From Methylobacterium mesophilicum SR1.6/6 (GTDB lineage: Bacteria; Pseudomonadota; Alphaproteobacteria; Rhizobiales; Beijerinckiaceae): 64,000 bases of DNA. Shown here piece after piece: positions 1-64,000 of the stretch (position 1 is its first letter; each line of letters starts with the position of its first letter). The stretch lies in contig NZ_CP043538.1 of NCBI RefSeq assembly GCF_000364445.2, forward strand, positions 3,863,447 through 3,927,446, written 5' to 3'. The position numbers and the translations under genes are program-made. The notes beneath the pieces are model-generated. The model saw only the letters and a program-made list of their open reading frames with translations, did not search any database and had not been told where the DNA came from.

Positions 1-8479: not shown

Positions 8480-9332
8480 GTCCGCCTCCGGTCTGCCATC
8501 GGGCCCCTCCTCCAGGAAGAGAGCGCGCCACTTTGCGGTGCAAGTCCAGCCCGCACCAGGGTTCTGCGCGTGGATGCACAGCTGCGCGTGCTAGCGGCCT
8601 CCGATCGACAAGGTGTTCTCACCGAGGTGGTGGCAATGGATTCAGCCCGGCGTCAGAGTGGCGTGGTACGTCCTGCGAACTCCTGTTTGGTTCAAGCTTA
8701 TCATTGATCCTCAGGGTATGAGAGGTAGCTTGGTCAAGGTTGGTACGGACTGATTATTCAGCGCGACTTGTAGGATAGATCAGCGCCGTTGTTCCAAGCC
8801 ATCAGACTTCCCGCAGGCCCACTCTCCGACACACTGCGACGAGTTTCGATTGGACAAGATGGCCGCGTCCACGCTCTTGTATCGCCGCATGAGGGCGGAT
8901 CGACCAGTTTCCAGCCTGAGCAGCTTGCCGCAACCGAACCGGGTCGTCCGCAGGACAGCCATCGGCTTGTTCCAAAAGCAGTTATTGTCCGGCCATCCGG
9001 CGAACCCTCGACCCGGTGTCGTCGTGCATCAGTCGGCATGCTGGCGGAAATCCCACGGGCTGAAGCTCCTGATGCGCTCACCACGTCGGTCTTGGCAAAG
9101 CTCCGGCCTGATCGGTGGGCCGGCATAGGCGGCGGCACATGCCTCACGGCATGGCAGGTTTTCTTCCACATCTCTCAAGCCGGACCTCCATGTGTGCGGT
9201 TTGATACAAATCCCGTCACAAATTCTCGGCGCCGTGAATGCGCACCGGTCGCGCAATCAAGAATCTAGCAAAATACGATCGAGTACAACTAAAACCGGCC
9301 TTTTGAGCACTTATAGGATCGAGGAAAATCTG
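8480..9332. other. Gene-poor AT-richer segment
   Basis: About 850 bp between the IS3 remnant and the chemoreceptor. Base composition is clearly less GC-rich than the flanks, especially 8700-8780 and 9190-9330. Open frames exist on both strands, but none has a recognisable domain or convincing start. It probably holds decayed accessory DNA and, near its right end, the promoter of the chemoreceptor gene. Confidence 0.5.
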
Positions 9333-10802
9333 ATGTTCGCCTATCGCAAAAACGATGCGAAGTTGAATGCAGCCTACGCTTCGCAGGCTGTGATTGAATT
9401 TGCGCTCGATGGCACGGTGAGATGGGCAAATGACAATTTCTTGAATGCGCTGGGTTACAAGCTCGATGAGATTAAAGGTAAACACCATCGAACATTCGTA
9501 GATCCCGCAGAACAGGGATCAGCCTATGAACAGTTCTGGGCCGCACTGCGGCGGGGAGAGTTTCAGACAGCGGAGTACAAGCGGATCGGCAAGGACGGCC
9601 GCCAAGTGTGGATCCAAGCGAGCTACTCACCGCTGATCGGCCGCAACGGCAAACCTTACGGCGTCATCAAATTCGCGCACGATATCACCAAGCAGAAGCT
9701 GTGGAATGCCGATTGCGAAGGCAAATTGCGTGCGCTTGACCGATCGCAGGGCATCATCGAGTTCAATCTCGACGGCACCGTCATCACCGCCAACCCAAAT
9801 TTTCTAGCTCTGGTCGGCTACACTCTCGACGAGATCAGAGGAAGACAGCATCGTGTGTTCGTAGATCCGGCTGAGCTTGGCCCGGAATACGATCGGTTCT
9901 GGAGCAGCCTGCGTCAAGGAGAGTTCCAACAGGCCGAGTACAAACGAGTCGGGAGGGGCGGACGCGTCGTCTACATCCAAGCGACTTACAACCCTGTCGC
10001 TGATGCGTCAGGCAAGCTGGTTAAGGTCGTGAAGTTTGCCACCGACATCACAGCGGCAGCCCACAAGCGCCTTGAGCGGGATCGCCTTCAGAAGGCGGTC
10101 GACGCCGACCTCGACGGGATCGCCGCATCTGTCTCAAAGGCGTCAGAGCAGGCGGTTGGCGCGGCCAGCGCTTCCGAGCAGGCGGCCGGCAACGCGCAGA
10201 ATGTCGCGGCCGGTGCCGAGGAACTGGCGGCGTCGGTTCGTGAGATCAGCCAGCAGGTGGGGCGCGCCCTCGCCGTATCGCGGCGCGCCGTCGATCAGTC
10301 GGAAGCGACCTCGATCGTCGTCGGCGGCCTCGCGGCCGCGGCCCAGCGCATCGGCGAGGTGGTGGATATGATCAACGGCATCGCCAGCCAAACGAACCTG
10401 CTCGCCTTGAACGCGACCATCGAGGCGGCGCGGGCTGGGGAAGCCGGCAAAGGGTTTGCGGTCGTGGCTGCCGAGGTCAAGGAGTTGGCAGCCCAGACCG
10501 CGAAAGCGACCGACAACATCAGCGCTCAGATCCGACAGACCCAGGCCGCCGCGACCGAGGCCGCCGCTGCGATCTCGGGCATTGGCGAGACGATCGGCGA
10601 GGTCAATGCGATCTCAAGCGCGATCTCGGCCTCGGTCGAGCAGCAAGCCGCGGTCGCGCAGGAGATGTCGGCCAGCATGCACGCGATGACGGCCGCCGTG
10701 ACAGAGATCAGCCAAGGTGTGAGCGTCATCGCGATCGCCACACGAGAGATCGCGAGTGCGTCCCAACAAGTACGGGATGCCTCCCACAGCATGGCCGCTT
10801 GA
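9333..10802 (+). CDS. Soluble methyl-accepting chemotaxis protein with two PAS domains
   Basis: 489 aa. Two tandem PAS domains (residues ~15-120 and ~135-240) are near-duplicates of each other: both carry an IEF-LDGT opening, a GY-LDEI-G segment, an H-R-FVDPAE segment and a RGEFQ-AEYKR segment. A methyl-accepting signalling domain follows (residues ~260-489), with the conserved tip [20 protein letters not shown] and [17 protein letters not shown]. There is no transmembrane segment or HAMP domain, so it is cytoplasmic, like BdlA- or Aer-type energy and oxygen sensors. The start at 9333 follows GAGGAAA and was preferred to an upstream in-frame codon. The gene lies in an AT-richer islet with IS remnants on both sides, which suggests horizontal gain. 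Confidence 0.9.
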
Positions 10803-10819
10803 TCGAGGGGCAAAGACTG

Positions 10820-11131
10820 ATGTCGAACGTGAGCATCTTCCCTACGGCGCGCCGCGACGGAGCACATATGTGCCGCCTCGCGTTGGGCCTGAGCCAAGCG
10901 CATGACGGTGGAATCGATCTTGGATCGCGGCTGCCACACATTCACGCGGGAGCCCAAGACTTGATGGTATTAGCGGAAAAACTCCGCGCTGCTGTCGAAA
11001 CGATCGAAACGGATGATTCTACAGCAAGCCTCTTCGGGGTCGGCCTGCTTTCCGCTATCCACATGTGCATCGCAAATGTACAAAAATTGGCTGTCAAATC
11101 AAATGAGCTGCCGAATCAAATACATGAATAG
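10820..11131 (+). CDS. Small unknown protein downstream of the chemoreceptor
   Basis: 103 aa from the ATG at 10820, which is preceded by GAGGGG and lies 17 bp after the chemoreceptor stop. It is probably cotranscribed. The second half is helical and could form an amphipathic bundle (DLMVLAEKLRAAVETIET). No family is recognised. The position suggests a partner or regulator of the receptor, but that is only context. Confidence 0.45.
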   Translation: MSNVSIFPTARRDGAHMCRLALGLSQAHDGGIDLGSRLPHIHAGAQDLMVLAEKLRAAVETIETDDSTASLFGVGLLSAIHMCIANVQKLAVKSNELPNQIHE

Positions 11132-11670
11132 TCCAAAATTCGATATCAAATTTGATATTTTAATAGCGACGTCATTGCCTTCACAGTAAGTATCCTGTGA
11201 AGATAAAACGGGCGCATATCTGGAAACTTGCACCCCACCGGACCCTATCTTGTTCGATATTATCCTTGATGATTGTAAACATCTGACCGACACAGCGAGG
11301 TCCGCTTCCGTGCGTTGCAGCCCAGAGGCGGACCGGTGCAAATCCGGCTCAGGCAGGCGGCCTGCTGGCGACCTCAATACCAGTCGTCAGAGCTGAGCCA
11401 TATCTGGCAGCCCCGGCCGATCTCTGACAGAGTCTCCGATATTGCTGTGCCTTGATTTGCAAGGTGCAATGCTGCCGAGAGATTTTCTCTCAGGTGCTGT
11501 TGCCGGATGGGGGCAAATGCGCGGATCCCTGCTGCGCGGGCTCAGGATCACATCGGCGTCCAAAGAAAGCGCAGAGCTCCGTCAGCACGACAACAGAGAT
11601 TGCCGTCCATCTTCCACAATGAGCTTTGCGTTAAAGACGGTGCCATGATGTCATACGGTACGCGTCCCGG
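11132..11670. other. AT-rich intergenic segment without recognised genes
   Basis: Unusually AT-rich for this genome around 11100-11280, including TTTGATATTTTAATAGCGAC. No open frame with a recognisable domain is seen. It is probably part of the same acquired islet as the chemoreceptor and may contain promoter-like sequence, but I cannot assign any. Confidence 0.4.
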
Positions 11671-11820
11671 ACGCGCGACCGGCTGGCCAAGCAACGCACG
11701 CAGCTGGTGACCATGATCCGCGGCCTGCTCGCCGGGTTCGGGATCGAGAGGGCGCGGGGCCTGCGCCCTGCGCTCGAACTGGCGGCCCGCCTCCGCATCG
11801 CCGATCGGATCGCCGCATCA
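11671..11820 (+). mobile_element. IS110-family transposase fragment
   Basis: One frame reads RDRLAKQRTQLVTMIRGLLA followed by GFGIE. This matches the helical segment of IS110-family transposases that links the DEDD and C-terminal domains. About 25 residues are recognisable, followed by ~25 less clear ones. Neither the catalytic residues nor element ends are present, so it is a decayed scar. The region from 11821 to 12129 is AT-rich and holds only the promoter region of the next gene. Confidence 0.55.
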
Positions 11821-12129
11821 AGCGCGGTCGGGAGGACGCGAAGAAGGGCGACTTCGGAGCGCCGCTGTCGCGAGCGCGCACCTGACGATGCGTTTCACCT
11901 GGGTACGTGGCAGCTTGGGCAGACAGTCATTCGCTGGGAAAGTTGATTCAGCGCGCCCCTCGAAACTGGGCGTTCCAGATTGAGACAATCTTGTGCGCCA
12001 CAGGTATTTACCTTCCGCTGGAAGGTGCATTTTTGATCAATATCGGCGCGAAAAATCTGGAATAAGAATTGAAACTACGTACCCGAGCCCGGCCACTTGT
12101 CTCAAGCCGGGAGAGAGAGGTGCGAGGTC

Positions 12130-12786
12130 ATGAGTACGGCCGTTGGCGTCCTGATCCTTGATGAACCGCAGGACCTGAGCGCGACTGTTCGCGCGACACT
12201 GGAGCACATGCCCGAGCTCCACACGATCGGCGAGGCGGATCTGGATCGGGCGAACACCGACACGACCGTCGCGCTGATCTTCCTCGACGAGATCCGGCTC
12301 GCCGACGGGATCGCCCGCATCGTCGGCCTGAAGGAGCGTCAGCCCAACCTGCGCACGCTGGTGGCCTTCGGCGCGCTCGCGGCGGATGACCTGCGCGCGC
12401 TGCTGGCTGCGGGCGTCGACGCGTTCGTGGCGCGCTCGAAGTCGCCCCGGGAACTCGGCGCCGCGCTGCTGGCGCTCGCGGAGGGCTCGGACTGCCTGAC
12501 GCCGCCGGAGCAGCCCGGTGCGGCGGCGAGCGAGGCGGCCGACAGCCTGGGCCTCACGCCCCGCGAGGCCGAGGTGCTGCGCTTCCTCAGCTCCGGCTTC
12601 AGCAACAAGGAGGTCGCCCGGCGGCTGGCGCTGAGCGTGCGCACCGTCGAGACCCACCGGCTCAACCTGCGCCGCAAGACCCAGACGGGCCGGCTCAAGG
12701 ATCTGGTCTCGCTCGCCCGACAGCTCAGCCTGCCTCCCGTCATCGACACAGAGGCCAAGCGCGACACGTATCGGCTTCGGCATTGA
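12130..12786 (+). CDS. NarL/FixJ-type response regulator (LuxR HTH)
   Basis: 218 aa. An N-terminal receiver-like domain (residues 1-120) is followed by a LuxR-type helix-turn-helix (residues ~135-200: LTPREAEVLRFLSSGFSNKE, then RTVETHRLNLRRKT). The receiver is divergent. LIFLDEI supplies a candidate phospho-acceptor Asp, but the usual conserved Lys position reads Arg (FVARSKSPREL). Phosphorylation is therefore uncertain, and it may act as an atypical receiver. No kinase is adjacent. The ATG at 12130 is preceded by a purine-rich GAGAGAGGTGCGAGG. It is a DNA-binding regulator with unknown targets. Confidence 0.82.
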   Translation: MSTAVGVLILDEPQDLSATVRATLEHMPELHTIGEADLDRANTDTTVALIFLDEIRLADGIARIVGLKERQPNLRTLVAFGALAADDLRALLAAGVDAFVARSKSPRELGAALLALAEGSDCLTPPEQPGAAASEAADSLGLTPREAEVLRFLSSGFSNKEVARRLALSVRTVETHRLNLRRKTQTGRLKDLVSLARQLSLPPVIDTEAKRDTYRLRH

Positions 12787-12894
12787 AGCGCGCCGCGTCG
12801 GTCAGCCATCCAGGCGCTTCGATCCAGGCTTCAGCGCCCGGCGACAAGGCGAAGCCTCTGGCTTGCAATGCGCATCTTCCATTGGAACAGGTCC

Positions 12895-13143
12895 ATGCCG
12901 CTTTACGATTTCACGTTGGGCCAACTGAGTGGCCAGACCTCGTTCAAGCGCTTCCACTTCGAAGCTCGCGATCTGGACGTTGCCATTCGCGAAGCGACGG
13001 CGTGGGCGAAGCATACGCGCCGCCACTCGGGTCGTCCGAACGACACGTCGCATTGGCCGCTGGTCATCTTGGCGGGAGAAGGTTCGGCCGATCTGAGGCC
13101 TGGGACGATGCTGTTCGAATTGAAGGACGTACACCCGGATTGA
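12895..13143 (+). CDS. Small protein of unknown function
   Basis: 82 aa if started at 12895 (after GGAACAGG). An in-frame ATG at 12868 would add nine residues but has no ribosome binding site. The product looks like a compact alpha/beta domain (LYDFTLGQLSG, FEARDLDVAIREATAWAKHT, WPLVILAGEG). No family is recognised with confidence. It follows the response regulator on the same strand after ~110 bp. Confidence 0.45.
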   Translation: MPLYDFTLGQLSGQTSFKRFHFEARDLDVAIREATAWAKHTRRHSGRPNDTSHWPLVILAGEGSADLRPGTMLFELKDVHPD

Positions 13144-13270
13144 GGACGGTCCTGCGTCGTCACGGGCTGCTCGACGCTGCCTCTGGCTTGCAGTAGCTCT
13201 CGTGGATGGTGATCGCCTCGACCCAGGGCATCGACTTAGGCAAGCGAGGCCTACCCGCTCGCGAAGGCCT

Positions 13271-13297
13271 GGACCCTCGACCGCGTCGAGAGGGTCC
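13271..13297. other. Strong hairpin without T-tract
   Basis: GGACCCT and AGGGTCC pair across CGAC-CGC-GTCG, giving about 11 bp of GC-rich stem. No run of T follows on either strand, so it is not a normal intrinsic terminator. It lies in the 250-bp gap before a group of overlapping small genes and may sit in their leader. Confidence 0.4.
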
Positions 13298-13393
13298 GGA
13301 CGAACGCGGGCGCGGCCGAGGCGCTGAAGACAAGGTGGCGGGGAGGCGCACCATGGTCCGGACCACAATCCTGCCGGCCCATCCGGTGACGGG

Positions 13394-13678
13394 GTGAGCG
13401 AGGCGGTGGCCACAGCCGCGGGCCGGCATTGGTTCTACGACAGCAAGATCCTGGTCGCAGCATTCTGCCTGCTCTCGATCGTCGCCATCTTCTGGCAGGT
13501 CAGCCGCTTCGAGGGCTTCGAGCCGATCTTCACGTGCGCCTCCGAAAGAGACCTGGATCGTGGACTGCTCTCCATGGGCATGGAGGCCTGCATGGCGGAC
13601 GCGAGATCGCAGGCGGCGCAATCGCGCTGCATGCACGTGTCCTACCTTCTCGCCTGCAAGGAGGAGAGGTGGCGGTGA
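13394..13678 (+). CDS. Small membrane-anchored protein, unknown
   Basis: 94 aa from a GTG start. One hydrophobic span (ILVAAFCLLSIVAIFW, residues ~19-34) precedes a ~55-residue soluble domain with four cysteines (TCASER, EACMAD, SRCMH, LACKEE). These could form two disulfides in the periplasm or bind a metal. Its stop overlaps the next gene's ATG by one base, so it is the first gene of a compact operon of three. No family is recognised. Confidence 0.5.
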   Translation: MSEAVATAAGRHWFYDSKILVAAFCLLSIVAIFWQVSRFEGFEPIFTCASERDLDRGLLSMGMEACMADARSQAAQSRCMHVSYLLACKEERWR

Positions 13679-13857
13679 TGGCGTCAGAGCCTGCGCCTCC
13701 GACGGATCCTGTCGAGGCGCTGAAGCCCATCCGAGCGGCGGTCGCGCGCGCGTGCGAAACGACCTCCGGCACGCCGGCCGAGCCGATCATCCAGAGGATC
13801 GGCCTCCTCGGCAAGGCTTTGCCGCTGGAGCGGCGGCGGAGGGTGACGAAGCGTTGA
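13678..13857 (+). CDS. 59-aa protein, second gene of a small overlapping operon
   Basis: The ATG at 13678 overlaps the upstream TGA and is preceded by GGAGGAGAGG inside the previous gene. The short product is helical and basic at the C-terminus (LERRRRVTKR). Its own stop overlaps the TTG start of the following gene. The tight coupling supports translation although no family is recognised. Confidence 0.4.
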   Translation: MASEPAPPTDPVEALKPIRAAVARACETTSGTPAEPIIQRIGLLGKALPLERRRRVTKR

Positions 13858-14054
13858 GCGAGGAGCCCAACCACGAGCACGAGGTCGTCGTCGCCCGCCT
13901 GATGAGGCAGCTCTACGGCTTCGCGGAGGGCCTCGGCCTCGACGAGGCGACCACGCGCCATATCGTGGAGCGCGTCATCGCCGACATGCCGCTGTTGCCG
14001 GACGATGATCGTCTGGCCCGGGCCCGCAATTGGATGCTCATCGCGGCGCAGTAG
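13854..14054 (+). CDS. 66-aa helical protein, third gene of a small overlapping operon
   Basis: The TTG at 13854 overlaps the preceding TGA in a TTGA arrangement, with GGAGGG about 10 bases upstream. The product is acidic at the start and predicted helical (VVVARLMRQLYGFAEGLGLD). No family is recognised. Confidence 0.4.
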   Translation: MSEEPNHEHEVVVARLMRQLYGFAEGLGLDEATTRHIVERVIADMPLLPDDDRLARARNWMLIAAQ

Positions 14055-14494
14055 CGACGGGAGCGAGATTGCCGGTCCTGGCGCGGAGGCCGCCGACGCG
14101 CTCCGGGCCCGCGGCCCTAGCGTCGAACCCTGGAGCGACGAGTTTCCGCTCGGCGCGTCGCTGGCGAAACGCTGATGGATGGCGCGTTGCTCGCGCTCGC
14201 GATCGAGTACGGGATGATGGACTCGCCCGGTCCGCCGCAAGAGCCGTCGGCGCGCCCGCCGAACCGCCGGCGCCAGCCCGCGGTCGCCACCTTGCAGCGC
14301 TGCGAGCCGTCGCCGCCAGCCCCGGCGGCCTGTGCCACGACGCCGATCCAACCGCGATGCCGGCGCTGCGCGAGTTCAGGGACGTCGGGGAACGCGCGAC
14401 CCGCGGGCAAACCGGTCGGCACGCGGGGCGCCTCACGCCGGCCGGGCGCGAATGGCTTGCCACGCGCGGCATCCGCGGGAACGCCGAGACGTGA
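14030..14494 (+). CDS. Doubtful small basic protein
   Basis: An open frame runs from a TTG at 14030. Only the last ~50 residues look protein-like, ending in a winged-helix-like tail (GRLTPAGREWLATRG). The first half is low-complexity and overlaps other frames. It may be the end of a broken DNA-binding gene. It converges on umuC, ten bases from its stop. Confidence 0.2.
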   Translation: MDAHRGAVATGARLPVLARRPPTRSGPAALASNPGATSFRSARRWRNADGWRVARARDRVRDDGLARSAARAVGAPAEPPAPARGRHLAALRAVAASPGGLCHDADPTAMPALREFRDVGERATRGQTGRHAGRLTPAGREWLATRGIRGNAET

Positions 14495-14504
14495 GCGACG
14501 ACCG

Positions 14505-15833
14505 TCACGCATGGGCGACCGGCAGTTCGCTGACCTGGGTCGTGTAGCGCGGCGTGCGCATCTCGAACTTGGTGTTCCAGTCGCGCCGGCTGACCAAGCC
14601 CGCCCGCGCCGGCACGACCGCGCCGCGACCCCAGCGCGCGTTGCACGCATCCATCGCCGCCATCAGCGGCCCCGACCGCGCCCGGTCCAGCGCGCCGATC
14701 AGCGCCCGCGGGCTGTGCGACAGCGGCACGAGGTCGTTGGTGACGAGGCCGGCCTTCGCGTACCGCCAGGGCCGCTCGCCCGGCTCGCGCCACGTCTTCG
14801 CCACCCCGTGCCGCGCCGCCTTGATCAGCGCCAGCGTGTCCGACGTGTGCTCCGGCAAGGTGACCGTGATGGACACGGAGCGCATCGGGGCACCGTGGTC
14901 GTGCTCGCTCGTGTGATAGAAGACGGACACATGGTTGGTGCCGAGCCCCTCGCGCCGCAGCTTCTCGCCGAGCCGCGTCGCGTGGGCCGATACCGCCTCC
15001 TCAAGGGTCGCGCGGTCCTCGACCCGGCTGGAGAACGAGCGCGTCACCGCGCAGCCCTTCCGCCGGGCCGGCACCATCTCCAATGGCAGACAGGCCAGCC
15101 CGCGCAGCTCGTGGATGATGCGCTCGCCCACGACGGTCAGGCCCTTGCGCACCGGCCGCGGGTCCAGGTCGCGCAGGTCCGCCACGCTCTCGACGCCCAT
15201 GGCCTCCAGCTTGGCGAGCGAGGCGCGGCCGATGCCCCACACTGCCGCGACGTCGATCCGGCACAGCCAGTGCGCGTAGGCCACCGGGTCGGTCAGGTCG
15301 CACACGCCGTCGAGCGCCGGCACGGACTTGGCGATGTGGTTGGCGAGCTTGGCCAGCGTCTTGGTCGGCCCGATGCCCACGCAGGTGGGAATGCCCGTCC
15401 AGGTCCGGACGGTGGCCCGCAGGTCCCGGGCGAGTTCGACGCGCAAGGCCGGCGCCACGTCGGCGAGGTTCAGGAAGCTCTCGTCGATGGAGTAGATCTC
15501 CACCTGCGGGCTGAACCGACGGTAGACCGCGTTGGTGCGCCCCGACATGTCGCCGTAGAGCGTGTAGTTCGACGACAACACCCGCACGCCCCGGGCCCGG
15601 CACAGGTCGCGGATCTTGAAATACGGGTCGCCCATCCTGATGCCGAGCGCCTTCGCCTCGGCCGTGCGGGCGATGGCGCAGCCGTCGTTGTTGGAGAGCA
15701 CGATCACCGGCACCGCGGCGAGCCTGGGATCGAACACGCGCTCGCACGCGCAGTAGAAGCTGTTGCCGTCGATCAGCGCCACGGCGCGGCCGCCGCCTAT
15801 CCGGTCACGCAGGCGCGCGTCGGGGGTGCTCAC
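14505..15833 (-). CDS. umuC: DNA polymerase V catalytic subunit UmuC (Y-family)
   Basis: 442 aa, normal length. The Y-family polymerase signature is clear: catalytic [10 protein letters not shown] near residue 22, SNNDGC, YSIDESF near 130, [14 protein letters not shown], and a C-terminal little-finger and DUF4113-like region. It carries out error-prone translesion synthesis in complex with processed UmuD. The GTG start overlaps the umuD stop by four bases (GTGA), so the two are translationally coupled. Expression should follow the LexA box before umuD. Confidence 0.95.
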
Positions 15834-16282
15834 GAGAGCTGCCCGCGGGCCACATGCCAGCGGATCGAGAAGCGCACCACGCCCCAGAGCACGCTCTCGC
15901 CGAGTTCCTCGATCGCGAAGGCGGGCATCTCGGGATTGCAGAAGGCGAGCCGGGCGACGTTGCCCTCGATGACGAGGCGCTTGCAGCTCATCTGGCCGTC
16001 GATCGCGGCCACGACGATGCTGCCGTGACCGGCCTTCAGGCTGCGGTCGACGCAGGCGAGATCGCGGTCGTAGATGCCGGCGCCCTCCATGGACGATCCA
16101 CTGATCCGCCACAGGAAGGTGGCGGGCGGGTTCGGCACGAGCCAGCGCGGCAGCTCCAGCGCATCCTCGACGAAGTCGTCCGCGGGCGAGGGGAAGCCGG
16201 CGCACAGCGCCTGTCCGATCAGTGGGATGCGGACGGCGTCAGCGCTTTGGACCAGCAGTTCGTCGATCCGGTTGAGGTGCAC
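15830..16282 (-). CDS. umuD: UmuD, self-cleaving translesion polymerase subunit
   Basis: 150 aa from a GTG at 16282. A longer frame from TTG at 16318 would run through the LexA box and was rejected. The S24 peptidase fold is complete: cleavage site A28-G29 before FPSPADD, nucleophile Ser in SGSSMEGAG (about residue 64) and general-base Lys in SCKRL (about 101). The usual Cys-Gly cleavage pair is Ala-Gly here, which LexA-type proteins also use. RecA-stimulated cleavage would yield UmuD', the partner of UmuC. Confidence 0.93.
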
Positions 16283-16301
16283 CCGTGGTCCCGCCGTGCT
16301 A

Positions 16302-16316
16302 GAACAGACGAAGAAC
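16302..16316 (-). promoter_or_regulatory. LexA (SOS) box of umuDC
   Basis: GTTC-TTCGTCT-GTTC on the minus strand matches the alphaproteobacterial LexA consensus GTTC-N7-GTTC exactly. It lies 19 bp upstream of the chosen umuD start. It places umuDC under SOS control and also argues for the shorter umuD start. Confidence 0.9.
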
Positions 16317-16449
16317 AAACATCAGGCGGCCCGGTGGTTCAATCGGCGAGGTCATCGAACCAAAATGCGCCGTGGACGGGTGTGGACAGTGGGGTAGAAG
16401 GCGAATCGTGGCGTCAGCTTACGCCGCCTTTTGCAGAAGTGAGGCGAAG

Positions 16450-16704
16450 ATGGCGATGAAGACGGCGTTCGTGGTGCAGCCCTTCGAGCTCCATCGCAAG
16501 AGGCTGCGGCCGGCTCGCCAGGAGCCCGCTCAGACAGAGAGCGGTGCGTTGAAGAAGGCCGAGAACTTGGCCAAGCGGATGCCCGGCGCGGCCGCGCTGA
16601 AGGTGGTGGCCGACGACGAGACCGGCGAGCTGGAGGGCGTCACGATCCTCGGGCAGTGGGGCGAGATCCCAGACGATTTCGCCGAGAGCCTGCAGGGCGG
16701 CTGA
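16450..16704 (+). CDS. Small conserved-looking protein, unknown
   Basis: 84 aa from the ATG at 16450, preceded by GTGAGGCGAAG. The composition is soluble and mixed alpha/beta (AFVVQPFELHRKRLRPARQE, then GELEGVTILGQWGEIPDDF). It is divergent from umuD and followed after 32 bp by another small gene. No family is recognised. The nearby LexA box faces the other way, so SOS control of this gene is uncertain. Confidence 0.5.
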   Translation: MAMKTAFVVQPFELHRKRLRPARQEPAQTESGALKKAENLAKRMPGAAALKVVADDETGELEGVTILGQWGEIPDDFAESLQGG

Positions 16705-16736
16705 AGCCCGGCATGCAGAAGGATTGGGAGAGCGAC

Positions 16737-16979
16737 ATGTCGGCCGTTCGACGGGTCGGGAACTTCCTGCAGGTCCAAGACGGCGATGGCTGTCGGCACC
16801 TGCTCCGTGTCACGAGCGTCCAGGCGCTGAGCGATACCGACCTGATGCGCAACGAGACCTTCATCACGGCGGCGGGTCGAACGATCCGGGTGACGCAGCC
16901 GCTCGATGAGATCGTGGAGCTCGTGGCACCCGGCGAGGGAGGGATGCCGGAGCCGAAGGACGAGGCGTGGCCGTTCTGA
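16737..16979 (+). CDS. Small unknown protein
   Basis: 80 aa from the ATG at 16737, preceded by GGGAGAG. Predicted mostly beta (RRVGNFLQVQDGDGCRHLL, TFITAAGRTIRVTQPLDEIV), perhaps a small SH3- or Hfq-like barrel, though no family is certain. It is probably cotranscribed with the preceding small gene. Confidence 0.5.
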   Translation: MSAVRRVGNFLQVQDGDGCRHLLRVTSVQALSDTDLMRNETFITAAGRTIRVTQPLDEIVELVAPGEGGMPEPKDEAWPF

Positions 16980-17055
16980 CGTCCCCGCGCCACGAACTCC
17001 CAGACCGGCCCGCCCGGCCCGCGGCGAGGCGGTCGCCGGCCATCGGACCGAAGGC

Positions 17056-17075
17056 GATCCGATCCGATCCGATCG
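17056..17075. repeat. GATCC pentanucleotide repeat
   Basis: GATCCGATCCGATCCGATCG: three GATCC units and one variant, in non-coding DNA after the small gene. The number of units is low. It is a potential slippage site but too short to infer function. Confidence 0.7.
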
Positions 17076-17128
17076 GCGGCGATCGCCGCGGCCGCGCCGG
17101 GATCAAACACCTAGCAGGTCGACGCACG

Positions 17129-17158
17129 AAAAAGCCCGCCGCGGCGAACCGGGCGGGC
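17129..17158 (-). terminator. Rho-independent terminator (minus strand)
   Basis: Read on the minus strand, GCCCGCC pairs with GGCGGGC across an 11-base loop and is followed by TTTTT. It is well placed to end transcription from the MucR gene, but lies ~370 bp past that gene's stop. The intervening 17159-17526 shows no gene that I can support, so a long 3' UTR or a small RNA is possible. Confidence 0.7.
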
Positions 17159-17526
17159 GGAAGGCTGGTGCGTCTCTGAAGAGTCGAAGGGGGAGACACG
17201 GCTGCGACCGTACCAGCGCCACGAAAACAGGAAACCCCGGCTCGATGACAGATCGAGCGACCTTTCAGCTTCAACGAAAATGCCCGGCGCGCCGGTGCCG
17301 GCGGGGCTGAAGGGATCTGTCGCTGCGCTATCGCGGATCAGTCTGCGCGCTGGCGGGCACGGGGTTCCGTCAGCTCGGCGACCGCCGCCGATCCGCGACC
17401 CGGCCGCCTCCGGCGCGGCCGGCGATGAGCGCGATGCCGATGCGCCCCGAAACGCGAAGACCCCGCTGCTTCGTGGGCGCGGCGTCCCGTGGGCGCAGGA
17501 GCTGCTTTTCCGCCGCGTCAGTGCGA

Positions 17527-17988
17527 TCAGGCGGCCTTGCGACGACCCTTCGCCTCAGCATGGGCCATTGCACCGGGGCGGCCGAGACCGATCGCCTTGG
17601 CCAGCGCCGAGCGTTGGGCGGCGTAGCGGGGGGCTACCATCGGGTAATCCGCCGGAAGAGCGAAGCGCGCGCGGTAGGCCTGGGGCTCGAGCCCGTGAGC
17701 CGTGAGGTGCCGCTTGAGCGTCTTGTAGGATCGACCGTCGAGGAAGCTGACGATCCCGTTTGGCTGAATCGACCTGCGGATTTCGGCGGCGGAAGGCCGT
17801 TCGATCGGCTCTGCCGAAGCTGGGTTGGCTGAGCTGCCGGAAGCCAAGCCTGCCACGGCTCCGTGCACGCTCCGGATCAGGTTCGGCAGTTCCGCTACCG
17901 GAACGGCATTGTTTGAGACGTAGGCAGCGACGATGTCGCCAGTCAATGCGGTGACGTTGGAGCCGAGCTCAGCGTTTTCTTCTGACAT
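17527..17988 (-). CDS. MucR/Ros-family transcriptional regulator
   Basis: 153 aa with the MucR layout: an N-terminal oligomerisation region (IVAAYVSNNAVPVAELPNLI), a linker, then the zinc-finger-like DNA-binding region (residues ~75-130: FLDGRSYKTLKRHLTAHGL, then LPADYPMVAPRYAAQRSALA). MucR proteins are nucleoid-type repressors of surface, motility and virulence genes in alphaproteobacteria. The first zinc-ligand position, usually Cys in the IVCLEDG context, reads Ser here (IVSFLDG). Some Mesorhizobium homologs fold without zinc, and this may be of that type. The ATG is preceded by AGGAACG. The 229 bp upstream (17989-18217) is AT-richer and probably its promoter and leader. Confidence 0.88.
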   Translation of the reverse strand: MSEENAELGSNVTALTGDIVAAYVSNNAVPVAELPNLIRSVHGAVAGLASGSSANPASAEPIERPSAAEIRRSIQPNGIVSFLDGRSYKTLKRHLTAHGLEPQAYRARFALPADYPMVAPRYAAQRSALAKAIGLGRPGAMAHAEAKGRRKAA

Positions 17989-18217
17989 GCTGTACGTTCC
18001 TGATGTGCGCCCTCAGGGTCGACATGTGCCGGTCGAACTCCGCCGGCAAGTTGAAAACACGCAATGCTGTCAATCTGCCGCACAGATTTGAGCCATCCGA
18101 TTTTACAGCTTGGAAGTGCTGTCGAGGACAATACGAATGCTGATAGGAATGGGATCCGAGGAGCCATGCTACAGCTGAATATCGGAACCGCACGAATGGC
18201 AGCGGCGCTGCTGTAGC

Positions 18218-18384
18218 TCAGCCATCCGCACGGACGACGTTCAGGACGGCCTCGAACGGGCTCTCGGGCGACAGCACCGCCCCGTCCGCAAGCCGCGCCC
18301 GCAAGCCCCATCCGCAAGCCGCGCCCGCACGACGATTCCGAGCGCCGCCAGGACGAAGCGGGCTCGGCGCGGCGGCAGCCTCAT
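18218..18384 (-). pseudogene. Small ORF frameshifted by a 26-bp tandem duplication
   Basis: The minus-strand ATG at 18384 starts a basic N-terminus (MRLPPRRARFVLAALGIVV). A 26-bp unit at 18306-18331 is repeated with three differences at 18280-18305. Removing one unit restores a single frame of 46 aa that ends SPESPFEAVLNVVRADG. With both units present the downstream part is out of frame. The protein is unrecognised, and whether it was ever functional is open. Confidence 0.4.
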
Positions 18385-18416
18385 GCGCTCGTCCCGTGCT
18401 CGATCGTGTGGCGGGA

Positions 18417-18758
18417 CTATGGTCGCGGGAGGCGCAATCCGGTGGCCTGATCAATCGCCGGTTCCCCTCGGCCGGCGGCGGTCCAGCGGTGCGGTGGGTC
18501 GACCCAGACCCGGGCTGCGCCACCGGCGGATCCAGCGACCGGTCCCGGCTGCGCGACCGCCTTGCTGGCGGCCACATCGTCGCCCTTCGGCGTGAGAGCG
18601 CCGGTCGTGACAGGCTCGGCCAACGCGGCCGGCGCTGCCGGCGGCACCGTGGCCGAAGTCGGCAGTTTTGGCGCTTGGCCCATTACTGCTGCCGTCAGTC
18701 CAATGCCGGCCAGTACGAACGCGAGACCGTCGACCATCAGGTAACCGAGCCGGGCCAT
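18417..18758 (-). CDS. Small membrane-anchored Pro/Ala-rich protein
   Basis: 113 aa. The ATG is preceded by GGAGAAGG at good spacing. One N-terminal hydrophobic helix (GLAFVLAGIGLTAAVMG) is followed by a long Ala/Pro/Thr-rich, probably disordered tail with two WVDPPHRW-like aromatic patches. It is anchored in the inner membrane with the tail probably outside. No family is recognised. Confidence 0.5.
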   Translation of the reverse strand: MARLGYLMVDGLAFVLAGIGLTAAVMGQAPKLPTSATVPPAAPAALAEPVTTGALTPKGDDVAASKAVAQPGPVAGSAGGAARVWVDPPHRWTAAGRGEPAIDQATGLRLPRP

Positions 18759-19029
18759 CGTGCCTTCTCCAATCCTGGAGAGCGACGGCTAACGCTGAAC
18801 ACTTAACGATCTGGAGCCGTGGAACGAAGATGACGCCCGGGCTCGTCCCAGGACACCGGCGCGACCGCCAACCGTATCTCGGGCGGCATGAACTGGCGCA
18901 GCCTGCCTGGCACATGCACCCGCGTCGCGCACGTCCTGAGCGTGGTTCACGGCGGTCACAGGCTGCGACCACGCCTTCGACACGGATCGACGACGGCGGC
19001 AGGCCACCGGTCCAGTCCGCTTGCCCGCC

Positions 19030-19362
19030 TCAGATCACCGCCAGCTTGGCGAGTTCGTGGAACCGGGGCGCCGCGTCGAACAGGGCGGCGTGGCCGAGAT
19101 AGTACAGCACCAGGAAGGCTGCGAGCGCGCCGCCATAGTAGGCCGGCGCCATCAGCGCCTGCCGGGCCCGCACGGTTGCCGTTGCATCGTCGGCCGCGAT
19201 GGCCAGGAGGACCACGATGATGCCGGAATGGCCGATGGCGTCGACCTTGCCGAACTCGAAGATCGCATCCCACGAAGGAATCAGCGAAATTCGCCCCGCG
19301 CAAGAGACGACCCGCGCAAGAGGCAAGCTTGGCTCGGCAGGAGCGCAGCCGCGGGCGTTCAA
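19030..19362 (-). CDS. Small membrane protein, unknown
   Basis: Up to 110 aa from a TTG start. Only the last ~80 residues look well conserved: GKVDAIGHSGIIVVLLAIAA as a first helix and YYGGALAAFLVLYYLGHAAL as a second. The N-terminal part is doubtful, so the gene may be a truncated remnant. Upstream, 19363-19640 holds only short open frames, including an ATG at 19504 with 36 codons, that I do not recognise. Confidence 0.35.
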   Translation of the reverse strand: MNARGCAPAEPSLPLARVVSCAGRISLIPSWDAIFEFGKVDAIGHSGIIVVLLAIAADDATATVRARQALMAPAYYGGALAAFLVLYYLGHAALFDAAPRFHELAKLAVI

Positions 19363-19639
19363 CCGACGACCAAGCTACCCCGTGGGTAATTACGGTTAGG
19401 CTATGTCGCCGGCTGATCCAGTAGTATTCGGCCTGCCGATCGCCTTCGCCTCCAGCACGTTGTTCGTGAATTTCGTCAGCTTCGGTGGCGGGGTGCTGAT
19501 CTGATGGCCGGGGTGTTCGACACCGCGACCGAGGTGCCGGGCTATGAGGTGCCGGGCTTGAAGGGCGCCGAGCCCGTCTCGGCTCGAGCAACTACTCCGC
19601 TCACTTCAGTATAACTCCTTCGATCAGGCGCGAGAGTAG

Positions 19640-19787
19640 GGCGTGGCATTCCCTCATGGCCAACGATCTGTGCACGGAACGAATCGTCGGATCACGCCGA
19701 GATCGGGTGTTGCTGGTCCCAGCAACCAACATCATCTCGCCATCACATTACAAAGCCCGCCGCGTCCTGAAGCGCGGCGGGCTTTTT
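19640..19787 (+). ncRNA. Candidate small RNA with terminator
   Basis: No protein-like frame covers this stretch, yet it ends in a near-perfect intrinsic terminator on the plus strand. A second hairpin, GTTGCTG-GTCC-CAGCAAC (19708-19725), lies 28 bases before the terminator stem. A compact hairpin followed by a U-tract terminator and no upstream plus-strand gene is typical of a bacterial sRNA. The 5' end is unknown, and no family match is claimed. Confidence 0.35.
19754..19787 (+). terminator. Intrinsic terminator, probably bidirectional
   Basis: AGCCCGCCGCG and CGCGGCGGGCT form an 11-bp perfect stem with an 8-base loop, followed by TTTTT on the plus strand. On the minus strand the stem is followed by TTTG only, 20 bp after the helicase gene stop, so it may also end that transcript. 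Confidence 0.85.
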
Positions 19788-19806
19788 CATGCCCGGATGC
19801 TGCGTC

Positions 19807-21951
19807 TCACCGCGCCCCGCTCGTCCGCCGGCTCCGCCGCTCGGCCTTGCGGGTCGCGGTCTCCCGCAGGTGCTGCTCGATGGCGTCGTTGGCGCGGCCT
19901 CGCATGTGGCGGATGGCGTCGACGTCGTCGAAGGTCTCGGGGAAGCGCCGCGACAGCCACAGATAGGCGCTGGCGAGCTTCACGGTCCGCTCCTGATAGT
20001 CGAGTTCGCCCGCGAGGTTGCCCCGCAGGGCCGGGACCGTGAGGCCGGCGGCCCTGGCCTGGCACCAGCGCTCCAGCAGGCTCATGGCGATCTCGTCGCG
20101 CCGGTCGATCGGGCAGACCGAGAACGCGAACTTCTCCTCGATCGGCAGCCGCGCCCGGTCGACGATCCGGGCGACCTCCAGCACCTCCTCCAGGGCCGAG
20201 GGCTGGAACGGCGAGCCCGCGTAGAAGGTCGCCCGGGCGAAGTGGGTCAGCACCTCGTGCAGGCTGTGCGTGCGCATCTCCTCGGCCACCGAGCGGATCG
20301 CCCCGAGATCCGGACGGACGAAGAAGCGCGTGTCGGCCGCCGGGGCCGTCGGGGCGCCCGAGAGGGCGGTGCGGATCGGTTCCGCGGCGTAGGGGTCGGT
20401 CGCCGCCACGTAGCCGACATCCTGGTGGCCGTAGCGGCCGGCCCGGCCGGCGATCTGGCGGATCTCGGAATGGGTCAGCGCCCGCTCGGCGGTGCCGTCC
20501 CACTTGCGCACCGCCGAGAACACGATCCGCTTCAGCGGGCCGAGGTTCAGCCCCATGCCGATCGCGTCGGTGGTGACCAGCACGTTGGCCTCGCCGGAGC
20601 GGAAGCGCGCGGCCTCGGCCCGGCGGACCTCCGGCGACAGGGCGCCGTAGATCGTCGCCACCCGGTGGCCCCGCGCCACCAGGATCTCGCGGTTCTCGTG
20701 CACGGCCCGGCGGGAGAAGGCGACCACCGCGTCGCCGGCCTCGACCTTCTCCAGCGGCACCGGCTCCTCCAGCAACAGGAGCGGCGACTTGCGGGTGAAG
20801 GTTATCACCTCCAGAGACTCGTTGGCGGCCTCGGCGGCGCGGCGGACATACGACAGCGCGTCGTCGGAGCCGCAGACGATCACGGTCCTGGCGGCGACGC
20901 CGAACAGCGCGTTGGTCCAGGCCCAGCCGCGGTCGGGGTCCGACAGCATCTGGATCTCGTCGATCACCGCCACGTCGATCGGCCGGGTCAGGTCGGCGGT
21001 CTCGATGGTGCGGGCGGTATGGGTCGGGTTGGCCTCGCCCAGCACCTCCTCGCCGGTGATCATGCCGGCGCGCAAGCCCCGCTCGCGCAGGGTCTCGTAG
21101 TTCTCCAGCGCCAGGAGCCGGAGCGGGGCGAGGTAGGCCCCGGTCTCGGCCGCGGTCAGGTGCTGGAGCGCCGCGTAGGTCTTGCCGGAATTGGTCGGCC
21201 CCATGTGGAACAGGATCTTGCGGTTGAGGCGCCGGGCGGCGGTGAACCGCTCGATATACGCCCCGAAGCCGACCTGATCGCGCAGGCGGCGCAGGCGCGA
21301 GCCCTCGCGGGCCACCGCCTTGGCGTGGCGGCGCACGGGGGTCAGCGTGTCGTTGAGGCCGCGGGCGAGCTTCGGACCGTAGGTGAACACGCGGGACCGG
21401 AGCGACCGGTCCATGTGGGCGATGTAGGCAGCGGCGTCCGCCCCGACCTCGCGCAGGTCGACGAGGAGCTGCGCCCGCAGCCGGTCGACCGGCTTGTGCA
21501 GGGCGCGGGTGGCCTGGAGCGCGGTGCGCGCCACCGCCTCGCGCAAGGCCTCCAGGCGGTGGGCCGGATCGTTCCGGGCGGCCATGCGGGCCAGGATCTC
21601 GGCCGCCTCCGGCTCGGGGGCGATGTCGAGGCGCAGGTCCAGGCGGCCGTTGTCGAGGAGCGGGATCTCGGTGCGGATCAGCCAGGTGATGCGGTGGTCC
21701 TTGGTGACCACGGCCCGGAGGGTGGGGATCGCCTTCCGGATCGCCGGGATGCCGGTCTCCGCGAAGGCCCGGGCCGCCTGCATCTCGCGCAGTGCCCGGG
21801 CGACGCGGTCGTCCTCCACCTCGGCGCCGTAATCGGGTAGCTCGAGCTGAGCGAGCAGCCGGTCGAGATCGACCGCGTCCGGCGCGACGCCGAGGCGGCC
21901 GAGGGAGTCGATCAGGCTCTCGATCGTCGGGCGGAGACGCTTGCGCGCCAT
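19807..21951 (-). CDS. SUV3-like DEAD/DEAH-box RNA helicase
   Basis: 714 aa. The helicase core spans residues ~235-560, with Walker A GPTNSGKTYAALQHL, motif II as DEIQ, TTDAIGMGLNL and the motif VI-like QIAGRAGRYG. The DEIQ form and the order of motifs are those of the SUV3 family of mitochondrial and alphaproteobacterial RNA helicases. These unwind structured RNA for degradation with a nuclease partner. The ~230-residue N-terminal extension and the C-terminal SUV3-type domain are present. The length is normal for the family. It is monocistronic and ends at a terminator. Confidence 0.85.
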   Translation of the reverse strand: MARKRLRPTIESLIDSLGRLGVAPDAVDLDRLLAQLELPDYGAEVEDDRVARALREMQAARAFAETGIPAIRKAIPTLRAVVTKDHRITWLIRTEIPLLDNGRLDLRLDIAPEPEAAEILARMAARNDPAHRLEALREAVARTALQATRALHKPVDRLRAQLLVDLREVGADAAAYIAHMDRSLRSRVFTYGPKLARGLNDTLTPVRRHAKAVAREGSRLRRLRDQVGFGAYIERFTAARRLNRKILFHMGPTNSGKTYAALQHLTAAETGAYLAPLRLLALENYETLRERGLRAGMITGEEVLGEANPTHTARTIETADLTRPIDVAVIDEIQMLSDPDRGWAWTNALFGVAARTVIVCGSDDALSYVRRAAEAANESLEVITFTRKSPLLLLEEPVPLEKVEAGDAVVAFSRRAVHENREILVARGHRVATIYGALSPEVRRAEAARFRSGEANVLVTTDAIGMGLNLGPLKRIVFSAVRKWDGTAERALTHSEIRQIAGRAGRYGHQDVGYVAATDPYAAEPIRTALSGAPTAPAADTRFFVRPDLGAIRSVAEEMRTHSLHEVLTHFARATFYAGSPFQPSALEEVLEVARIVDRARLPIEEKFAFSVCPIDRRDEIAMSLLERWCQARAAGLTVPALRGNLAGELDYQERTVKLASAYLWLSRRFPETFDDVDAIRHMRGRANDAIEQHLRETATRKAERRSRRTSGAR

Positions 21952-22052
21952 GCGGTCACCTTCGGCAGAAGCGTCTCACGCCAACCCGGACTGTGTCGGG
22001 CGCGTTCCGGATCCGATCCATGCGCCGGACCGCACCCGGGCGCCACTCCGAA

Positions 22053-22146
22053 CCGTCTTTGCGAGCGGAGCGAAGCAACCCAGCGTTGCGCCACGCTGAC
22101 AGATGTCGCGCTGCCCTGGATTGCTTCGCTGCGCGCGCAAGGACGG
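22053..22146. repeat. Interspersed palindromic repeat, family B, copy 1
   Basis: CCGTCTTTGCGAGCGGAGCG on the left and GCTTCGCTGCGCGCGCAAGG on the right form complementary arms about 95 bp apart end to end. Similar copies lie at 24383-24477, 53264-53356 and 56626-56720, always between genes. The outer arms and the inner GAAGC/GCTTC pairs are conserved and the centre varies. Confidence 0.85.
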
Positions 22147-22149
22147 ATC

Positions 22150-23037
22150 TCACGGCCGCCGGGCCGCCTCGGCGAGCCAGCCGCAGAAGGCCCGGACCGC
22201 CGGATCCTCCGCCCGCGGCTCGGGGACGTAGGTGTAGTAGCTCCGCGCCGGCAGGGACGGGCCGGCGAAGGGCAGGGTGAGGCGGCCGGCGGCCACGTCG
22301 TCGGCGATCAGCCGCTCGGGGCCCATGGCGACGCCGAGCCCGTCGAGGGCGGCCTGGAGCGTCAGGTAGAAGTGCTCCAGCGTCACCGAGGCCTGCGGCG
22401 TCAGGTCCGGAACGCCCGCTTCCCGCAGCCAGTCCGGCCAGACCCGCTGGAGCGTCGCGGCGTGCAGCAGCGTGTGCCGGCGGAGATCCTCCGGCCCTTC
22501 GAGCGGCAGGCGCTGCAGCAGCGCCGGGCTGCACACGGGAATGCGCCGCTCGGACAGGAAGGCCTGCGCGACGTGGCCCGGACGGCTGTCCGGACCGCCC
22601 CGGATTGCCACGTCGAACGGCTCCGCGAGGCTCGCCAGGGGCACGTTCGAGGTGGTCAGCCGCACCTCGATCGCCGGGTTGGCCACCTGGAATCCGGACA
22701 GGCGCGGGATGAGCCAGCGCAGGGTGAAGGTGGCCAGCGCGTTCACGTGCAGCAGGCGCGGCCGCCCGCGCTCGGCCTGGCGGGCGGTGGCCAGGGCGAT
22801 CCGGTCGAGGGCGGCGCCGATCTCGGTGGCGTAGTCCGCCCCCGCCTCGGTGAGGGCCACGCGCCGGTTGTGGCGCGCGAACAGCGGCAGGCCGAGCCAC
22901 GCCTCCAGCATCTGCACGTGCCGGCTCACCGCGCCGTGGGTGACGTGCAGCTCGTCCGCCGCCCGGGTGAAGCTCCCGTGCCGGGCCGCCGCCTCGAAGG
23001 CCTTCAGGGCGTTGAGCGGCGGCAGGCGGCGGTGCAC
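22150..23037 (-). CDS. LysR-family transcriptional regulator (GcvA-like)
   Basis: 295 aa with an N-terminal winged HTH (NALKAFEAAARHGSFTRAAD, VTHGAVSRHVQMLEAWLG) and a type 2 periplasmic-binding effector domain, the normal size for the family. It starts with GTG. It is divergent from an MFS transporter gene with 92 bp between the starts, and that transporter is the probable target. The effector is unknown. Confidence 0.88.
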   Translation of the reverse strand: MHRRLPPLNALKAFEAAARHGSFTRAADELHVTHGAVSRHVQMLEAWLGLPLFARHNRRVALTEAGADYATEIGAALDRIALATARQAERGRPRLLHVNALATFTLRWLIPRLSGFQVANPAIEVRLTTSNVPLASLAEPFDVAIRGGPDSRPGHVAQAFLSERRIPVCSPALLQRLPLEGPEDLRRHTLLHAATLQRVWPDWLREAGVPDLTPQASVTLEHFYLTLQAALDGLGVAMGPERLIADDVAAGRLTLPFAGPSLPARSYYTYVPEPRAEDPAVRAFCGWLAEAARRP

Positions 23038-23129
23038 GGGTCAGGTTTCCTCACGCGAGCGTCAGCTTAAGTCGTTTGTCAGCCACCGACCAGGGCGGCA
23101 TGCTGCGCGGCAACCACGAAGGAAGCTGG

Positions 23130-24359
23130 ATGTCCGTCGCGTCCGATCTGACCGCCTCGTCCGAACGGGCCCCCGTGCCGGAGGCCCGGCGCACGCTGGC
23201 GGCCGCGGGGGTCAACCACGCCCTCCACGACGGCTACACGGATCTGATCTACGTGCTGCTGCCGGTCTGGCAGGCGGAGTTCGGCCTCGACTACGTGGCC
23301 CTCGCATTCCTGCGCTCACTCTACAACGGCGCCCTGGCGGCCCTGCAGATGCCGGCGAGCCGCCTCGCCCAGAGTTGGGGCGCCAGGACCGTGCTGGTGC
23401 TCGGGACGCTGCTCAGCGCGGCCGGCTACGCGATCGCGGGGGCCTCGGGCGGCCTCGTCGGGCTCGGGATCGGCCTCCTGCTCGGCGGCGCGGGCAGCAG
23501 CACCCAGCACCCCCTGGCCTCGGCGGTGATCGCCCGGGCCTACGGTCCCGGCGCGCGGGGGCCGCTGGGCACCTACAACTTCACCGGCGATCTCGGGAAG
23601 GCGGCGGTCCCGCCGCTGGTCGGCCTGCTACTGACCCTGACGGGCTGGCGACACGCGCTGTGGGTGATCGCCGGGGCGGGAATCGTCGTGGCGCTGGCGG
23701 TCTGGCGGTTGCTTCCGCGTGAGCCGGCATCACACGAGGGCCCGGCAGCGTCCAAGCGGGTGGCCCATCGGGCCACCGGCGGCGCGCGGAGCCCCACGGG
23801 CTTCCGGCTCCTCGTCGCCATCGGCATGCTCGACAACGCCGCCCGGCCGGCCTTCCTGCTCTACCTGCCGTTCCTGCTGCAGGAGAAGGGCGCGGCGCTG
23901 ACCACCGTGGGCCTCGCGCTGTCGCTGGTCTTCGTCGGCGGCGCGCTCGGCAAGGCCGTGTGCGGGCGCCTCGGCGAGCGTCTCGGCGTGACGCGGACCG
24001 TGATCCTCACCGAGACCGGGACGGCGCTGGCGATCCTGGCGGTGATCGTGCTGCCGCTCGCCCCCGGGCTGATCCTTCTGCCGGTGCTCGGCGTGATGCT
24101 GAACGGCACCTCCTCGGTGCTCTACGGGACGGTGCCGGAACTCGCCCCCGGGGGCCGCGTCGAGCGGGCCTTCGCGGTGTTCTACACCTGGACGCTCGGC
24201 GGCAGCGCCCTCGCCGCGCCGCTGCTCTACGGAAGGCTCGGCGACGCGGCCGGCCCGCACTGGGCCGCGGTGGCGTCGGCCGGGACGGCGCTCGCCGTGG
24301 TGCCGCTGATGCTGGTCTTGGCGCCGCGGCTGGGGGCGGAGCACCCGCACCGGGCGTGA
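23130..24359 (+). CDS. MFS transporter, fosmidomycin-resistance (Fsr)-like
   Basis: 409 aa with about 12 membrane spans. The N-terminal NHALHDGYTDLIYVLLPVWQ and the following helix resemble the Fsr family of drug exporters, in which an NH-hydrophobic motif opens TM1. It is probably an inner-membrane efflux pump. The ATG at 23130 follows GAAGGAAG. An upstream in-frame TTG at 23076 was not used. Control by the divergent LysR protein is likely. Confidence 0.82.
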   Translation: MSVASDLTASSERAPVPEARRTLAAAGVNHALHDGYTDLIYVLLPVWQAEFGLDYVALAFLRSLYNGALAALQMPASRLAQSWGARTVLVLGTLLSAAGYAIAGASGGLVGLGIGLLLGGAGSSTQHPLASAVIARAYGPGARGPLGTYNFTGDLGKAAVPPLVGLLLTLTGWRHALWVIAGAGIVVALAVWRLLPREPASHEGPAASKRVAHRATGGARSPTGFRLLVAIGMLDNAARPAFLLYLPFLLQEKGAALTTVGLALSLVFVGGALGKAVCGRLGERLGVTRTVILTETGTALAILAVIVLPLAPGLILLPVLGVMLNGTSSVLYGTVPELAPGGRVERAFAVFYTWTLGGSALAAPLLYGRLGDAAGPHWAAVASAGTALAVVPLMLVLAPRLGAEHPHRA

Positions 24360-24382
24360 CACGCGCCCTCCGCACGGATCAC

Positions 24383-24477
24383 CCGTCATCGCGAGCGCAG
24401 CGAAGCGACCCAGGGCAGCGGGACCTATTGGCAGTGTGGCGCCACCCTGGATTGCTTCGCTGCGCTCGCAAGGACGG
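24383..24477. repeat. Interspersed palindromic repeat, family B, copy 2
   Basis: CCGTCATCGCGAGCGCAGCG and GCTTCGCTGCGCTCGCAAGG are the complementary outer arms. It lies between the convergent MFS transporter and adenylate cyclase genes, where it could act as a bidirectional transcription barrier. Confidence 0.88.
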
Positions 24478-24482
24478 AGGCG

Positions 24483-26207
24483 TCAGGCGCTCCCGAGGGC
24501 GCTGACCCGCACCGCCTCCGACCGCCCGTCCACCGCGACGTCCCGGATCGCCTCCGGCGCCACGCGCGCCGCCCGGTAGACCGCCTCCGATACCACCGCC
24601 ACGCAGCCCAGCGCCTTGGTCAGCCCCTGCAGCCGGGACGCGACGTTGACGGTGTCGCCGAGCGCCGTGAAGCGGGCGTCGGTGGCGTCGCCCATCGCGC
24701 CGACGATGGCCGGGCCGGCATGGACGCCGATCCCGTACCGGAGGGTGTGCTCCAGGTCGGCCGCCAGCAGGTCGTTCAGGGTGTCGACCGCCTCGGCGAT
24801 GCGCTCCACCGCCCGCAGGGCGTCCCGGGCCGCCGCCTCGGGCTCGCTCTCCAGGCCGAACAGGGCGAGCAGCCCGTCGCCGAGGAACTGGTTGGTCGAG
24901 CCGCCCGCCTCGCGCACGGCGTCGCCCACGGCGCCGAGGAAGCGGTTGATGATGAACACCGTGTCGTAGGGCAGGCGCTCCTCGGCGAGCCGGGTCGAGC
25001 CGCGCAGGTCGACGAACATCGCCACGATGAACCGCTCCTCGCCGGATTGGGCCCGGTCGAGGAGGTCCGCCTGCCGCGCCCGCGGCTGCGGCGGCAGGAG
25101 CGGCACCACCGCCATGTCGGTCTCGGGCCGGAACTGGCAGGCGAGGCGCACCCCCGGCCCGGCGCCGATGCGCTCCAGGACCGAGCGCTCGGTGCGGCCG
25201 GGGCTGGGTGCGCCGTCGCTGCCGTCGGTCACGCGGATCCGGCAGGTGGAGCACCGGCCGCGGCCGCCGCAGACGCTGGCATGGGGGATCCGGTTGCGCC
25301 GGCTCGCCTCCAGCACGCTGGTGCCCCGGGGCACCCGCACGATCCGGCCGTCGGGGTAGCTCAGCCGGATCGTGCCGCGCTTGACCTCCGCCAGCGTCCG
25401 CACGCCGCGCGCCGCCACGACCGCCGCCACCAGCCCCGCATAAGTCCCCAGCATCCCGTCCCGGATGGCGGCGAGCCGCGCCACCTGATCGGGCAGCCCG
25501 ACATGGACGGGCCGGAGGGCCTCGGCCCGCCACGCCGGATCCTGCGCCAGGGCCAGGATCATCCGGCCGCCCTGCGCGAAGCCCAGCAGCGCCAGGACCG
25601 GCACCAGGACGGCGAGCGCCAGCAGCCAGGGCGCCATGCGCCCGAAGGCCGGCTTCAGGCGCAGCCAGAAGTGCAGGCCCATGCAGCCGTGGATCCAGGC
25701 GACGATCAGGACGGCGACCTGCATCAGGCCCAGCGGCGGCGCGGCCACCCAGAAGGCGTAGAGTTCCTGCGCGTAGCCCTTCTCGAGCCCCTCGGTGGCG
25801 AAAGAGACCCGCGTCCCGACGATGTGGCTGATGAGCAGCGGCGGGATCAGCAGGCCTGAGACCAGCTGCAGGGTCTCGGACGGCCGCCAGCGGAAGAAGC
25901 GGGCCGCGTAGAGCGCCTGGAGCCCGAGCACGAGATGGACCAGAAGCGCGCCGTAGAGCAGCGTCAGGCCCAGCGGGTTGAGCCAGACAACCGTGACGAC
26001 GTCGAGGCCGTCCTCCATGGCGTCGAGGGAGACGTTGCCCAGGGCGTGGTTGACCAAGTGGGTCAGCACGTAGCCGAACAGGATCAGGCCGCTGCCCAGC
26101 CGGAGGCGCCGCAGGCTCAGGGGGCTCCGGGTGGCGGGCGCGGCCGCGCGGTCCCGCGCGCCCGGCTCGGCGGAGCGCAGCGTCGCGATCGATAGGGTCC
26201 GCATCAT
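24483..26207 (-). CDS. Membrane adenylate cyclase with SdhC-like anchor and [2Fe-2S] ferredoxin domain (CyaC-like)
   Basis: 574 aa in three parts. Residues ~30-285 hold about six hydrophobic helices with several histidines (THLVNHALG, LVHLVLGLQ, ISHIVGTRV, WIHGCMGLHFW), resembling the diheme anchor of succinate dehydrogenase. Residues ~290-385 form a plant-type ferredoxin domain with C-x5-C-x2-C (CGGRGRCSTC) and a fourth Cys in VRLACQF. Residues ~395-574 are a class III cyclase domain with metal Asp residues in FVDLRGSTRL and FLGDGLL, and GDTVNVASRL. This layout is known from rhizobial CyaC. The adenine-selecting Lys position reads Gln (TNQFLGD), so nucleotide choice or activity may differ. 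Start ATG at 26207, with a second ATG directly after it. Confidence 0.85.
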   Translation of the reverse strand: MMRTLSIATLRSAEPGARDRAAAPATRSPLSLRRLRLGSGLILFGYVLTHLVNHALGNVSLDAMEDGLDVVTVVWLNPLGLTLLYGALLVHLVLGLQALYAARFFRWRPSETLQLVSGLLIPPLLISHIVGTRVSFATEGLEKGYAQELYAFWVAAPPLGLMQVAVLIVAWIHGCMGLHFWLRLKPAFGRMAPWLLALAVLVPVLALLGFAQGGRMILALAQDPAWRAEALRPVHVGLPDQVARLAAIRDGMLGTYAGLVAAVVAARGVRTLAEVKRGTIRLSYPDGRIVRVPRGTSVLEASRRNRIPHASVCGGRGRCSTCRIRVTDGSDGAPSPGRTERSVLERIGAGPGVRLACQFRPETDMAVVPLLPPQPRARQADLLDRAQSGEERFIVAMFVDLRGSTRLAEERLPYDTVFIINRFLGAVGDAVREAGGSTNQFLGDGLLALFGLESEPEAAARDALRAVERIAEAVDTLNDLLAADLEHTLRYGIGVHAGPAIVGAMGDATDARFTALGDTVNVASRLQGLTKALGCVAVVSEAVYRAARVAPEAIRDVAVDGRSEAVRVSALGSA

Positions 26208-26287
26208 GCTGGGAGGTCCGCTGGGATCGGCCGCTTGCCCGCCTGTTTGGCGCTTCTCGTACCAGCAAGACTTCGACCGTGTCGGAT

Positions 26288-27325
26288 TTATTTCACCTCG
26301 GCGGCGCGAGGCCGGTCCGCGTCGGCCAGGTTCGGGTGTCCGCCCGCGAAGGCGGCCCAGAACTCCCGCGTCAGCGCCTCCGGCGCCTCGGCGTAGCGGG
26401 CCGAATGGTGGAACGGCACGGCGCGCCGCACCCCCGCGTCCCGGGCCAGCGCCCCGGCGCGGGCGGCGGTGAGGTGCCGGGTGCGCGCGGCCGCCGCCCG
26501 GTCGGCTTCCCGGAACACGGCCTCGATGAACAGCGTGTCGGCGCCGGCCGCCAGGGCGCGGATCCGGTCGACGTTGTCCGGCGTGTCCGCCGTGTCGGTG
26601 ACGTACGCGACCTTCTGGCCCGGGCCGACCCGGAAGAGGTCCGCGACGAGGTCGCCCAGGGGCAGGGTCCGGCCCTCGGCCACCGGCACGGCGGTCTCCG
26701 GCGGCAGGCCGCGGCGCGCCGCGCGCTTGGCCGCGCCGAGCCAAGGGCCCGGCACGAGGCCGAGCCGCTCCAGCGCCCCCTGCCAGACATTCACCCGCAC
26801 CGGCTCGACCAGCGCGAAGGCAAGCGACGGGATGCCGTGATCGAGTCGCACCGCGTCGATCCGGAACTCCTCCTCGGTCAGCACCCGGCCGGGCCCGGGA
26901 TCCGTCGGCGCGACCGCGCGCTCGGCGAACTGCTCCGGGGCGCGGAACTCCGCCGCGCGCACGAGGCGGGTGCCGTCGAACTCCTCGACCCGGATGCGGA
27001 AATCCGGCGTGTGCGGCCCGAGCAGGTTCCACGTGTAGGCGTGGAGGCGGTGCGCGACCCGGGCGATGAACCCCTCCGGCCCGACGAGGCGCAGGGGCAG
27101 CGGGCGATGCAGGCAGATCCGCAGCAGACGGTCGAAGCCGGCGAAATGGTCCATGTGGGCGTGCGACACGAAGACGTCGCTCACCCGCATCAGCTCGCGG
27201 GCCGACAGTGACGCGACGTCGCCGAGATCGAACAGCAGGGCACGGCGCGCGTGGCGGAAGTCGAGATGGACGCCGGGATCCGAGAACGGGTCGTTGACGA
27301 GGCGGGCCTGGACGAGGTGGGGCAC
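26288..27325 (-). CDS. RNase Z-like metallo-beta-lactamase-fold hydrolase
   Basis: 345 aa. The zinc motif HAHMDH (VSHAHMDHFAGFDRL, residue ~55) and later metal-ligand candidates (YVTDTADT, FHHSARYAE) identify the MBL fold. The overall length and order are those of tRNase Z-type or ribonuclease Z-like proteins. The product is cytoplasmic and acts on RNA 3' ends or another phosphodiester. The start is taken as GTG at 27325. A TTG at 27334 that overlaps the upstream stop (TTGA) is an alternative. It is translationally coupled to the amine oxidase gene. Confidence 0.75.
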   Translation of the reverse strand: MPHLVQARLVNDPFSDPGVHLDFRHARRALLFDLGDVASLSARELMRVSDVFVSHAHMDHFAGFDRLLRICLHRPLPLRLVGPEGFIARVAHRLHAYTWNLLGPHTPDFRIRVEEFDGTRLVRAAEFRAPEQFAERAVAPTDPGPGRVLTEEEFRIDAVRLDHGIPSLAFALVEPVRVNVWQGALERLGLVPGPWLGAAKRAARRGLPPETAVPVAEGRTLPLGDLVADLFRVGPGQKVAYVTDTADTPDNVDRIRALAAGADTLFIEAVFREADRAAAARTRHLTAARAGALARDAGVRRAVPFHHSARYAEAPEALTREFWAAFAGGHPNLADADRPRAAEVK

Positions 27326-27330
27326 GCCGG

Positions 27331-28617
27331 TCAACGCGCCGGCCCGCGGGACGGACCCACCGCCTGCCCTCCGAGCGCGGCCAGAACCTCGTCCGCCGCG
27401 CGGCGCCCGGATTCGTAGGCGCCGCGCACGGTGGTGAAGGCGTCCGGGGACGTCGCTTCTCCGGCGAAGAACAGCCTCTCGCCCACGGGCGCTGCCAGGA
27501 CCGCGCGCCGATCCGCGGCGCCCGGCCGGGCATACGCGTAGGAGCCGCGGATCGCCGCGTCCTGCCCCCAGCGCGTGGCGGTCAGGAGCGTGGCCCGGCG
27601 GCGGAAATCCGCGCCGAGCAGCGCCACCAGCTCGTCGAGGGCGAAGGCGGCGGCGGCCCCGCTTCCCGCGCGCTCCAGGTCCCGGGCCAGCGCGCCGCCG
27701 AGATAGCCCTCGATCACCGGCCGGCCGAAGGGGCGCAGGTGGTAGGCGCCCGTCCGGGCGCTGCGCGGGTTGCCGATCAGGTGGGCGTCCGCCGGCAGTT
27801 CCTCCGGCCTGACGAGGTGGAGAAAGACCTTGTTGGCGAGCCCGAGGGGTAGGGCGTGCGCGGCCGCCTGCTTGCCGGGCAGGGGCGGATCGAAGCGGAT
27901 GGCGCCCTCGGCCAGCACATTGGTCGAGACCGTCACCACGACGGCGCCGGCCCGGAGCGTCCCGCGCGGGGTCTCCAGCCGGACCGGGCCGGCCGCCCCG
28001 TGGTCGACCCGCGATACCGGCGTGCCGAGCGCCACCGGCAGGCCGTCGCCGTAGCGCGCCACGAGGCGGCCGTAGCCCTCCGTCACCCGCCAGTCCGATC
28101 CGTGGACTTGGTAGCGGGCGGCGTCGTGGGTCGAGAGGTCGTCGAGTTCGGCGCCGCTCACGTAGGTGCTGACGGCATTGAGCAGCCCGTTCCAGGGATC
28201 GTCCGGTTCGAGGAGCGCCCCGAGGGGCCGGTCCACGGGATCGCCCTGGGCCGCCGCCTGCCGGGCTTGGAACGCCTCCGAGGCGGCCTCGTAGGCGCGC
28301 TGGTCCGCGGGCGGGAAGCCGAGGTCCCGGTACTGCACGTCCCAGGGAGCGGGGGTGCGGTCCACGTGGAAACCGAAGTCCCCGGCGATGGCGAGCCACG
28401 GATTGCGCTCGGCGCCGTGCAGCCAGCCGCAGCCGAGGTCGAGGGGCGCGCCGACGGCGTCGGGCACGACCGTGTGCGCCCGCCCGCCGGTGCGGTCCTG
28501 CGCCTCCAGCACCTGGATCCGCAGTTCAGGCCGGCCCGCGGACAGTCGCCGCCCCGCGGCGAGGCCCGCGGCGCCCGCGCCCACGATGGCGACATCGACC
28601 GTCCCGGAAATGCTCAG
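27331..28617 (-). CDS. Flavin-containing amine oxidase (monoamine oxidase-like)
   Basis: About 428 aa. The FAD-binding motif IVGAGAAGLAAGRRL is at the N-terminus and the C-terminal FAD motif GERLFFAGEATS, then RGAYESGRRAADEVL, closes the domain. It oxidises an amine to an aldehyde or imine with FAD; the substrate is unknown. The start is uncertain: no ATG, GTG or TTG in frame lies near the FAD motif. A CTG at 28617 gives normal family length. The longer open frame upstream runs through an intergenic repeat at 28752 and was rejected. The next gene downstream, the RNase Z-like one, begins about at its stop. Confidence 0.75.
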   Translation of the reverse strand: MSISGTVDVAIVGAGAAGLAAGRRLSAGRPELRIQVLEAQDRTGGRAHTVVPDAVGAPLDLGCGWLHGAERNPWLAIAGDFGFHVDRTPAPWDVQYRDLGFPPADQRAYEAASEAFQARQAAAQGDPVDRPLGALLEPDDPWNGLLNAVSTYVSGAELDDLSTHDAARYQVHGSDWRVTEGYGRLVARYGDGLPVALGTPVSRVDHGAAGPVRLETPRGTLRAGAVVVTVSTNVLAEGAIRFDPPLPGKQAAAHALPLGLANKVFLHLVRPEELPADAHLIGNPRSARTGAYHLRPFGRPVIEGYLGGALARDLERAGSGAAAAFALDELVALLGADFRRRATLLTATRWGQDAAIRGSYAYARPGAADRRAVLAAPVGERLFFAGEATSPDAFTTVRGAYESGRRAADEVLAALGGQAVGPSRGPAR

Positions 28618-28751
28618 ATTCCAACGCCTCCCCGGCGCGCGTGTCCGTGTGGTGGGGCCAACCCGAGGGGAGGGGGCCGGGTTGCCCCGTCCCGGATGAC
28701 GCCGACGCAGCGTCGGCGGCCGCGGAATCGTCCCCGTGATCCGCGCTCGCA

Positions 28752-28788
28752 TCGTTCCGGGCTCGCCTGCGGCGCCTCGGAACGACGG
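28752..28788. repeat. Interspersed palindromic repeat, family D (short copy)
   Basis: TCGTTCCGG and CCTCGGAACGA pair across GCTCGCCTGCGGCG. It is nearly identical to the right arm of the repeat at 1706-1865. It lies in the divergent promoter region between the amine oxidase and glycosylase genes. Confidence 0.55.
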
Positions 28789-28840
28789 TGCGGATCGCAG
28801 GATTGCGGAATCTGGTAGCCCGCCCGAAACCGGAGGCCCG

Positions 28841-29398
28841 ATGCTGGAATCCTTCTTCGCCCGCCACGCCGCCGCGGTGGCGGCCGAGCTGATCGGCGCC
28901 CGGCTGTTCGTCGGCGCGGCGGGCGGGATCATCGTCGAGACCGAGGCCTACGACCGGACCGATCCGGCCTCCCACAGCTTCGCCGGGCCGACCCGGCGCA
29001 ACGCCAGCATGTTCGGGCCCCCCGCCCACGCCTACGTCTACCGCTCCTACGGCATGCACTGGTGCCTGAACCTCGTCTGCGAGCCCGGCAGCGCGGTGCT
29101 GCTCCGGGCCCTCGAGCCGACGGAGGGGCTTCCCGCCATGGCGGCGCGCCGGGGCACGGAGGCGCCGCGGCTGCTCTGCGCCGGCCCAGGCCGGCTCTGC
29201 CAGGCGCTGGGCGTCACCGACGCGCTGGACGGGGCGCCCGTGGCGCAGGCGCCGTTCCGGTTCGTGCCCCGCGCCGGGTCGGCCGCAGTCGTGGCCGACC
29301 GGCGGATCGGGATCACCCGCGGCGCCGAGACGCCCTGGCGGTTCCTGCTGGCCGGCTCCCGGTTCGTGAGCCGGCCGGCACGGCGGGTCGGCCCGTGA
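28841..29398 (+). CDS. DNA-3-methyladenine glycosylase (MPG/AAG family)
   Basis: 185 aa, normal length. The Pfam-type MPG fold is clear, with the [19 protein letters not shown] active-site region (catalytic Glu near residue 35), [20 protein letters not shown], and the [10 protein letters not shown] motif. It excises alkylated purines in base excision repair. The ATG at 28841 follows GGAGG. It ends six bases before the convergent molybdoenzyme gene. Confidence 0.92.
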
Positions 29399-29404
29399 CC
29401 GGGC

Positions 29405-31567
29405 TCAATTCGCCCTGGCGACCTCGACGAGGTTGTCGGAGAACGAGGGCGCGTGGCCCATGTCTGTGAAGGCACCGGACGAGATGCTGTTCACCGTCCC
29501 TTCGTTGAGCTGGCGCCAGTAGCCCAGCGTCGCCACCACGATGCCGGCCTTCACGTCGTCGGTGATCCGCGCCACGCCCTTGAAGGCGCCGCGGTCGTTG
29601 CCGACCTTCACCCGGTCGCCCTCCCGGATGCCGCGGGCATCGGCATCGTGCTGGTTGATCAGCACGAACTGCTCGCCCTGGCCCTTCTGCTTGTCCTCCA
29701 TGTTGGCGTAGCAGGAGTTCAGGAAGTAGTGGCTCTTGGGCGAGACGATGTTGAGCGGGTAGCGCTTGGCGAGCTCGGGATCGTTCGTGTGCGACTCGCG
29801 CGGGCCGAGGTAGTCCGGCAGCGGGTCGAGCGCCTCGCCCGGCTGGAAGCCCTCGTACATCTGCCGGAACGGCGGGGCGACGAAGTTCGTGGCGCCCTCG
29901 ACCTTGAGCATGCACTTGCCGGTCGGCGTCGGGAAGTTCCCCTCCCGGTGCGGCGCCCGGTCGTCCGGCGTGCCGACCTTGAGGCGGGCGAAGCCGTGCT
30001 CGCGCATGTAGGCGAGGTCGATGCCCTCGCAGGCCGGGGCGTTCCAGTCGACGTAGTGCTCAAGGCACTCCGCGTCGCTCCACTTGAAGTTCTCCTCCTC
30101 GAAACCGAGCCGCGCGGCGAGCCTGCGGAAGATCTCGTTGTTGGGGATCGCCTCGCCCGGCGCCTCGGCGCACTTGGTGTTGTAGGTCAGGTAGAGGTGG
30201 CCCCAGGAGAGGATCATGTCCTCCATCTCGGCGCCCATGGTGGCGGGCAGCAGGATGTCGGCGTAGGAGGCCGTGTCCGAGATGAAGTGCTCGGCCGAGA
30301 CCATGAACAGGTCCTCGCGCATCAGGCCTTCGACGATCTTGTCGGTCTCGGGCGCCTGCGTGACCGGGTTCGAGTTCCAGCACATCATCGACATGATCGG
30401 CGGATCGAGCTGCATCTCGCCGGTGAGCGCCCGGCCGATCTGCAGGTTCGAGACGACCCGGGTGCCCTCCGGGATCAGGTCGGGCCGGCAGATGACGTCG
30501 AACTTGTAGGGGTGCTCCCAGACGCCGAACTGGGTGATGCCCCCGCCGACATGGCGCCACGCGCCGGTGAGCGCCGGGATGCAGGCGACCGCCCGGATGG
30601 TCTGGCCGCCGCCGTAATGGCGCTCCAGCGCCACGCCGATGCGGATGCCCACCGGCTGCTCGGTCGCCATCTCGTAGGCGAGCTTGCGGATGTCGTCGGC
30701 GGAGACGCCGGTGATCTCGGCGGCCCATTCGGGGGTGCGGTCCGCGGCCCGCTCCTTCAGCTCCTCGTAGCCGACCGTGTAATTGTCGACGTAGTCCTGG
30801 TCGACGAGGCCCTGCGCAATGATGGAATTGATCAGCGCCATGGCGAGCGCGCCGTCGGTGCCGGGCTTGGGCGCGATGTGCCAGTCGGCGGCCTTGGCGG
30901 TGCGGGACGCGTAGGTGTCGATCACCACGACCTTGGCGCCCTTCTTCTGGGCGTCCTTCACGATCGCCCAGTGGTGCAGGTTCGTGCTGACCGAGTTGCA
31001 GGCCCAGATCACGATGTACTTGGAGTGGATGTAGCTGTCGGGGTCGAGGCCGGCCGTCGGGCCGACGGTGAGGAGCCACGCGGTGCACGAGCCCTCGCCG
31101 CAGAAGGTCCGCTCGGTCACGGTGGCGCCCATGCGGTTGAAGAAGGCGTCGCCGCCGTTCAGCCCGTGCACGAGGCCCTGGTTGCCCAGGTAGCTGTAGG
31201 GCGCGATGGCCTGCGGCCCGTGCTGGTCGATGATCGCCTTCCAGCGCGACACGATGGTGTCCAGCGCCTCGTCCCAGGTGATCCGCTCGAACTGCTTCGA
31301 GCCCTTCGGGCCGACCCGCTTCATCGGGTAGAGCAGCCGGTCCGGGTGGTAGTGGCGCTTCTCGTAGTCCTTCAGCTTCACGCAGAGGCCGCCCCGGGTC
31401 ATCGGGTGGTCCGGGTTGCCGCGCACGCCCTGGAGCTGGCCGTCCTTGACGTCGAACAGCATCGAGCAGGTGTCGGGGCAATCGTGCGGGCAGCCCCCGA
31501 AGAAGGTTTCCGTCAGGCTCTCGGCCTCGGCGACGATCAGGGAGTCCGGCTTGACGATCTCGTTCAT
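29405..31567 (-). CDS. Molybdopterin oxidoreductase, DMSO reductase superfamily
   Basis: 720 aa. The N-terminal [4Fe-4S] site is C26-x3-C30-x3-C34-x27-C62 (CPHDCPDTCSMLFDV). The bis-MGD binding domains follow, with a C-terminal dinucleotide-binding domain. No twin-arginine signal is present, so it is probably cytoplasmic. The region where the metal ligand is expected reads FCGEGSCTAW near 155-164, so the Mo or W ligand could be Ser or Cys. Methylobacterium has a formate dehydrogenase of similar build (FDH4), which is one candidate, but the substrate cannot be set by sequence alone. No small-subunit gene is adjacent. The ATG follows GGAGG. Confidence 0.85.
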   Translation of the reverse strand: MNEIVKPDSLIVAEAESLTETFFGGCPHDCPDTCSMLFDVKDGQLQGVRGNPDHPMTRGGLCVKLKDYEKRHYHPDRLLYPMKRVGPKGSKQFERITWDEALDTIVSRWKAIIDQHGPQAIAPYSYLGNQGLVHGLNGGDAFFNRMGATVTERTFCGEGSCTAWLLTVGPTAGLDPDSYIHSKYIVIWACNSVSTNLHHWAIVKDAQKKGAKVVVIDTYASRTAKAADWHIAPKPGTDGALAMALINSIIAQGLVDQDYVDNYTVGYEELKERAADRTPEWAAEITGVSADDIRKLAYEMATEQPVGIRIGVALERHYGGGQTIRAVACIPALTGAWRHVGGGITQFGVWEHPYKFDVICRPDLIPEGTRVVSNLQIGRALTGEMQLDPPIMSMMCWNSNPVTQAPETDKIVEGLMREDLFMVSAEHFISDTASYADILLPATMGAEMEDMILSWGHLYLTYNTKCAEAPGEAIPNNEIFRRLAARLGFEEENFKWSDAECLEHYVDWNAPACEGIDLAYMREHGFARLKVGTPDDRAPHREGNFPTPTGKCMLKVEGATNFVAPPFRQMYEGFQPGEALDPLPDYLGPRESHTNDPELAKRYPLNIVSPKSHYFLNSCYANMEDKQKGQGEQFVLINQHDADARGIREGDRVKVGNDRGAFKGVARITDDVKAGIVVATLGYWRQLNEGTVNSISSGAFTDMGHAPSFSDNLVEVARAN

Positions 31568-31660
31568 GGGTCCTCCGCAGAGCGCGTGAAGCCTCTTTGT
31601 CCGGCGGGCTTCGATCGCTGATCCTTCACCTGCGTACCTTAGAAGGAGAAAAATTACCAA

Positions 31661-31685
31661 TCTCACCGCCTGGCCGCCGGTGAGA
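31661..31685. other. Hairpin between molybdoenzyme and SugE genes
   Basis: TCTCACCG and CGGTGAGA pair across nine bases. On the minus strand it is followed by TTGGTAATTTTT, 48 bases past the SugE gene stop, so it may be a weak terminator. Alternatively it is an operator in the molybdoenzyme promoter region. Confidence 0.45.
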
Positions 31686-31732
31686 TCGGAAATACGCAGT
31701 GTATCCCTGCGTCATAGTTCAGCTCGGAGGCG

Positions 31733-32053
31733 TCAGGCGTCGCCGGCGAGCTTCATGGTGACGAGGCCCGCGACGATCAGGCCGGCGGCGACCAGCCGGG
31801 CCGGACTGGCCTGCTCGCCGAGGACCGCCACCCCCACCGCGAAGGCGCCGACCGCGCCGATGCCGGTCCAGATCGTGTAGGCGGTGCCGAGGGGAAGGGT
31901 GCGCATGGACAGGGCCAGGAGGCCGACGCTGCCCACCATGGTGGCGACCATGACGGCGGTCGGCCAGGGGCGGGTGAAGCCGTCCGACAGCTTCATCGCG
32001 TAGGACCACGCGACCTCCAGCAGGCCGGCGGCGACGAGATAGATCCAGGCCAT
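31733..32053 (-). CDS. sugE: SMR-family exporter of the SugE/Gdx type
   Basis: 106 aa with four transmembrane helices. The essential membrane Glu is in LLEVAWSYAMK (helix 1), and helix 3 carries GTAYTIWTGIGAVGA, the signature that separates SugE/Gdx from the multidrug EmrE group. Characterised members are proton-coupled guanidinium exporters, also active on some quaternary ammonium compounds. The ATG at 32053 follows GGAGGG. A weak resemblance to a guanidine-I riboswitch is seen upstream. Confidence 0.88.
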   Translation of the reverse strand: MAWIYLVAAGLLEVAWSYAMKLSDGFTRPWPTAVMVATMVGSVGLLALSMRTLPLGTAYTIWTGIGAVGAFAVGVAVLGEQASPARLVAAGLIVAGLVTMKLAGDA

Positions 32054-32078
32054 GGCGGCCCTCCTGAAAGGGCCGGGC

Positions 32079-32140
32079 CGTCCCGGGCTTGTGCTCCGCG
32101 CAAGCAGAGGGAGGACGTGGCCTCGCACGGCCTAGCTGGG
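32079..32140 (-). promoter_or_regulatory. Possible degenerate guanidine-I-like leader
   Basis: On the minus strand, upstream of the SugE gene, the leader contains AGCTAGG and, ~50 bases later, AAGCCCGGGACGG. These recall conserved pieces of the ykkC/guanidine-I riboswitch, which often precedes sugE. The central conserved ACUGGUCCGAGAG segment is not found, so the match is poor and may be chance. Confidence 0.15.
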
Positions 32141-32212
32141 GCCGCGGCAACCGGCGTTCAAGGCTGCCGGTGGGCCGGCGGCTTGCGGCGATGGGCGGCC
32201 TGAATCCACCAC

Positions 32213-32252
32213 GCGCCCTCCCTCCCCCCTCTGCGGGGGAGGGGAGAAGCGG
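32213..32252. repeat. GC-rich interspersed repeat, family A (partial)
   Basis: CCCTCCCTCCCCCCTCTGCG followed by GGGGAGGGG and GAAGCGGCG is the core hairpin seen in the other family A copies. It sits between the SugE leader and the 3' end of recD2. Confidence 0.7.
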
Positions 32253-32274
32253 CGCCTTCCGCGCCTAATTTTCC

Positions 32275-34470
32275 TCACCCGCCCAGCCAGTCCCGCAGCT
32301 TCGTCCAGCGCGGCTTCATCGTGCCGCCGCGGACCGCCACCGCCACCGCCTTGCGCTGCCCGAGCAGCACGACCAGCCGCTTGCCGCGGGTCACGCCCGT
32401 GTAGAGGAGGTTGCGCGCCAGCATGGTCCAGTGCTGCATCGCCACCGGGATCACCACCGCCGGGTATTCCGACCCTTGCGACTTGTGGATCGTCGTGGCG
32501 TAGGCCGGCACCAGCGTATCGAGCTCGCCGTAGGGATAGATCACCTCCCGCCCCTCGAACTCGACGATCACCGCGCCCTCCTCCGGGTCGATGCGCGCCA
32601 CGGTGCCGAGGTCGCCGTTGAACACCTCCCGGTCGTAGTCGTTCTGGCTCTCCATCACCCGGTCGCCGGGGGAGAAGCGCCAGCCGAACCGCTCCACCGA
32701 GATCGCCGGGTCCGGGTTCAGCACCGCCTGGAGGGCGTGGTTGAGGTTGCGCGCGCCGAGCACCCCGCGCTGCATCGGGGTGAGCACCTGCACGTCGCGC
32801 ACCGGATCGAGGCCGAACCGGGCCGGGATGCGCCGCGTCACCACCTCGACCAGGGTCCCGACGGCCGCCTCGGGCTCGTCGATCTCGATGAGGTGGAAGT
32901 CGCTCTCCGCGCCGCGCGGGGCCGGTTCGGGCATCTGTCCGGCATTGATCCGGTGGGCGTTCACCACGATCCGGCTCTCGGCTGCCTGCCGAAAAACCTC
33001 CGTTAGCCGCGCCACCGGCACGGCGCCGGAGGCGATGATGTCGGCGAGCACCTGCCCCGGCCCGACCGATGGCAGCTGGTCGACGTCGCCGACCAGCAGC
33101 AGGCCCGCGTGCTCGGGGATCGCCTTGGTCAGGGCGTTCATCAGCGGCACGTCGACCATCGAGGTCTCGTCGACGACGAGCAGGTCGCAGGCCAGCGGGT
33201 TCTCCGCGTTGCGCGAGAAGCCGCCGTGCTTCGGGTCGATCTCCAGCAGGCGGTGGAGGGTCTTGGCCTCCAGCCCCGTCTGCTCGCTCATCCGCTTGGC
33301 GGCCCGGCCGGTGGGGGCGGCGAGCAGCACCCGCACGCCCTTCGCCCGCAGGATCCGCAGAATCGTGTCGAGGGTCGAGGTCTTGCCCACCCCCGGGCCG
33401 CCGGTCACCACGGCGAGCTTGGCGCCGAGCACGCGCCGCACCGCCTCGCCCTGCGAGGGCGAGAGCGTCTTGCCGGTCTTCTCCGCCACCCAGGGGAGCG
33501 CCCGGTCGAGGTCGATCTCCGGCCAGGGCGGCGCGCCCTGCGCCCTTTGCAGCAGCCGCTCGGCGATGGCCCGCTCGGCGGCGTGCAGGCCGGCCAGGAA
33601 GATGCAGGCCTTGTCGCCCACGATGTCCTGCACGACCTCGCCGGTCTCCAGGACCTCGAGCAGCGCCGCGCGGATCAGGGGCGCCTCCACGCCCAGCAGC
33701 TCGACCGCCAGGGTGACGAGCTCGGCCACCGGCAGGGCGCAGTGACCGGCATCGGTGGCGGTCTGCAGGGCGAACGAGATCCCGGCCCGCAGGCGCTGCG
33801 GCGCCTCCCGGGTGAGCCCGAGCTTCATCGCGATGGCGTCCGCGGTCTTGAAGCCGATGCCGCGGATGTCCTTGGCCAGCCGGTAGGGATCCTCGGTCAT
33901 GACCGCGATGGCCTCGTGGCCGTAGGTCTTGAAGATCCGCACCGCCCGGGCGGTCCCGACGCCGTGGGCGTGCAGGAACAGCATGATCTCGCGCACGGCC
34001 TTCTGCTCGGCCCAGCCGGCGACGATGCGGGCGGCGCGCTTGGGCCCGATCCCCCCGACCTCGGTGAGGCGGCCGGGATCGGCCTCGATGATCTCGAACG
34101 TGCCTTCCCCGAAAGCCGCGACGATCCGCTTGGCCATGGCGGGGCCGATGCCCCGCATGTGGCCCGAGGCGAGGTACTTCTCGATGCCGGCGATCCCGGT
34201 CGGCGGCGTCACCTTGAGGGTGTCGGCCCTGAACTGCAGGCCGTGCTGGCGGTCCGTGTGCCAGATGCCGGTGGCTGTGATCCACTCGCCCGCCCCGATG
34301 GCCGGCGCGTGGCCGATCACCGGCACGAGGTCGCGCTTGCCGCGCGCCTGGACCTTCAGGACGCAGAAGCCGGTCTCGGGGCTGTGGAAGGTGACGCGCT
34401 CGATCGTCCCGGCCAGCGCCTCGACGGGCTGGCCGCGGTCGGGGGGCTGTGGCGTCGCTCGCTGGTTCAT
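32275..34470 (-). CDS. recD2: RecD2-type ATP-dependent DNA helicase
   Basis: 731 aa. The N-terminal part has helix-hairpin-helix elements (GKRIVAAFG-like and VGGIGPKRAARIVAGW), the RecD2 extension. The SF1B helicase core carries Walker A TGGPGVGKTSTLDTI, VVDETSMVD, GDVDQLPSVGPGQ and the late motif TTIHKSQGSEYP. RecD2 is a 5'-3' helicase that works outside RecBCD in repair and replication. The ATG at 34470 was chosen because the domain begins just after it. The upstream extension is low-complexity. Confidence 0.9.
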   Translation of the reverse strand: MNQRATPQPPDRGQPVEALAGTIERVTFHSPETGFCVLKVQARGKRDLVPVIGHAPAIGAGEWITATGIWHTDRQHGLQFRADTLKVTPPTGIAGIEKYLASGHMRGIGPAMAKRIVAAFGEGTFEIIEADPGRLTEVGGIGPKRAARIVAGWAEQKAVREIMLFLHAHGVGTARAVRIFKTYGHEAIAVMTEDPYRLAKDIRGIGFKTADAIAMKLGLTREAPQRLRAGISFALQTATDAGHCALPVAELVTLAVELLGVEAPLIRAALLEVLETGEVVQDIVGDKACIFLAGLHAAERAIAERLLQRAQGAPPWPEIDLDRALPWVAEKTGKTLSPSQGEAVRRVLGAKLAVVTGGPGVGKTSTLDTILRILRAKGVRVLLAAPTGRAAKRMSEQTGLEAKTLHRLLEIDPKHGGFSRNAENPLACDLLVVDETSMVDVPLMNALTKAIPEHAGLLLVGDVDQLPSVGPGQVLADIIASGAVPVARLTEVFRQAAESRIVVNAHRINAGQMPEPAPRGAESDFHLIEIDEPEAAVGTLVEVVTRRIPARFGLDPVRDVQVLTPMQRGVLGARNLNHALQAVLNPDPAISVERFGWRFSPGDRVMESQNDYDREVFNGDLGTVARIDPEEGAVIVEFEGREVIYPYGELDTLVPAYATTIHKSQGSEYPAVVIPVAMQHWTMLARNLLYTGVTRGKRLVVLLGQRKAVAVAVRGGTMKPRWTKLRDWLGG

Positions 34471-34750
34471 CCCGGGGCCGGCGCGGATGCGCCCGGGACG
34501 GCACATCCTGGCGTCGAAGATCGGGGCTCGCCGCAGGGGGAGCAACGGTGGGGCAGCCTCCGGGGCGGGGACAGCGCCGCGACCCGTCGTCACGCGCGGG
34601 TCCGCTGGCATAAGGTCGATGGCATCCGCAGCCCGACTCCCGGCCGCGCCCGAGCGTGCCGTCGTCGCAGCCTCGATGAAGGGGTCCGACGATCACAGCA
34701 TGATTGAATACGGACACGCCGCCCGTGGTCAGCGCCACGTCCCCGGACTC

Positions 34751-34779
34751 TTGCGACAGTGCACGTAGTGCACTATATT
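34751..34779 (+). promoter_or_regulatory. Sigma70-like promoter with embedded palindromic operator
   Basis: TTGCGA (34751) and TATATT (34774) are separated by exactly 17 bp. The spacer contains GTGCAC-GTA-GTGCAC, a perfect 6-bp inverted repeat also readable as a direct repeat of AGTGCAC. The gene start lies 28 bases beyond the -10 box. An operator inside the spacer is typical of autoregulated toxin-antitoxin promoters. The rest of 34471-34807 shows nothing else. Confidence 0.65.
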
Positions 34780-34807
34780 TGCCGGACCGTGATGAGGCGG
34801 CTCTCGC

Positions 34808-35041
34808 GTGCCGACGTTCAAGCGCTTCGATGGCTTCAAGGTCGACCTGCGGTCACGCGATCACAACCCACCGCACTTCCACATGATCGGTCCTGACTTC
34901 CACGCCCTGATCGACATCCAAACGCTGCGGGTGATCGAAGGAACCTACGAGCGGAAGGCGTTGGCTGAAGCCGTGGCCTGGGCGGCAGACCAGACCGAAG
35001 CCTTGATGACGGAGTGGAGGCGTCTCAATGAGCGGGACTGA
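34808..35041 (+). CDS. DUF4160-family protein (candidate toxin-antitoxin component)
   Basis: 77 aa from a GTG start. The DUF4160 pattern is clear: a small basic N-terminus, DHNPPHFHMIG, and a helical end (AEAVAWAADQTEALMTEWRR). It overlaps the DUF2442 gene by 14 bases. DUF4160 and DUF2442 genes are commonly paired and have been predicted as a toxin-antitoxin-like module, but their activity is not established. The promoter before it carries a likely autoregulatory operator. Confidence 0.8.
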   Translation: MPTFKRFDGFKVDLRSRDHNPPHFHMIGPDFHALIDIQTLRVIEGTYERKALAEAVAWAADQTEALMTEWRRLNERD

Positions 35042-35504
35042 CATCGTCACCGTAGGCCGAGCACTCCCCAAGCTGTCGCGCGTCGAGGCTGGAAACGGCC
35101 GGCACGCCGTGCGGGTCACGTGGGCTTCGGGCTCGCGCGCCGGGCGCACAGAAACGGTCGATCTCGCGCCGATGATCTTCAGCTTCAAGGTCTTCAAGCC
35201 CCTGCGCGACGGGGCTGTGGCCTTCGATACCGTGCGTCTCGGCGATTACGGCGCCTCGATCGTGTGGCCCGGCAACGAGGATCTGGATATCGGCGCGGAG
35301 GCCATCGAGGAGATGGCAGCCCAAGCCATGACCAACGCAGATTTCTCGGCGTTTCTGACGCGCAACAAGCTGACGCTCGATGCCGCTGCCGCTCAGCTCG
35401 GCATCGCGCGCCGGCTCGTGGCCTACTACGTCAAGGACCGTGAAATCCCGCGCGCCATCGCGCTTGCGTGCCGGCAACTCGATCGGAACGGGGCAGACAG
35501 GTAG
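35028..35504 (+). CDS. DUF2442 protein with C-terminal helix-turn-helix
   Basis: 158 aa. Residues ~5-95 match DUF2442 (FSFKVFKPLRDGAVAFDTVR, DYGASIVWPGNEDLDIGAE). The last ~55 residues add an HTH-like segment (KLTLDAAAAQLGIARRLVAY) that could bind the operator found upstream. It is translationally coupled to the DUF4160 gene. The pair is probably a self-regulated module; the toxic partner, if any, cannot be named. Confidence 0.8.
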   Translation: MSGTDIVTVGRALPKLSRVEAGNGRHAVRVTWASGSRAGRTETVDLAPMIFSFKVFKPLRDGAVAFDTVRLGDYGASIVWPGNEDLDIGAEAIEEMAAQAMTNADFSAFLTRNKLTLDAAAAQLGIARRLVAYYVKDREIPRAIALACRQLDRNGADR

Positions 35505-35727
35505 CCGGCCGCAGGAGCGCGGATCGGAAAGTCGCGTCCGCTGTCGGCGCCCGTTCCGGACAGTGACCCTGTCCGCTTTCGAGCCGGACCGCTGTGCCGC
35601 CTGTGGGGGCGCTGACGCGCCGCGGCGTCCAGCGGCGTCCGGCGGCTTCCGCCGGAGCGGGTCCGTCGGGTAGGACGGTGGGTGACGCGGTCGCCGTCCG
35701 GGCGCCTGCGGCGAGCCTGGAGGGACC

Positions 35728-36882
35728 ATGGCGGCCAAGGATGAGGCGACGTGGCGGGTCGGCGTCCTGTTCTCCCGCAGCGGCGTGAGCGGCGTCACCG
35801 AGACCGAGCACTTCCTCGGCACGGCGCTCGCCATCGAGGAGATCAACACGGCCGGCGGGATCCTCGGGCGCCCGATCGAGCCGGTCTGCTACGACCCGGC
35901 CGGCGACAACGATGCCTACCGCAACCTGGCCCGGCGCATGCTCGCCGAGGACGGGGTCGAGGTGGTGTTCGGGTGCTCGCTCTCGGCGAGCCGCAAGTCG
36001 GTGCTCTCGACCGTCGAGCGGCACAACGGCCTGCTCTGGTACCCGTCGATCTACGAGGGCTTCGAGTACTCGGAGAACATCATCTACACCGGCGCGACCC
36101 TGAACCAGAACGTCTTCGCCCTGGCCGACTACCTCCTGCAGGAGCACGGTCCCCGGATCTTCGTGATCGGGTCCGACTACATCTACCCGCGGGAGTCGAA
36201 CCGGGTGATGCGCGACCTGATCGAGGCGAAGGGCGGGACCATCGTCGGCGAACGCTACGCGCCCCTCGACGCGGATGACGCGGCCCACGCCGCCATGGTG
36301 GCCGAGATCCGGCAGGCCGCGCCGGACGCGGTGTTCTCCACCGTGGTCGGGCGCGGCGCCGAGCGGCTTTACCGGGCCTACGCGGAAGCCGGGATCGACC
36401 GCGCCCGCTGCCCGATCGCCAGCCTCACCATGGCGGAGGGGCAGATCCGGGCGATCGGCCCCGAGCACTGCGCCGGCCACGTGCTGGCCGCCCCGTATTT
36501 CGGCGCCCTGGCGTCCGAGGAGAACCGGCGCTTCGTGACGGCCTTCCAGGCCCGGTTCGGGGCCGAGCGCCCGACCAGCATGTGGTCGGAGACCGCCTAC
36601 GCCCAGGTCCACCTCTTCGCCCGCGCCCTGGCGGAGGCCGGTACCCTCGATGCCGAGCGCCTCGGCGCGGCGGCCCTGCGGCAGCGCTTCGCGGCACCGG
36701 AGGGCGAGCTCGCCTTCGACGGCGAGACGCGGCACATCTGGCTCACCCCCGGCATCGGCGTCGCCCGCGCGGACGGGCAGTTCGATGTCGTCTGGCGGGC
36801 GCGCCGGCCGGTGCGGCCGGATCCCTACCTGGCCTGGTCGCGTTTCGAGACGAACTGGCTGGAGGAGGGGCTCGCCGCGTGA
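35728..36882 (+). CDS. amiC: AmiC-like amide sensor (cytoplasmic periplasmic-binding fold)
   Basis: 384 aa with a type I periplasmic-binding fold but no signal peptide (N-terminus MAAKDEATWRVGVLFSRSG), as in AmiC, the cytoplasmic amide sensor that holds AmiR inactive. Conserved features include LGTALAIEEINTAGGILGRP, SASRKSVLSTVERHNGLLWY and the urea/amide-binding-type WYPSIYEGFE. The ATG follows GGAGGGA. Its stop overlaps the GTG of amiR in a GTGA. By analogy with Pseudomonas, binding a short-chain amide or urea-like ligand would release AmiR. The ligand here is unproven. Confidence 0.85.
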   Translation: MAAKDEATWRVGVLFSRSGVSGVTETEHFLGTALAIEEINTAGGILGRPIEPVCYDPAGDNDAYRNLARRMLAEDGVEVVFGCSLSASRKSVLSTVERHNGLLWYPSIYEGFEYSENIIYTGATLNQNVFALADYLLQEHGPRIFVIGSDYIYPRESNRVMRDLIEAKGGTIVGERYAPLDADDAAHAAMVAEIRQAAPDAVFSTVVGRGAERLYRAYAEAGIDRARCPIASLTMAEGQIRAIGPEHCAGHVLAAPYFGALASEENRRFVTAFQARFGAERPTSMWSETAYAQVHLFARALAEAGTLDAERLGAAALRQRFAAPEGELAFDGETRHIWLTPGIGVARADGQFDVVWRARRPVRPDPYLAWSRFETNWLEEGLAA

Positions 36883-37505
36883 CCGCCCCCGCCCGCAGGA
36901 TCCTGGACGACCTGAGACGGGCGCGCGCCCTCGTCATCCATCCCCGAGACGAGGAGGGCGCCGCGCTCCTGGAGCAGCTGCGCCGCCTCGGCTGCGCGGT
37001 CTCGCTCGCCTGGCCGCCCCCCGCCGCCCTGCCGCCGGAGATCGACACGCTGTTCATCCAGCTCGACGACGCGCAGGTGATGCACCTGCTGCCGTCCATC
37101 GAGGCGACCGAGCCGGCGGTCATCGCCATCGTGGCCTACGAGAGCCCGACCTCCCTGAAGGCGATCGCCGACGTGAACGCCCACGGCGTGCTCAACAAGC
37201 CCCTCCATCCCCGGGGCGTGCTGACCCAGTTCGCCCTGGCCCGCTACCGGCGCGGCTACGAGGGCCGGCTCACCAGCAAGATCAACCGGCTGGAGGAGAC
37301 CATGAAGGGCCGCCGCACCGTCGAGAAGGCGGTCCGGCTGCTCGTGGAGCTGAACCGGATCGACGAGGAAGCCGCCTACAGGATGCTCCGGGAGCGGGCC
37401 ACGGCCGCCCGGGTGCCGATGGCGAGCGTCGCCGAGGGCGTGGTGTCGGCCCACGAGGCGATGAGCGGTCTCGGCCTGCGCATCGCGCTGGCGGAAAAGA
37501 CCTGA
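36879..37505 (+). CDS. amiR: AmiR-like ANTAR-domain transcription antiterminator
   Basis: 208 aa. A receiver-like N-terminal domain (residues ~10-125) without a clear phospho-acceptor Asp (FIQLDDAQ) is followed by a coiled coil and a C-terminal ANTAR RNA-binding domain (residues ~140-195: EETMKGRRTVEKAVRLLVEL, EEAAYRMLRERA). ANTAR proteins bind leader RNA hairpins and prevent intrinsic termination. The GTG at 36879 overlaps amiC. Directly downstream is a leader with exactly such an intrinsic terminator. Confidence 0.88.
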   Translation: MTAPARRILDDLRRARALVIHPRDEEGAALLEQLRRLGCAVSLAWPPPAALPPEIDTLFIQLDDAQVMHLLPSIEATEPAVIAIVAYESPTSLKAIADVNAHGVLNKPLHPRGVLTQFALARYRRGYEGRLTSKINRLEETMKGRRTVEKAVRLLVELNRIDEEAAYRMLRERATAARVPMASVAEGVVSAHEAMSGLGLRIALAEKT

Positions 37506-37584
37506 TCGCAGCAGCATGCCGCATTTATGATCTTGCGGTCCGTCCGGCCCGGCGTATCGTTGCCGGACCGGGCAAGGCTGCCCC

Positions 37585-37660
37585 GCAGCAGACAGGCTGC
37601 ATCACATCTCGGCTTTGAAGCCTCTGGTTCGCGGATGAACTTCGCGCCCAGGGGCTTTTT
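37585..37660 (+). promoter_or_regulatory. Candidate AmiR-controlled leader with attenuator
   Basis: Three elements follow amiR. A hairpin GCAGC-AGACAG-GCTGC (37585-37600) has a 6-base loop beginning with A. A small alternative hairpin GGCTT-TG-AAGCC (37611-37622) comes next. Last is an intrinsic terminator whose 10-bp stem AAGCCTCTGG / CCAGGGGCTT (37618-37657, one G-U) ends in TTTTT. The second and third share AAGCC and are mutually exclusive. This is the expected layout of an ANTAR-regulated attenuator before the nitrilase gene. Confidence 0.6.
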
Positions 37661-37676
37661 GCGTTTTGGAACCAGC

Positions 37677-38522
37677 ATGATCCGAGCGAACGCCTCCGCA
37701 CGCGCGCCGATACGGGTGTCGTGCATTCAGTTCGAGCCGCAGATCGGTGCGGTCGCCGCCAATGTGGCGCGCGCGTCGGATCTCGTCCGCGCCGCCGCCG
37801 CGGAGGGCAGCCGGCTGATCGTGCTGCCGGAACTCGCCAGCACCGGCTACGTGTTCGAATCCGCCGCGGAGGCCGCCGCGCTGGCCGAACCGGTGCCGGA
37901 CGGCCCGACCACCCGGGCCTGGGCGGCGCTGGCCGCGGAGCTCGGCGTGCACATCGTGGCGGGGATCGCCGAAGCCGCCGGCGAGACCCTCTACAACGCC
38001 GCCGTGATCGTCGGGCCGGAGGGCTACATCGGCACCTACCGCAAGGCCCATCTCTGGGACCAGGAGAACGTGTTCTTCGCCAAGGGCGATCTCGGCTTTC
38101 CGGTCTTCGACACCGCCCTCGGCAAGGTCGGCATCGCGATCTGCTACGACGGCTGGTTCCCCGAGACCTTCCGCCAGCTGGCGCTCGGGGGCGCGGAGAT
38201 CGTCTGCATCCCGACCAACTGGGTGCCGATGCCCAACCAGCCCGAGGGCGAAGCCGCCATGGCCAACACCCTGCACCGGGCCGCCGCCCACTCGAACGGC
38301 ATCTTCATCGCCTGCGCCGACCGGGTCGGGATCGAGCGCGGCCAGCCCTTCGAGGGGCAGAGCCTGATCATCGGTCCCAAGGGCTGGCCGCTCGCCGGCC
38401 CGGCGAGCCGGGAGGGGACCGAGACCCTCTCGGCCTTGGTCGACCTCGACGAGGCCGGCCGCAAGGACCTCAACGCGTTCAACTCGCTCCTGCGCGACCG
38501 CCGCACCGACCTCTACGGCTGA
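37677..38522 (+). CDS. Nitrilase-superfamily amidohydrolase
   Basis: 281 aa. The Glu-Lys-Cys triad is intact: E52 (LPELASTGY), K123 (TYRKAHLWDQE) and C156 (AICYDGWFPE). The length and motifs fit aliphatic amidase or N-carbamoyl-amine hydrolase branches of the carbon-nitrogen hydrolase family. It is cytoplasmic. The start at 37677 lies just after the attenuator. The open frame continues upstream through the terminator, so that extension is rejected. It is probably the first enzyme gene controlled by AmiC-AmiR, hydrolysing an imported amide or carbamoyl compound. The exact substrate is unknown. Confidence 0.85.
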   Translation: MIRANASARAPIRVSCIQFEPQIGAVAANVARASDLVRAAAAEGSRLIVLPELASTGYVFESAAEAAALAEPVPDGPTTRAWAALAAELGVHIVAGIAEAAGETLYNAAVIVGPEGYIGTYRKAHLWDQENVFFAKGDLGFPVFDTALGKVGIAICYDGWFPETFRQLALGGAEIVCIPTNWVPMPNQPEGEAAMANTLHRAAAHSNGIFIACADRVGIERGQPFEGQSLIIGPKGWPLAGPASREGTETLSALVDLDEAGRKDLNAFNSLLRDRRTDLYG

Positions 38523-38604
38523 GCCGGGATCCGCCCCCGCCCCGGTCCGTCACCCAAGCCCGTCACCCAAGCCCGTCCCCCAGTCCGTCCTCAGGAGTTC
38601 GTTC

Positions 38605-39759
38605 ATGGTGAAATGGTCCCTCGCCGGCGCCGCGGCGCTCGCCCTCGCGGCCACGGCCGCGCCGGCCGCCGACGGCAAGCCGATCGTCATCGGCGTGCCC
38701 GTCGGCCTGTCGGGCGCCAACAGCGTCGTCGCCCCCTCGGTGGTGCAGGCGGCCGAACTCGCCGTGGAGGAGATCAACGCCAAGGGCGGCGTGCTCGGCC
38801 GCAAGCTCGTCCTCGAGGTGGCCGACGATGCCTCCGGGGCGGCCGGCGCCCAGAAGGCCTTCGACAGCCTGATCTACCAGAAGAAGGTCGACGTGCTGAT
38901 CTCGATGGAGACGAGCGCGGCCCGCAACGCCGGCCTGCCCGCCGTCACCAAGGGGAAGGTGCCGTACATCTACACCTCGTTCTACGAGGGCCATTCCTGC
39001 AACAAGAACCTGTTCGTGGACGCCTGGGTGCCGGAGCAGCAGGTGCCGCCGGTGGTGGACGCCTTCAAGGCGCAGGGCGCCAAGACCTACTTCCTGATCG
39101 GCAGCGACTACGCCTTCGGCCGCGGCATGCTGGGCTTCGCCAAGAGCTACGTCGAGAAGACCGGCGGCAAGGTGGTCGGCGAGGAATACCTGCCGATGGA
39201 CGGCAGCGACTGGACCGCCATCATCTCCAAGCTGAAGGAGGCCAAGCCCGACGCGCTGATCACCTCGACGGCGGGCGGCGCGCCGAACGTCACGCTGACC
39301 AAGCAATTGCGCGGCGCGGGGGTGACGCTGCCCTTCGCCAACCTCGCGCTCGACGAGGGCACCGCCAAGAGCATGGGCGCGGATGCCGAGGGCGTCTACC
39401 TCTCGGCCTCCTACGTCACCGGGATCGACAGCGCCGAGAACAAGGCCTTCCTGGCGGCGATGCAGAAGAAGTTCGGCGCGGAGCTGCGCACCCCGAACGA
39501 CCTCTCGGTGCCGGAATACGAGGCGATCTACCTCTACAAGGCCGCCGTCGAGAAGGCCGGCGGGACCGAGACCGCCAAGGTGCTGGAGGCGCTGCCGACC
39601 GTGAGCTTCACCGGGCCTCGGGGCACGATCACCATGAGCAAGCAGCACCACGCGCCGCTGACGATGTACCTCGGCCAGATCCAGAAGGATGGCACCGTGA
39701 AGGTCGCCGGCACCTTCAAGGACGTCGATCCCGGCGCGCAGTGCCCGAAGCTGCAGTGA
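38605..39759 (+). CDS. ABC transporter substrate-binding protein, branched-chain amino acid/urea/amide type
   Basis: 384 aa with a signal peptide (KWSLAGAAALALAATAAPAA). The mature protein is a type I periplasmic-binding protein of the LivJ/UrtA group (GVPVGLSGANSVVAPSVVQA, IGSDYAFGRGMLG, DALITSTAGG). The ATG follows AGGAG. A short tandem repeat CGTCACCCAAGCC precedes it. Its permease and ATPase partners are not adjacent but resume at 49874, beyond an apparent insertion. Confidence 0.88.
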   Translation: MVKWSLAGAAALALAATAAPAADGKPIVIGVPVGLSGANSVVAPSVVQAAELAVEEINAKGGVLGRKLVLEVADDASGAAGAQKAFDSLIYQKKVDVLISMETSAARNAGLPAVTKGKVPYIYTSFYEGHSCNKNLFVDAWVPEQQVPPVVDAFKAQGAKTYFLIGSDYAFGRGMLGFAKSYVEKTGGKVVGEEYLPMDGSDWTAIISKLKEAKPDALITSTAGGAPNVTLTKQLRGAGVTLPFANLALDEGTAKSMGADAEGVYLSASYVTGIDSAENKAFLAAMQKKFGAELRTPNDLSVPEYEAIYLYKAAVEKAGGTETAKVLEALPTVSFTGPRGTITMSKQHHAPLTMYLGQIQKDGTVKVAGTFKDVDPGAQCPKLQ

Positions 39760-39781
39760 GGGGCGGGGGGCTGGGGGAGCC

Positions 39782-39965
39782 GCTTCTCTCCCTCCCCCCT
39801 CTGCGGGGGAGGGTGGCCCCCGAAGGGGGTCGGGAGAGGGGAGCGACGGGGCAGGATGAAACGCCGGCCTTCATGAAGGTCGCGCCCTTTTCTGAAGCGT
39901 CGCTCCCCTCTCCCGACCCCTGCTGACGCAGGGGCCACCCTCCCCGCGGAGGGGGAGGGGGCACA
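39782..39965. repeat. GC-rich interspersed repeat, family A (long copy)
   Basis: The hairpin core CCTCCCCCCTCTGCGGGGGA with GGTGGCCCCCGAAGGGGGTC opens the repeat. An inverted counterpart CGCTCCCCTCTCCCGACCCC closes it. The 39760-40125 gap is made of this repeat, the direct-repeat copy A, and GC-rich sequence after it that I cannot assign. Confidence 0.75.
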
Positions 39966-39996
39966 GCGTCACCCCCGCGCCGTCCCCGATCCCGCG
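39933..39996 (+). repeat. Direct repeat copy A at left edge of the beta-oxidation block
   Basis: The sequence from GGCCACCCT through GGCACAGCGTCACCC to CCGTCCCCGATCCCGCG recurs at 49792-49858 in the same orientation with only a few small differences. The right copy lies directly before the livH gene that should follow the binding protein. The two copies therefore bracket the intervening ~9.8 kb. Confidence 0.85.
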
Positions 39997-40125
39997 TCGG
40001 CCCCGCGCCCCGCCTTGTCCGCGGTCGGGGCCGCGGCGGCGCCCGCGCCGTCGGCGTGACGTGCGGGCGGGACGGGCCCGGGCGCGCGGGCCGGCAGGAC
40101 CGGTGAGCCCGGCAACGGCCGCTCC

Positions 40126-40251
40126 GGCGATCTCGTCGAACGGGTTCATCGACATCTTCACGTTGGCGAGCTCGACCCCGGAGCCGTCGGCCTTCACGCG
40201 GATCTTCACGTTGTAGTCCACCACCCGCTTCACGGGCACCAGAACCTTCAT
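40126..40251 (-). pseudogene. etfB: Truncated electron transfer flavoprotein beta subunit
   Basis: The ATG at 40251, with AGGAGAGG upstream, starts a perfect EtfB N-terminus ([20 protein letters not shown], then [12 protein letters not shown]). After 42 codons the similarity stops abruptly and the frame runs into unrelated GC-rich DNA and the direct repeat. A normal EtfB has about 249 residues. The cut marks the left end of the rearranged block. Confidence 0.85.
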
Positions 40252-40312
40252 CCTGCCTCTCCTGAAGATCTTCCGATCGCCGGTGACCGGCGTCACGTCC
40301 TGCGCGGCGGCA

Positions 40313-40621
40313 TCAGGCGTCGAGCAAGCCGGCGAGCTTCATCGCCACGCCCTGCGATCCCTGGACCTTCAGGCGGCCGGTGGAGAACGCGATCATCGGG
40401 CTCAGCTTGCCGCGCACCAGCTTGAGCAGGTTGTCGGAACTCAGCTTCATCACCGTGTCGGCCTCGCCGCCTTCGCCGGTGGAAACGTTCACGCCGCCGC
40501 CGGTCGCGTCCACCAGGATGCTGCCGCCATCGGTGAGATCGAATCGCACCCGGTAACCGAGGGTGCTGAGCGCCTCGGACCGTTCCTCGATGGACTCGAC
40601 CAGTTGCCCGAGTTCCGCCAT
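40313..40621 (-). CDS. SCP2 sterol-carrier-like lipid-binding protein
   Basis: 102 aa with the SCP2 fold signature ([49 protein letters not shown]). Such small proteins bind acyl chains or acyl-CoA and often accompany beta-oxidation genes. The ATG at 40621 is preceded by GGAGGCGAGCG. It lies between the acyl-CoA dehydrogenase and the etfB fragment, all on the minus strand, and probably belongs to the same operon. Confidence 0.82.
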
Positions 40622-40698
40622 CGCTCGCCTCCGTCGTTTCGCCTGGAATGAACGCATGCCCCCCGCCCGGCCTTCGGGCAGGGCGCGGGGGTTTCGCG

Positions 40699-42489
40699 TC
40701 AGAACATCGCCTCGTCGAGCGCCATCATCGCGCCCTTGCCGGACTTCACGGCCGCCAGCAGGCCCGCGACCTGGGGCAGGACGCGCTCCATGTAGAAGCG
40801 GGCCGTGGCGAGCTTCGCCTCGTAGAAGTCGCGCTCGTCCGTGCCGGCTTTCAGCGCCGTGTGGGCGACCTTGGCGGAGCGCAGCCACATGTAGCCGAGC
40901 GCCACCAACCCGAAGAGCCGCAGGTACTCCGTGGCGGCGGCGCCCGCCTCCTCCGGATCCTTGAGGCCCCGCTGGGCGATGTGAGCGGTGGCGAGTTGCA
41001 GCGCGCCGAAAGCCTTGGCCAGCGGCTGGGCCAGAGACGACAGGTCATCGTCCTCGATCGCCGCGTCGAGGGCGGCGAGCACCGGGTGGAAGAAGCTGCG
41101 CAGGTACCGCCCGGCATGGGCCGGGAGCTTGCGGCCCACGAGATCGAGGGCCTGCACGCCGTTCGTACCCTCGTAGATCATCGAGATCCGGGCGTCGCGG
41201 ACATACTGCTCCATGCCGTGGTCGCGGATGAAGCCGTGGCCGCCATAGACCTGCATGCCGATGCTCGCGGCCTCGAAGCCGAGATCGGTGAACAGCGCCT
41301 TCACCACCGGGGTCATGAGCGCGGCGAAATCCTCCGCCCGGCGCCGCTCGGCGGGGTCTGGGTGGTGCTCCATCACGTCGAGGCTGCGGGCGACCCAGGC
41401 ACCGAGCGCCCGGCAGCCCTCGTTGGTGGCGCGGATCGTCATCAGCATCCGCCGCACGTCCGGGTGCACGATGATCGGGTCGGCGGGCAAATCCGGACGC
41501 TTGGTGCCGACCAGCGAGCGGCCCTGGAGCCGCTCCCGCGCATAGGCGACGGCGCCCTGGTAGGAGGCCTCGCCGGCCCCCAGCCCCTGGATGCCGACCG
41601 ACAGGCGCTCGCTGTTCATCATCGTGAACATCGCGCGCATGCCCTTGTGCGGCTCGCCGACGAGCCAGCCGGTGGCGTCGTCGAAGGACATCTGGCATGT
41701 GGCCGAGGCCTTGATGCCCATCTTGTGCTCGAGGGCGCTACAGGAGACGCCGTTGCGCTCACCCGGCGTCCCGTCCGCCCGGGGCAGGAATTTCGGCACG
41801 AGGAACAGGCTGATCCCCTTCACGCCCTTCGGCGCGTCCGGGAGCTTCGCCAGGACGAGATGGATGATGTTCTCGGTAAGGTCGTGGTCGCCAGCCGAGA
41901 TGAAGATCTTCGAGCCCGTCACCGTGTAGGAGCCGTCCGCCTGCGGCACCGCGCGGGTGCGCAGCAGGCCGAGATCGGTGCCGCAATGGGCCTCCGTGAG
42001 GCACATCGTGCCCGCCCAGGTCCCGTCCACGAGCTTCGGCAGGTAGGCGGCCTTGAGTTCCTCCGAGGCGTGGTCCGCCAGCGCCTTGTAGGCGCCGTGG
42101 CTGAGCCCCGGATAGAGCCCGAAGGACAGGTTGGTCGAGCAGATCATCTCCTCGACCAGCTTGTTGATGCCTGCCGGCAGGCCCTGGCCGCCATAGGCCG
42201 GATCCGCCCCCATCGCGGTCCAGCCGCCTTCCCGGAACGCCCGGTAGGCCTCCGGAAAACCCTTCGGCGTGCGGACCGCGCCGTTCTCGAGCAGGCAGCC
42301 CTCCGCGTCGCCGGAGGCGTTCAGCGGCAGCAGCCGCTCCTCGCAGAACTTCGCCGCCTCCTCGAGGATGGCGTCGGCGACGTCGGGGGTGAAGTCTTCC
42401 AGGCCCGGCAGGACCGGGGCCTCTTGGTCGGCGTGCAGCTCGTGCAGCACGAAGCGCATGTCGCGCAGGGGAGCCTTGTAGGTCTGCAT
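40699..42489 (-). CDS. Acyl-CoA dehydrogenase (long, ACAD with C-terminal extension)
   Basis: 596 aa. The FAD-dependent acyl-CoA dehydrogenase fold covers residues ~60-460 (MCLTEAHCGTDLGLLRTRA, GSKIFISAGDHD), with the catalytic Glu in SMIYEGTNGVQALDLVGRK. The ~130-residue C-terminal domain is typical of the DmdC/FadE-like long group. It catalyses the first step of beta-oxidation and passes electrons to ETF. The etfB gene in this operon is truncated, so it must use another ETF. The stop of the preceding gene is four bases upstream of the ATG. Confidence 0.9.
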   Translation of the reverse strand: MQTYKAPLRDMRFVLHELHADQEAPVLPGLEDFTPDVADAILEEAAKFCEERLLPLNASGDAEGCLLENGAVRTPKGFPEAYRAFREGGWTAMGADPAYGGQGLPAGINKLVEEMICSTNLSFGLYPGLSHGAYKALADHASEELKAAYLPKLVDGTWAGTMCLTEAHCGTDLGLLRTRAVPQADGSYTVTGSKIFISAGDHDLTENIIHLVLAKLPDAPKGVKGISLFLVPKFLPRADGTPGERNGVSCSALEHKMGIKASATCQMSFDDATGWLVGEPHKGMRAMFTMMNSERLSVGIQGLGAGEASYQGAVAYARERLQGRSLVGTKRPDLPADPIIVHPDVRRMLMTIRATNEGCRALGAWVARSLDVMEHHPDPAERRRAEDFAALMTPVVKALFTDLGFEAASIGMQVYGGHGFIRDHGMEQYVRDARISMIYEGTNGVQALDLVGRKLPAHAGRYLRSFFHPVLAALDAAIEDDDLSSLAQPLAKAFGALQLATAHIAQRGLKDPEEAGAAATEYLRLFGLVALGYMWLRSAKVAHTALKAGTDERDFYEAKLATARFYMERVLPQVAGLLAAVKSGKGAMMALDEAMF

Positions 42490-42493
42490 CGCG

Positions 42494-44818
42494 TCAGTTC
42501 CTCACCGGCCGGCCGGTTTCGATCACGCTCTCGAACCGGTCGAGGGTCGCCTCCGTCCGCACGAGGCGCATGAAGCTCTCGCGCTCGAGCTCGAGGATCG
42601 CCGCCTCGTCGACGGGATCGAGGCTGTCGGCCTCGCCCCCGGAGAGCACCGCGGCGAGTTCCGCCGCCACTACGAGATCGTGCTTCGTGGCGATGCCCCG
42701 CCGGGCAAAGCCTTCGGCCGCCATGCGCAGGGCCAGCGCCCCGGACGGGCCGGGAAGCGTCAGCGTCACGGGCTTGGGCGGCGCGTAGCCCTCGACCAGC
42801 GACAGGGCCTTGGCCTTGGCGTCGGCGAGCAGCCGGTCCCGGTTCATGGTGATGCCGTCGGTCGGACGCAGGAACAGGAGGTCGCGGGCCTCCTCGGCGG
42901 ACTTGGCGACGGTGGCGGTCGAGACCGTCTCGAACACCTTGGCGGTCGCCGGCATCGGCCCGTTGGGCAGCTTCGGCGCCGATTGCCAGCGGGCCAGCAT
43001 CTCCTTGCACCCGCCCCAGGCCGGGACGAGGCCGACGCCGGCCTCCACGAGGCCGATATAGCTCTCGGCATGGGCCTGCACCGCGTCCGAGTGGAGCAGG
43101 ATCTCGCAGCCGCCGCCGAGCGCCATGCCGGCGGGGGCGCTGACCACCGGGAACGGCGCGTATTTCAGCTGGGCATAGGTCTGCTGGCCGAGCGAGACCA
43201 GCTTCTCGATCTCCCCCCAGGCGGCGATGTTGGCGGCGAACAGGGCGAGACCCAGATTCGCGCCGACCGAGAAGTTGGTCGCCTCGTTGTAGACCACCAG
43301 CGCCTTGTGCTTGTCCCTGACCAGCTTGATGCTCTTGCCGAGCAGGACCAGGATCTGCTCGTCCAGGGCATTGCTCTGCGACGTGAACTCGAAGCAGACC
43401 ACGCCGTCGCCGATGTCCCACAGGGCCGCCGAGCCGTTCCTGAGGAGCGGCTTGCCCGCGAGCTTGATGTCCTCCAGCCGCAGCACGCCCTCGGGACGGA
43501 CGATGTTTTCGTAGTCGCCCCCGACTGTCAGAACCTGCCGGCGGCCATCCTCGACCCGGTAGAAGGTCCGGCCGTCCAGGCCGGCGAGGATCGGCGGGAC
43601 GGCGTGACCGTCCTTCGCCAGCCGCTCGACCACGTAGGCGCCGCCGATCCGGTCGATCAGCTCGAACGGACCCCACTTCCAATTGTAGCCGAGGCGCATG
43701 GCCTCATCGATGGCGGCGATCTCGTCGCTCGCCTCGCCCACGAGGCCGGCGGCATAGGCCAGCGTCGGGCCGATCACCGTCCAGGCGTAGCCGCCGACGC
43801 GGCCCGGCAGGTCGAGCACCGCGCGGGGGCCCTTCGCCTCCTTCAAGCCGGGCAGGTCCGCCCTGGCGGACGGCCGGTATTCGCCCGTCTTGAGGTCGAT
43901 GGCCTCCTTGGTCTTCTGCGCGCCCGCCCGGTTCAGGCGGTAGAAGCCGCCCTTGCCCTTGCGGCCGGTATAGCCCTCCGCGATCAGCGTCGTGATCAGC
44001 GGCATCTCGCGGTACGTGGCGTGGAACGCGTCCTCCGACGGCAGGGCCGCCCGCAGGCTCTTGGTGGTGTGCGGGATCAGGTCGAGGCCGACGAGGTCCA
44101 CGAGGCCGAACACGCCGGTCTTCGGGATGCCGAAGGGGCGACCCATCACGGCGTCGGCCTCCTCCACCGGCACGCCGAGGTCGATCGCCGCCGCGATGGC
44201 GTTCTGGATCCAGAAGATGCCCAGCCGGTTGGCAATGAAGCCCGGCCGGTCCTTGCAGCGCACGACGCTCTTGCCGAGCCGGCGGTCGGCGAAGCCGGCG
44301 ACCGCCGCGGCCAGCGCCGGATCGGTCCGCGGGCCGGTGACGATCTCCAAGAGCCGCATGTAGCGCGGCGGGTTGAAGAAGTGGGTGATCAGGAAGTCCT
44401 TCGCGAACGCCTCGGGCATCCCCTCGATCAGCGCGTCCAGCGGGATGGTCGAGGTGTTGGACGAGATCGCAGTGCCGGGCCGGCGCACCGCATCGATGCG
44501 CCGGTAGAGGGTCTGCTTCACGTCGAGGCGCTCGACCACCACCTCGATGATCCAGTCGGCCTCGCCGAGCCGGTCGAGATGGTCCTCGATGTTGCACGCC
44601 TCCACGAGCTTGGCGGCGCGCGGCGACATGAAGGCGGCGGGCTCCGTCTTCAGCATCTTGGCGATGGCGTCCTTGGCCAGCGCGCTCCGGTCGGCGGCGC
44701 CCTCCGGCACGACATCCATGAGGAGCACCGGCACGCCGGCATTGGCGACATGGGCGGCGATGCCGGAGCCCATGACCCCGGCGCCGATGACGGCGACTTT
44801 GCGGATCCCGGTCATCAT
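42494..44818 (-). CDS. 3-hydroxyacyl-CoA dehydrogenase / enoyl-CoA hydratase fusion
   Basis: 774 aa. The NAD-binding domain starts at once (VAVIGAGVMGSGIAAHVANA), followed by two hydroxyacyl-CoA dehydrogenase C-terminal domains. An enoyl-CoA hydratase/crotonase domain occupies residues ~450-700 (LVVYNEATNFSVGANLGLAL, APAGMALGGGCEILLHSD, GLVEAGVGLVPAWGGCKEML). This order, dehydrogenase first, is the FadN-like arrangement rather than classical FadB. The ATG at 44818 overlaps the thiolase stop in an ATGATGA, so the genes are coupled. It catalyses the second and third steps of beta-oxidation. Confidence 0.92.
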   Translation of the reverse strand: MMTGIRKVAVIGAGVMGSGIAAHVANAGVPVLLMDVVPEGAADRSALAKDAIAKMLKTEPAAFMSPRAAKLVEACNIEDHLDRLGEADWIIEVVVERLDVKQTLYRRIDAVRRPGTAISSNTSTIPLDALIEGMPEAFAKDFLITHFFNPPRYMRLLEIVTGPRTDPALAAAVAGFADRRLGKSVVRCKDRPGFIANRLGIFWIQNAIAAAIDLGVPVEEADAVMGRPFGIPKTGVFGLVDLVGLDLIPHTTKSLRAALPSEDAFHATYREMPLITTLIAEGYTGRKGKGGFYRLNRAGAQKTKEAIDLKTGEYRPSARADLPGLKEAKGPRAVLDLPGRVGGYAWTVIGPTLAYAAGLVGEASDEIAAIDEAMRLGYNWKWGPFELIDRIGGAYVVERLAKDGHAVPPILAGLDGRTFYRVEDGRRQVLTVGGDYENIVRPEGVLRLEDIKLAGKPLLRNGSAALWDIGDGVVCFEFTSQSNALDEQILVLLGKSIKLVRDKHKALVVYNEATNFSVGANLGLALFAANIAAWGEIEKLVSLGQQTYAQLKYAPFPVVSAPAGMALGGGCEILLHSDAVQAHAESYIGLVEAGVGLVPAWGGCKEMLARWQSAPKLPNGPMPATAKVFETVSTATVAKSAEEARDLLFLRPTDGITMNRDRLLADAKAKALSLVEGYAPPKPVTLTLPGPSGALALRMAAEGFARRGIATKHDLVVAAELAAVLSGGEADSLDPVDEAAILELERESFMRLVRTEATLDRFESVIETGRPVRN

Positions 44819-45951
44819 GCGCGCTCCAGAAGGGTGGCGATGCCCTGGCCGCCGCCGATGCACTGGGTGGCCAGCGCGAAGCGACCGCCCTCGCGGGCGA
44901 GCAGCGCGGCCGCCTTGCCGACGATTCGGGCGCCCGTGGCGCCGAGAGGATGGCCGAGCGCGATGGCGCCACCGTCGATGTTGACGGTCGTCTCGTCGAG
45001 GCCGAGGTCGCGGATGCAGGCCAGCGCCTGGGAGGCGAAGGCTTCGTTCAGTTCAACCACGCTCAGCGCGTCCGCGGTGATGCCCGCCCGCGCCATGGCC
45101 TTCCGCGAGGCGGCGACGGGACCGATGCCCATGATCTCCGGCTCGCAGCCCGAGACGCCGACGGCGGCGATCCGTGCCAGCGGCTTGAGGCCGGTGCGGC
45201 GGATATAGGCGGCGCTGCAGACGAGCACCGCCGAGGCGCCGTCGGTCAGCGGCGAGGAGGTGCCGGCGGTGACCGAACCGTCCTGCTGGAAGGCCGGCTT
45301 GAGGCCGGCGAGCCCCTCGGCGCTGGCATCGGGCCGGATGCAGCCGTCGGCCTCGACGGTGCCGGCCTTGGTGGCGATCGGCACGATCTCGGCGGCGAGC
45401 CGCCCCTCGGCCTGGGCCTGCGCCGCCTTGCGGTGGCTTTCCACCGCGAAGGCCTCCTGATCGGCGCGGGTGATCTGCCAGCGGCGGGCGACGTTCTCGG
45501 CGGTGTCGCCCATGCCCATGTAGGCGCCGGGCCGCTTCTCGTGGAGCGCCGGGTTCGGCATCGGATTGAAGCCCATCATCGGCACGCGGCTCATGCTCTC
45601 GACGCCCGCGCAGATGAAGGCCTCGCCGGCCCCGAGCATGATCTGCCCGGCCGCGATGTGGACCGACTGCATCGAGGAGCCGCAGAAGCGGTTCACGGTG
45701 ACGCCGCCGACGCTGAGGTCGAGGTCGGCGAGCAGACCGATCAACCGGGCGACGTTGAAGCCCTGCTCGCCCTCGGGGAAGGCACAGCCGACGATCAGAT
45801 CCTCGATGTCCTTCGAGGCGATGCCGGTATCGGCGACGAGCTTGCGCACGACCTGCGCGGCGAGGTCGTCCGGGCGGACCCGGGCGAGAGCCCCTTTCTT
45901 GGCCAGGGTGAAGGGCGAGCGGGCGTAGCCCGCGATGAAGACGTCGGTCAT
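44815..45951 (-). CDS. Acetyl-CoA acyltransferase (thiolase)
   Basis: 378 aa. The catalytic residues are present: Cys in VNRFCGSSMQSVH, His in GGAIALGHPLGATGAR and Cys in ATQCIGGGQGI. It performs the last, thiolytic step of beta-oxidation and completes the set with the dehydrogenase/hydratase and ACAD encoded next to it. The ATG at 45951 follows GAGAGGATAGC. The 411-bp gap upstream (45952-46362) contains a palindromic repeat and no gene. Confidence 0.92.
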   Translation of the reverse strand: MTDVFIAGYARSPFTLAKKGALARVRPDDLAAQVVRKLVADTGIASKDIEDLIVGCAFPEGEQGFNVARLIGLLADLDLSVGGVTVNRFCGSSMQSVHIAAGQIMLGAGEAFICAGVESMSRVPMMGFNPMPNPALHEKRPGAYMGMGDTAENVARRWQITRADQEAFAVESHRKAAQAQAEGRLAAEIVPIATKAGTVEADGCIRPDASAEGLAGLKPAFQQDGSVTAGTSSPLTDGASAVLVCSAAYIRRTGLKPLARIAAVGVSGCEPEIMGIGPVAASRKAMARAGITADALSVVELNEAFASQALACIRDLGLDETTVNIDGGAIALGHPLGATGARIVGKAAALLAREGGRFALATQCIGGGQGIATLLERA

Positions 45952-46121
45952 GCTATCCTCTCGGAACGATCACGAAGGGGGCGTGCGGGGGTGACGGCCG
46001 CCCGCGGGAAAGCGGAGCGGCGCAGGCGCGTATTTCGAGACGGGGTCCGCGGGCGGTTCCCGCTCGCGACGCGCCGCGGCGGGACTGGCCTAGCTCGGAA
46101 AGGCGGCCTTCCAACCCGACA

Positions 46122-46236
46122 CCCTCATCCCGAGGTGCGAGCGCAGCGAGCCTCGAAGGAGGGCTCCCGGGATCGCGCGGCCGGCTGGAGGGCTCCTTCG
46201 AGGCCTCCGCTGCGTTCCGGCGCCTCAGGATGAGGA
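46122..46236. repeat. Interspersed palindromic repeat, family C
   Basis: CCCTCATCCCGAGGTGCGAG and GCGCCTCAGGATGAGG are the complementary ends. Inner arms CCTCGAAGGAGGGCTCC and GGAGGGCTCCTTCGAGG also pair. It sits between the MerR and thiolase genes. It is one copy in this window of a type common in Hyphomicrobiales genomes. Confidence 0.75.
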
Positions 46237-46362
46237 CGATGGGTGGGATCGTCCCCTCGGATACCCGGCAGGACGCGGTCGTGAAGCGCGGCAGCGCGAC
46301 CGGACAGGGCTCGGAAGCGTGGTTCGGGCGCGCTTCCTGGCGCCGAACCGGCAGAGAGCGCT

Positions 46363-46767
46363 CTAGCGCGCCCGCCGCGTGTTGGCCGGCTTGGCGGTTT
46401 CGAGGGCGGCCAGCGCGTAGTGCTTGAGCTTCTCCAACTCGCCGAGCGTCTCGACGAGAGCCTTCTGCTGCTCGACGAGCTGATCGATTCGGCCCTCGAT
46501 CTTCTTCAGAAGGTCGCGCCACTGCTCCTTCTGCGTCGGATCGACGTCGTAGAGATTGAGGTAGTCCTTGATCTCGCGCAGCGAGAAGCCCAGGCGCTTG
46601 CCCCGCAGGATGAGGATCAGCCGCACCTTGTCGCGGTGCGCGAAGATGCGCGTGTTCCCGGCCCGCTGCGGATTTAGAAGCCCCTTGTCCTCGTAGAAGC
46701 GGACTGTCCTCGCCGTGACCCCCAATTCCTTGGCGAGTTGGGTCACAGTATACAGTGTGTCGGACAC
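46363..46767 (-). CDS. MerR-family regulator of the beta-oxidation block (LiuR-like)
   Basis: 134 aa from a GTG at 46767, with GAGAAGG upstream. A longer frame exists but lacks a ribosome binding site. The N-terminal MerR HTH reads YTVTQLAKELGVTARTVRFY then EDKGLLNPQR, followed by a coiled coil (LLKKIEGRIDQLVEQQKALV). There is no metal-binding Cys cluster, so it is an organic-effector type. Its likeness to LiuR-type regulators of acyl-CoA catabolism, and its place between the ligase and the thiolase, suggest that it controls this cluster through the TGACGTATACGTCA sites. That is inference. Confidence 0.82.
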   Translation of the reverse strand: MSDTLYTVTQLAKELGVTARTVRFYEDKGLLNPQRAGNTRIFAHRDKVRLILILRGKRLGFSLREIKDYLNLYDVDPTQKEQWRDLLKKIEGRIDQLVEQQKALVETLGELEKLKHYALAALETAKPANTRRAR

Positions 46768-46824
46768 AGAGAGCCTTCTCGAACGGGAGGCCACCGTATT
46801 CCTGGACTCTATGGAGCGTCAACG

Positions 46825-48546
46825 TCATGCCGACGCCCGCCTGTCCAGGGCCGCGCGATCGGCGCGGTCGCGCTCCTCCGCGACCAGTTCCTTCTTCGAC
46901 AGCTTGCCGACCGCCGTCTTCGGCAGGCTCGCCCGGATCTCGATCTCCCGAGGCAGCTCGATCTTCGAGATCCGCGCCGCCAGGAAAACCCGAAGCGCCT
47001 CCGGCGTCGTATCATGCCCGGCGCGCAGCTTCACGAAAGCTTTCGGGCTCTCGCCGCGATACGCGTCGGGAATGCCGATCGCGACCGCCTCCTCGACGGC
47101 CTCGTGCTCGTAGAGCGCGTCCTCGATCTGGCGTGGATAGACGTTGTATCCGCCGCAGAGGATCAGATCCTTGATCCTGTCGACCAGAAACAGGAAGCCG
47201 TCCGCGTCGCGGTAGCCGATATCCCCCGTCTTCAGCGCGCCGTCGAGAAGGATTTCGGCCGTCTCAGCCGGACGGCGCCAGTAGCCGGCCATGACCTGCG
47301 GACCCCGGACGAAGACTTCGCCCTTCGCGCCGGGCGGCAGGATCCGATCCGGGTGACGCGGGTCGCGGATCTCGATGGCCGTGTCCGCCAGCGGCAGACC
47401 GACCGACCCGGCGCGGCGGCGGGCATCGAACGGGTTGACGCAGACGACCGGCGAACACTCCGTCAAGCCGTAGCCCTCCGACACGCGGCATCCCGTGAGC
47501 GCCTCGAAACGGGCGGCGATTTCGGCCGGCAGCGGGGCACCGCCCGAGATGCACAGCCGGATCGATCCAAGGTCGACCGTCGCGGTTTCCGCCGCCTTGT
47601 TGATGGCCCCGAAGAGCGTCGGGACCGCGGGAAAGAAGGTCGGCCGCGTTCGGGCGATGGTGGCGAGGAGCTGATCGATCTTGAACTGTGGAACGAGGAT
47701 GATCTGCGCGCCGATCTTGAGCGCGAGGTTCATCGCCACCGTCATGGCGAAGACGTGGAATAGCGGGATGACGGCCAGGACACGCTCGCGGCCGTCCCGC
47801 AAGCCCGCCTCCCGGACGAGCGGGGCCAGCTGAGCGACATTCCCGGCGAGATTGGCGTGGGTCAGCATCGCCCCCTTGGGCGTGCCGGTCGTCCCGCCGG
47901 TATATTGTAGCAGCGCGACATCGTCGGGGCGCACGGTGGCACGCGTCCGGGATCCACCGGAACGCCCGACCAGCCTGGCCCAGCGGACGTGCCGCGCATC
48001 CGCCGGCACCCGGGCGGTTTCCGACCGCCTGAACAGGCGATAGAGAACGCCCCGGCCCAGGGGCAGCACGTCCGCGAGCGGACAGACCACCAGGTGGTGC
48101 AACCCCGCCTCGTCCGCGACCGCGGCGACCGGATCGTAGATCCGGGCGATGTCGGACACGACCATCACCGTCGTCCCCGAGTCGCGGATCTGGGTCGCGC
48201 ATTCCCGGGACGTGTAGAGCGGGTTGAAGTTGACGACGGTTCCACCGGCTTTGAGGACCGCGAAGTAGAAGACCACGAAATACGGCGTGTTGGGCAGGCA
48301 CAGTCCGACCCGGACACCGCGCCCGACTCCCAGTCGTGCGAGACCCGCCGCCAACCGATCGGCCAGAGCGCCGACCTCGCGATAGGTCCAAGCCCGCCCG
48401 CAGAATTCGAGCGCCGGCCGGTCCGGGAAGCGCGACACGCTTTGATCGAGAAGATCCGGCAGCGTGCTCGATCCAGCGACTTGTCGCCGTGCTTGAGCGG
48501 ACGCGGCCGCTTCGCCGAGCACGCCATCGATGTGAATGGCCGACAT
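46825..48546 (-). CDS. AMP-forming acyl-CoA ligase (FadD-like)
   Basis: 573 aa. ANL-superfamily motifs are complete: P-loop YTGGTTGTPKGAMLTH, GYGLTECSPVV, YRDADGFLFLVDRIKDLI and a C-terminal PKTAVGKLSKKEL with the catalytic Lys. It activates a fatty or other carboxylic acid to acyl-CoA with ATP and would feed the beta-oxidation enzymes encoded downstream. The ATG at 48546 is preceded by a palindromic site ~60 bp upstream that may be the MerR operator. Confidence 0.9.
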   Translation of the reverse strand: MSAIHIDGVLGEAAASAQARRQVAGSSTLPDLLDQSVSRFPDRPALEFCGRAWTYREVGALADRLAAGLARLGVGRGVRVGLCLPNTPYFVVFYFAVLKAGGTVVNFNPLYTSRECATQIRDSGTTVMVVSDIARIYDPVAAVADEAGLHHLVVCPLADVLPLGRGVLYRLFRRSETARVPADARHVRWARLVGRSGGSRTRATVRPDDVALLQYTGGTTGTPKGAMLTHANLAGNVAQLAPLVREAGLRDGRERVLAVIPLFHVFAMTVAMNLALKIGAQIILVPQFKIDQLLATIARTRPTFFPAVPTLFGAINKAAETATVDLGSIRLCISGGAPLPAEIAARFEALTGCRVSEGYGLTECSPVVCVNPFDARRRAGSVGLPLADTAIEIRDPRHPDRILPPGAKGEVFVRGPQVMAGYWRRPAETAEILLDGALKTGDIGYRDADGFLFLVDRIKDLILCGGYNVYPRQIEDALYEHEAVEEAVAIGIPDAYRGESPKAFVKLRAGHDTTPEALRVFLAARISKIELPREIEIRASLPKTAVGKLSKKELVAEERDRADRAALDRRASA

Positions 48547-48605
48547 GTTCCCCTCCCTCTCCTGCTCGGCTCTTTTGGGAGCGCTTCGCTTAGGCAGGCC
48601 AGGAC

Positions 48606-48619
48606 TGACGTATACGTCA
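48606..48619. promoter_or_regulatory. Palindromic operator candidate before the acyl-CoA ligase
   Basis: TGACGTATACGTCA is a perfect 14-bp palindrome in the ligase promoter. A copy with one change, TGACGTATAGGTCA, lies at 49024-49037 before the broken fadL gene. The shared motif before two lipid genes suggests a common regulator, probably the MerR protein encoded nearby. Confidence 0.6.
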
Positions 48620-48778
48620 ACTAATATCCCAATAGGTCAGACTCGTGCAAGCCCGATCGGCGAACGGGCGTCTGACGCTCCCGGGCCACGGATTGCGCAC
48701 GCGCGTGGCACGCGGGGCGTCGCCGACCGCGTGGGACGATGCGAGGATCGCGAACGGGCTGGGCGGACCGGGTGCGTG

Positions 48779-48880
48779 AGAGCGTCCGCCCGCCGTACCG
48801 ACGCCCAAGTCGAAGGCAGACGACCGGCGCAATCTGTCCCGAGAGCGTAAGCGCGTGGGCCCGCGCGGTCGCGCGAGGCA
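48779..48880 (+). repeat. 102-bp inverted repeat, left copy
   Basis: This stretch is present as an exact reverse complement at 49378-49479. No gene is recognised here. The surrounding 48620-49184 is otherwise the AT-richer promoter region of the divergent ligase and fadL genes. Confidence 0.9.
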
Positions 48881-49023
48881 GAAGCGGTGCCGTCCGCGTC
48901 GAAACTGTGCCGGCATTGGTGCCAAAAGGGCACACCCACCGCGGCTCGACCGGCTGCAACCGGTTTCAACCGCCAAACGCGGCGTCTCAACCTTGCAGTT
49001 TTATACCCCTTAAGTCACTTTGA

Positions 49024-49037
49024 TGACGTATAGGTCA
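49024..49037. promoter_or_regulatory. Second palindromic operator candidate
   Basis: TGACGTATAGGTCA differs by one base from the perfect palindrome at 48606. It lies ~150 bp before the fadL fragment. A separate perfect palindrome AGATCTGCAGATCT (49159-49172) is found immediately before the fadL ribosome binding site. Confidence 0.5.
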
Positions 49038-49184
49038 TGATGCCGATCTTGCGAACGGCGATGTCCGGTGAGGTCACAGTGCCAGGCGAAGCCGTGACGG
49101 GCCTGAGACAGAAGTCGCCACACGTAACAAAACAAAAAATTATCTTTCTGCATCGATGAGATCTGCAGATCTGGGGGAAAAGGT

Positions 49185-49377
49185 ATGGTTGCCAACATCG
49201 GATTTCGTGTCGGAGCGGCCGCGCTGCTTGCCTCGGTCTGTGGAATGACGGAGGCGCATGCGGGTGCGTTTGGGATCCGGGAGCAGAGCACGCAGGCCCA
49301 GGGTCTGTCGTACGCGGGGGCGGCGTCGGGCTCGGGCGGCGTGTCGTCGATCTTCTGGAACCCGGCCACGATCACCA
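49185..49377 (+). pseudogene. Truncated FadL-family outer membrane fatty acid transporter
   Basis: ATG at 49185 with GGGGGAAAAGG upstream. A signal peptide (GFRVGAAALLASVCGMTEAHA) is followed by the FadL N-terminus: GAFGIREQSTQAQGLSYAG, then SSIFWNPATIT. Homology ends after ~64 codons, exactly where the 102-bp inverted-repeat copy begins. A full FadL-like protein is about 400-450 aa, so this is a non-functional fragment. Confidence 0.8.
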
Positions 49378-49479
49378 TGCCTCGCGCGACCGCGCGGGCC
49401 CACGCGCTTACGCTCTCGGGACAGATTGCGCCGGTCGTCTGCCTTCGACTTGGGCGTCGGTACGGCGGGCGGACGCTCT
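49378..49479 (-). repeat. 102-bp inverted repeat, right copy
   Basis: Exact reverse complement of 48779-48880. It separates the fadL fragment from the SDR fragment, and the open frame happens to continue through it. A patch of copied inverted DNA at a gene junction is typical of a rearrangement scar. Confidence 0.9.
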
Positions 49480-49731
49480 TCGACCGCGTGTTCCGGGTCA
49501 ATGTGAAGTCGATCTTCCACTACGTCCGCGCCATCGCGCCGCTGATGCGCGACGCGGGCGGCGGCGTCATCCTCAACGTCAGCTCGACGGCGGCCCTGCG
49601 TCCGCAGCCGGGGCTGACGTGGTACAACGCCTCCAAGGGAGCGGCGAGCCTCGCCTCGAAGTCCCTGGCCCTCGAACTTGCGCCCTGGAAGATCCGGGTG
49701 AACGCCCTCTGCCCGGTGATGGGCGCCACCG
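49480..49731 (+). pseudogene. Fragment of a short-chain dehydrogenase/reductase gene
   Basis: About 84 codons of the central part of an SDR: FDRVFRVNVKSIFHYVRAIA, GGVILNVSSTAALRPQPGLT and the active-site WYNASKGAA with catalytic Tyr and Lys, then RVNALCPVMGATG. The N-terminal NAD-binding half and the C-terminus are missing. The frame is open from the fadL start at 49185 to 49898, giving a chimeric 237-aa ORF that is unlikely to be functional. Sequence from 49732 to 49791 is not recognisable. Confidence 0.8.
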
Positions 49732-49791
49732 GCGTCCGTTTCGTCGAACGCGTCGCCTCCCGTCGCCGGACCCGGTCGCGGTCGACGCGAC

Positions 49792-49858
49792 GGCCACCCT
49801 CCCCCGCGGAGGGGGGAGGGGGCACAGCGTCACCCGCCGCGCCGTCCCCGATCCCGCG
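49792..49858 (+). repeat. Direct repeat copy B at right edge of the beta-oxidation block
   Basis: Same orientation as 39933-39996: GGCCACCCT, GGCACAGCGTCACCC and GTCCCCGATCCCGCG with small indels. It forms the upstream leader of livH. It starts inside the tail of a family A repeat. Confidence 0.85.
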
Positions 49859-49873
49859 CACCCGGAAACCCCG

Positions 49874-50707
49874 ATGCTGCTCACCCTCGACATCCTGACC
49901 ACGGCGGCGATCCTGTTCATCGTCGCGATCGGCCTCCTGGCGATCTTCGGCGTGCTCAAGATCATCAACTTCGCCCACGGGGCGTGGCTGACGGTCGGCG
50001 CCTACTGCGCGGTGGTGACCGCCCGGCTCGGGCTCAATCCGTGGCTGGCGCTGCCGCTGGCCTTCGTCATCGGCGCGGCGCTCGGCGGCCTCGCCGAGCA
50101 CTTCATCATCCGCCCGCTCTACCGGCGGCCGCTGGACGCGATCCTCGCCACCTGGGGGCTCGGCATCGTGGTCGGGCAGCTCATCACCCTGGCCTTCGGC
50201 CGCGACGTCCAGCTCACCCCGAACCTCTACGCCGGCACCGTCGAGATCCTCGGCGTCGACTACTCCGCCTACCGCCTCGTCGCCCTCGGCATCGCGCTCG
50301 CGATCGGCACGCTGTTCGCGCTCACCATCGAGCGGACCCGGCTCGGCCTCTCGGCCCGGGCGGTGATCATGAACGAGACCCTGGCGCGCAGCCTCGGCAT
50401 CGACACGGGGCGCGTGCGCCTCGTCGTGTTCATGCTCGGCGCCGGCTTCGCGGGCCTCGCCGGCGTCCTGCTGACGCCGCTCACCAGCGTCGACCCGAAC
50501 ATGGGCGTCTCCTGGCTGATCGGCGCCTTCATGCTGGTGATGGTCGCCGACGCCTCGTACCTGGCGCTCGCGGCGGCCTGCCTGGTCTTCGGGGCCGCGC
50601 AGGTCCTGATCAGCACCTTCGTGAGCCCGATCCTGGGCAGCATCGCGGTCGCGGTGCTCGCAGCCCTCGTGCTGCGGATCAGCCCGAAAGGTTTCTCCCG
50701 TGCTTGA
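49874..50707 (+). CDS. ABC transporter permease, LivH/UrtB type
   Basis: 277 aa with about eight membrane spans and the LivH signature GVLKIINFAHGAWLTVGAY, plus SLGIDTGRVRLVVFMLGAG and the coupling region TRLGLSARAVIMNETLARSL. It is an inner-membrane permease for branched-chain amino acids, urea or amides. It overlaps the next gene by eight bases. With no binding protein nearby, its partner is probably the one ending at 39759, before the inserted block. Confidence 0.9.
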   Translation: MLLTLDILTTAAILFIVAIGLLAIFGVLKIINFAHGAWLTVGAYCAVVTARLGLNPWLALPLAFVIGAALGGLAEHFIIRPLYRRPLDAILATWGLGIVVGQLITLAFGRDVQLTPNLYAGTVEILGVDYSAYRLVALGIALAIGTLFALTIERTRLGLSARAVIMNETLARSLGIDTGRVRLVVFMLGAGFAGLAGVLLTPLTSVDPNMGVSWLIGAFMLVMVADASYLALAAACLVFGAAQVLISTFVSPILGSIAVAVLAALVLRISPKGFSRA

Positions 50708-52505
50708 GACCCTGCCCGTCGCCGAGCGCGCCGCCGCGGCACCCCGCCGGCGACGCCTGTCCCGAGCGGCGCCCGTCGTGGTCGCGGCCCTGGCGGCCCT
50801 GGCCCTCTGGATCGCGCCGCTCTTCCTCGACACCTTCGCGGTCAACGTCCTGACCCGCTCGATGATCTACGCGGTGCTGGCCGTCACGGTGGACCTGCTC
50901 TGGGGCTTCGCGGGGATCCTGACCTTCGGGCAGGCGGCCTTCTTCGGCATCGGCGCCTACGCCACCGCGATGATCCTCGCCGCCTACGGGGCGACGCCGC
51001 TGGGGATCGCCGCGGCGGTCGCGGCGGCGCTCGCAGTGCCGGCCCTGCTCGGCCTCGCGGTCGGCTGGCTGTCCTTCTACCACCGCTCGACCCCGCTCTA
51101 CGCCTCGGTGATCTCGCTGGTCGTCCCGATCGTCGTGGTGCAGCTCATCTATTCGGGCGGGGAATGGACCGGCTCCAGCAGCGGCCTCGTCGGCTTCGAC
51201 GTGCTGCCCTTCGAGATCGAGGGCTATTTCCGCCTCGCGGCCCTGTTCCTGATCGCGGTCACGCTGGCGGCCTGGATCCTGGTCCGGGCCGATGCCGGCC
51301 GCGCCCTCGTGGCGCTCCGGGACAACGAGGCGCGCTGCGCCTATCTCGGCCTCAACCCGCGGCGCCTGCAGATCCGGCTGACCGCCGCGCTCGCCGCCGT
51401 CGCCGGGCTCGCGGGCTTCCTGTTCGCCAACGCCTCCGGGGTGGTCGCGCCCGAGAATGCCGGCTTCCTGTTCGGCACCGAGCTGGTCATCTGGGTCGCG
51501 CTCGGCGGCCGCGGCACGCTGCTCGGCCCGGTGCTCGGCACCATCGCGATCGACTACCTCGCGGCGAACCTGTCCGGCGACCTGCCGTTCCTCTGGCAGC
51601 TCCTCCTGGGGACGGCCTTCGTGGCCATCATCATCCTGCTGCCGGGCGGCCTCGCCGACCTCGTCGGCCGCCTCTGGCGGGCGCTGCCGGTGGGCCGGCG
51701 GCAGCCGGCGCCGCCGCGCCTCGTCGCGCGGGTGGCCGCCGCGGAGCAGGCCGCCGCCGCGACCCCCATCCTCAAGGTCGAGAACCTCGCCAAGGCCTAC
51801 GGCGCCCTGACGGTTCTGGAGGGCATCGACCTCGAGATCCGCGCGGGCGAGCTCGTCAGCCTCGTCGGGCCCAACGGCGCCGGCAAGACCACGCTGATGC
51901 GCTGCCTCAGCGACGGCACCGAGCCGTTCAAGGGCGCGATCGCCGTCGGCGGCACGCCGATCACCGGGCTGACGCCGAACCGGATCGTCGGCCTCGGCAT
52001 CGGGCGCAAGTTCCAGGTGGCGAGCGTGTTCGAGAGCCTGTCGGTGGCCGACTGCCTCCGCCTCGCCCGGGCGTCCCACGACGGCCTGAGCCCGGTCGGG
52101 CAGGCGGAGACGCTGGGCCTGCCGCAGGCGGCCCTCGACGTGCTGCGCATGACCGGCCTCGACCGCCAGCTGACGCAGCCGACGCGCCTCCTGTCCCACG
52201 GCCAGAAGCAGGCGCTGGAACTCGCCATGGTGGTGGCGCTGGAGCCGCGGCTGATCCTGCTGGACGAGCCCACCGCCGGCCTGACCAAGGCCGAGCGCAC
52301 CACCATCGGCACCGTCCTCAAGGCGCTCACCGCCGGGGGACGGATCGCCGCCGTGCTGGTCGAGCACGACCTCGACTTCGTGCGCGAGATCTCGTCGCGG
52401 ATCGTGGTGCTGCACCAGGGCCGGCTCGTCCTCGACGGCACCGTGGAGGCGGTCGTCGGCTCGGAGCTGGTCCGGACCATCTATGCGGGAGGCGGCCATG
52501 GTTGA
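50700..52505 (+). CDS. Fused ABC permease-ATPase, LivM-LivG (UrtC-UrtD) type
   Basis: 601 aa joining two usually separate subunits. Residues ~1-325 form a LivM/UrtC permease (LLWGFAGILTFGQAAFFGIG, and ALRDNEARCAYLGLNPRRLQ as coupling helix). After a linker rich in Ala and Arg, residues ~355-601 form a LivG/UrtD ATPase with Walker A GPNGAGKTTLM, signature LSHGQKQALELAM, Walker B LILLDEPTAGLTKAE. GIGRKFQVASVFESLSVADC is closer to UrtD than LivG. The GTG start overlaps livH. Confidence 0.9.
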   Translation: MLETLPVAERAAAAPRRRRLSRAAPVVVAALAALALWIAPLFLDTFAVNVLTRSMIYAVLAVTVDLLWGFAGILTFGQAAFFGIGAYATAMILAAYGATPLGIAAAVAAALAVPALLGLAVGWLSFYHRSTPLYASVISLVVPIVVVQLIYSGGEWTGSSSGLVGFDVLPFEIEGYFRLAALFLIAVTLAAWILVRADAGRALVALRDNEARCAYLGLNPRRLQIRLTAALAAVAGLAGFLFANASGVVAPENAGFLFGTELVIWVALGGRGTLLGPVLGTIAIDYLAANLSGDLPFLWQLLLGTAFVAIIILLPGGLADLVGRLWRALPVGRRQPAPPRLVARVAAAEQAAAATPILKVENLAKAYGALTVLEGIDLEIRAGELVSLVGPNGAGKTTLMRCLSDGTEPFKGAIAVGGTPITGLTPNRIVGLGIGRKFQVASVFESLSVADCLRLARASHDGLSPVGQAETLGLPQAALDVLRMTGLDRQLTQPTRLLSHGQKQALELAMVVALEPRLILLDEPTAGLTKAERTTIGTVLKALTAGGRIAAVLVEHDLDFVREISSRIVVLHQGRLVLDGTVEAVVGSELVRTIYAGGGHG

Positions 52506-53244
52506 GGCAGCACGGCCGGCGGTGCGGGAGGCAGCAGGGCCGGCGGAGGCCGCCCTCGCCCTCGACGGGGTGTCGAGCGGTTACGGCGCCGTCTCGATCG
52601 TGAAGGACGTGTCCCTCTCGGTCGGGCCGGGGGAGATCGTGGCGCTGCTCGGCAAGAACGGCATGGGCAAGACCACGCTGCTCAAGACCATCCTGGGCAT
52701 GGTGGCCCTGCGCGGCGGCGGCATCACCGTCGGCGGCCAGGCGCTCGCCGGCCTCACCCCCGCCAAGCTCAACGCGCTCGGCGTCGGCTACGCGCCGCAG
52801 GAGCAGCCGCTGTTCCAGGACCTGTCGATCCGCGACAACCTGCGCCTCGCGGTGCCCTCCGACCGGATGCTGCCGGAGGCGCTGGAGCGGCTGTTCGGCC
52901 ATTTCCCCTTCCTCAAGGACCGGCTGGCCCAGCGGGCCGGCACGCTCTCGGGGGGCGAGCAGAAGATGCTGATCCTCGGGCGCGCCCTGATGCTGCGCCC
53001 GCGCCTCCTGCTGATCGACGAGATCTCGGAGGGCGTGCAGCCCTCCATGGTCGAGCGCCTGCGCGGCGTGCTCCAGGCCGAGCGGGACTCGGGCGTGTCC
53101 ATGCTGGTGGTGGAGCAGCACGTCGCCTTCGCCCTGGCGCTCGCCGACCGCTACGCCGTCCTCAAGCTCGGCGAGATCGTCGACAGCGGGTCGGCGCGGG
53201 CGCCGGACGCGCAGGCGCGCGTCATCGACCATCTGGCGGTGTGA
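52498..53244 (+). CDS. ABC transporter ATPase, LivF/UrtE type
   Basis: 248 aa. Walker A LLGKNGMGKTTLLKTIL, signature TLSGGEQKMLILGRALM and Walker B RLLLIDEISEGVQPSMVE are intact. KNGMGKTT and EISEGVQPS are typical of the LivF/UrtE group. The ATG at 52498 follows GGAGG and overlaps the fused permease-ATPase gene by eight bases. It completes a transporter of two permease domains and two ATPase domains. Confidence 0.92.
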   Translation: MVEAARPAVREAAGPAEAALALDGVSSGYGAVSIVKDVSLSVGPGEIVALLGKNGMGKTTLLKTILGMVALRGGGITVGGQALAGLTPAKLNALGVGYAPQEQPLFQDLSIRDNLRLAVPSDRMLPEALERLFGHFPFLKDRLAQRAGTLSGGEQKMLILGRALMLRPRLLLIDEISEGVQPSMVERLRGVLQAERDSGVSMLVVEQHVAFALALADRYAVLKLGEIVDSGSARAPDAQARVIDHLAV

Positions 53245-53263
53245 GGTCGACCCGGATCCGCCA

Positions 53264-53356
53264 CCGTCATCGCGAGCGCAGCGAAGCGACCCAGGGTCGC
53301 GCCACGCTCCCGGACGGGGCGCTGCTGGATTGCTTCGCTGCGCTCGCAAAGACGGT
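53264..53356. repeat. Interspersed palindromic repeat, family B, copy 3
   Basis: CCGTCATCGCGAGCGCAGCG and GCTTCGCTGCGCTCGCAAAG form the outer arms. It lies inside the amide operon between livF and the DUF1028 gene, on the coding strand, so it would be transcribed as a hairpin and could affect mRNA stability. Confidence 0.88.
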
Positions 53357-53393
53357 GGTGAATCGGGAGTAGGGAGGGGGAAGCCGAAAGCGC

Positions 53394-54314
53394 ATGAGAG
53401 AACTCAACACCTTCTCGATCGCCGCCCGCTGCCCGCGGACCGGCCAGCTCGGCGTCGCGGTGGCGAGCGCCGTCCCGGCGGTGGGCGGGCTGTGCCCGTT
53501 CCTCAGGGCCGGGATCGGCGCCGTCACCACACAATCCTGGGTGAACCCCTATCTGGCCGCCCGCATCCTCGACGGGCTGGCCGGCGGGCAGGATCCCGAC
53601 GCGGCGCTGGCGGCGGCCCTCGCAACCGACGACCGGCCCGACCTGCGCCAGCTCGGCCTCGTCGACGCGCGCGGGACCGGCGCGGCCTGGACCGGCGCCG
53701 GCTGCACGCCGGCGGCCGGCCACCGCACCGGTCCCGGCTACGCCGTCCAGGGCAACATGCTCGCCGGACCCGGCGTGATCGACGCCATGGCGGAGGCCTT
53801 CGCGGGGGGCGCCGCCTGCGACCTCGACGAGCGGCTGATGCGCGCCCTGGAGGCCGGCGACGCCGCCGGCGGCGACAAGCGCGGCAAGCAGTCGGCTTCG
53901 CTCCGGATCGTCGCCGGCGAGGATTACCCGCTCCTCGACCTGCGGGTCGACGAGCACGCGGAGCCCGTCGCCGAGCTGCGCCGCGTCCTCCTGGTCGCCC
54001 GCCGCCAGCTCGTGCCGTTCGTGGCCGGCATGCCCCGGAAGGACGGTCCGGCCGGCGCCCTTCCGGATGACGTCGTGGCGATGCTCCTCAAACCGCCCGC
54101 CGAGCGGCCGGGCGCGGAGGCCGTCGGAGCCCCCGACCTCCTGCGCGACGTCGTCGGCCTGCGCCAGGAGCCTGCGCGGGTCGCGTACCTGCTGGCCCAG
54201 TTCGCGCCGGTCCTCGCCGAGATCGCGCGGCTGCGCACCCTCGACCTCGCGGACATCCATCCGCCCGTCGTCTTCGATCCGACCTTGCCCTACCGCCGGG
54301 TACCCCATGAGTGA
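53394..54314 (+). CDS. DUF1028 Ntn-hydrolase-like protein with GatC-like C-terminal tail
   Basis: 306 aa. Residues ~1-215 match DUF1028 (NTFSIAARCPRTGQLGVAVA, AVTTQSWVNPYLAARILDGL, GYAVQGNMLAGPGVIDAMAE), a family with an Ntn-hydrolase fold found in amide and peptide catabolic clusters. The last ~75 residues are different. VAYLLAQFAPVLAEIARLRT followed by LDLADIHPPVVFDP resembles GatC/AtzG-like small subunits that stabilise amidases. The gene is immediately followed by an amidase, so the tail may be its partner. That is inference. Confidence 0.8.
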   Translation: MRELNTFSIAARCPRTGQLGVAVASAVPAVGGLCPFLRAGIGAVTTQSWVNPYLAARILDGLAGGQDPDAALAAALATDDRPDLRQLGLVDARGTGAAWTGAGCTPAAGHRTGPGYAVQGNMLAGPGVIDAMAEAFAGGAACDLDERLMRALEAGDAAGGDKRGKQSASLRIVAGEDYPLLDLRVDEHAEPVAELRRVLLVARRQLVPFVAGMPRKDGPAGALPDDVVAMLLKPPAERPGAEAVGAPDLLRDVVGLRQEPARVAYLLAQFAPVLAEIARLRTLDLADIHPPVVFDPTLPYRRVPHE

Positions 54315-54330
54315 TGCCCCATGAGTGATG
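54303..54330 (+). repeat. 14-bp perfect tandem duplication at a gene junction
   Basis: CCCCATGAGTGATG occurs twice in a row. The first copy contains the stop of the DUF1028 gene, the second the ATG of the amidase. With a single copy the two genes would overlap by eight bases, like the other junctions of this operon. Confidence 0.9.
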
Positions 54331-55724
54331 CTCCCTGGCAGCTGCCGATCACGGAGCTGGCGCAGCGGATCGCGGCGCGGGACTTGTCGAGCGCCGATCT
54401 CGTCGGTGCCTGCCTGGACCGGATCGGGCGCCTCGACGGCGATCTGGGGAGCTTCGTGCACCTGTCGCCCGCAGCCCTCGACGCCGCGCGCGCGGCCGAT
54501 GCCGAGATCGCCCGGGGCGGCCCGCGCGGCCCGCTGCACGGCGTCCCAATCGCCATCAAGGACAATTACACGACGGCCGACCTGCCGACCCGGGCGGGCA
54601 CCGCGGTGGAGGCCCTGACCTTCCCGCGGGCGGACAGCCACGCGGTGACGCGGCTGCGCGCGGCCGGCGCGGTGATCCTCGGCAAGGTGCGCATGCACGA
54701 ATTCGCCTGGGGCATGGTCACGCCGCCGACGCGCAACCCCTGGGACCTCGACCGGGTGCCCGGCGGCTCCAGCGGCGGCTCCGGCGCCGCGGTCGCGGCG
54801 CGCCTCTGCCCGGCCGCCCTCGGCTCGGATACCGGCGGCTCGATCCGGATTCCCGCCGCCCTGTGCGGCGTCGTCGGCCTCAAGCCGACCTACGGGCGGA
54901 TCGGCCGGTCGGGGATCGTGCCGCATTCCTGGTCCCTCGACCATGCCGGGCCGCTGACCCGAACGGTGGCCGACGCCGCCCTGATGCTGCAGGTGCTCGC
55001 CGGCCCAGACCCGGACGACCCGGCCGCTTCGCGCGCGGCCCCGGTCCCCGACTACACGGCCGGGCTGGACCGGCCGATCCGGGGCCTGCGGGTCGCGGTG
55101 ATCCGCAATCACTTCTTCGACGCGGTCGACGGGGCGGTGTCCGCCGCCGTCGAGGAGGCGATCCGGTTCTTCGCCCGTCAGGGCTGCACCGTCCGGGACG
55201 TGACGGCGCCCGCCCTCCGCCACGGGCTCGGGGCCATCTACGCCATCGAACTCGCCTCCTCGACGGCCTACCACGACCGCAGCATCGCGCTGGGCCACGT
55301 GGCGGGCTTCGCCGGGGATGTCCGCGACCTCGTGGAGATGGGCCGGCTGGTGACCGGGCCGGATTACCTGCGGGCCGAGCAGGTGCGGGCGCTGATCATG
55401 GCCGAGATGGCGGCGATCCTGGCGGAAGCCGACGTGATCGTCGGCCCGACCGCCCCGCTCACCGCGTGGCGGACGGACGAGACCAGCGTGGCGATCGGCG
55501 GCCGGCCGGAGAGCGTCCTGGCGGCTTCCTGGCGCCTCACCTACCCGTTCAATCTCACCGGCCTGCCGGCGATCGCGCTGCCCTGCGGGTTCGACCGGCG
55601 CGGGCTGCCGATCAGCCTGCAGATCGCCGCGCGGCCCTTCGGCGAACCCCTGATGCTGCGCGTCGCCCACCAGTATGAGCGGGCGCACGACTGGTGGTCC
55701 CGGGTGCCGCCCCTGGTCGGCTGA
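54321..55724 (+). CDS. Amidase signature family hydrolase (AtzE/GatA-like)
   Basis: 467 aa. The Ser-cisSer-Lys triad is present: K80 in [12 protein letters not shown], the cis-Ser in [20 protein letters not shown] and nucleophile S174 in [20 protein letters not shown]. These cytoplasmic enzymes hydrolyse amides. The sequence is of the AtzE/GatA-like group, some of which need a GatC-like partner. The preceding gene ends in a GatC-like tail. It closes the amide operon. The exact substrate (urea derivative, biuret-like or small amide) is unknown. Confidence 0.9.
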
Positions 55725-55889
55725 AGCGATCGGCGCGTCGGGGGCCGCCGAACGGGGCGATTCCATTCAATTGTCCGCAATCAATACCCGGGTTCGTGCG
55801 GAACGCATGCGCATTATACGGGCAGGGATTCGTGGAACGCTTTTCCAATCTTGCCGTTGCTGCCTTCAGTTAAATTCAGGAGGCTATCA

Positions 55890-56129
55890 ATGCGTACTGT
55901 TCTTCTCTCGGGTGCCCTGTTCGCGGCCCTCTGCGGCGCGACCGTGCCGGCGAGCGCCGAGGACACCACGGTGATCCGCCGCGACGGCCCCGCCGTCGTC
56001 GACCACCGCGATACCGTCGTCGAGAAGCGCGAGGTTACCACCGGCAGCGTCGATTGCGGCTCGAAGACCGTCCACAAGGAGGACGGCATGGGCAACTCCA
56101 AGACCGTCCACAAGGAAGGCTGCAACTGA
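55890..56129 (+). CDS. Small secreted protein with internal KTVHKE repeat
   Basis: 79 aa. The ATG is preceded by AGGAGG. A clear signal peptide (RTVLLSGALFAALCGATVP, cleavage after ASA) leads to a ~56-residue mature protein. It has two near-identical SKTVHKE(D/G) units and two cysteines (VDCGSK, KEGC). It is periplasmic or secreted and of unknown function. Small proteins of this kind accompany DUF1236 genes in some Methylobacterium genomes, as the next gene does here. Confidence 0.65.
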   Translation: MRTVLLSGALFAALCGATVPASAEDTTVIRRDGPAVVDHRDTVVEKREVTTGSVDCGSKTVHKEDGMGNSKTVHKEGCN

Positions 56130-56173
56130 GGCACCGCCTCGCCGCTTCCTCTGACGTTCCAGGAGTTATCCTC

Positions 56174-56590
56174 ATGACGAACAAGATCCTTCTCGCGCTG
56201 GCCACCGCCGGCGTGCTCGCCCTCCCGATCTCGGCCCAGGCGCAGGGAACCCTGCGCGGTGCGGCCGAAGGAGCCGAGGCCGGTTCGGCCGCAGCCGGTC
56301 CGGTCGGCGGCATCGTCGGCGGCGCGGTCGGCGCGGCGACCGGTACGGTGGGCGGAATCCTGGGCGTCGACGACCGCCCGCGCTTCCGCAGCTACGTCCG
56401 CGACCGCGGCGTGCGCTCGTACAGCTGGGGCGGTCCGGTCCGGGTCGGCACCGTCCTGCCGGAGGACAGCGTGACCTATTACGACGTGCCCACCGAGTAC
56501 CGGGTGCGGCCGGGTTACCGCTACACGATCGTCAACGACCAGCCGGTTCTGGTCGATCGCGGTCACCGCATCGTCGAGGTCATCGACTGA
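56174..56590 (+). CDS. DUF1236-domain periplasmic protein
   Basis: 138 aa with a signal peptide (NKILLALATAGVLALPISAQ). A glycine-zipper-like stretch (AGPVGGIVGGAVGAATGTVG) is followed by the DUF1236 domain (GTVLPEDSVTYYDVPTEY, GYRYTIVNDQPVLVDRGHRI). It is probably periplasmic or outer-membrane associated. The function is unknown. The ATG follows AGGAG, 44 bases after the previous gene. Confidence 0.8.
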   Translation: MTNKILLALATAGVLALPISAQAQGTLRGAAEGAEAGSAAAGPVGGIVGGAVGAATGTVGGILGVDDRPRFRSYVRDRGVRSYSWGGPVRVGTVLPEDSVTYYDVPTEYRVRPGYRYTIVNDQPVLVDRGHRIVEVID

Positions 56591-56625
56591 GGGGGTGGGG
56601 CGCCGGTTCGTCCCGGCGCTCCGTC

Positions 56626-56720
56626 CCGTCCTTGGCAGCGCAGCGAAGCGATCCAGTGTCGCGCGTCATCGCCCAGCATGGCGCTGCCCTGGAATGCTTC
56701 GCTGCGCTCGCAAGGACGGG
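56626..56720. repeat. Interspersed palindromic repeat, family B, copy 4
   Basis: CGTCCTTGGCAGCGCAGCGA and GCTTCGCTGCGCTCGCAAGG form the arms. It lies between the convergent DUF1236 and sensor kinase genes. It is the most diverged copy of the family in the window. Confidence 0.8.
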
Positions 56721-56754
56721 TGACTCACTTCGACGTGCGCACCCTGAACGCGCG

Positions 56755-60212
<3,458 letters not shown>

Positions 60213-60232
<20 letters not shown>

Positions 60233-60773
60233 CGAGATCCGCGAGCGTGAGCTTGGCCTGCGCGACGGTGGCGACCGTGTTGGCGATGGTCATCAGGGAC
60301 CCCTCGATGACCATACCACTCTCAGCAAGCGTCGGACTCAGCCGGGACAAGGTCCGGCTGAGTTCGGTATCGTACGCGGAAAGCAACTCGGGTTGCGAGC
60401 GGCTGACGTCGAATTGGGATGCGAAAAGAAAGCGCACCTCGCCCGACAGCGTCTTCAGCTTGGACATGTACAGCAGATTGACGAACGGCCGCCCGTCCTT
60501 GCGGAAATTCACGATCGGCGTGCGCACCGAAGCCAGCCGGTCGCCCTCGAGGAAGGCGTGGATCTTGGCGCGCGCTTCGCGGTTCTCGGCATCGCGCTGC
60601 AGGAGGCGGCAGTTGCGGCCGACGACATCCGCGTCCTCGTACCCGGTCAGGGTGCGAAAGGGCGCGTTGACCAGCAGCAGGGGGTTGTCGTCGCCGACGG
60701 AGGCCAGCGCCAGCGCGATGTGGGAGGTCTCGAAATAGGCCTTAAGTTCGGTCGGGATGGTATGCGTGTCCAC
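60213..60773 (-). CDS. Short LOV-domain photosensor-like protein
   Basis: 186 aa from a GTG at 60773. Residues ~12-120 form a LOV-type PAS domain with the flavin-adduct motif GRNCRLLQRDAENREA (photoactive Cys near 58), IVNFRKDGRPFVNLLYMS and the terminal FLFASQFDVS with the conserved Gln. A helical C-terminal part (TELSRTLSRLSPTLAES) has no output domain. It probably signals through protein contact with the overlapping CheB-CheR-HWE kinase encoded downstream. An upstream ATG at 60854 would add 27 residues and is less likely. Confidence 0.85.
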
Positions 60774-61000
60774 GGCAGGTTCTCTGTCGCCTCCGTTTCG
60801 GTCCGACGCGGTGTGTCCGAACGCTCGATCTAGGGCGGCCCGTCCTGATGGCACGCGCCGCCCGGCTCGTCCTCTGCGCGCTGCCGGCCCTGGAGGATGC
60901 GGGGCACTGCGGCACTCCTTCTCTGCGGGGGAAAGCCTGGACCACCAGACCTGTCAACCGGGCGATGCTTCCCAACCCGTCCGCTTGAGTCCAGGCCCCC

Positions 61001-63877
61001 TCACCCCTCGCCCGCGATGATGCCCCGAATGCGGGTCGCAAGCGCCTCCAGGGCGAAGGGCTTCGTCATCACCTGCATGCCGGGGCCGAGGTGGCCGTGG
61101 TTGAGCGCGGCATTCTCGGCGTATCCAGTGATGAACAGGACCTTGAGGTCCGGGCGCCGTTCGCGCCCGGCATCGGCCATCTGGCGGCCGTTCATGCCGC
61201 CGGGCAGGCCGACATCGGTGATCAGCATGTCGATGCGCACGTCCGACTGCAGCACCTTGAGGCCCGAGGCGCCGTCCGCCGCCTCGATCGCCGCGTAGCC
61301 GAGGTCTTCCAGAACCTCGGTCACCAGCATCCGCACGGTCGGCTCGTCGTCCACCACCAGGACCGTCTCGCCCTGCTCGGCCCGCGGCGCGTGGGCGAGG
61401 TCCGGCAGAGCCGCCTCGCCCTCCGCCTCGCCGAGGTGACGCGGCAGGTACAGGCAGACCATCGTGCCGTGGCCGTATTCCGAGTAGATCCGGACCTGCC
61501 CGCCCGACTGCTTGGCGAAGCCGTAGATCATCGACAGGCCGAGCCCCGTGCCCTCGCCGATGGGCTTGGTGGTGAAGAAAGGGTCGAAGGCCTTCGCGAC
61601 CACGTCGGGGGTCATGCCGGTACCGTTGTCCGAGACGCAGAGCGACACGTACTGGCCCGGCTCCAGGTCGCGCTCCTGCGCGGCACGGTGATCGAGCCAG
61701 CGGTTGGCCGTCTCGATGACGATGCGCCCGCCCGCCGGCATGGCGTCCCGGGCGTTGATGCACAGGTTGAGCAGCGCGTTCTCCAGCTGGCTCGGGTCGA
61801 CCAAGGTGGGCCACAGGCCGCCGGCCCCCACCGTCTCGATCGCCACCGCGGGGCCGACCGTGCGGCGCACGAGTTCCATCATGCCCTCGACCAGACGGTT
61901 CGCGTCGGTCGGCTTCGGATCGAGGGTCTGGCGGCGCGAGAAGGCGAGCAGGCGGTGGGTGAGGGCGGCGGCGCGCTTGGCCGCGCCCTGCGCCGCGGTG
62001 ATGTAGCGGTCGAGGTCCCCGACCCGGCCCTGCAGCATCCGGGTCTGCATCAGCTCGAGCGAGCCGACGACCCCGGCCAGCATGTTGTTGAAGTCGTGGG
62101 CGAGACCGCCGGTGAGCTGGCCGACCGCCTCCATCTTCTGCGATTGCCGCAGGGCCTCCTCGGCCCGCATCAACTCGGCGGTCCGTTCCGCGACGCGCTG
62201 CTCCAGGGTCTCGTTGAGCGCGCGCAGCATGGCGGTGACCCGGTCCCGCTCGGCCTCGACGGCGCGGCGCTCCTCCACGTCGATGAGGACGCCGGGGAAG
62301 CTCAGGGGCGTCCCGTCCGGCCCGTGGTCGACCCGGCCGTTCGCCTCCAGCCAGTAATAGTGCCCGTCGGCGCGGCGGACCCGGTACTGGTGCGCGTAGG
62401 TCCCGCCCCGCGCGATCGCCGCCTGCATCGCCGCGGCGAGCCCCGCCTGGTCGTCCGGGTGGACGGTCTCCACCACCTGCGCCAGGGTCAGGCCGTCGCG
62501 CCCGAGGGCGGGGTCGAGGCCGAAACTCTTGGCGAACGCCTCGTCCACGGTGAAGCGGTCGCTGGGCAGGTCCCAGAGCCACGTGCCGATGATCGCTCCG
62601 GCCGCCAGGGCGAGCTGCACGCGTTCGACGTTGGTCCGGGCGATGGCCTCACTGGCGCGCAGCGCATCCTCGGCCTTCCGACGGGCAGTGATGTCCCGGA
62701 AGAGCACCGAGACTTGGCGCCGGGCTGCCGGCTCGATCCGGGCCGCCGAGACCTCGATGGTGCGGTCCACCAGCGCGAAGTAGCGCTCGAACCGGATCGC
62801 GGTGCCGGTGCGGAGCACGCCGCCGTAGAGCGTGAGCCAAGCTTCCGCATCCTCCGCCGGGACGAGGTCGCGCAGCGTCCGCCCCACGATGTCGGGGATC
62901 CCGGTGTGGCGCTCGTAGCCGGGGTTGGCCTCGACGTGGACGTAGTCGCTCAGCGGGCCGTGCGGACCGTCGAAGAACGCGATGATGCAGAAGCCGTCGT
63001 CGATGGCCTCGAACAGAGTCCGGTAGCGCTCCTCGCCGGCCCGGACGGCCTCTTGGGCCTGCCGCTGCTCGGTGATGTCGCGCGCCACGCCGGAGAACCG
63101 GACGGGTCGCCCGTCGGCGTCGCGCTCAAGGTCGCCCCGACGCGCGATCCAGCGGATCTCCCCGGTATCCGGCCGCCGGATGCAGTACTCGACATCCCGG
63201 AGGATCGCGCCGTCCTCGAAACTTCCAGCGGTCGCGACGCGGGGCCGGTCCTCCGGGACGATCAGCGCTTCGAGCGCCGCGGCCGGGTAGGTCTCGCGCT
63301 CCGGCAGGCCGAAGAGGCGGCAGAAATGGGGGGTCGGCTCCACGATTCCGTCATCGACTGCCACGGAGAACAGGCCGATCCCGCCGGCCTCCTGTGCCCG
63401 GACCAGGCCGCCCTCGGCCGCCCGCAGGGCCAACCCGGTGGCGTGCAGGTCCGTGCGGTCGCGCAGGACCTTCACGTAGCCGAGATGGGCGCCAGCCCCG
63501 TCGCGCAGCGGCATCATCTCGCCCGACGCCCAGAGGCGGCTGCCATCGGCGCGCATGTGCCAGCCGTCATCCTCGGCCCGGCCGTGGTCCAGGGCCGCGC
63601 GCATCTCGGCTTCGGGGCGGCCCGCCGCCCGGTCCTCGGCGGTGAACAGGCGTGCGATGGACTTGCCGCGCATCGCGCCTGCACTCCAGCCGAGGATGCG
63701 CTCCGCGCCCGTGTTCCAGTCGGTGACGTGGCCCTCTCGGTCCGTCGCGATAACGGCGAACTGGGTGGTGCTGTCGAGGATCGCCCGCTGCCGCTGAGCC
63801 CGGTCGCGGAGTTCGGCGGCCTCCGCTTCCAGCGCACGGACGCGCTGCAGGAGGTCGTCGGTTCCGGCGGCGTTCAC
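61001..63877 (-). CDS. Hybrid sensor histidine kinase with several PAS domains and a receiver
   Basis: 958 aa, cytoplasmic. Four PAS-type domains occupy residues ~30-540 (for example AVIATDREGHVTDWNTGAER, GTWLWDLPSDRFTVDEAFA). They are followed by a HisKA dimerisation helix with GLAHDFNNMLAGVVGSLELM, an HATPase domain (NLCINARDAMPAGG, GTGLGLSMIYGF) and a C-terminal receiver (VLVVDDEPTVRML, phospho-Asp in MLITDVGLPGG). It is a hybrid kinase that would pass phosphate through its own receiver. It starts with GTG at 63877. No DNA-binding regulator is adjacent. A LOV protein and a second kinase are encoded just downstream on the same strand. Confidence 0.9.
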   Translation of the reverse strand: MNAAGTDDLLQRVRALEAEAAELRDRAQRQRAILDSTTQFAVIATDREGHVTDWNTGAERILGWSAGAMRGKSIARLFTAEDRAAGRPEAEMRAALDHGRAEDDGWHMRADGSRLWASGEMMPLRDGAGAHLGYVKVLRDRTDLHATGLALRAAEGGLVRAQEAGGIGLFSVAVDDGIVEPTPHFCRLFGLPERETYPAAALEALIVPEDRPRVATAGSFEDGAILRDVEYCIRRPDTGEIRWIARRGDLERDADGRPVRFSGVARDITEQRQAQEAVRAGEERYRTLFEAIDDGFCIIAFFDGPHGPLSDYVHVEANPGYERHTGIPDIVGRTLRDLVPAEDAEAWLTLYGGVLRTGTAIRFERYFALVDRTIEVSAARIEPAARRQVSVLFRDITARRKAEDALRASEAIARTNVERVQLALAAGAIIGTWLWDLPSDRFTVDEAFAKSFGLDPALGRDGLTLAQVVETVHPDDQAGLAAAMQAAIARGGTYAHQYRVRRADGHYYWLEANGRVDHGPDGTPLSFPGVLIDVEERRAVEAERDRVTAMLRALNETLEQRVAERTAELMRAEEALRQSQKMEAVGQLTGGLAHDFNNMLAGVVGSLELMQTRMLQGRVGDLDRYITAAQGAAKRAAALTHRLLAFSRRQTLDPKPTDANRLVEGMMELVRRTVGPAVAIETVGAGGLWPTLVDPSQLENALLNLCINARDAMPAGGRIVIETANRWLDHRAAQERDLEPGQYVSLCVSDNGTGMTPDVVAKAFDPFFTTKPIGEGTGLGLSMIYGFAKQSGGQVRIYSEYGHGTMVCLYLPRHLGEAEGEAALPDLAHAPRAEQGETVLVVDDEPTVRMLVTEVLEDLGYAAIEAADGASGLKVLQSDVRIDMLITDVGLPGGMNGRQMADAGRERRPDLKVLFITGYAENAALNHGHLGPGMQVMTKPFALEALATRIRGIIAGEG

Positions 63878-64000
63878 GGTCAGACCCCGCGCCGGGCGGC
63901 CGGATCCGGCACCCTCGCCGCGCGCGCGACCGGGCCGGTGCGCGGGCAGGAGGCACGGGCGGTCTCGTTCGGGCTGGCGGCGGAAACGGTCACGTGGGGC
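63878..64000. other. Window end, no gene assigned
   Basis: 123 bp of GC-rich DNA upstream of the hybrid kinase, truncated by the window. It should contain that gene's promoter or the end of an upstream gene. Nothing is recognised. Confidence 0.4.

Follow-up and report, generated by a model that had tools for sequence, protein, structure and literature searches.

Harms et al. reportedly described in 2016 short-patch double illegitimate recombination in Acinetobacter baylyi, in which short intragenomic segments are placed at an ectopic site; these events are said to be single short patches that replace resident bases. The locus described here, in Methylobacterium mesophilicum SR1.6/6, likewise has intragenomic patches at an ectopic site, but differs in that several pieces in a row link a large insert with a duplicated target. 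We know of no role for polymerase theta in bacteria. The templated or complex insertions of eukaryotes (PMC5120786) also have short copies of distant sequences at their edges, whereas the present case concerns a bacterium.

In E. coli, 22 of 90 sequenced amplification junctions lie at REP sequences, and the same study interprets complex events as repeated template switches (PMC3161906). Our locus resembles the template switching, or microhomology-mediated break-induced replication, of starving E. coli as presented there: several joins in what may be a single event, sequence close by copied in inverted orientation, a preference for REP or hairpin sites and non-homologous joins, with no Ku found in our host. 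The E. coli events span kilobases and make amplifications (PMC3161906), whereas in a natural genome we find copies of 102-255 bp, taken from up to 1.1 Mb away, that separate a 9.3-kb insert from a duplicated target. Overlaps at the junctions measure 1-2 bp here versus 3-30 bp in the E. coli inverted duplications (PMC3161906). In a literature search that covered few subscription papers we found no description of this locus, nor of such a chain in a natural bacterial genome.

The interrupted amide operon

The genome of M. mesophilicum SR1.6/6 is one contig of 6,555,179 bp (G000:C1). The window, i.e. the whole stretch of DNA analysed, is 64 kb long (G000:C1:3863447-3927446); positions without prefix refer to it. 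The amide operon and the site of its interruption comprise the following features:

35728-39759, plus strand: left half of the amide operon, with an amiC-like binding protein, an AmiR-ANTAR regulator, a carbon-nitrogen hydrolase and SBP2 (Pfam, synteny)
39788-39959, no strand assigned: REP-like inverted-repeat element at the target (own-genome search, DNA fold)
39933-39996, plus strand: duplicated target, left copy, 64 bp (alignment, own-genome search, relatives' spacers)
49792-49858, plus strand: duplicated target, right copy, 67 bp (same evidence)
49874-55724, plus strand: right half of the amide operon, with livH, a livMG fusion, livF, DUF1028 and amidase (Pfam, synteny in relatives)

The Pfam domains of the left half are Peripla_BP_5/6, AmiR_N with ANTAR, and CN_hydrolase. 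SBP2 ends at 39759 and livH starts at 49874, with the fatty-acid block between them. A preliminary description of this DNA had noted that the binding-protein gene is parted from livH, livMG, livF, DUF1028 and amidase, and had proposed an insertion between SBP2 and livH; both statements hold. A search for livH in 60 relatives gave a near full-length match in 12 genomes, and the corresponding stretches were examined in all 12. In 11 of them (G002, G017, G010, G030, G007, G021, G020, G032, G029, G059 and G049) SBP2 lies directly next to livH on a single contig. In the twelfth (G036) a contig break lies between the two genes and the operon is spread over two contig ends, both of which read the SBP2 end then the livH start, in poor-quality sequence. 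The preliminary description would have regarded the same split in relatives, with intact etfB and SDR genes at the edges, as evidence against an insertion; none of the 12 operon-holding genomes shows this split or has the block between SBP2 and livH. Moreover, the host flanks joined in silico give a spacer that can be aligned with the SBP2-livH spacers of relatives. Thus the fatty-acid cluster is inserted into the amide operon between SBP2 and livH.

The direct repeat announced at the two edges was recovered there in the same orientation. Its copies differ by no substitution and by three single-base gaps, and the own-genome search gives the pair an E value of 7.3e-22 (the 83% alignment also spans weaker flanking similarity); the repeat is therefore not due to chance. 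The bases missing from the left copy are retained in the right one. The three one-base deletions of the left copy fall in G/C-rich runs and may be errors either of synthesis or of sequencing. As the preliminary description had anticipated, the unbroken operon of relatives can contain the repeated stretch once: this is the case, in direct orientation, for four of the six spacers compared (G010, G036, G017 and G002; 81-87% identity over 48-67 bp). In the same comparison the stretch is not found in the short spacers of G030 and G021, and the remaining spacer matches in relatives correspond to the inverted arm of the REP-like element. Because four spacers hold one direct copy, the 64/67-bp repeat is, judging from these alignments, a duplication of the insertion target.

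The REP-like element has matches at more than 20 places in the genome (own-genome search), and the DNA fold of 39765-40000 has a z of -7.59, none of 200 shuffles being as stable. Positions 39933-39959 of the repeat lie inside this dispersed element, the other 37 bp outside. As the duplication includes these 37 bp, the REP-like repeat alone is ruled out as the source of the direct repeat.

The inserted fatty-acid locus and its edges

The inserted piece is 9.3 kb of a fatty-acid degradation locus, from etfB codon 42 to fadL codon 65. It contains six intact genes on the minus strand, from SCP2 to FadD; etfB is cut short at its left end and fadL at its right end. The features between the two target copies are, from left to right:

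39998-40126, plus strand: filler A, 129/129 identical to G000:C1:3654642 onward (own-genome search, base comparison)
40125-40251, minus strand: etfB stub that reaches from base -1 to codon 42 and matches full-length etfB at G000:C1:1636598-1636724 in 127/127 positions
40313-40621, minus strand: SCP2 sterol-carrier domain protein (Pfam SCP2)
40699-42489, minus strand: acyl-CoA dehydrogenase (Pfam)
42494-44815, minus strand: 3-hydroxyacyl-CoA dehydrogenase / enoyl-CoA hydratase, FadB type (Pfam, relatives)
44815-45951, minus strand: acetyl-CoA acetyltransferase, i.e. thiolase (Pfam)
46363-46794, minus strand: MerR-type regulator (Pfam)
46825-48546, minus strand: long-chain acyl-CoA synthetase, FadD type (Pfam AMP-binding)
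48779-48880, plus strand: part of the fadD-fadL spacer from which the 102-bp inverted copy derives (inverted-repeat comparison)
49185-49379, plus strand: fadL stub, right edge of the block, cut at codon 65 (own-genome search, base comparison)
49378-49479, minus strand: 102-bp filler, exact inverted copy (102/102) of 48779-48880, with a 2-bp overlap (TG) with fadL
49479-49733, plus strand: filler D, internal SDR fragment of 255 bp, 254/255 identical to G000:C1:2790939 onward
49734-49791, no strand assigned: filler E, 58 bp, weakly like the REP arm of the target

The edges were resolved by own-genome searches and base-by-base comparison. They do not support the earlier picture of a plain 9.8-kb block flanked directly by the two repeats: short copies from the same chromosome separate the block from the repeats. 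On the left the target copy is followed by one extra base (T, 39997), filler A and the etfB stub, which opens the block. Filler A has its source inside a small Sigma70_r1_1-like gene at 3.65 Mb, 250 kb away, and overlaps the etfB stub by 2 bp. The truncation of etfB at this edge, already recognised, is a cut after 42 codons.

On the right the block ends with the fadL stub, followed by the 102-bp inverted piece, the SDR piece, the 58-bp piece and the right target copy. Two parts can be distinguished in the fadL stub: 49185-49251 is the block's own diverged fadL start, while 49252-49379 is identical (128/128) to full-length fadL at G000:C1:743777-743904(-). The SDR piece overlaps the inverted piece by 1 bp, and its source gene lies at 2.79 Mb, 1.1 Mb away. 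The preliminary description rightly saw a truncated SDR gene here, but this fragment does not belong to the block, being a near-exact copy of the gene at G000:C1:2790939. The SDRs fetched from three relatives are just 89-90% identical to the piece, which argues for the host lineage's own gene as the template.

The sources of filler A, of the inverted piece and of the SDR piece are all still in place, and since they are retained these fillers are copies. Divergence across the three amounts to one substitution in 486 bp. For the 58-bp piece the own-genome search returned no source. Its derivation from a mutated target arm was considered and rejected: the similarity is weak, its local score being matched by 12 of 3000 random segments and its anchored score by 6 of 400.

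As a control, 20 kb of the window was compared with the genome. Apart from matches to itself, seven reach both 90 bp and 98% identity, all due to one 130-bp repeat (19265-19394). This stretch is 100% identical at seven other places in the genome. It abuts, with a 2-bp overlap, 19074-19266, which is 92% identical to G000:C1:4246348-4246540(-), and the pair may be one end of an insertion sequence. Two further dispersed repeats, about 95-108 bp long, lie at 22053-22147 and 24382-24490; they are partly inverted copies of each other and have many genomic copies at 74-90%.

The parent locus was searched for in other genomes. In a scan of FadB loci (one genome per species, best 80 loci, with records of the host genome perhaps omitted) six loci reach 85-90% FadB identity, and all the others listed among the best 80 are at 71% or below. 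These six belong to J-067, M. longum, 2A, J-076, a Beijerinckiaceae MAG and M. fujisawaense. Strain 2A (L121) has the whole locus, in the order fadL/fadD-merR-thiolase-fadB-ACAD-SCP2-etfB-etfA. In J-067, J-076 and M. fujisawaense fadL and the core are present, whereas no etfBA lies next to them within the stretch fetched, and among the loci compared only 2A and M. longum have a complete fadD. Block matches of more than 5 kb among the 60 relatives are limited to M. longum (G017) and to G053, from another family, at 76%. Gene order in the host is the same as in strain 2A (79-92% nucleotide identity per gene) and in M. longum DSM 23933 (L120; 88-93%), but the 2A locus is complete, whereas the host copy is relocated and truncated in etfB and fadL. 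On gene order and identity, the block is thus part of a Methylobacterium locus of which strain 2A has the complete form. A truncation of etfB at codon 42 recurring elsewhere was looked for in 24 of the 120 matches listed; all continue as EtfB past this codon.

The surroundings of the locus vary. Strain 2A, M. fujisawaense and J-067 each have different flanks around the block, one flank being common to J-067 and J-076, and the fatty-acid locus exists with or without fadD and etfBA (L119, L121, L122, L124). Because both surroundings and fadD/etfBA content vary between strains, this locus would appear to be moved or rearranged often.

Both M. longum and strain 2A also have the internal SCP2-etfB and fadD-fadL joins, which speaks against a misassembly of the host locus. 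In M. longum each end of the block contig (C85) shares 111 identical bp with the end of a contig that carries a native gene, etfB (C14) or fadL (C7), while the rest of etfB, etfA and the rest of fadL were not found in the DSM 23933 assembly. These overlaps and missing gene bodies point to collapsed identical copies. Host and M. longum differ by 5% in the etfB stretch and by 12% in the fadL stretch. As the block ends match the genome's own genes in both hosts, they suggest gene conversion of these ends while the locus was still complete. The inserted piece probably came from the host lineage or from a near-identical one, because the etfB and fadL stubs exactly match the host's own genes. The stubs were also considered as extra filler, and this was set aside: both genes are in the 2A locus and M. 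longum shows the same identity.

Routes by which the piece may have been placed

To us the edges look like the footprint of a template-hopping repair, not like that of a mobile element. We favour, with modest confidence, the repair of a break or fork with repeated template switching at the REP-like hairpin as the process that placed the 9.3-kb piece. A break or a stalled fork at the hairpin between SBP2 and livH would start the repair, and the repair synthesis would switch templates several times. On the left edge one switch would have copied the gene 250 kb away. On the right edge, successive switches would have copied the block's own spacer in inverted orientation, the SDR gene 1.1 Mb away, then the source of the 58-bp piece. 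Synthesis would finally have re-entered the target about 67 bp from its exit point, thereby duplicating this stretch. Against this reading, gene conversion can account for the etfB and fadL stubs without any switching, because the block ends of M. longum match the native genes there just as exactly. We prefer template switching at the hairpin because the fillers are copies, one inverted and local and two from unlinked genes, and because no Ku was found: the profile search (PF02735) gave no match in the host genome. Ku was found in 4 of the 41 genomes searched (2 of the 25 of the genus); the profile therefore detects Ku in this order.

Capture of fragments by end-joining is the next candidate, and we consider it unlikely. 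A staggered break in the spacer would be filled in, which would account for the long (64/67-bp) duplication, and ligated to several double-stranded fragments. The joins are compatible with such a process. At the three joins with both sources known the overlaps are 2, 2 and 1 bp, and the left target join has none and an extra base. The overlap expected is 0.83 bp per join on average, and a sum of at least 5 is reached in 14% of random triples. Overlaps are thus not above chance, and some probability must therefore be left to an end-joining capture independent of Ku. Besides the lack of a Ku match in the host genome, this route has against it that the originals are in place, including that of the nearby 102-bp inverted copy, so that extra copies of each would be needed.

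The block could also have arrived first, the short copies being added later by separate small illegitimate recombinations such as those reported for A. baylyi. Short intragenomic patches from unlinked genes, present on both sides of the block, fit such a stepwise origin. But the fillers are confined to the joins between block and target, four or more side by side, and they are all nearly undiverged (the single substitution mentioned above), which makes us regard this origin as improbable.

An artefact of assembly or library at the junctions is very improbable. The ORF which crosses the right joins is seen in the host genome alone among the 120 listed of 2848 matches, which fits an artefact; against this, the genome is a single contig, four different joins of 58-255-bp pieces are atypical for an assembly error, and the joins of the block with etfB and fadL recur in M. 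longum. Finally, a transposon, an integron cassette or an integrase-borne island inserted by site-specific recombination, with the 64/67-bp repeats as attachment sites, is hardly credible despite the direct repeats that flank the insert and the different places of the block in strain 2A, M. fujisawaense and J-067/J-076: neither Pfam nor the six-frame ORF list shows a transposase, recombinase or integrase in the block, whose six intact genes are all metabolic or MerR; the 64-kb window has no tRNA or tmRNA as integration target; the insert ends have no terminal inverted repeats, the 48779/49378 inverted pair being internal; and for a transposon a short target duplication is expected, not one of 64/67 bp.

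Within template switching, the source and the date of the pieces are separate questions and several events may have taken place. We put forward as a tentative reading, which we would not yet call probable, a single event: a chain of templated insertions at the REP hairpin, formed without Ku, having visited at least three other places, two of them distant and one local and inverted, and duplicated 64/67 bp of target. It would be a bacterial counterpart of the templated-insertion chains seen in eukaryotic chromoanasynthesis.

Consequences for the amide operon

The insert cuts livH-livMG-livF-DUF1028-amidase off from the upstream operon, and the fadL start reads toward livH. Scans of 48500-50000 found neither promoter nor terminator, and Rfam gave no match at gathering thresholds. 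As no terminator-like site was found between the fadL start and livH, read-through from a putative fadL promoter into livH is possible.

An open chimeric frame (49185-49898) combines the FadL signal and start, the inverted spacer and SDR residues in the SDR's own frame, and ends just inside livH. The idea that selection has kept it as a new gene is not supported: the frame is also open in 4518 of 20000 random mosaics, and a match of frame has a one-in-three chance.

How bacteria without Ku paste large DNA into non-homologous sites is little documented in natural genomes. In the present case the empty site, the parent locus and nearly all the filler sources can be named to the base, so that the route can be read from one sequence. 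The locus shows how a gene cluster with no mobile-element gene can be relocated. It also illustrates how an insertion may sever an operon so that the distal half comes to lie behind another promoter. If the single-event reading is true, such a chain would have relocated a metabolic locus and put the amide ABC genes downstream of a putative fadL promoter.
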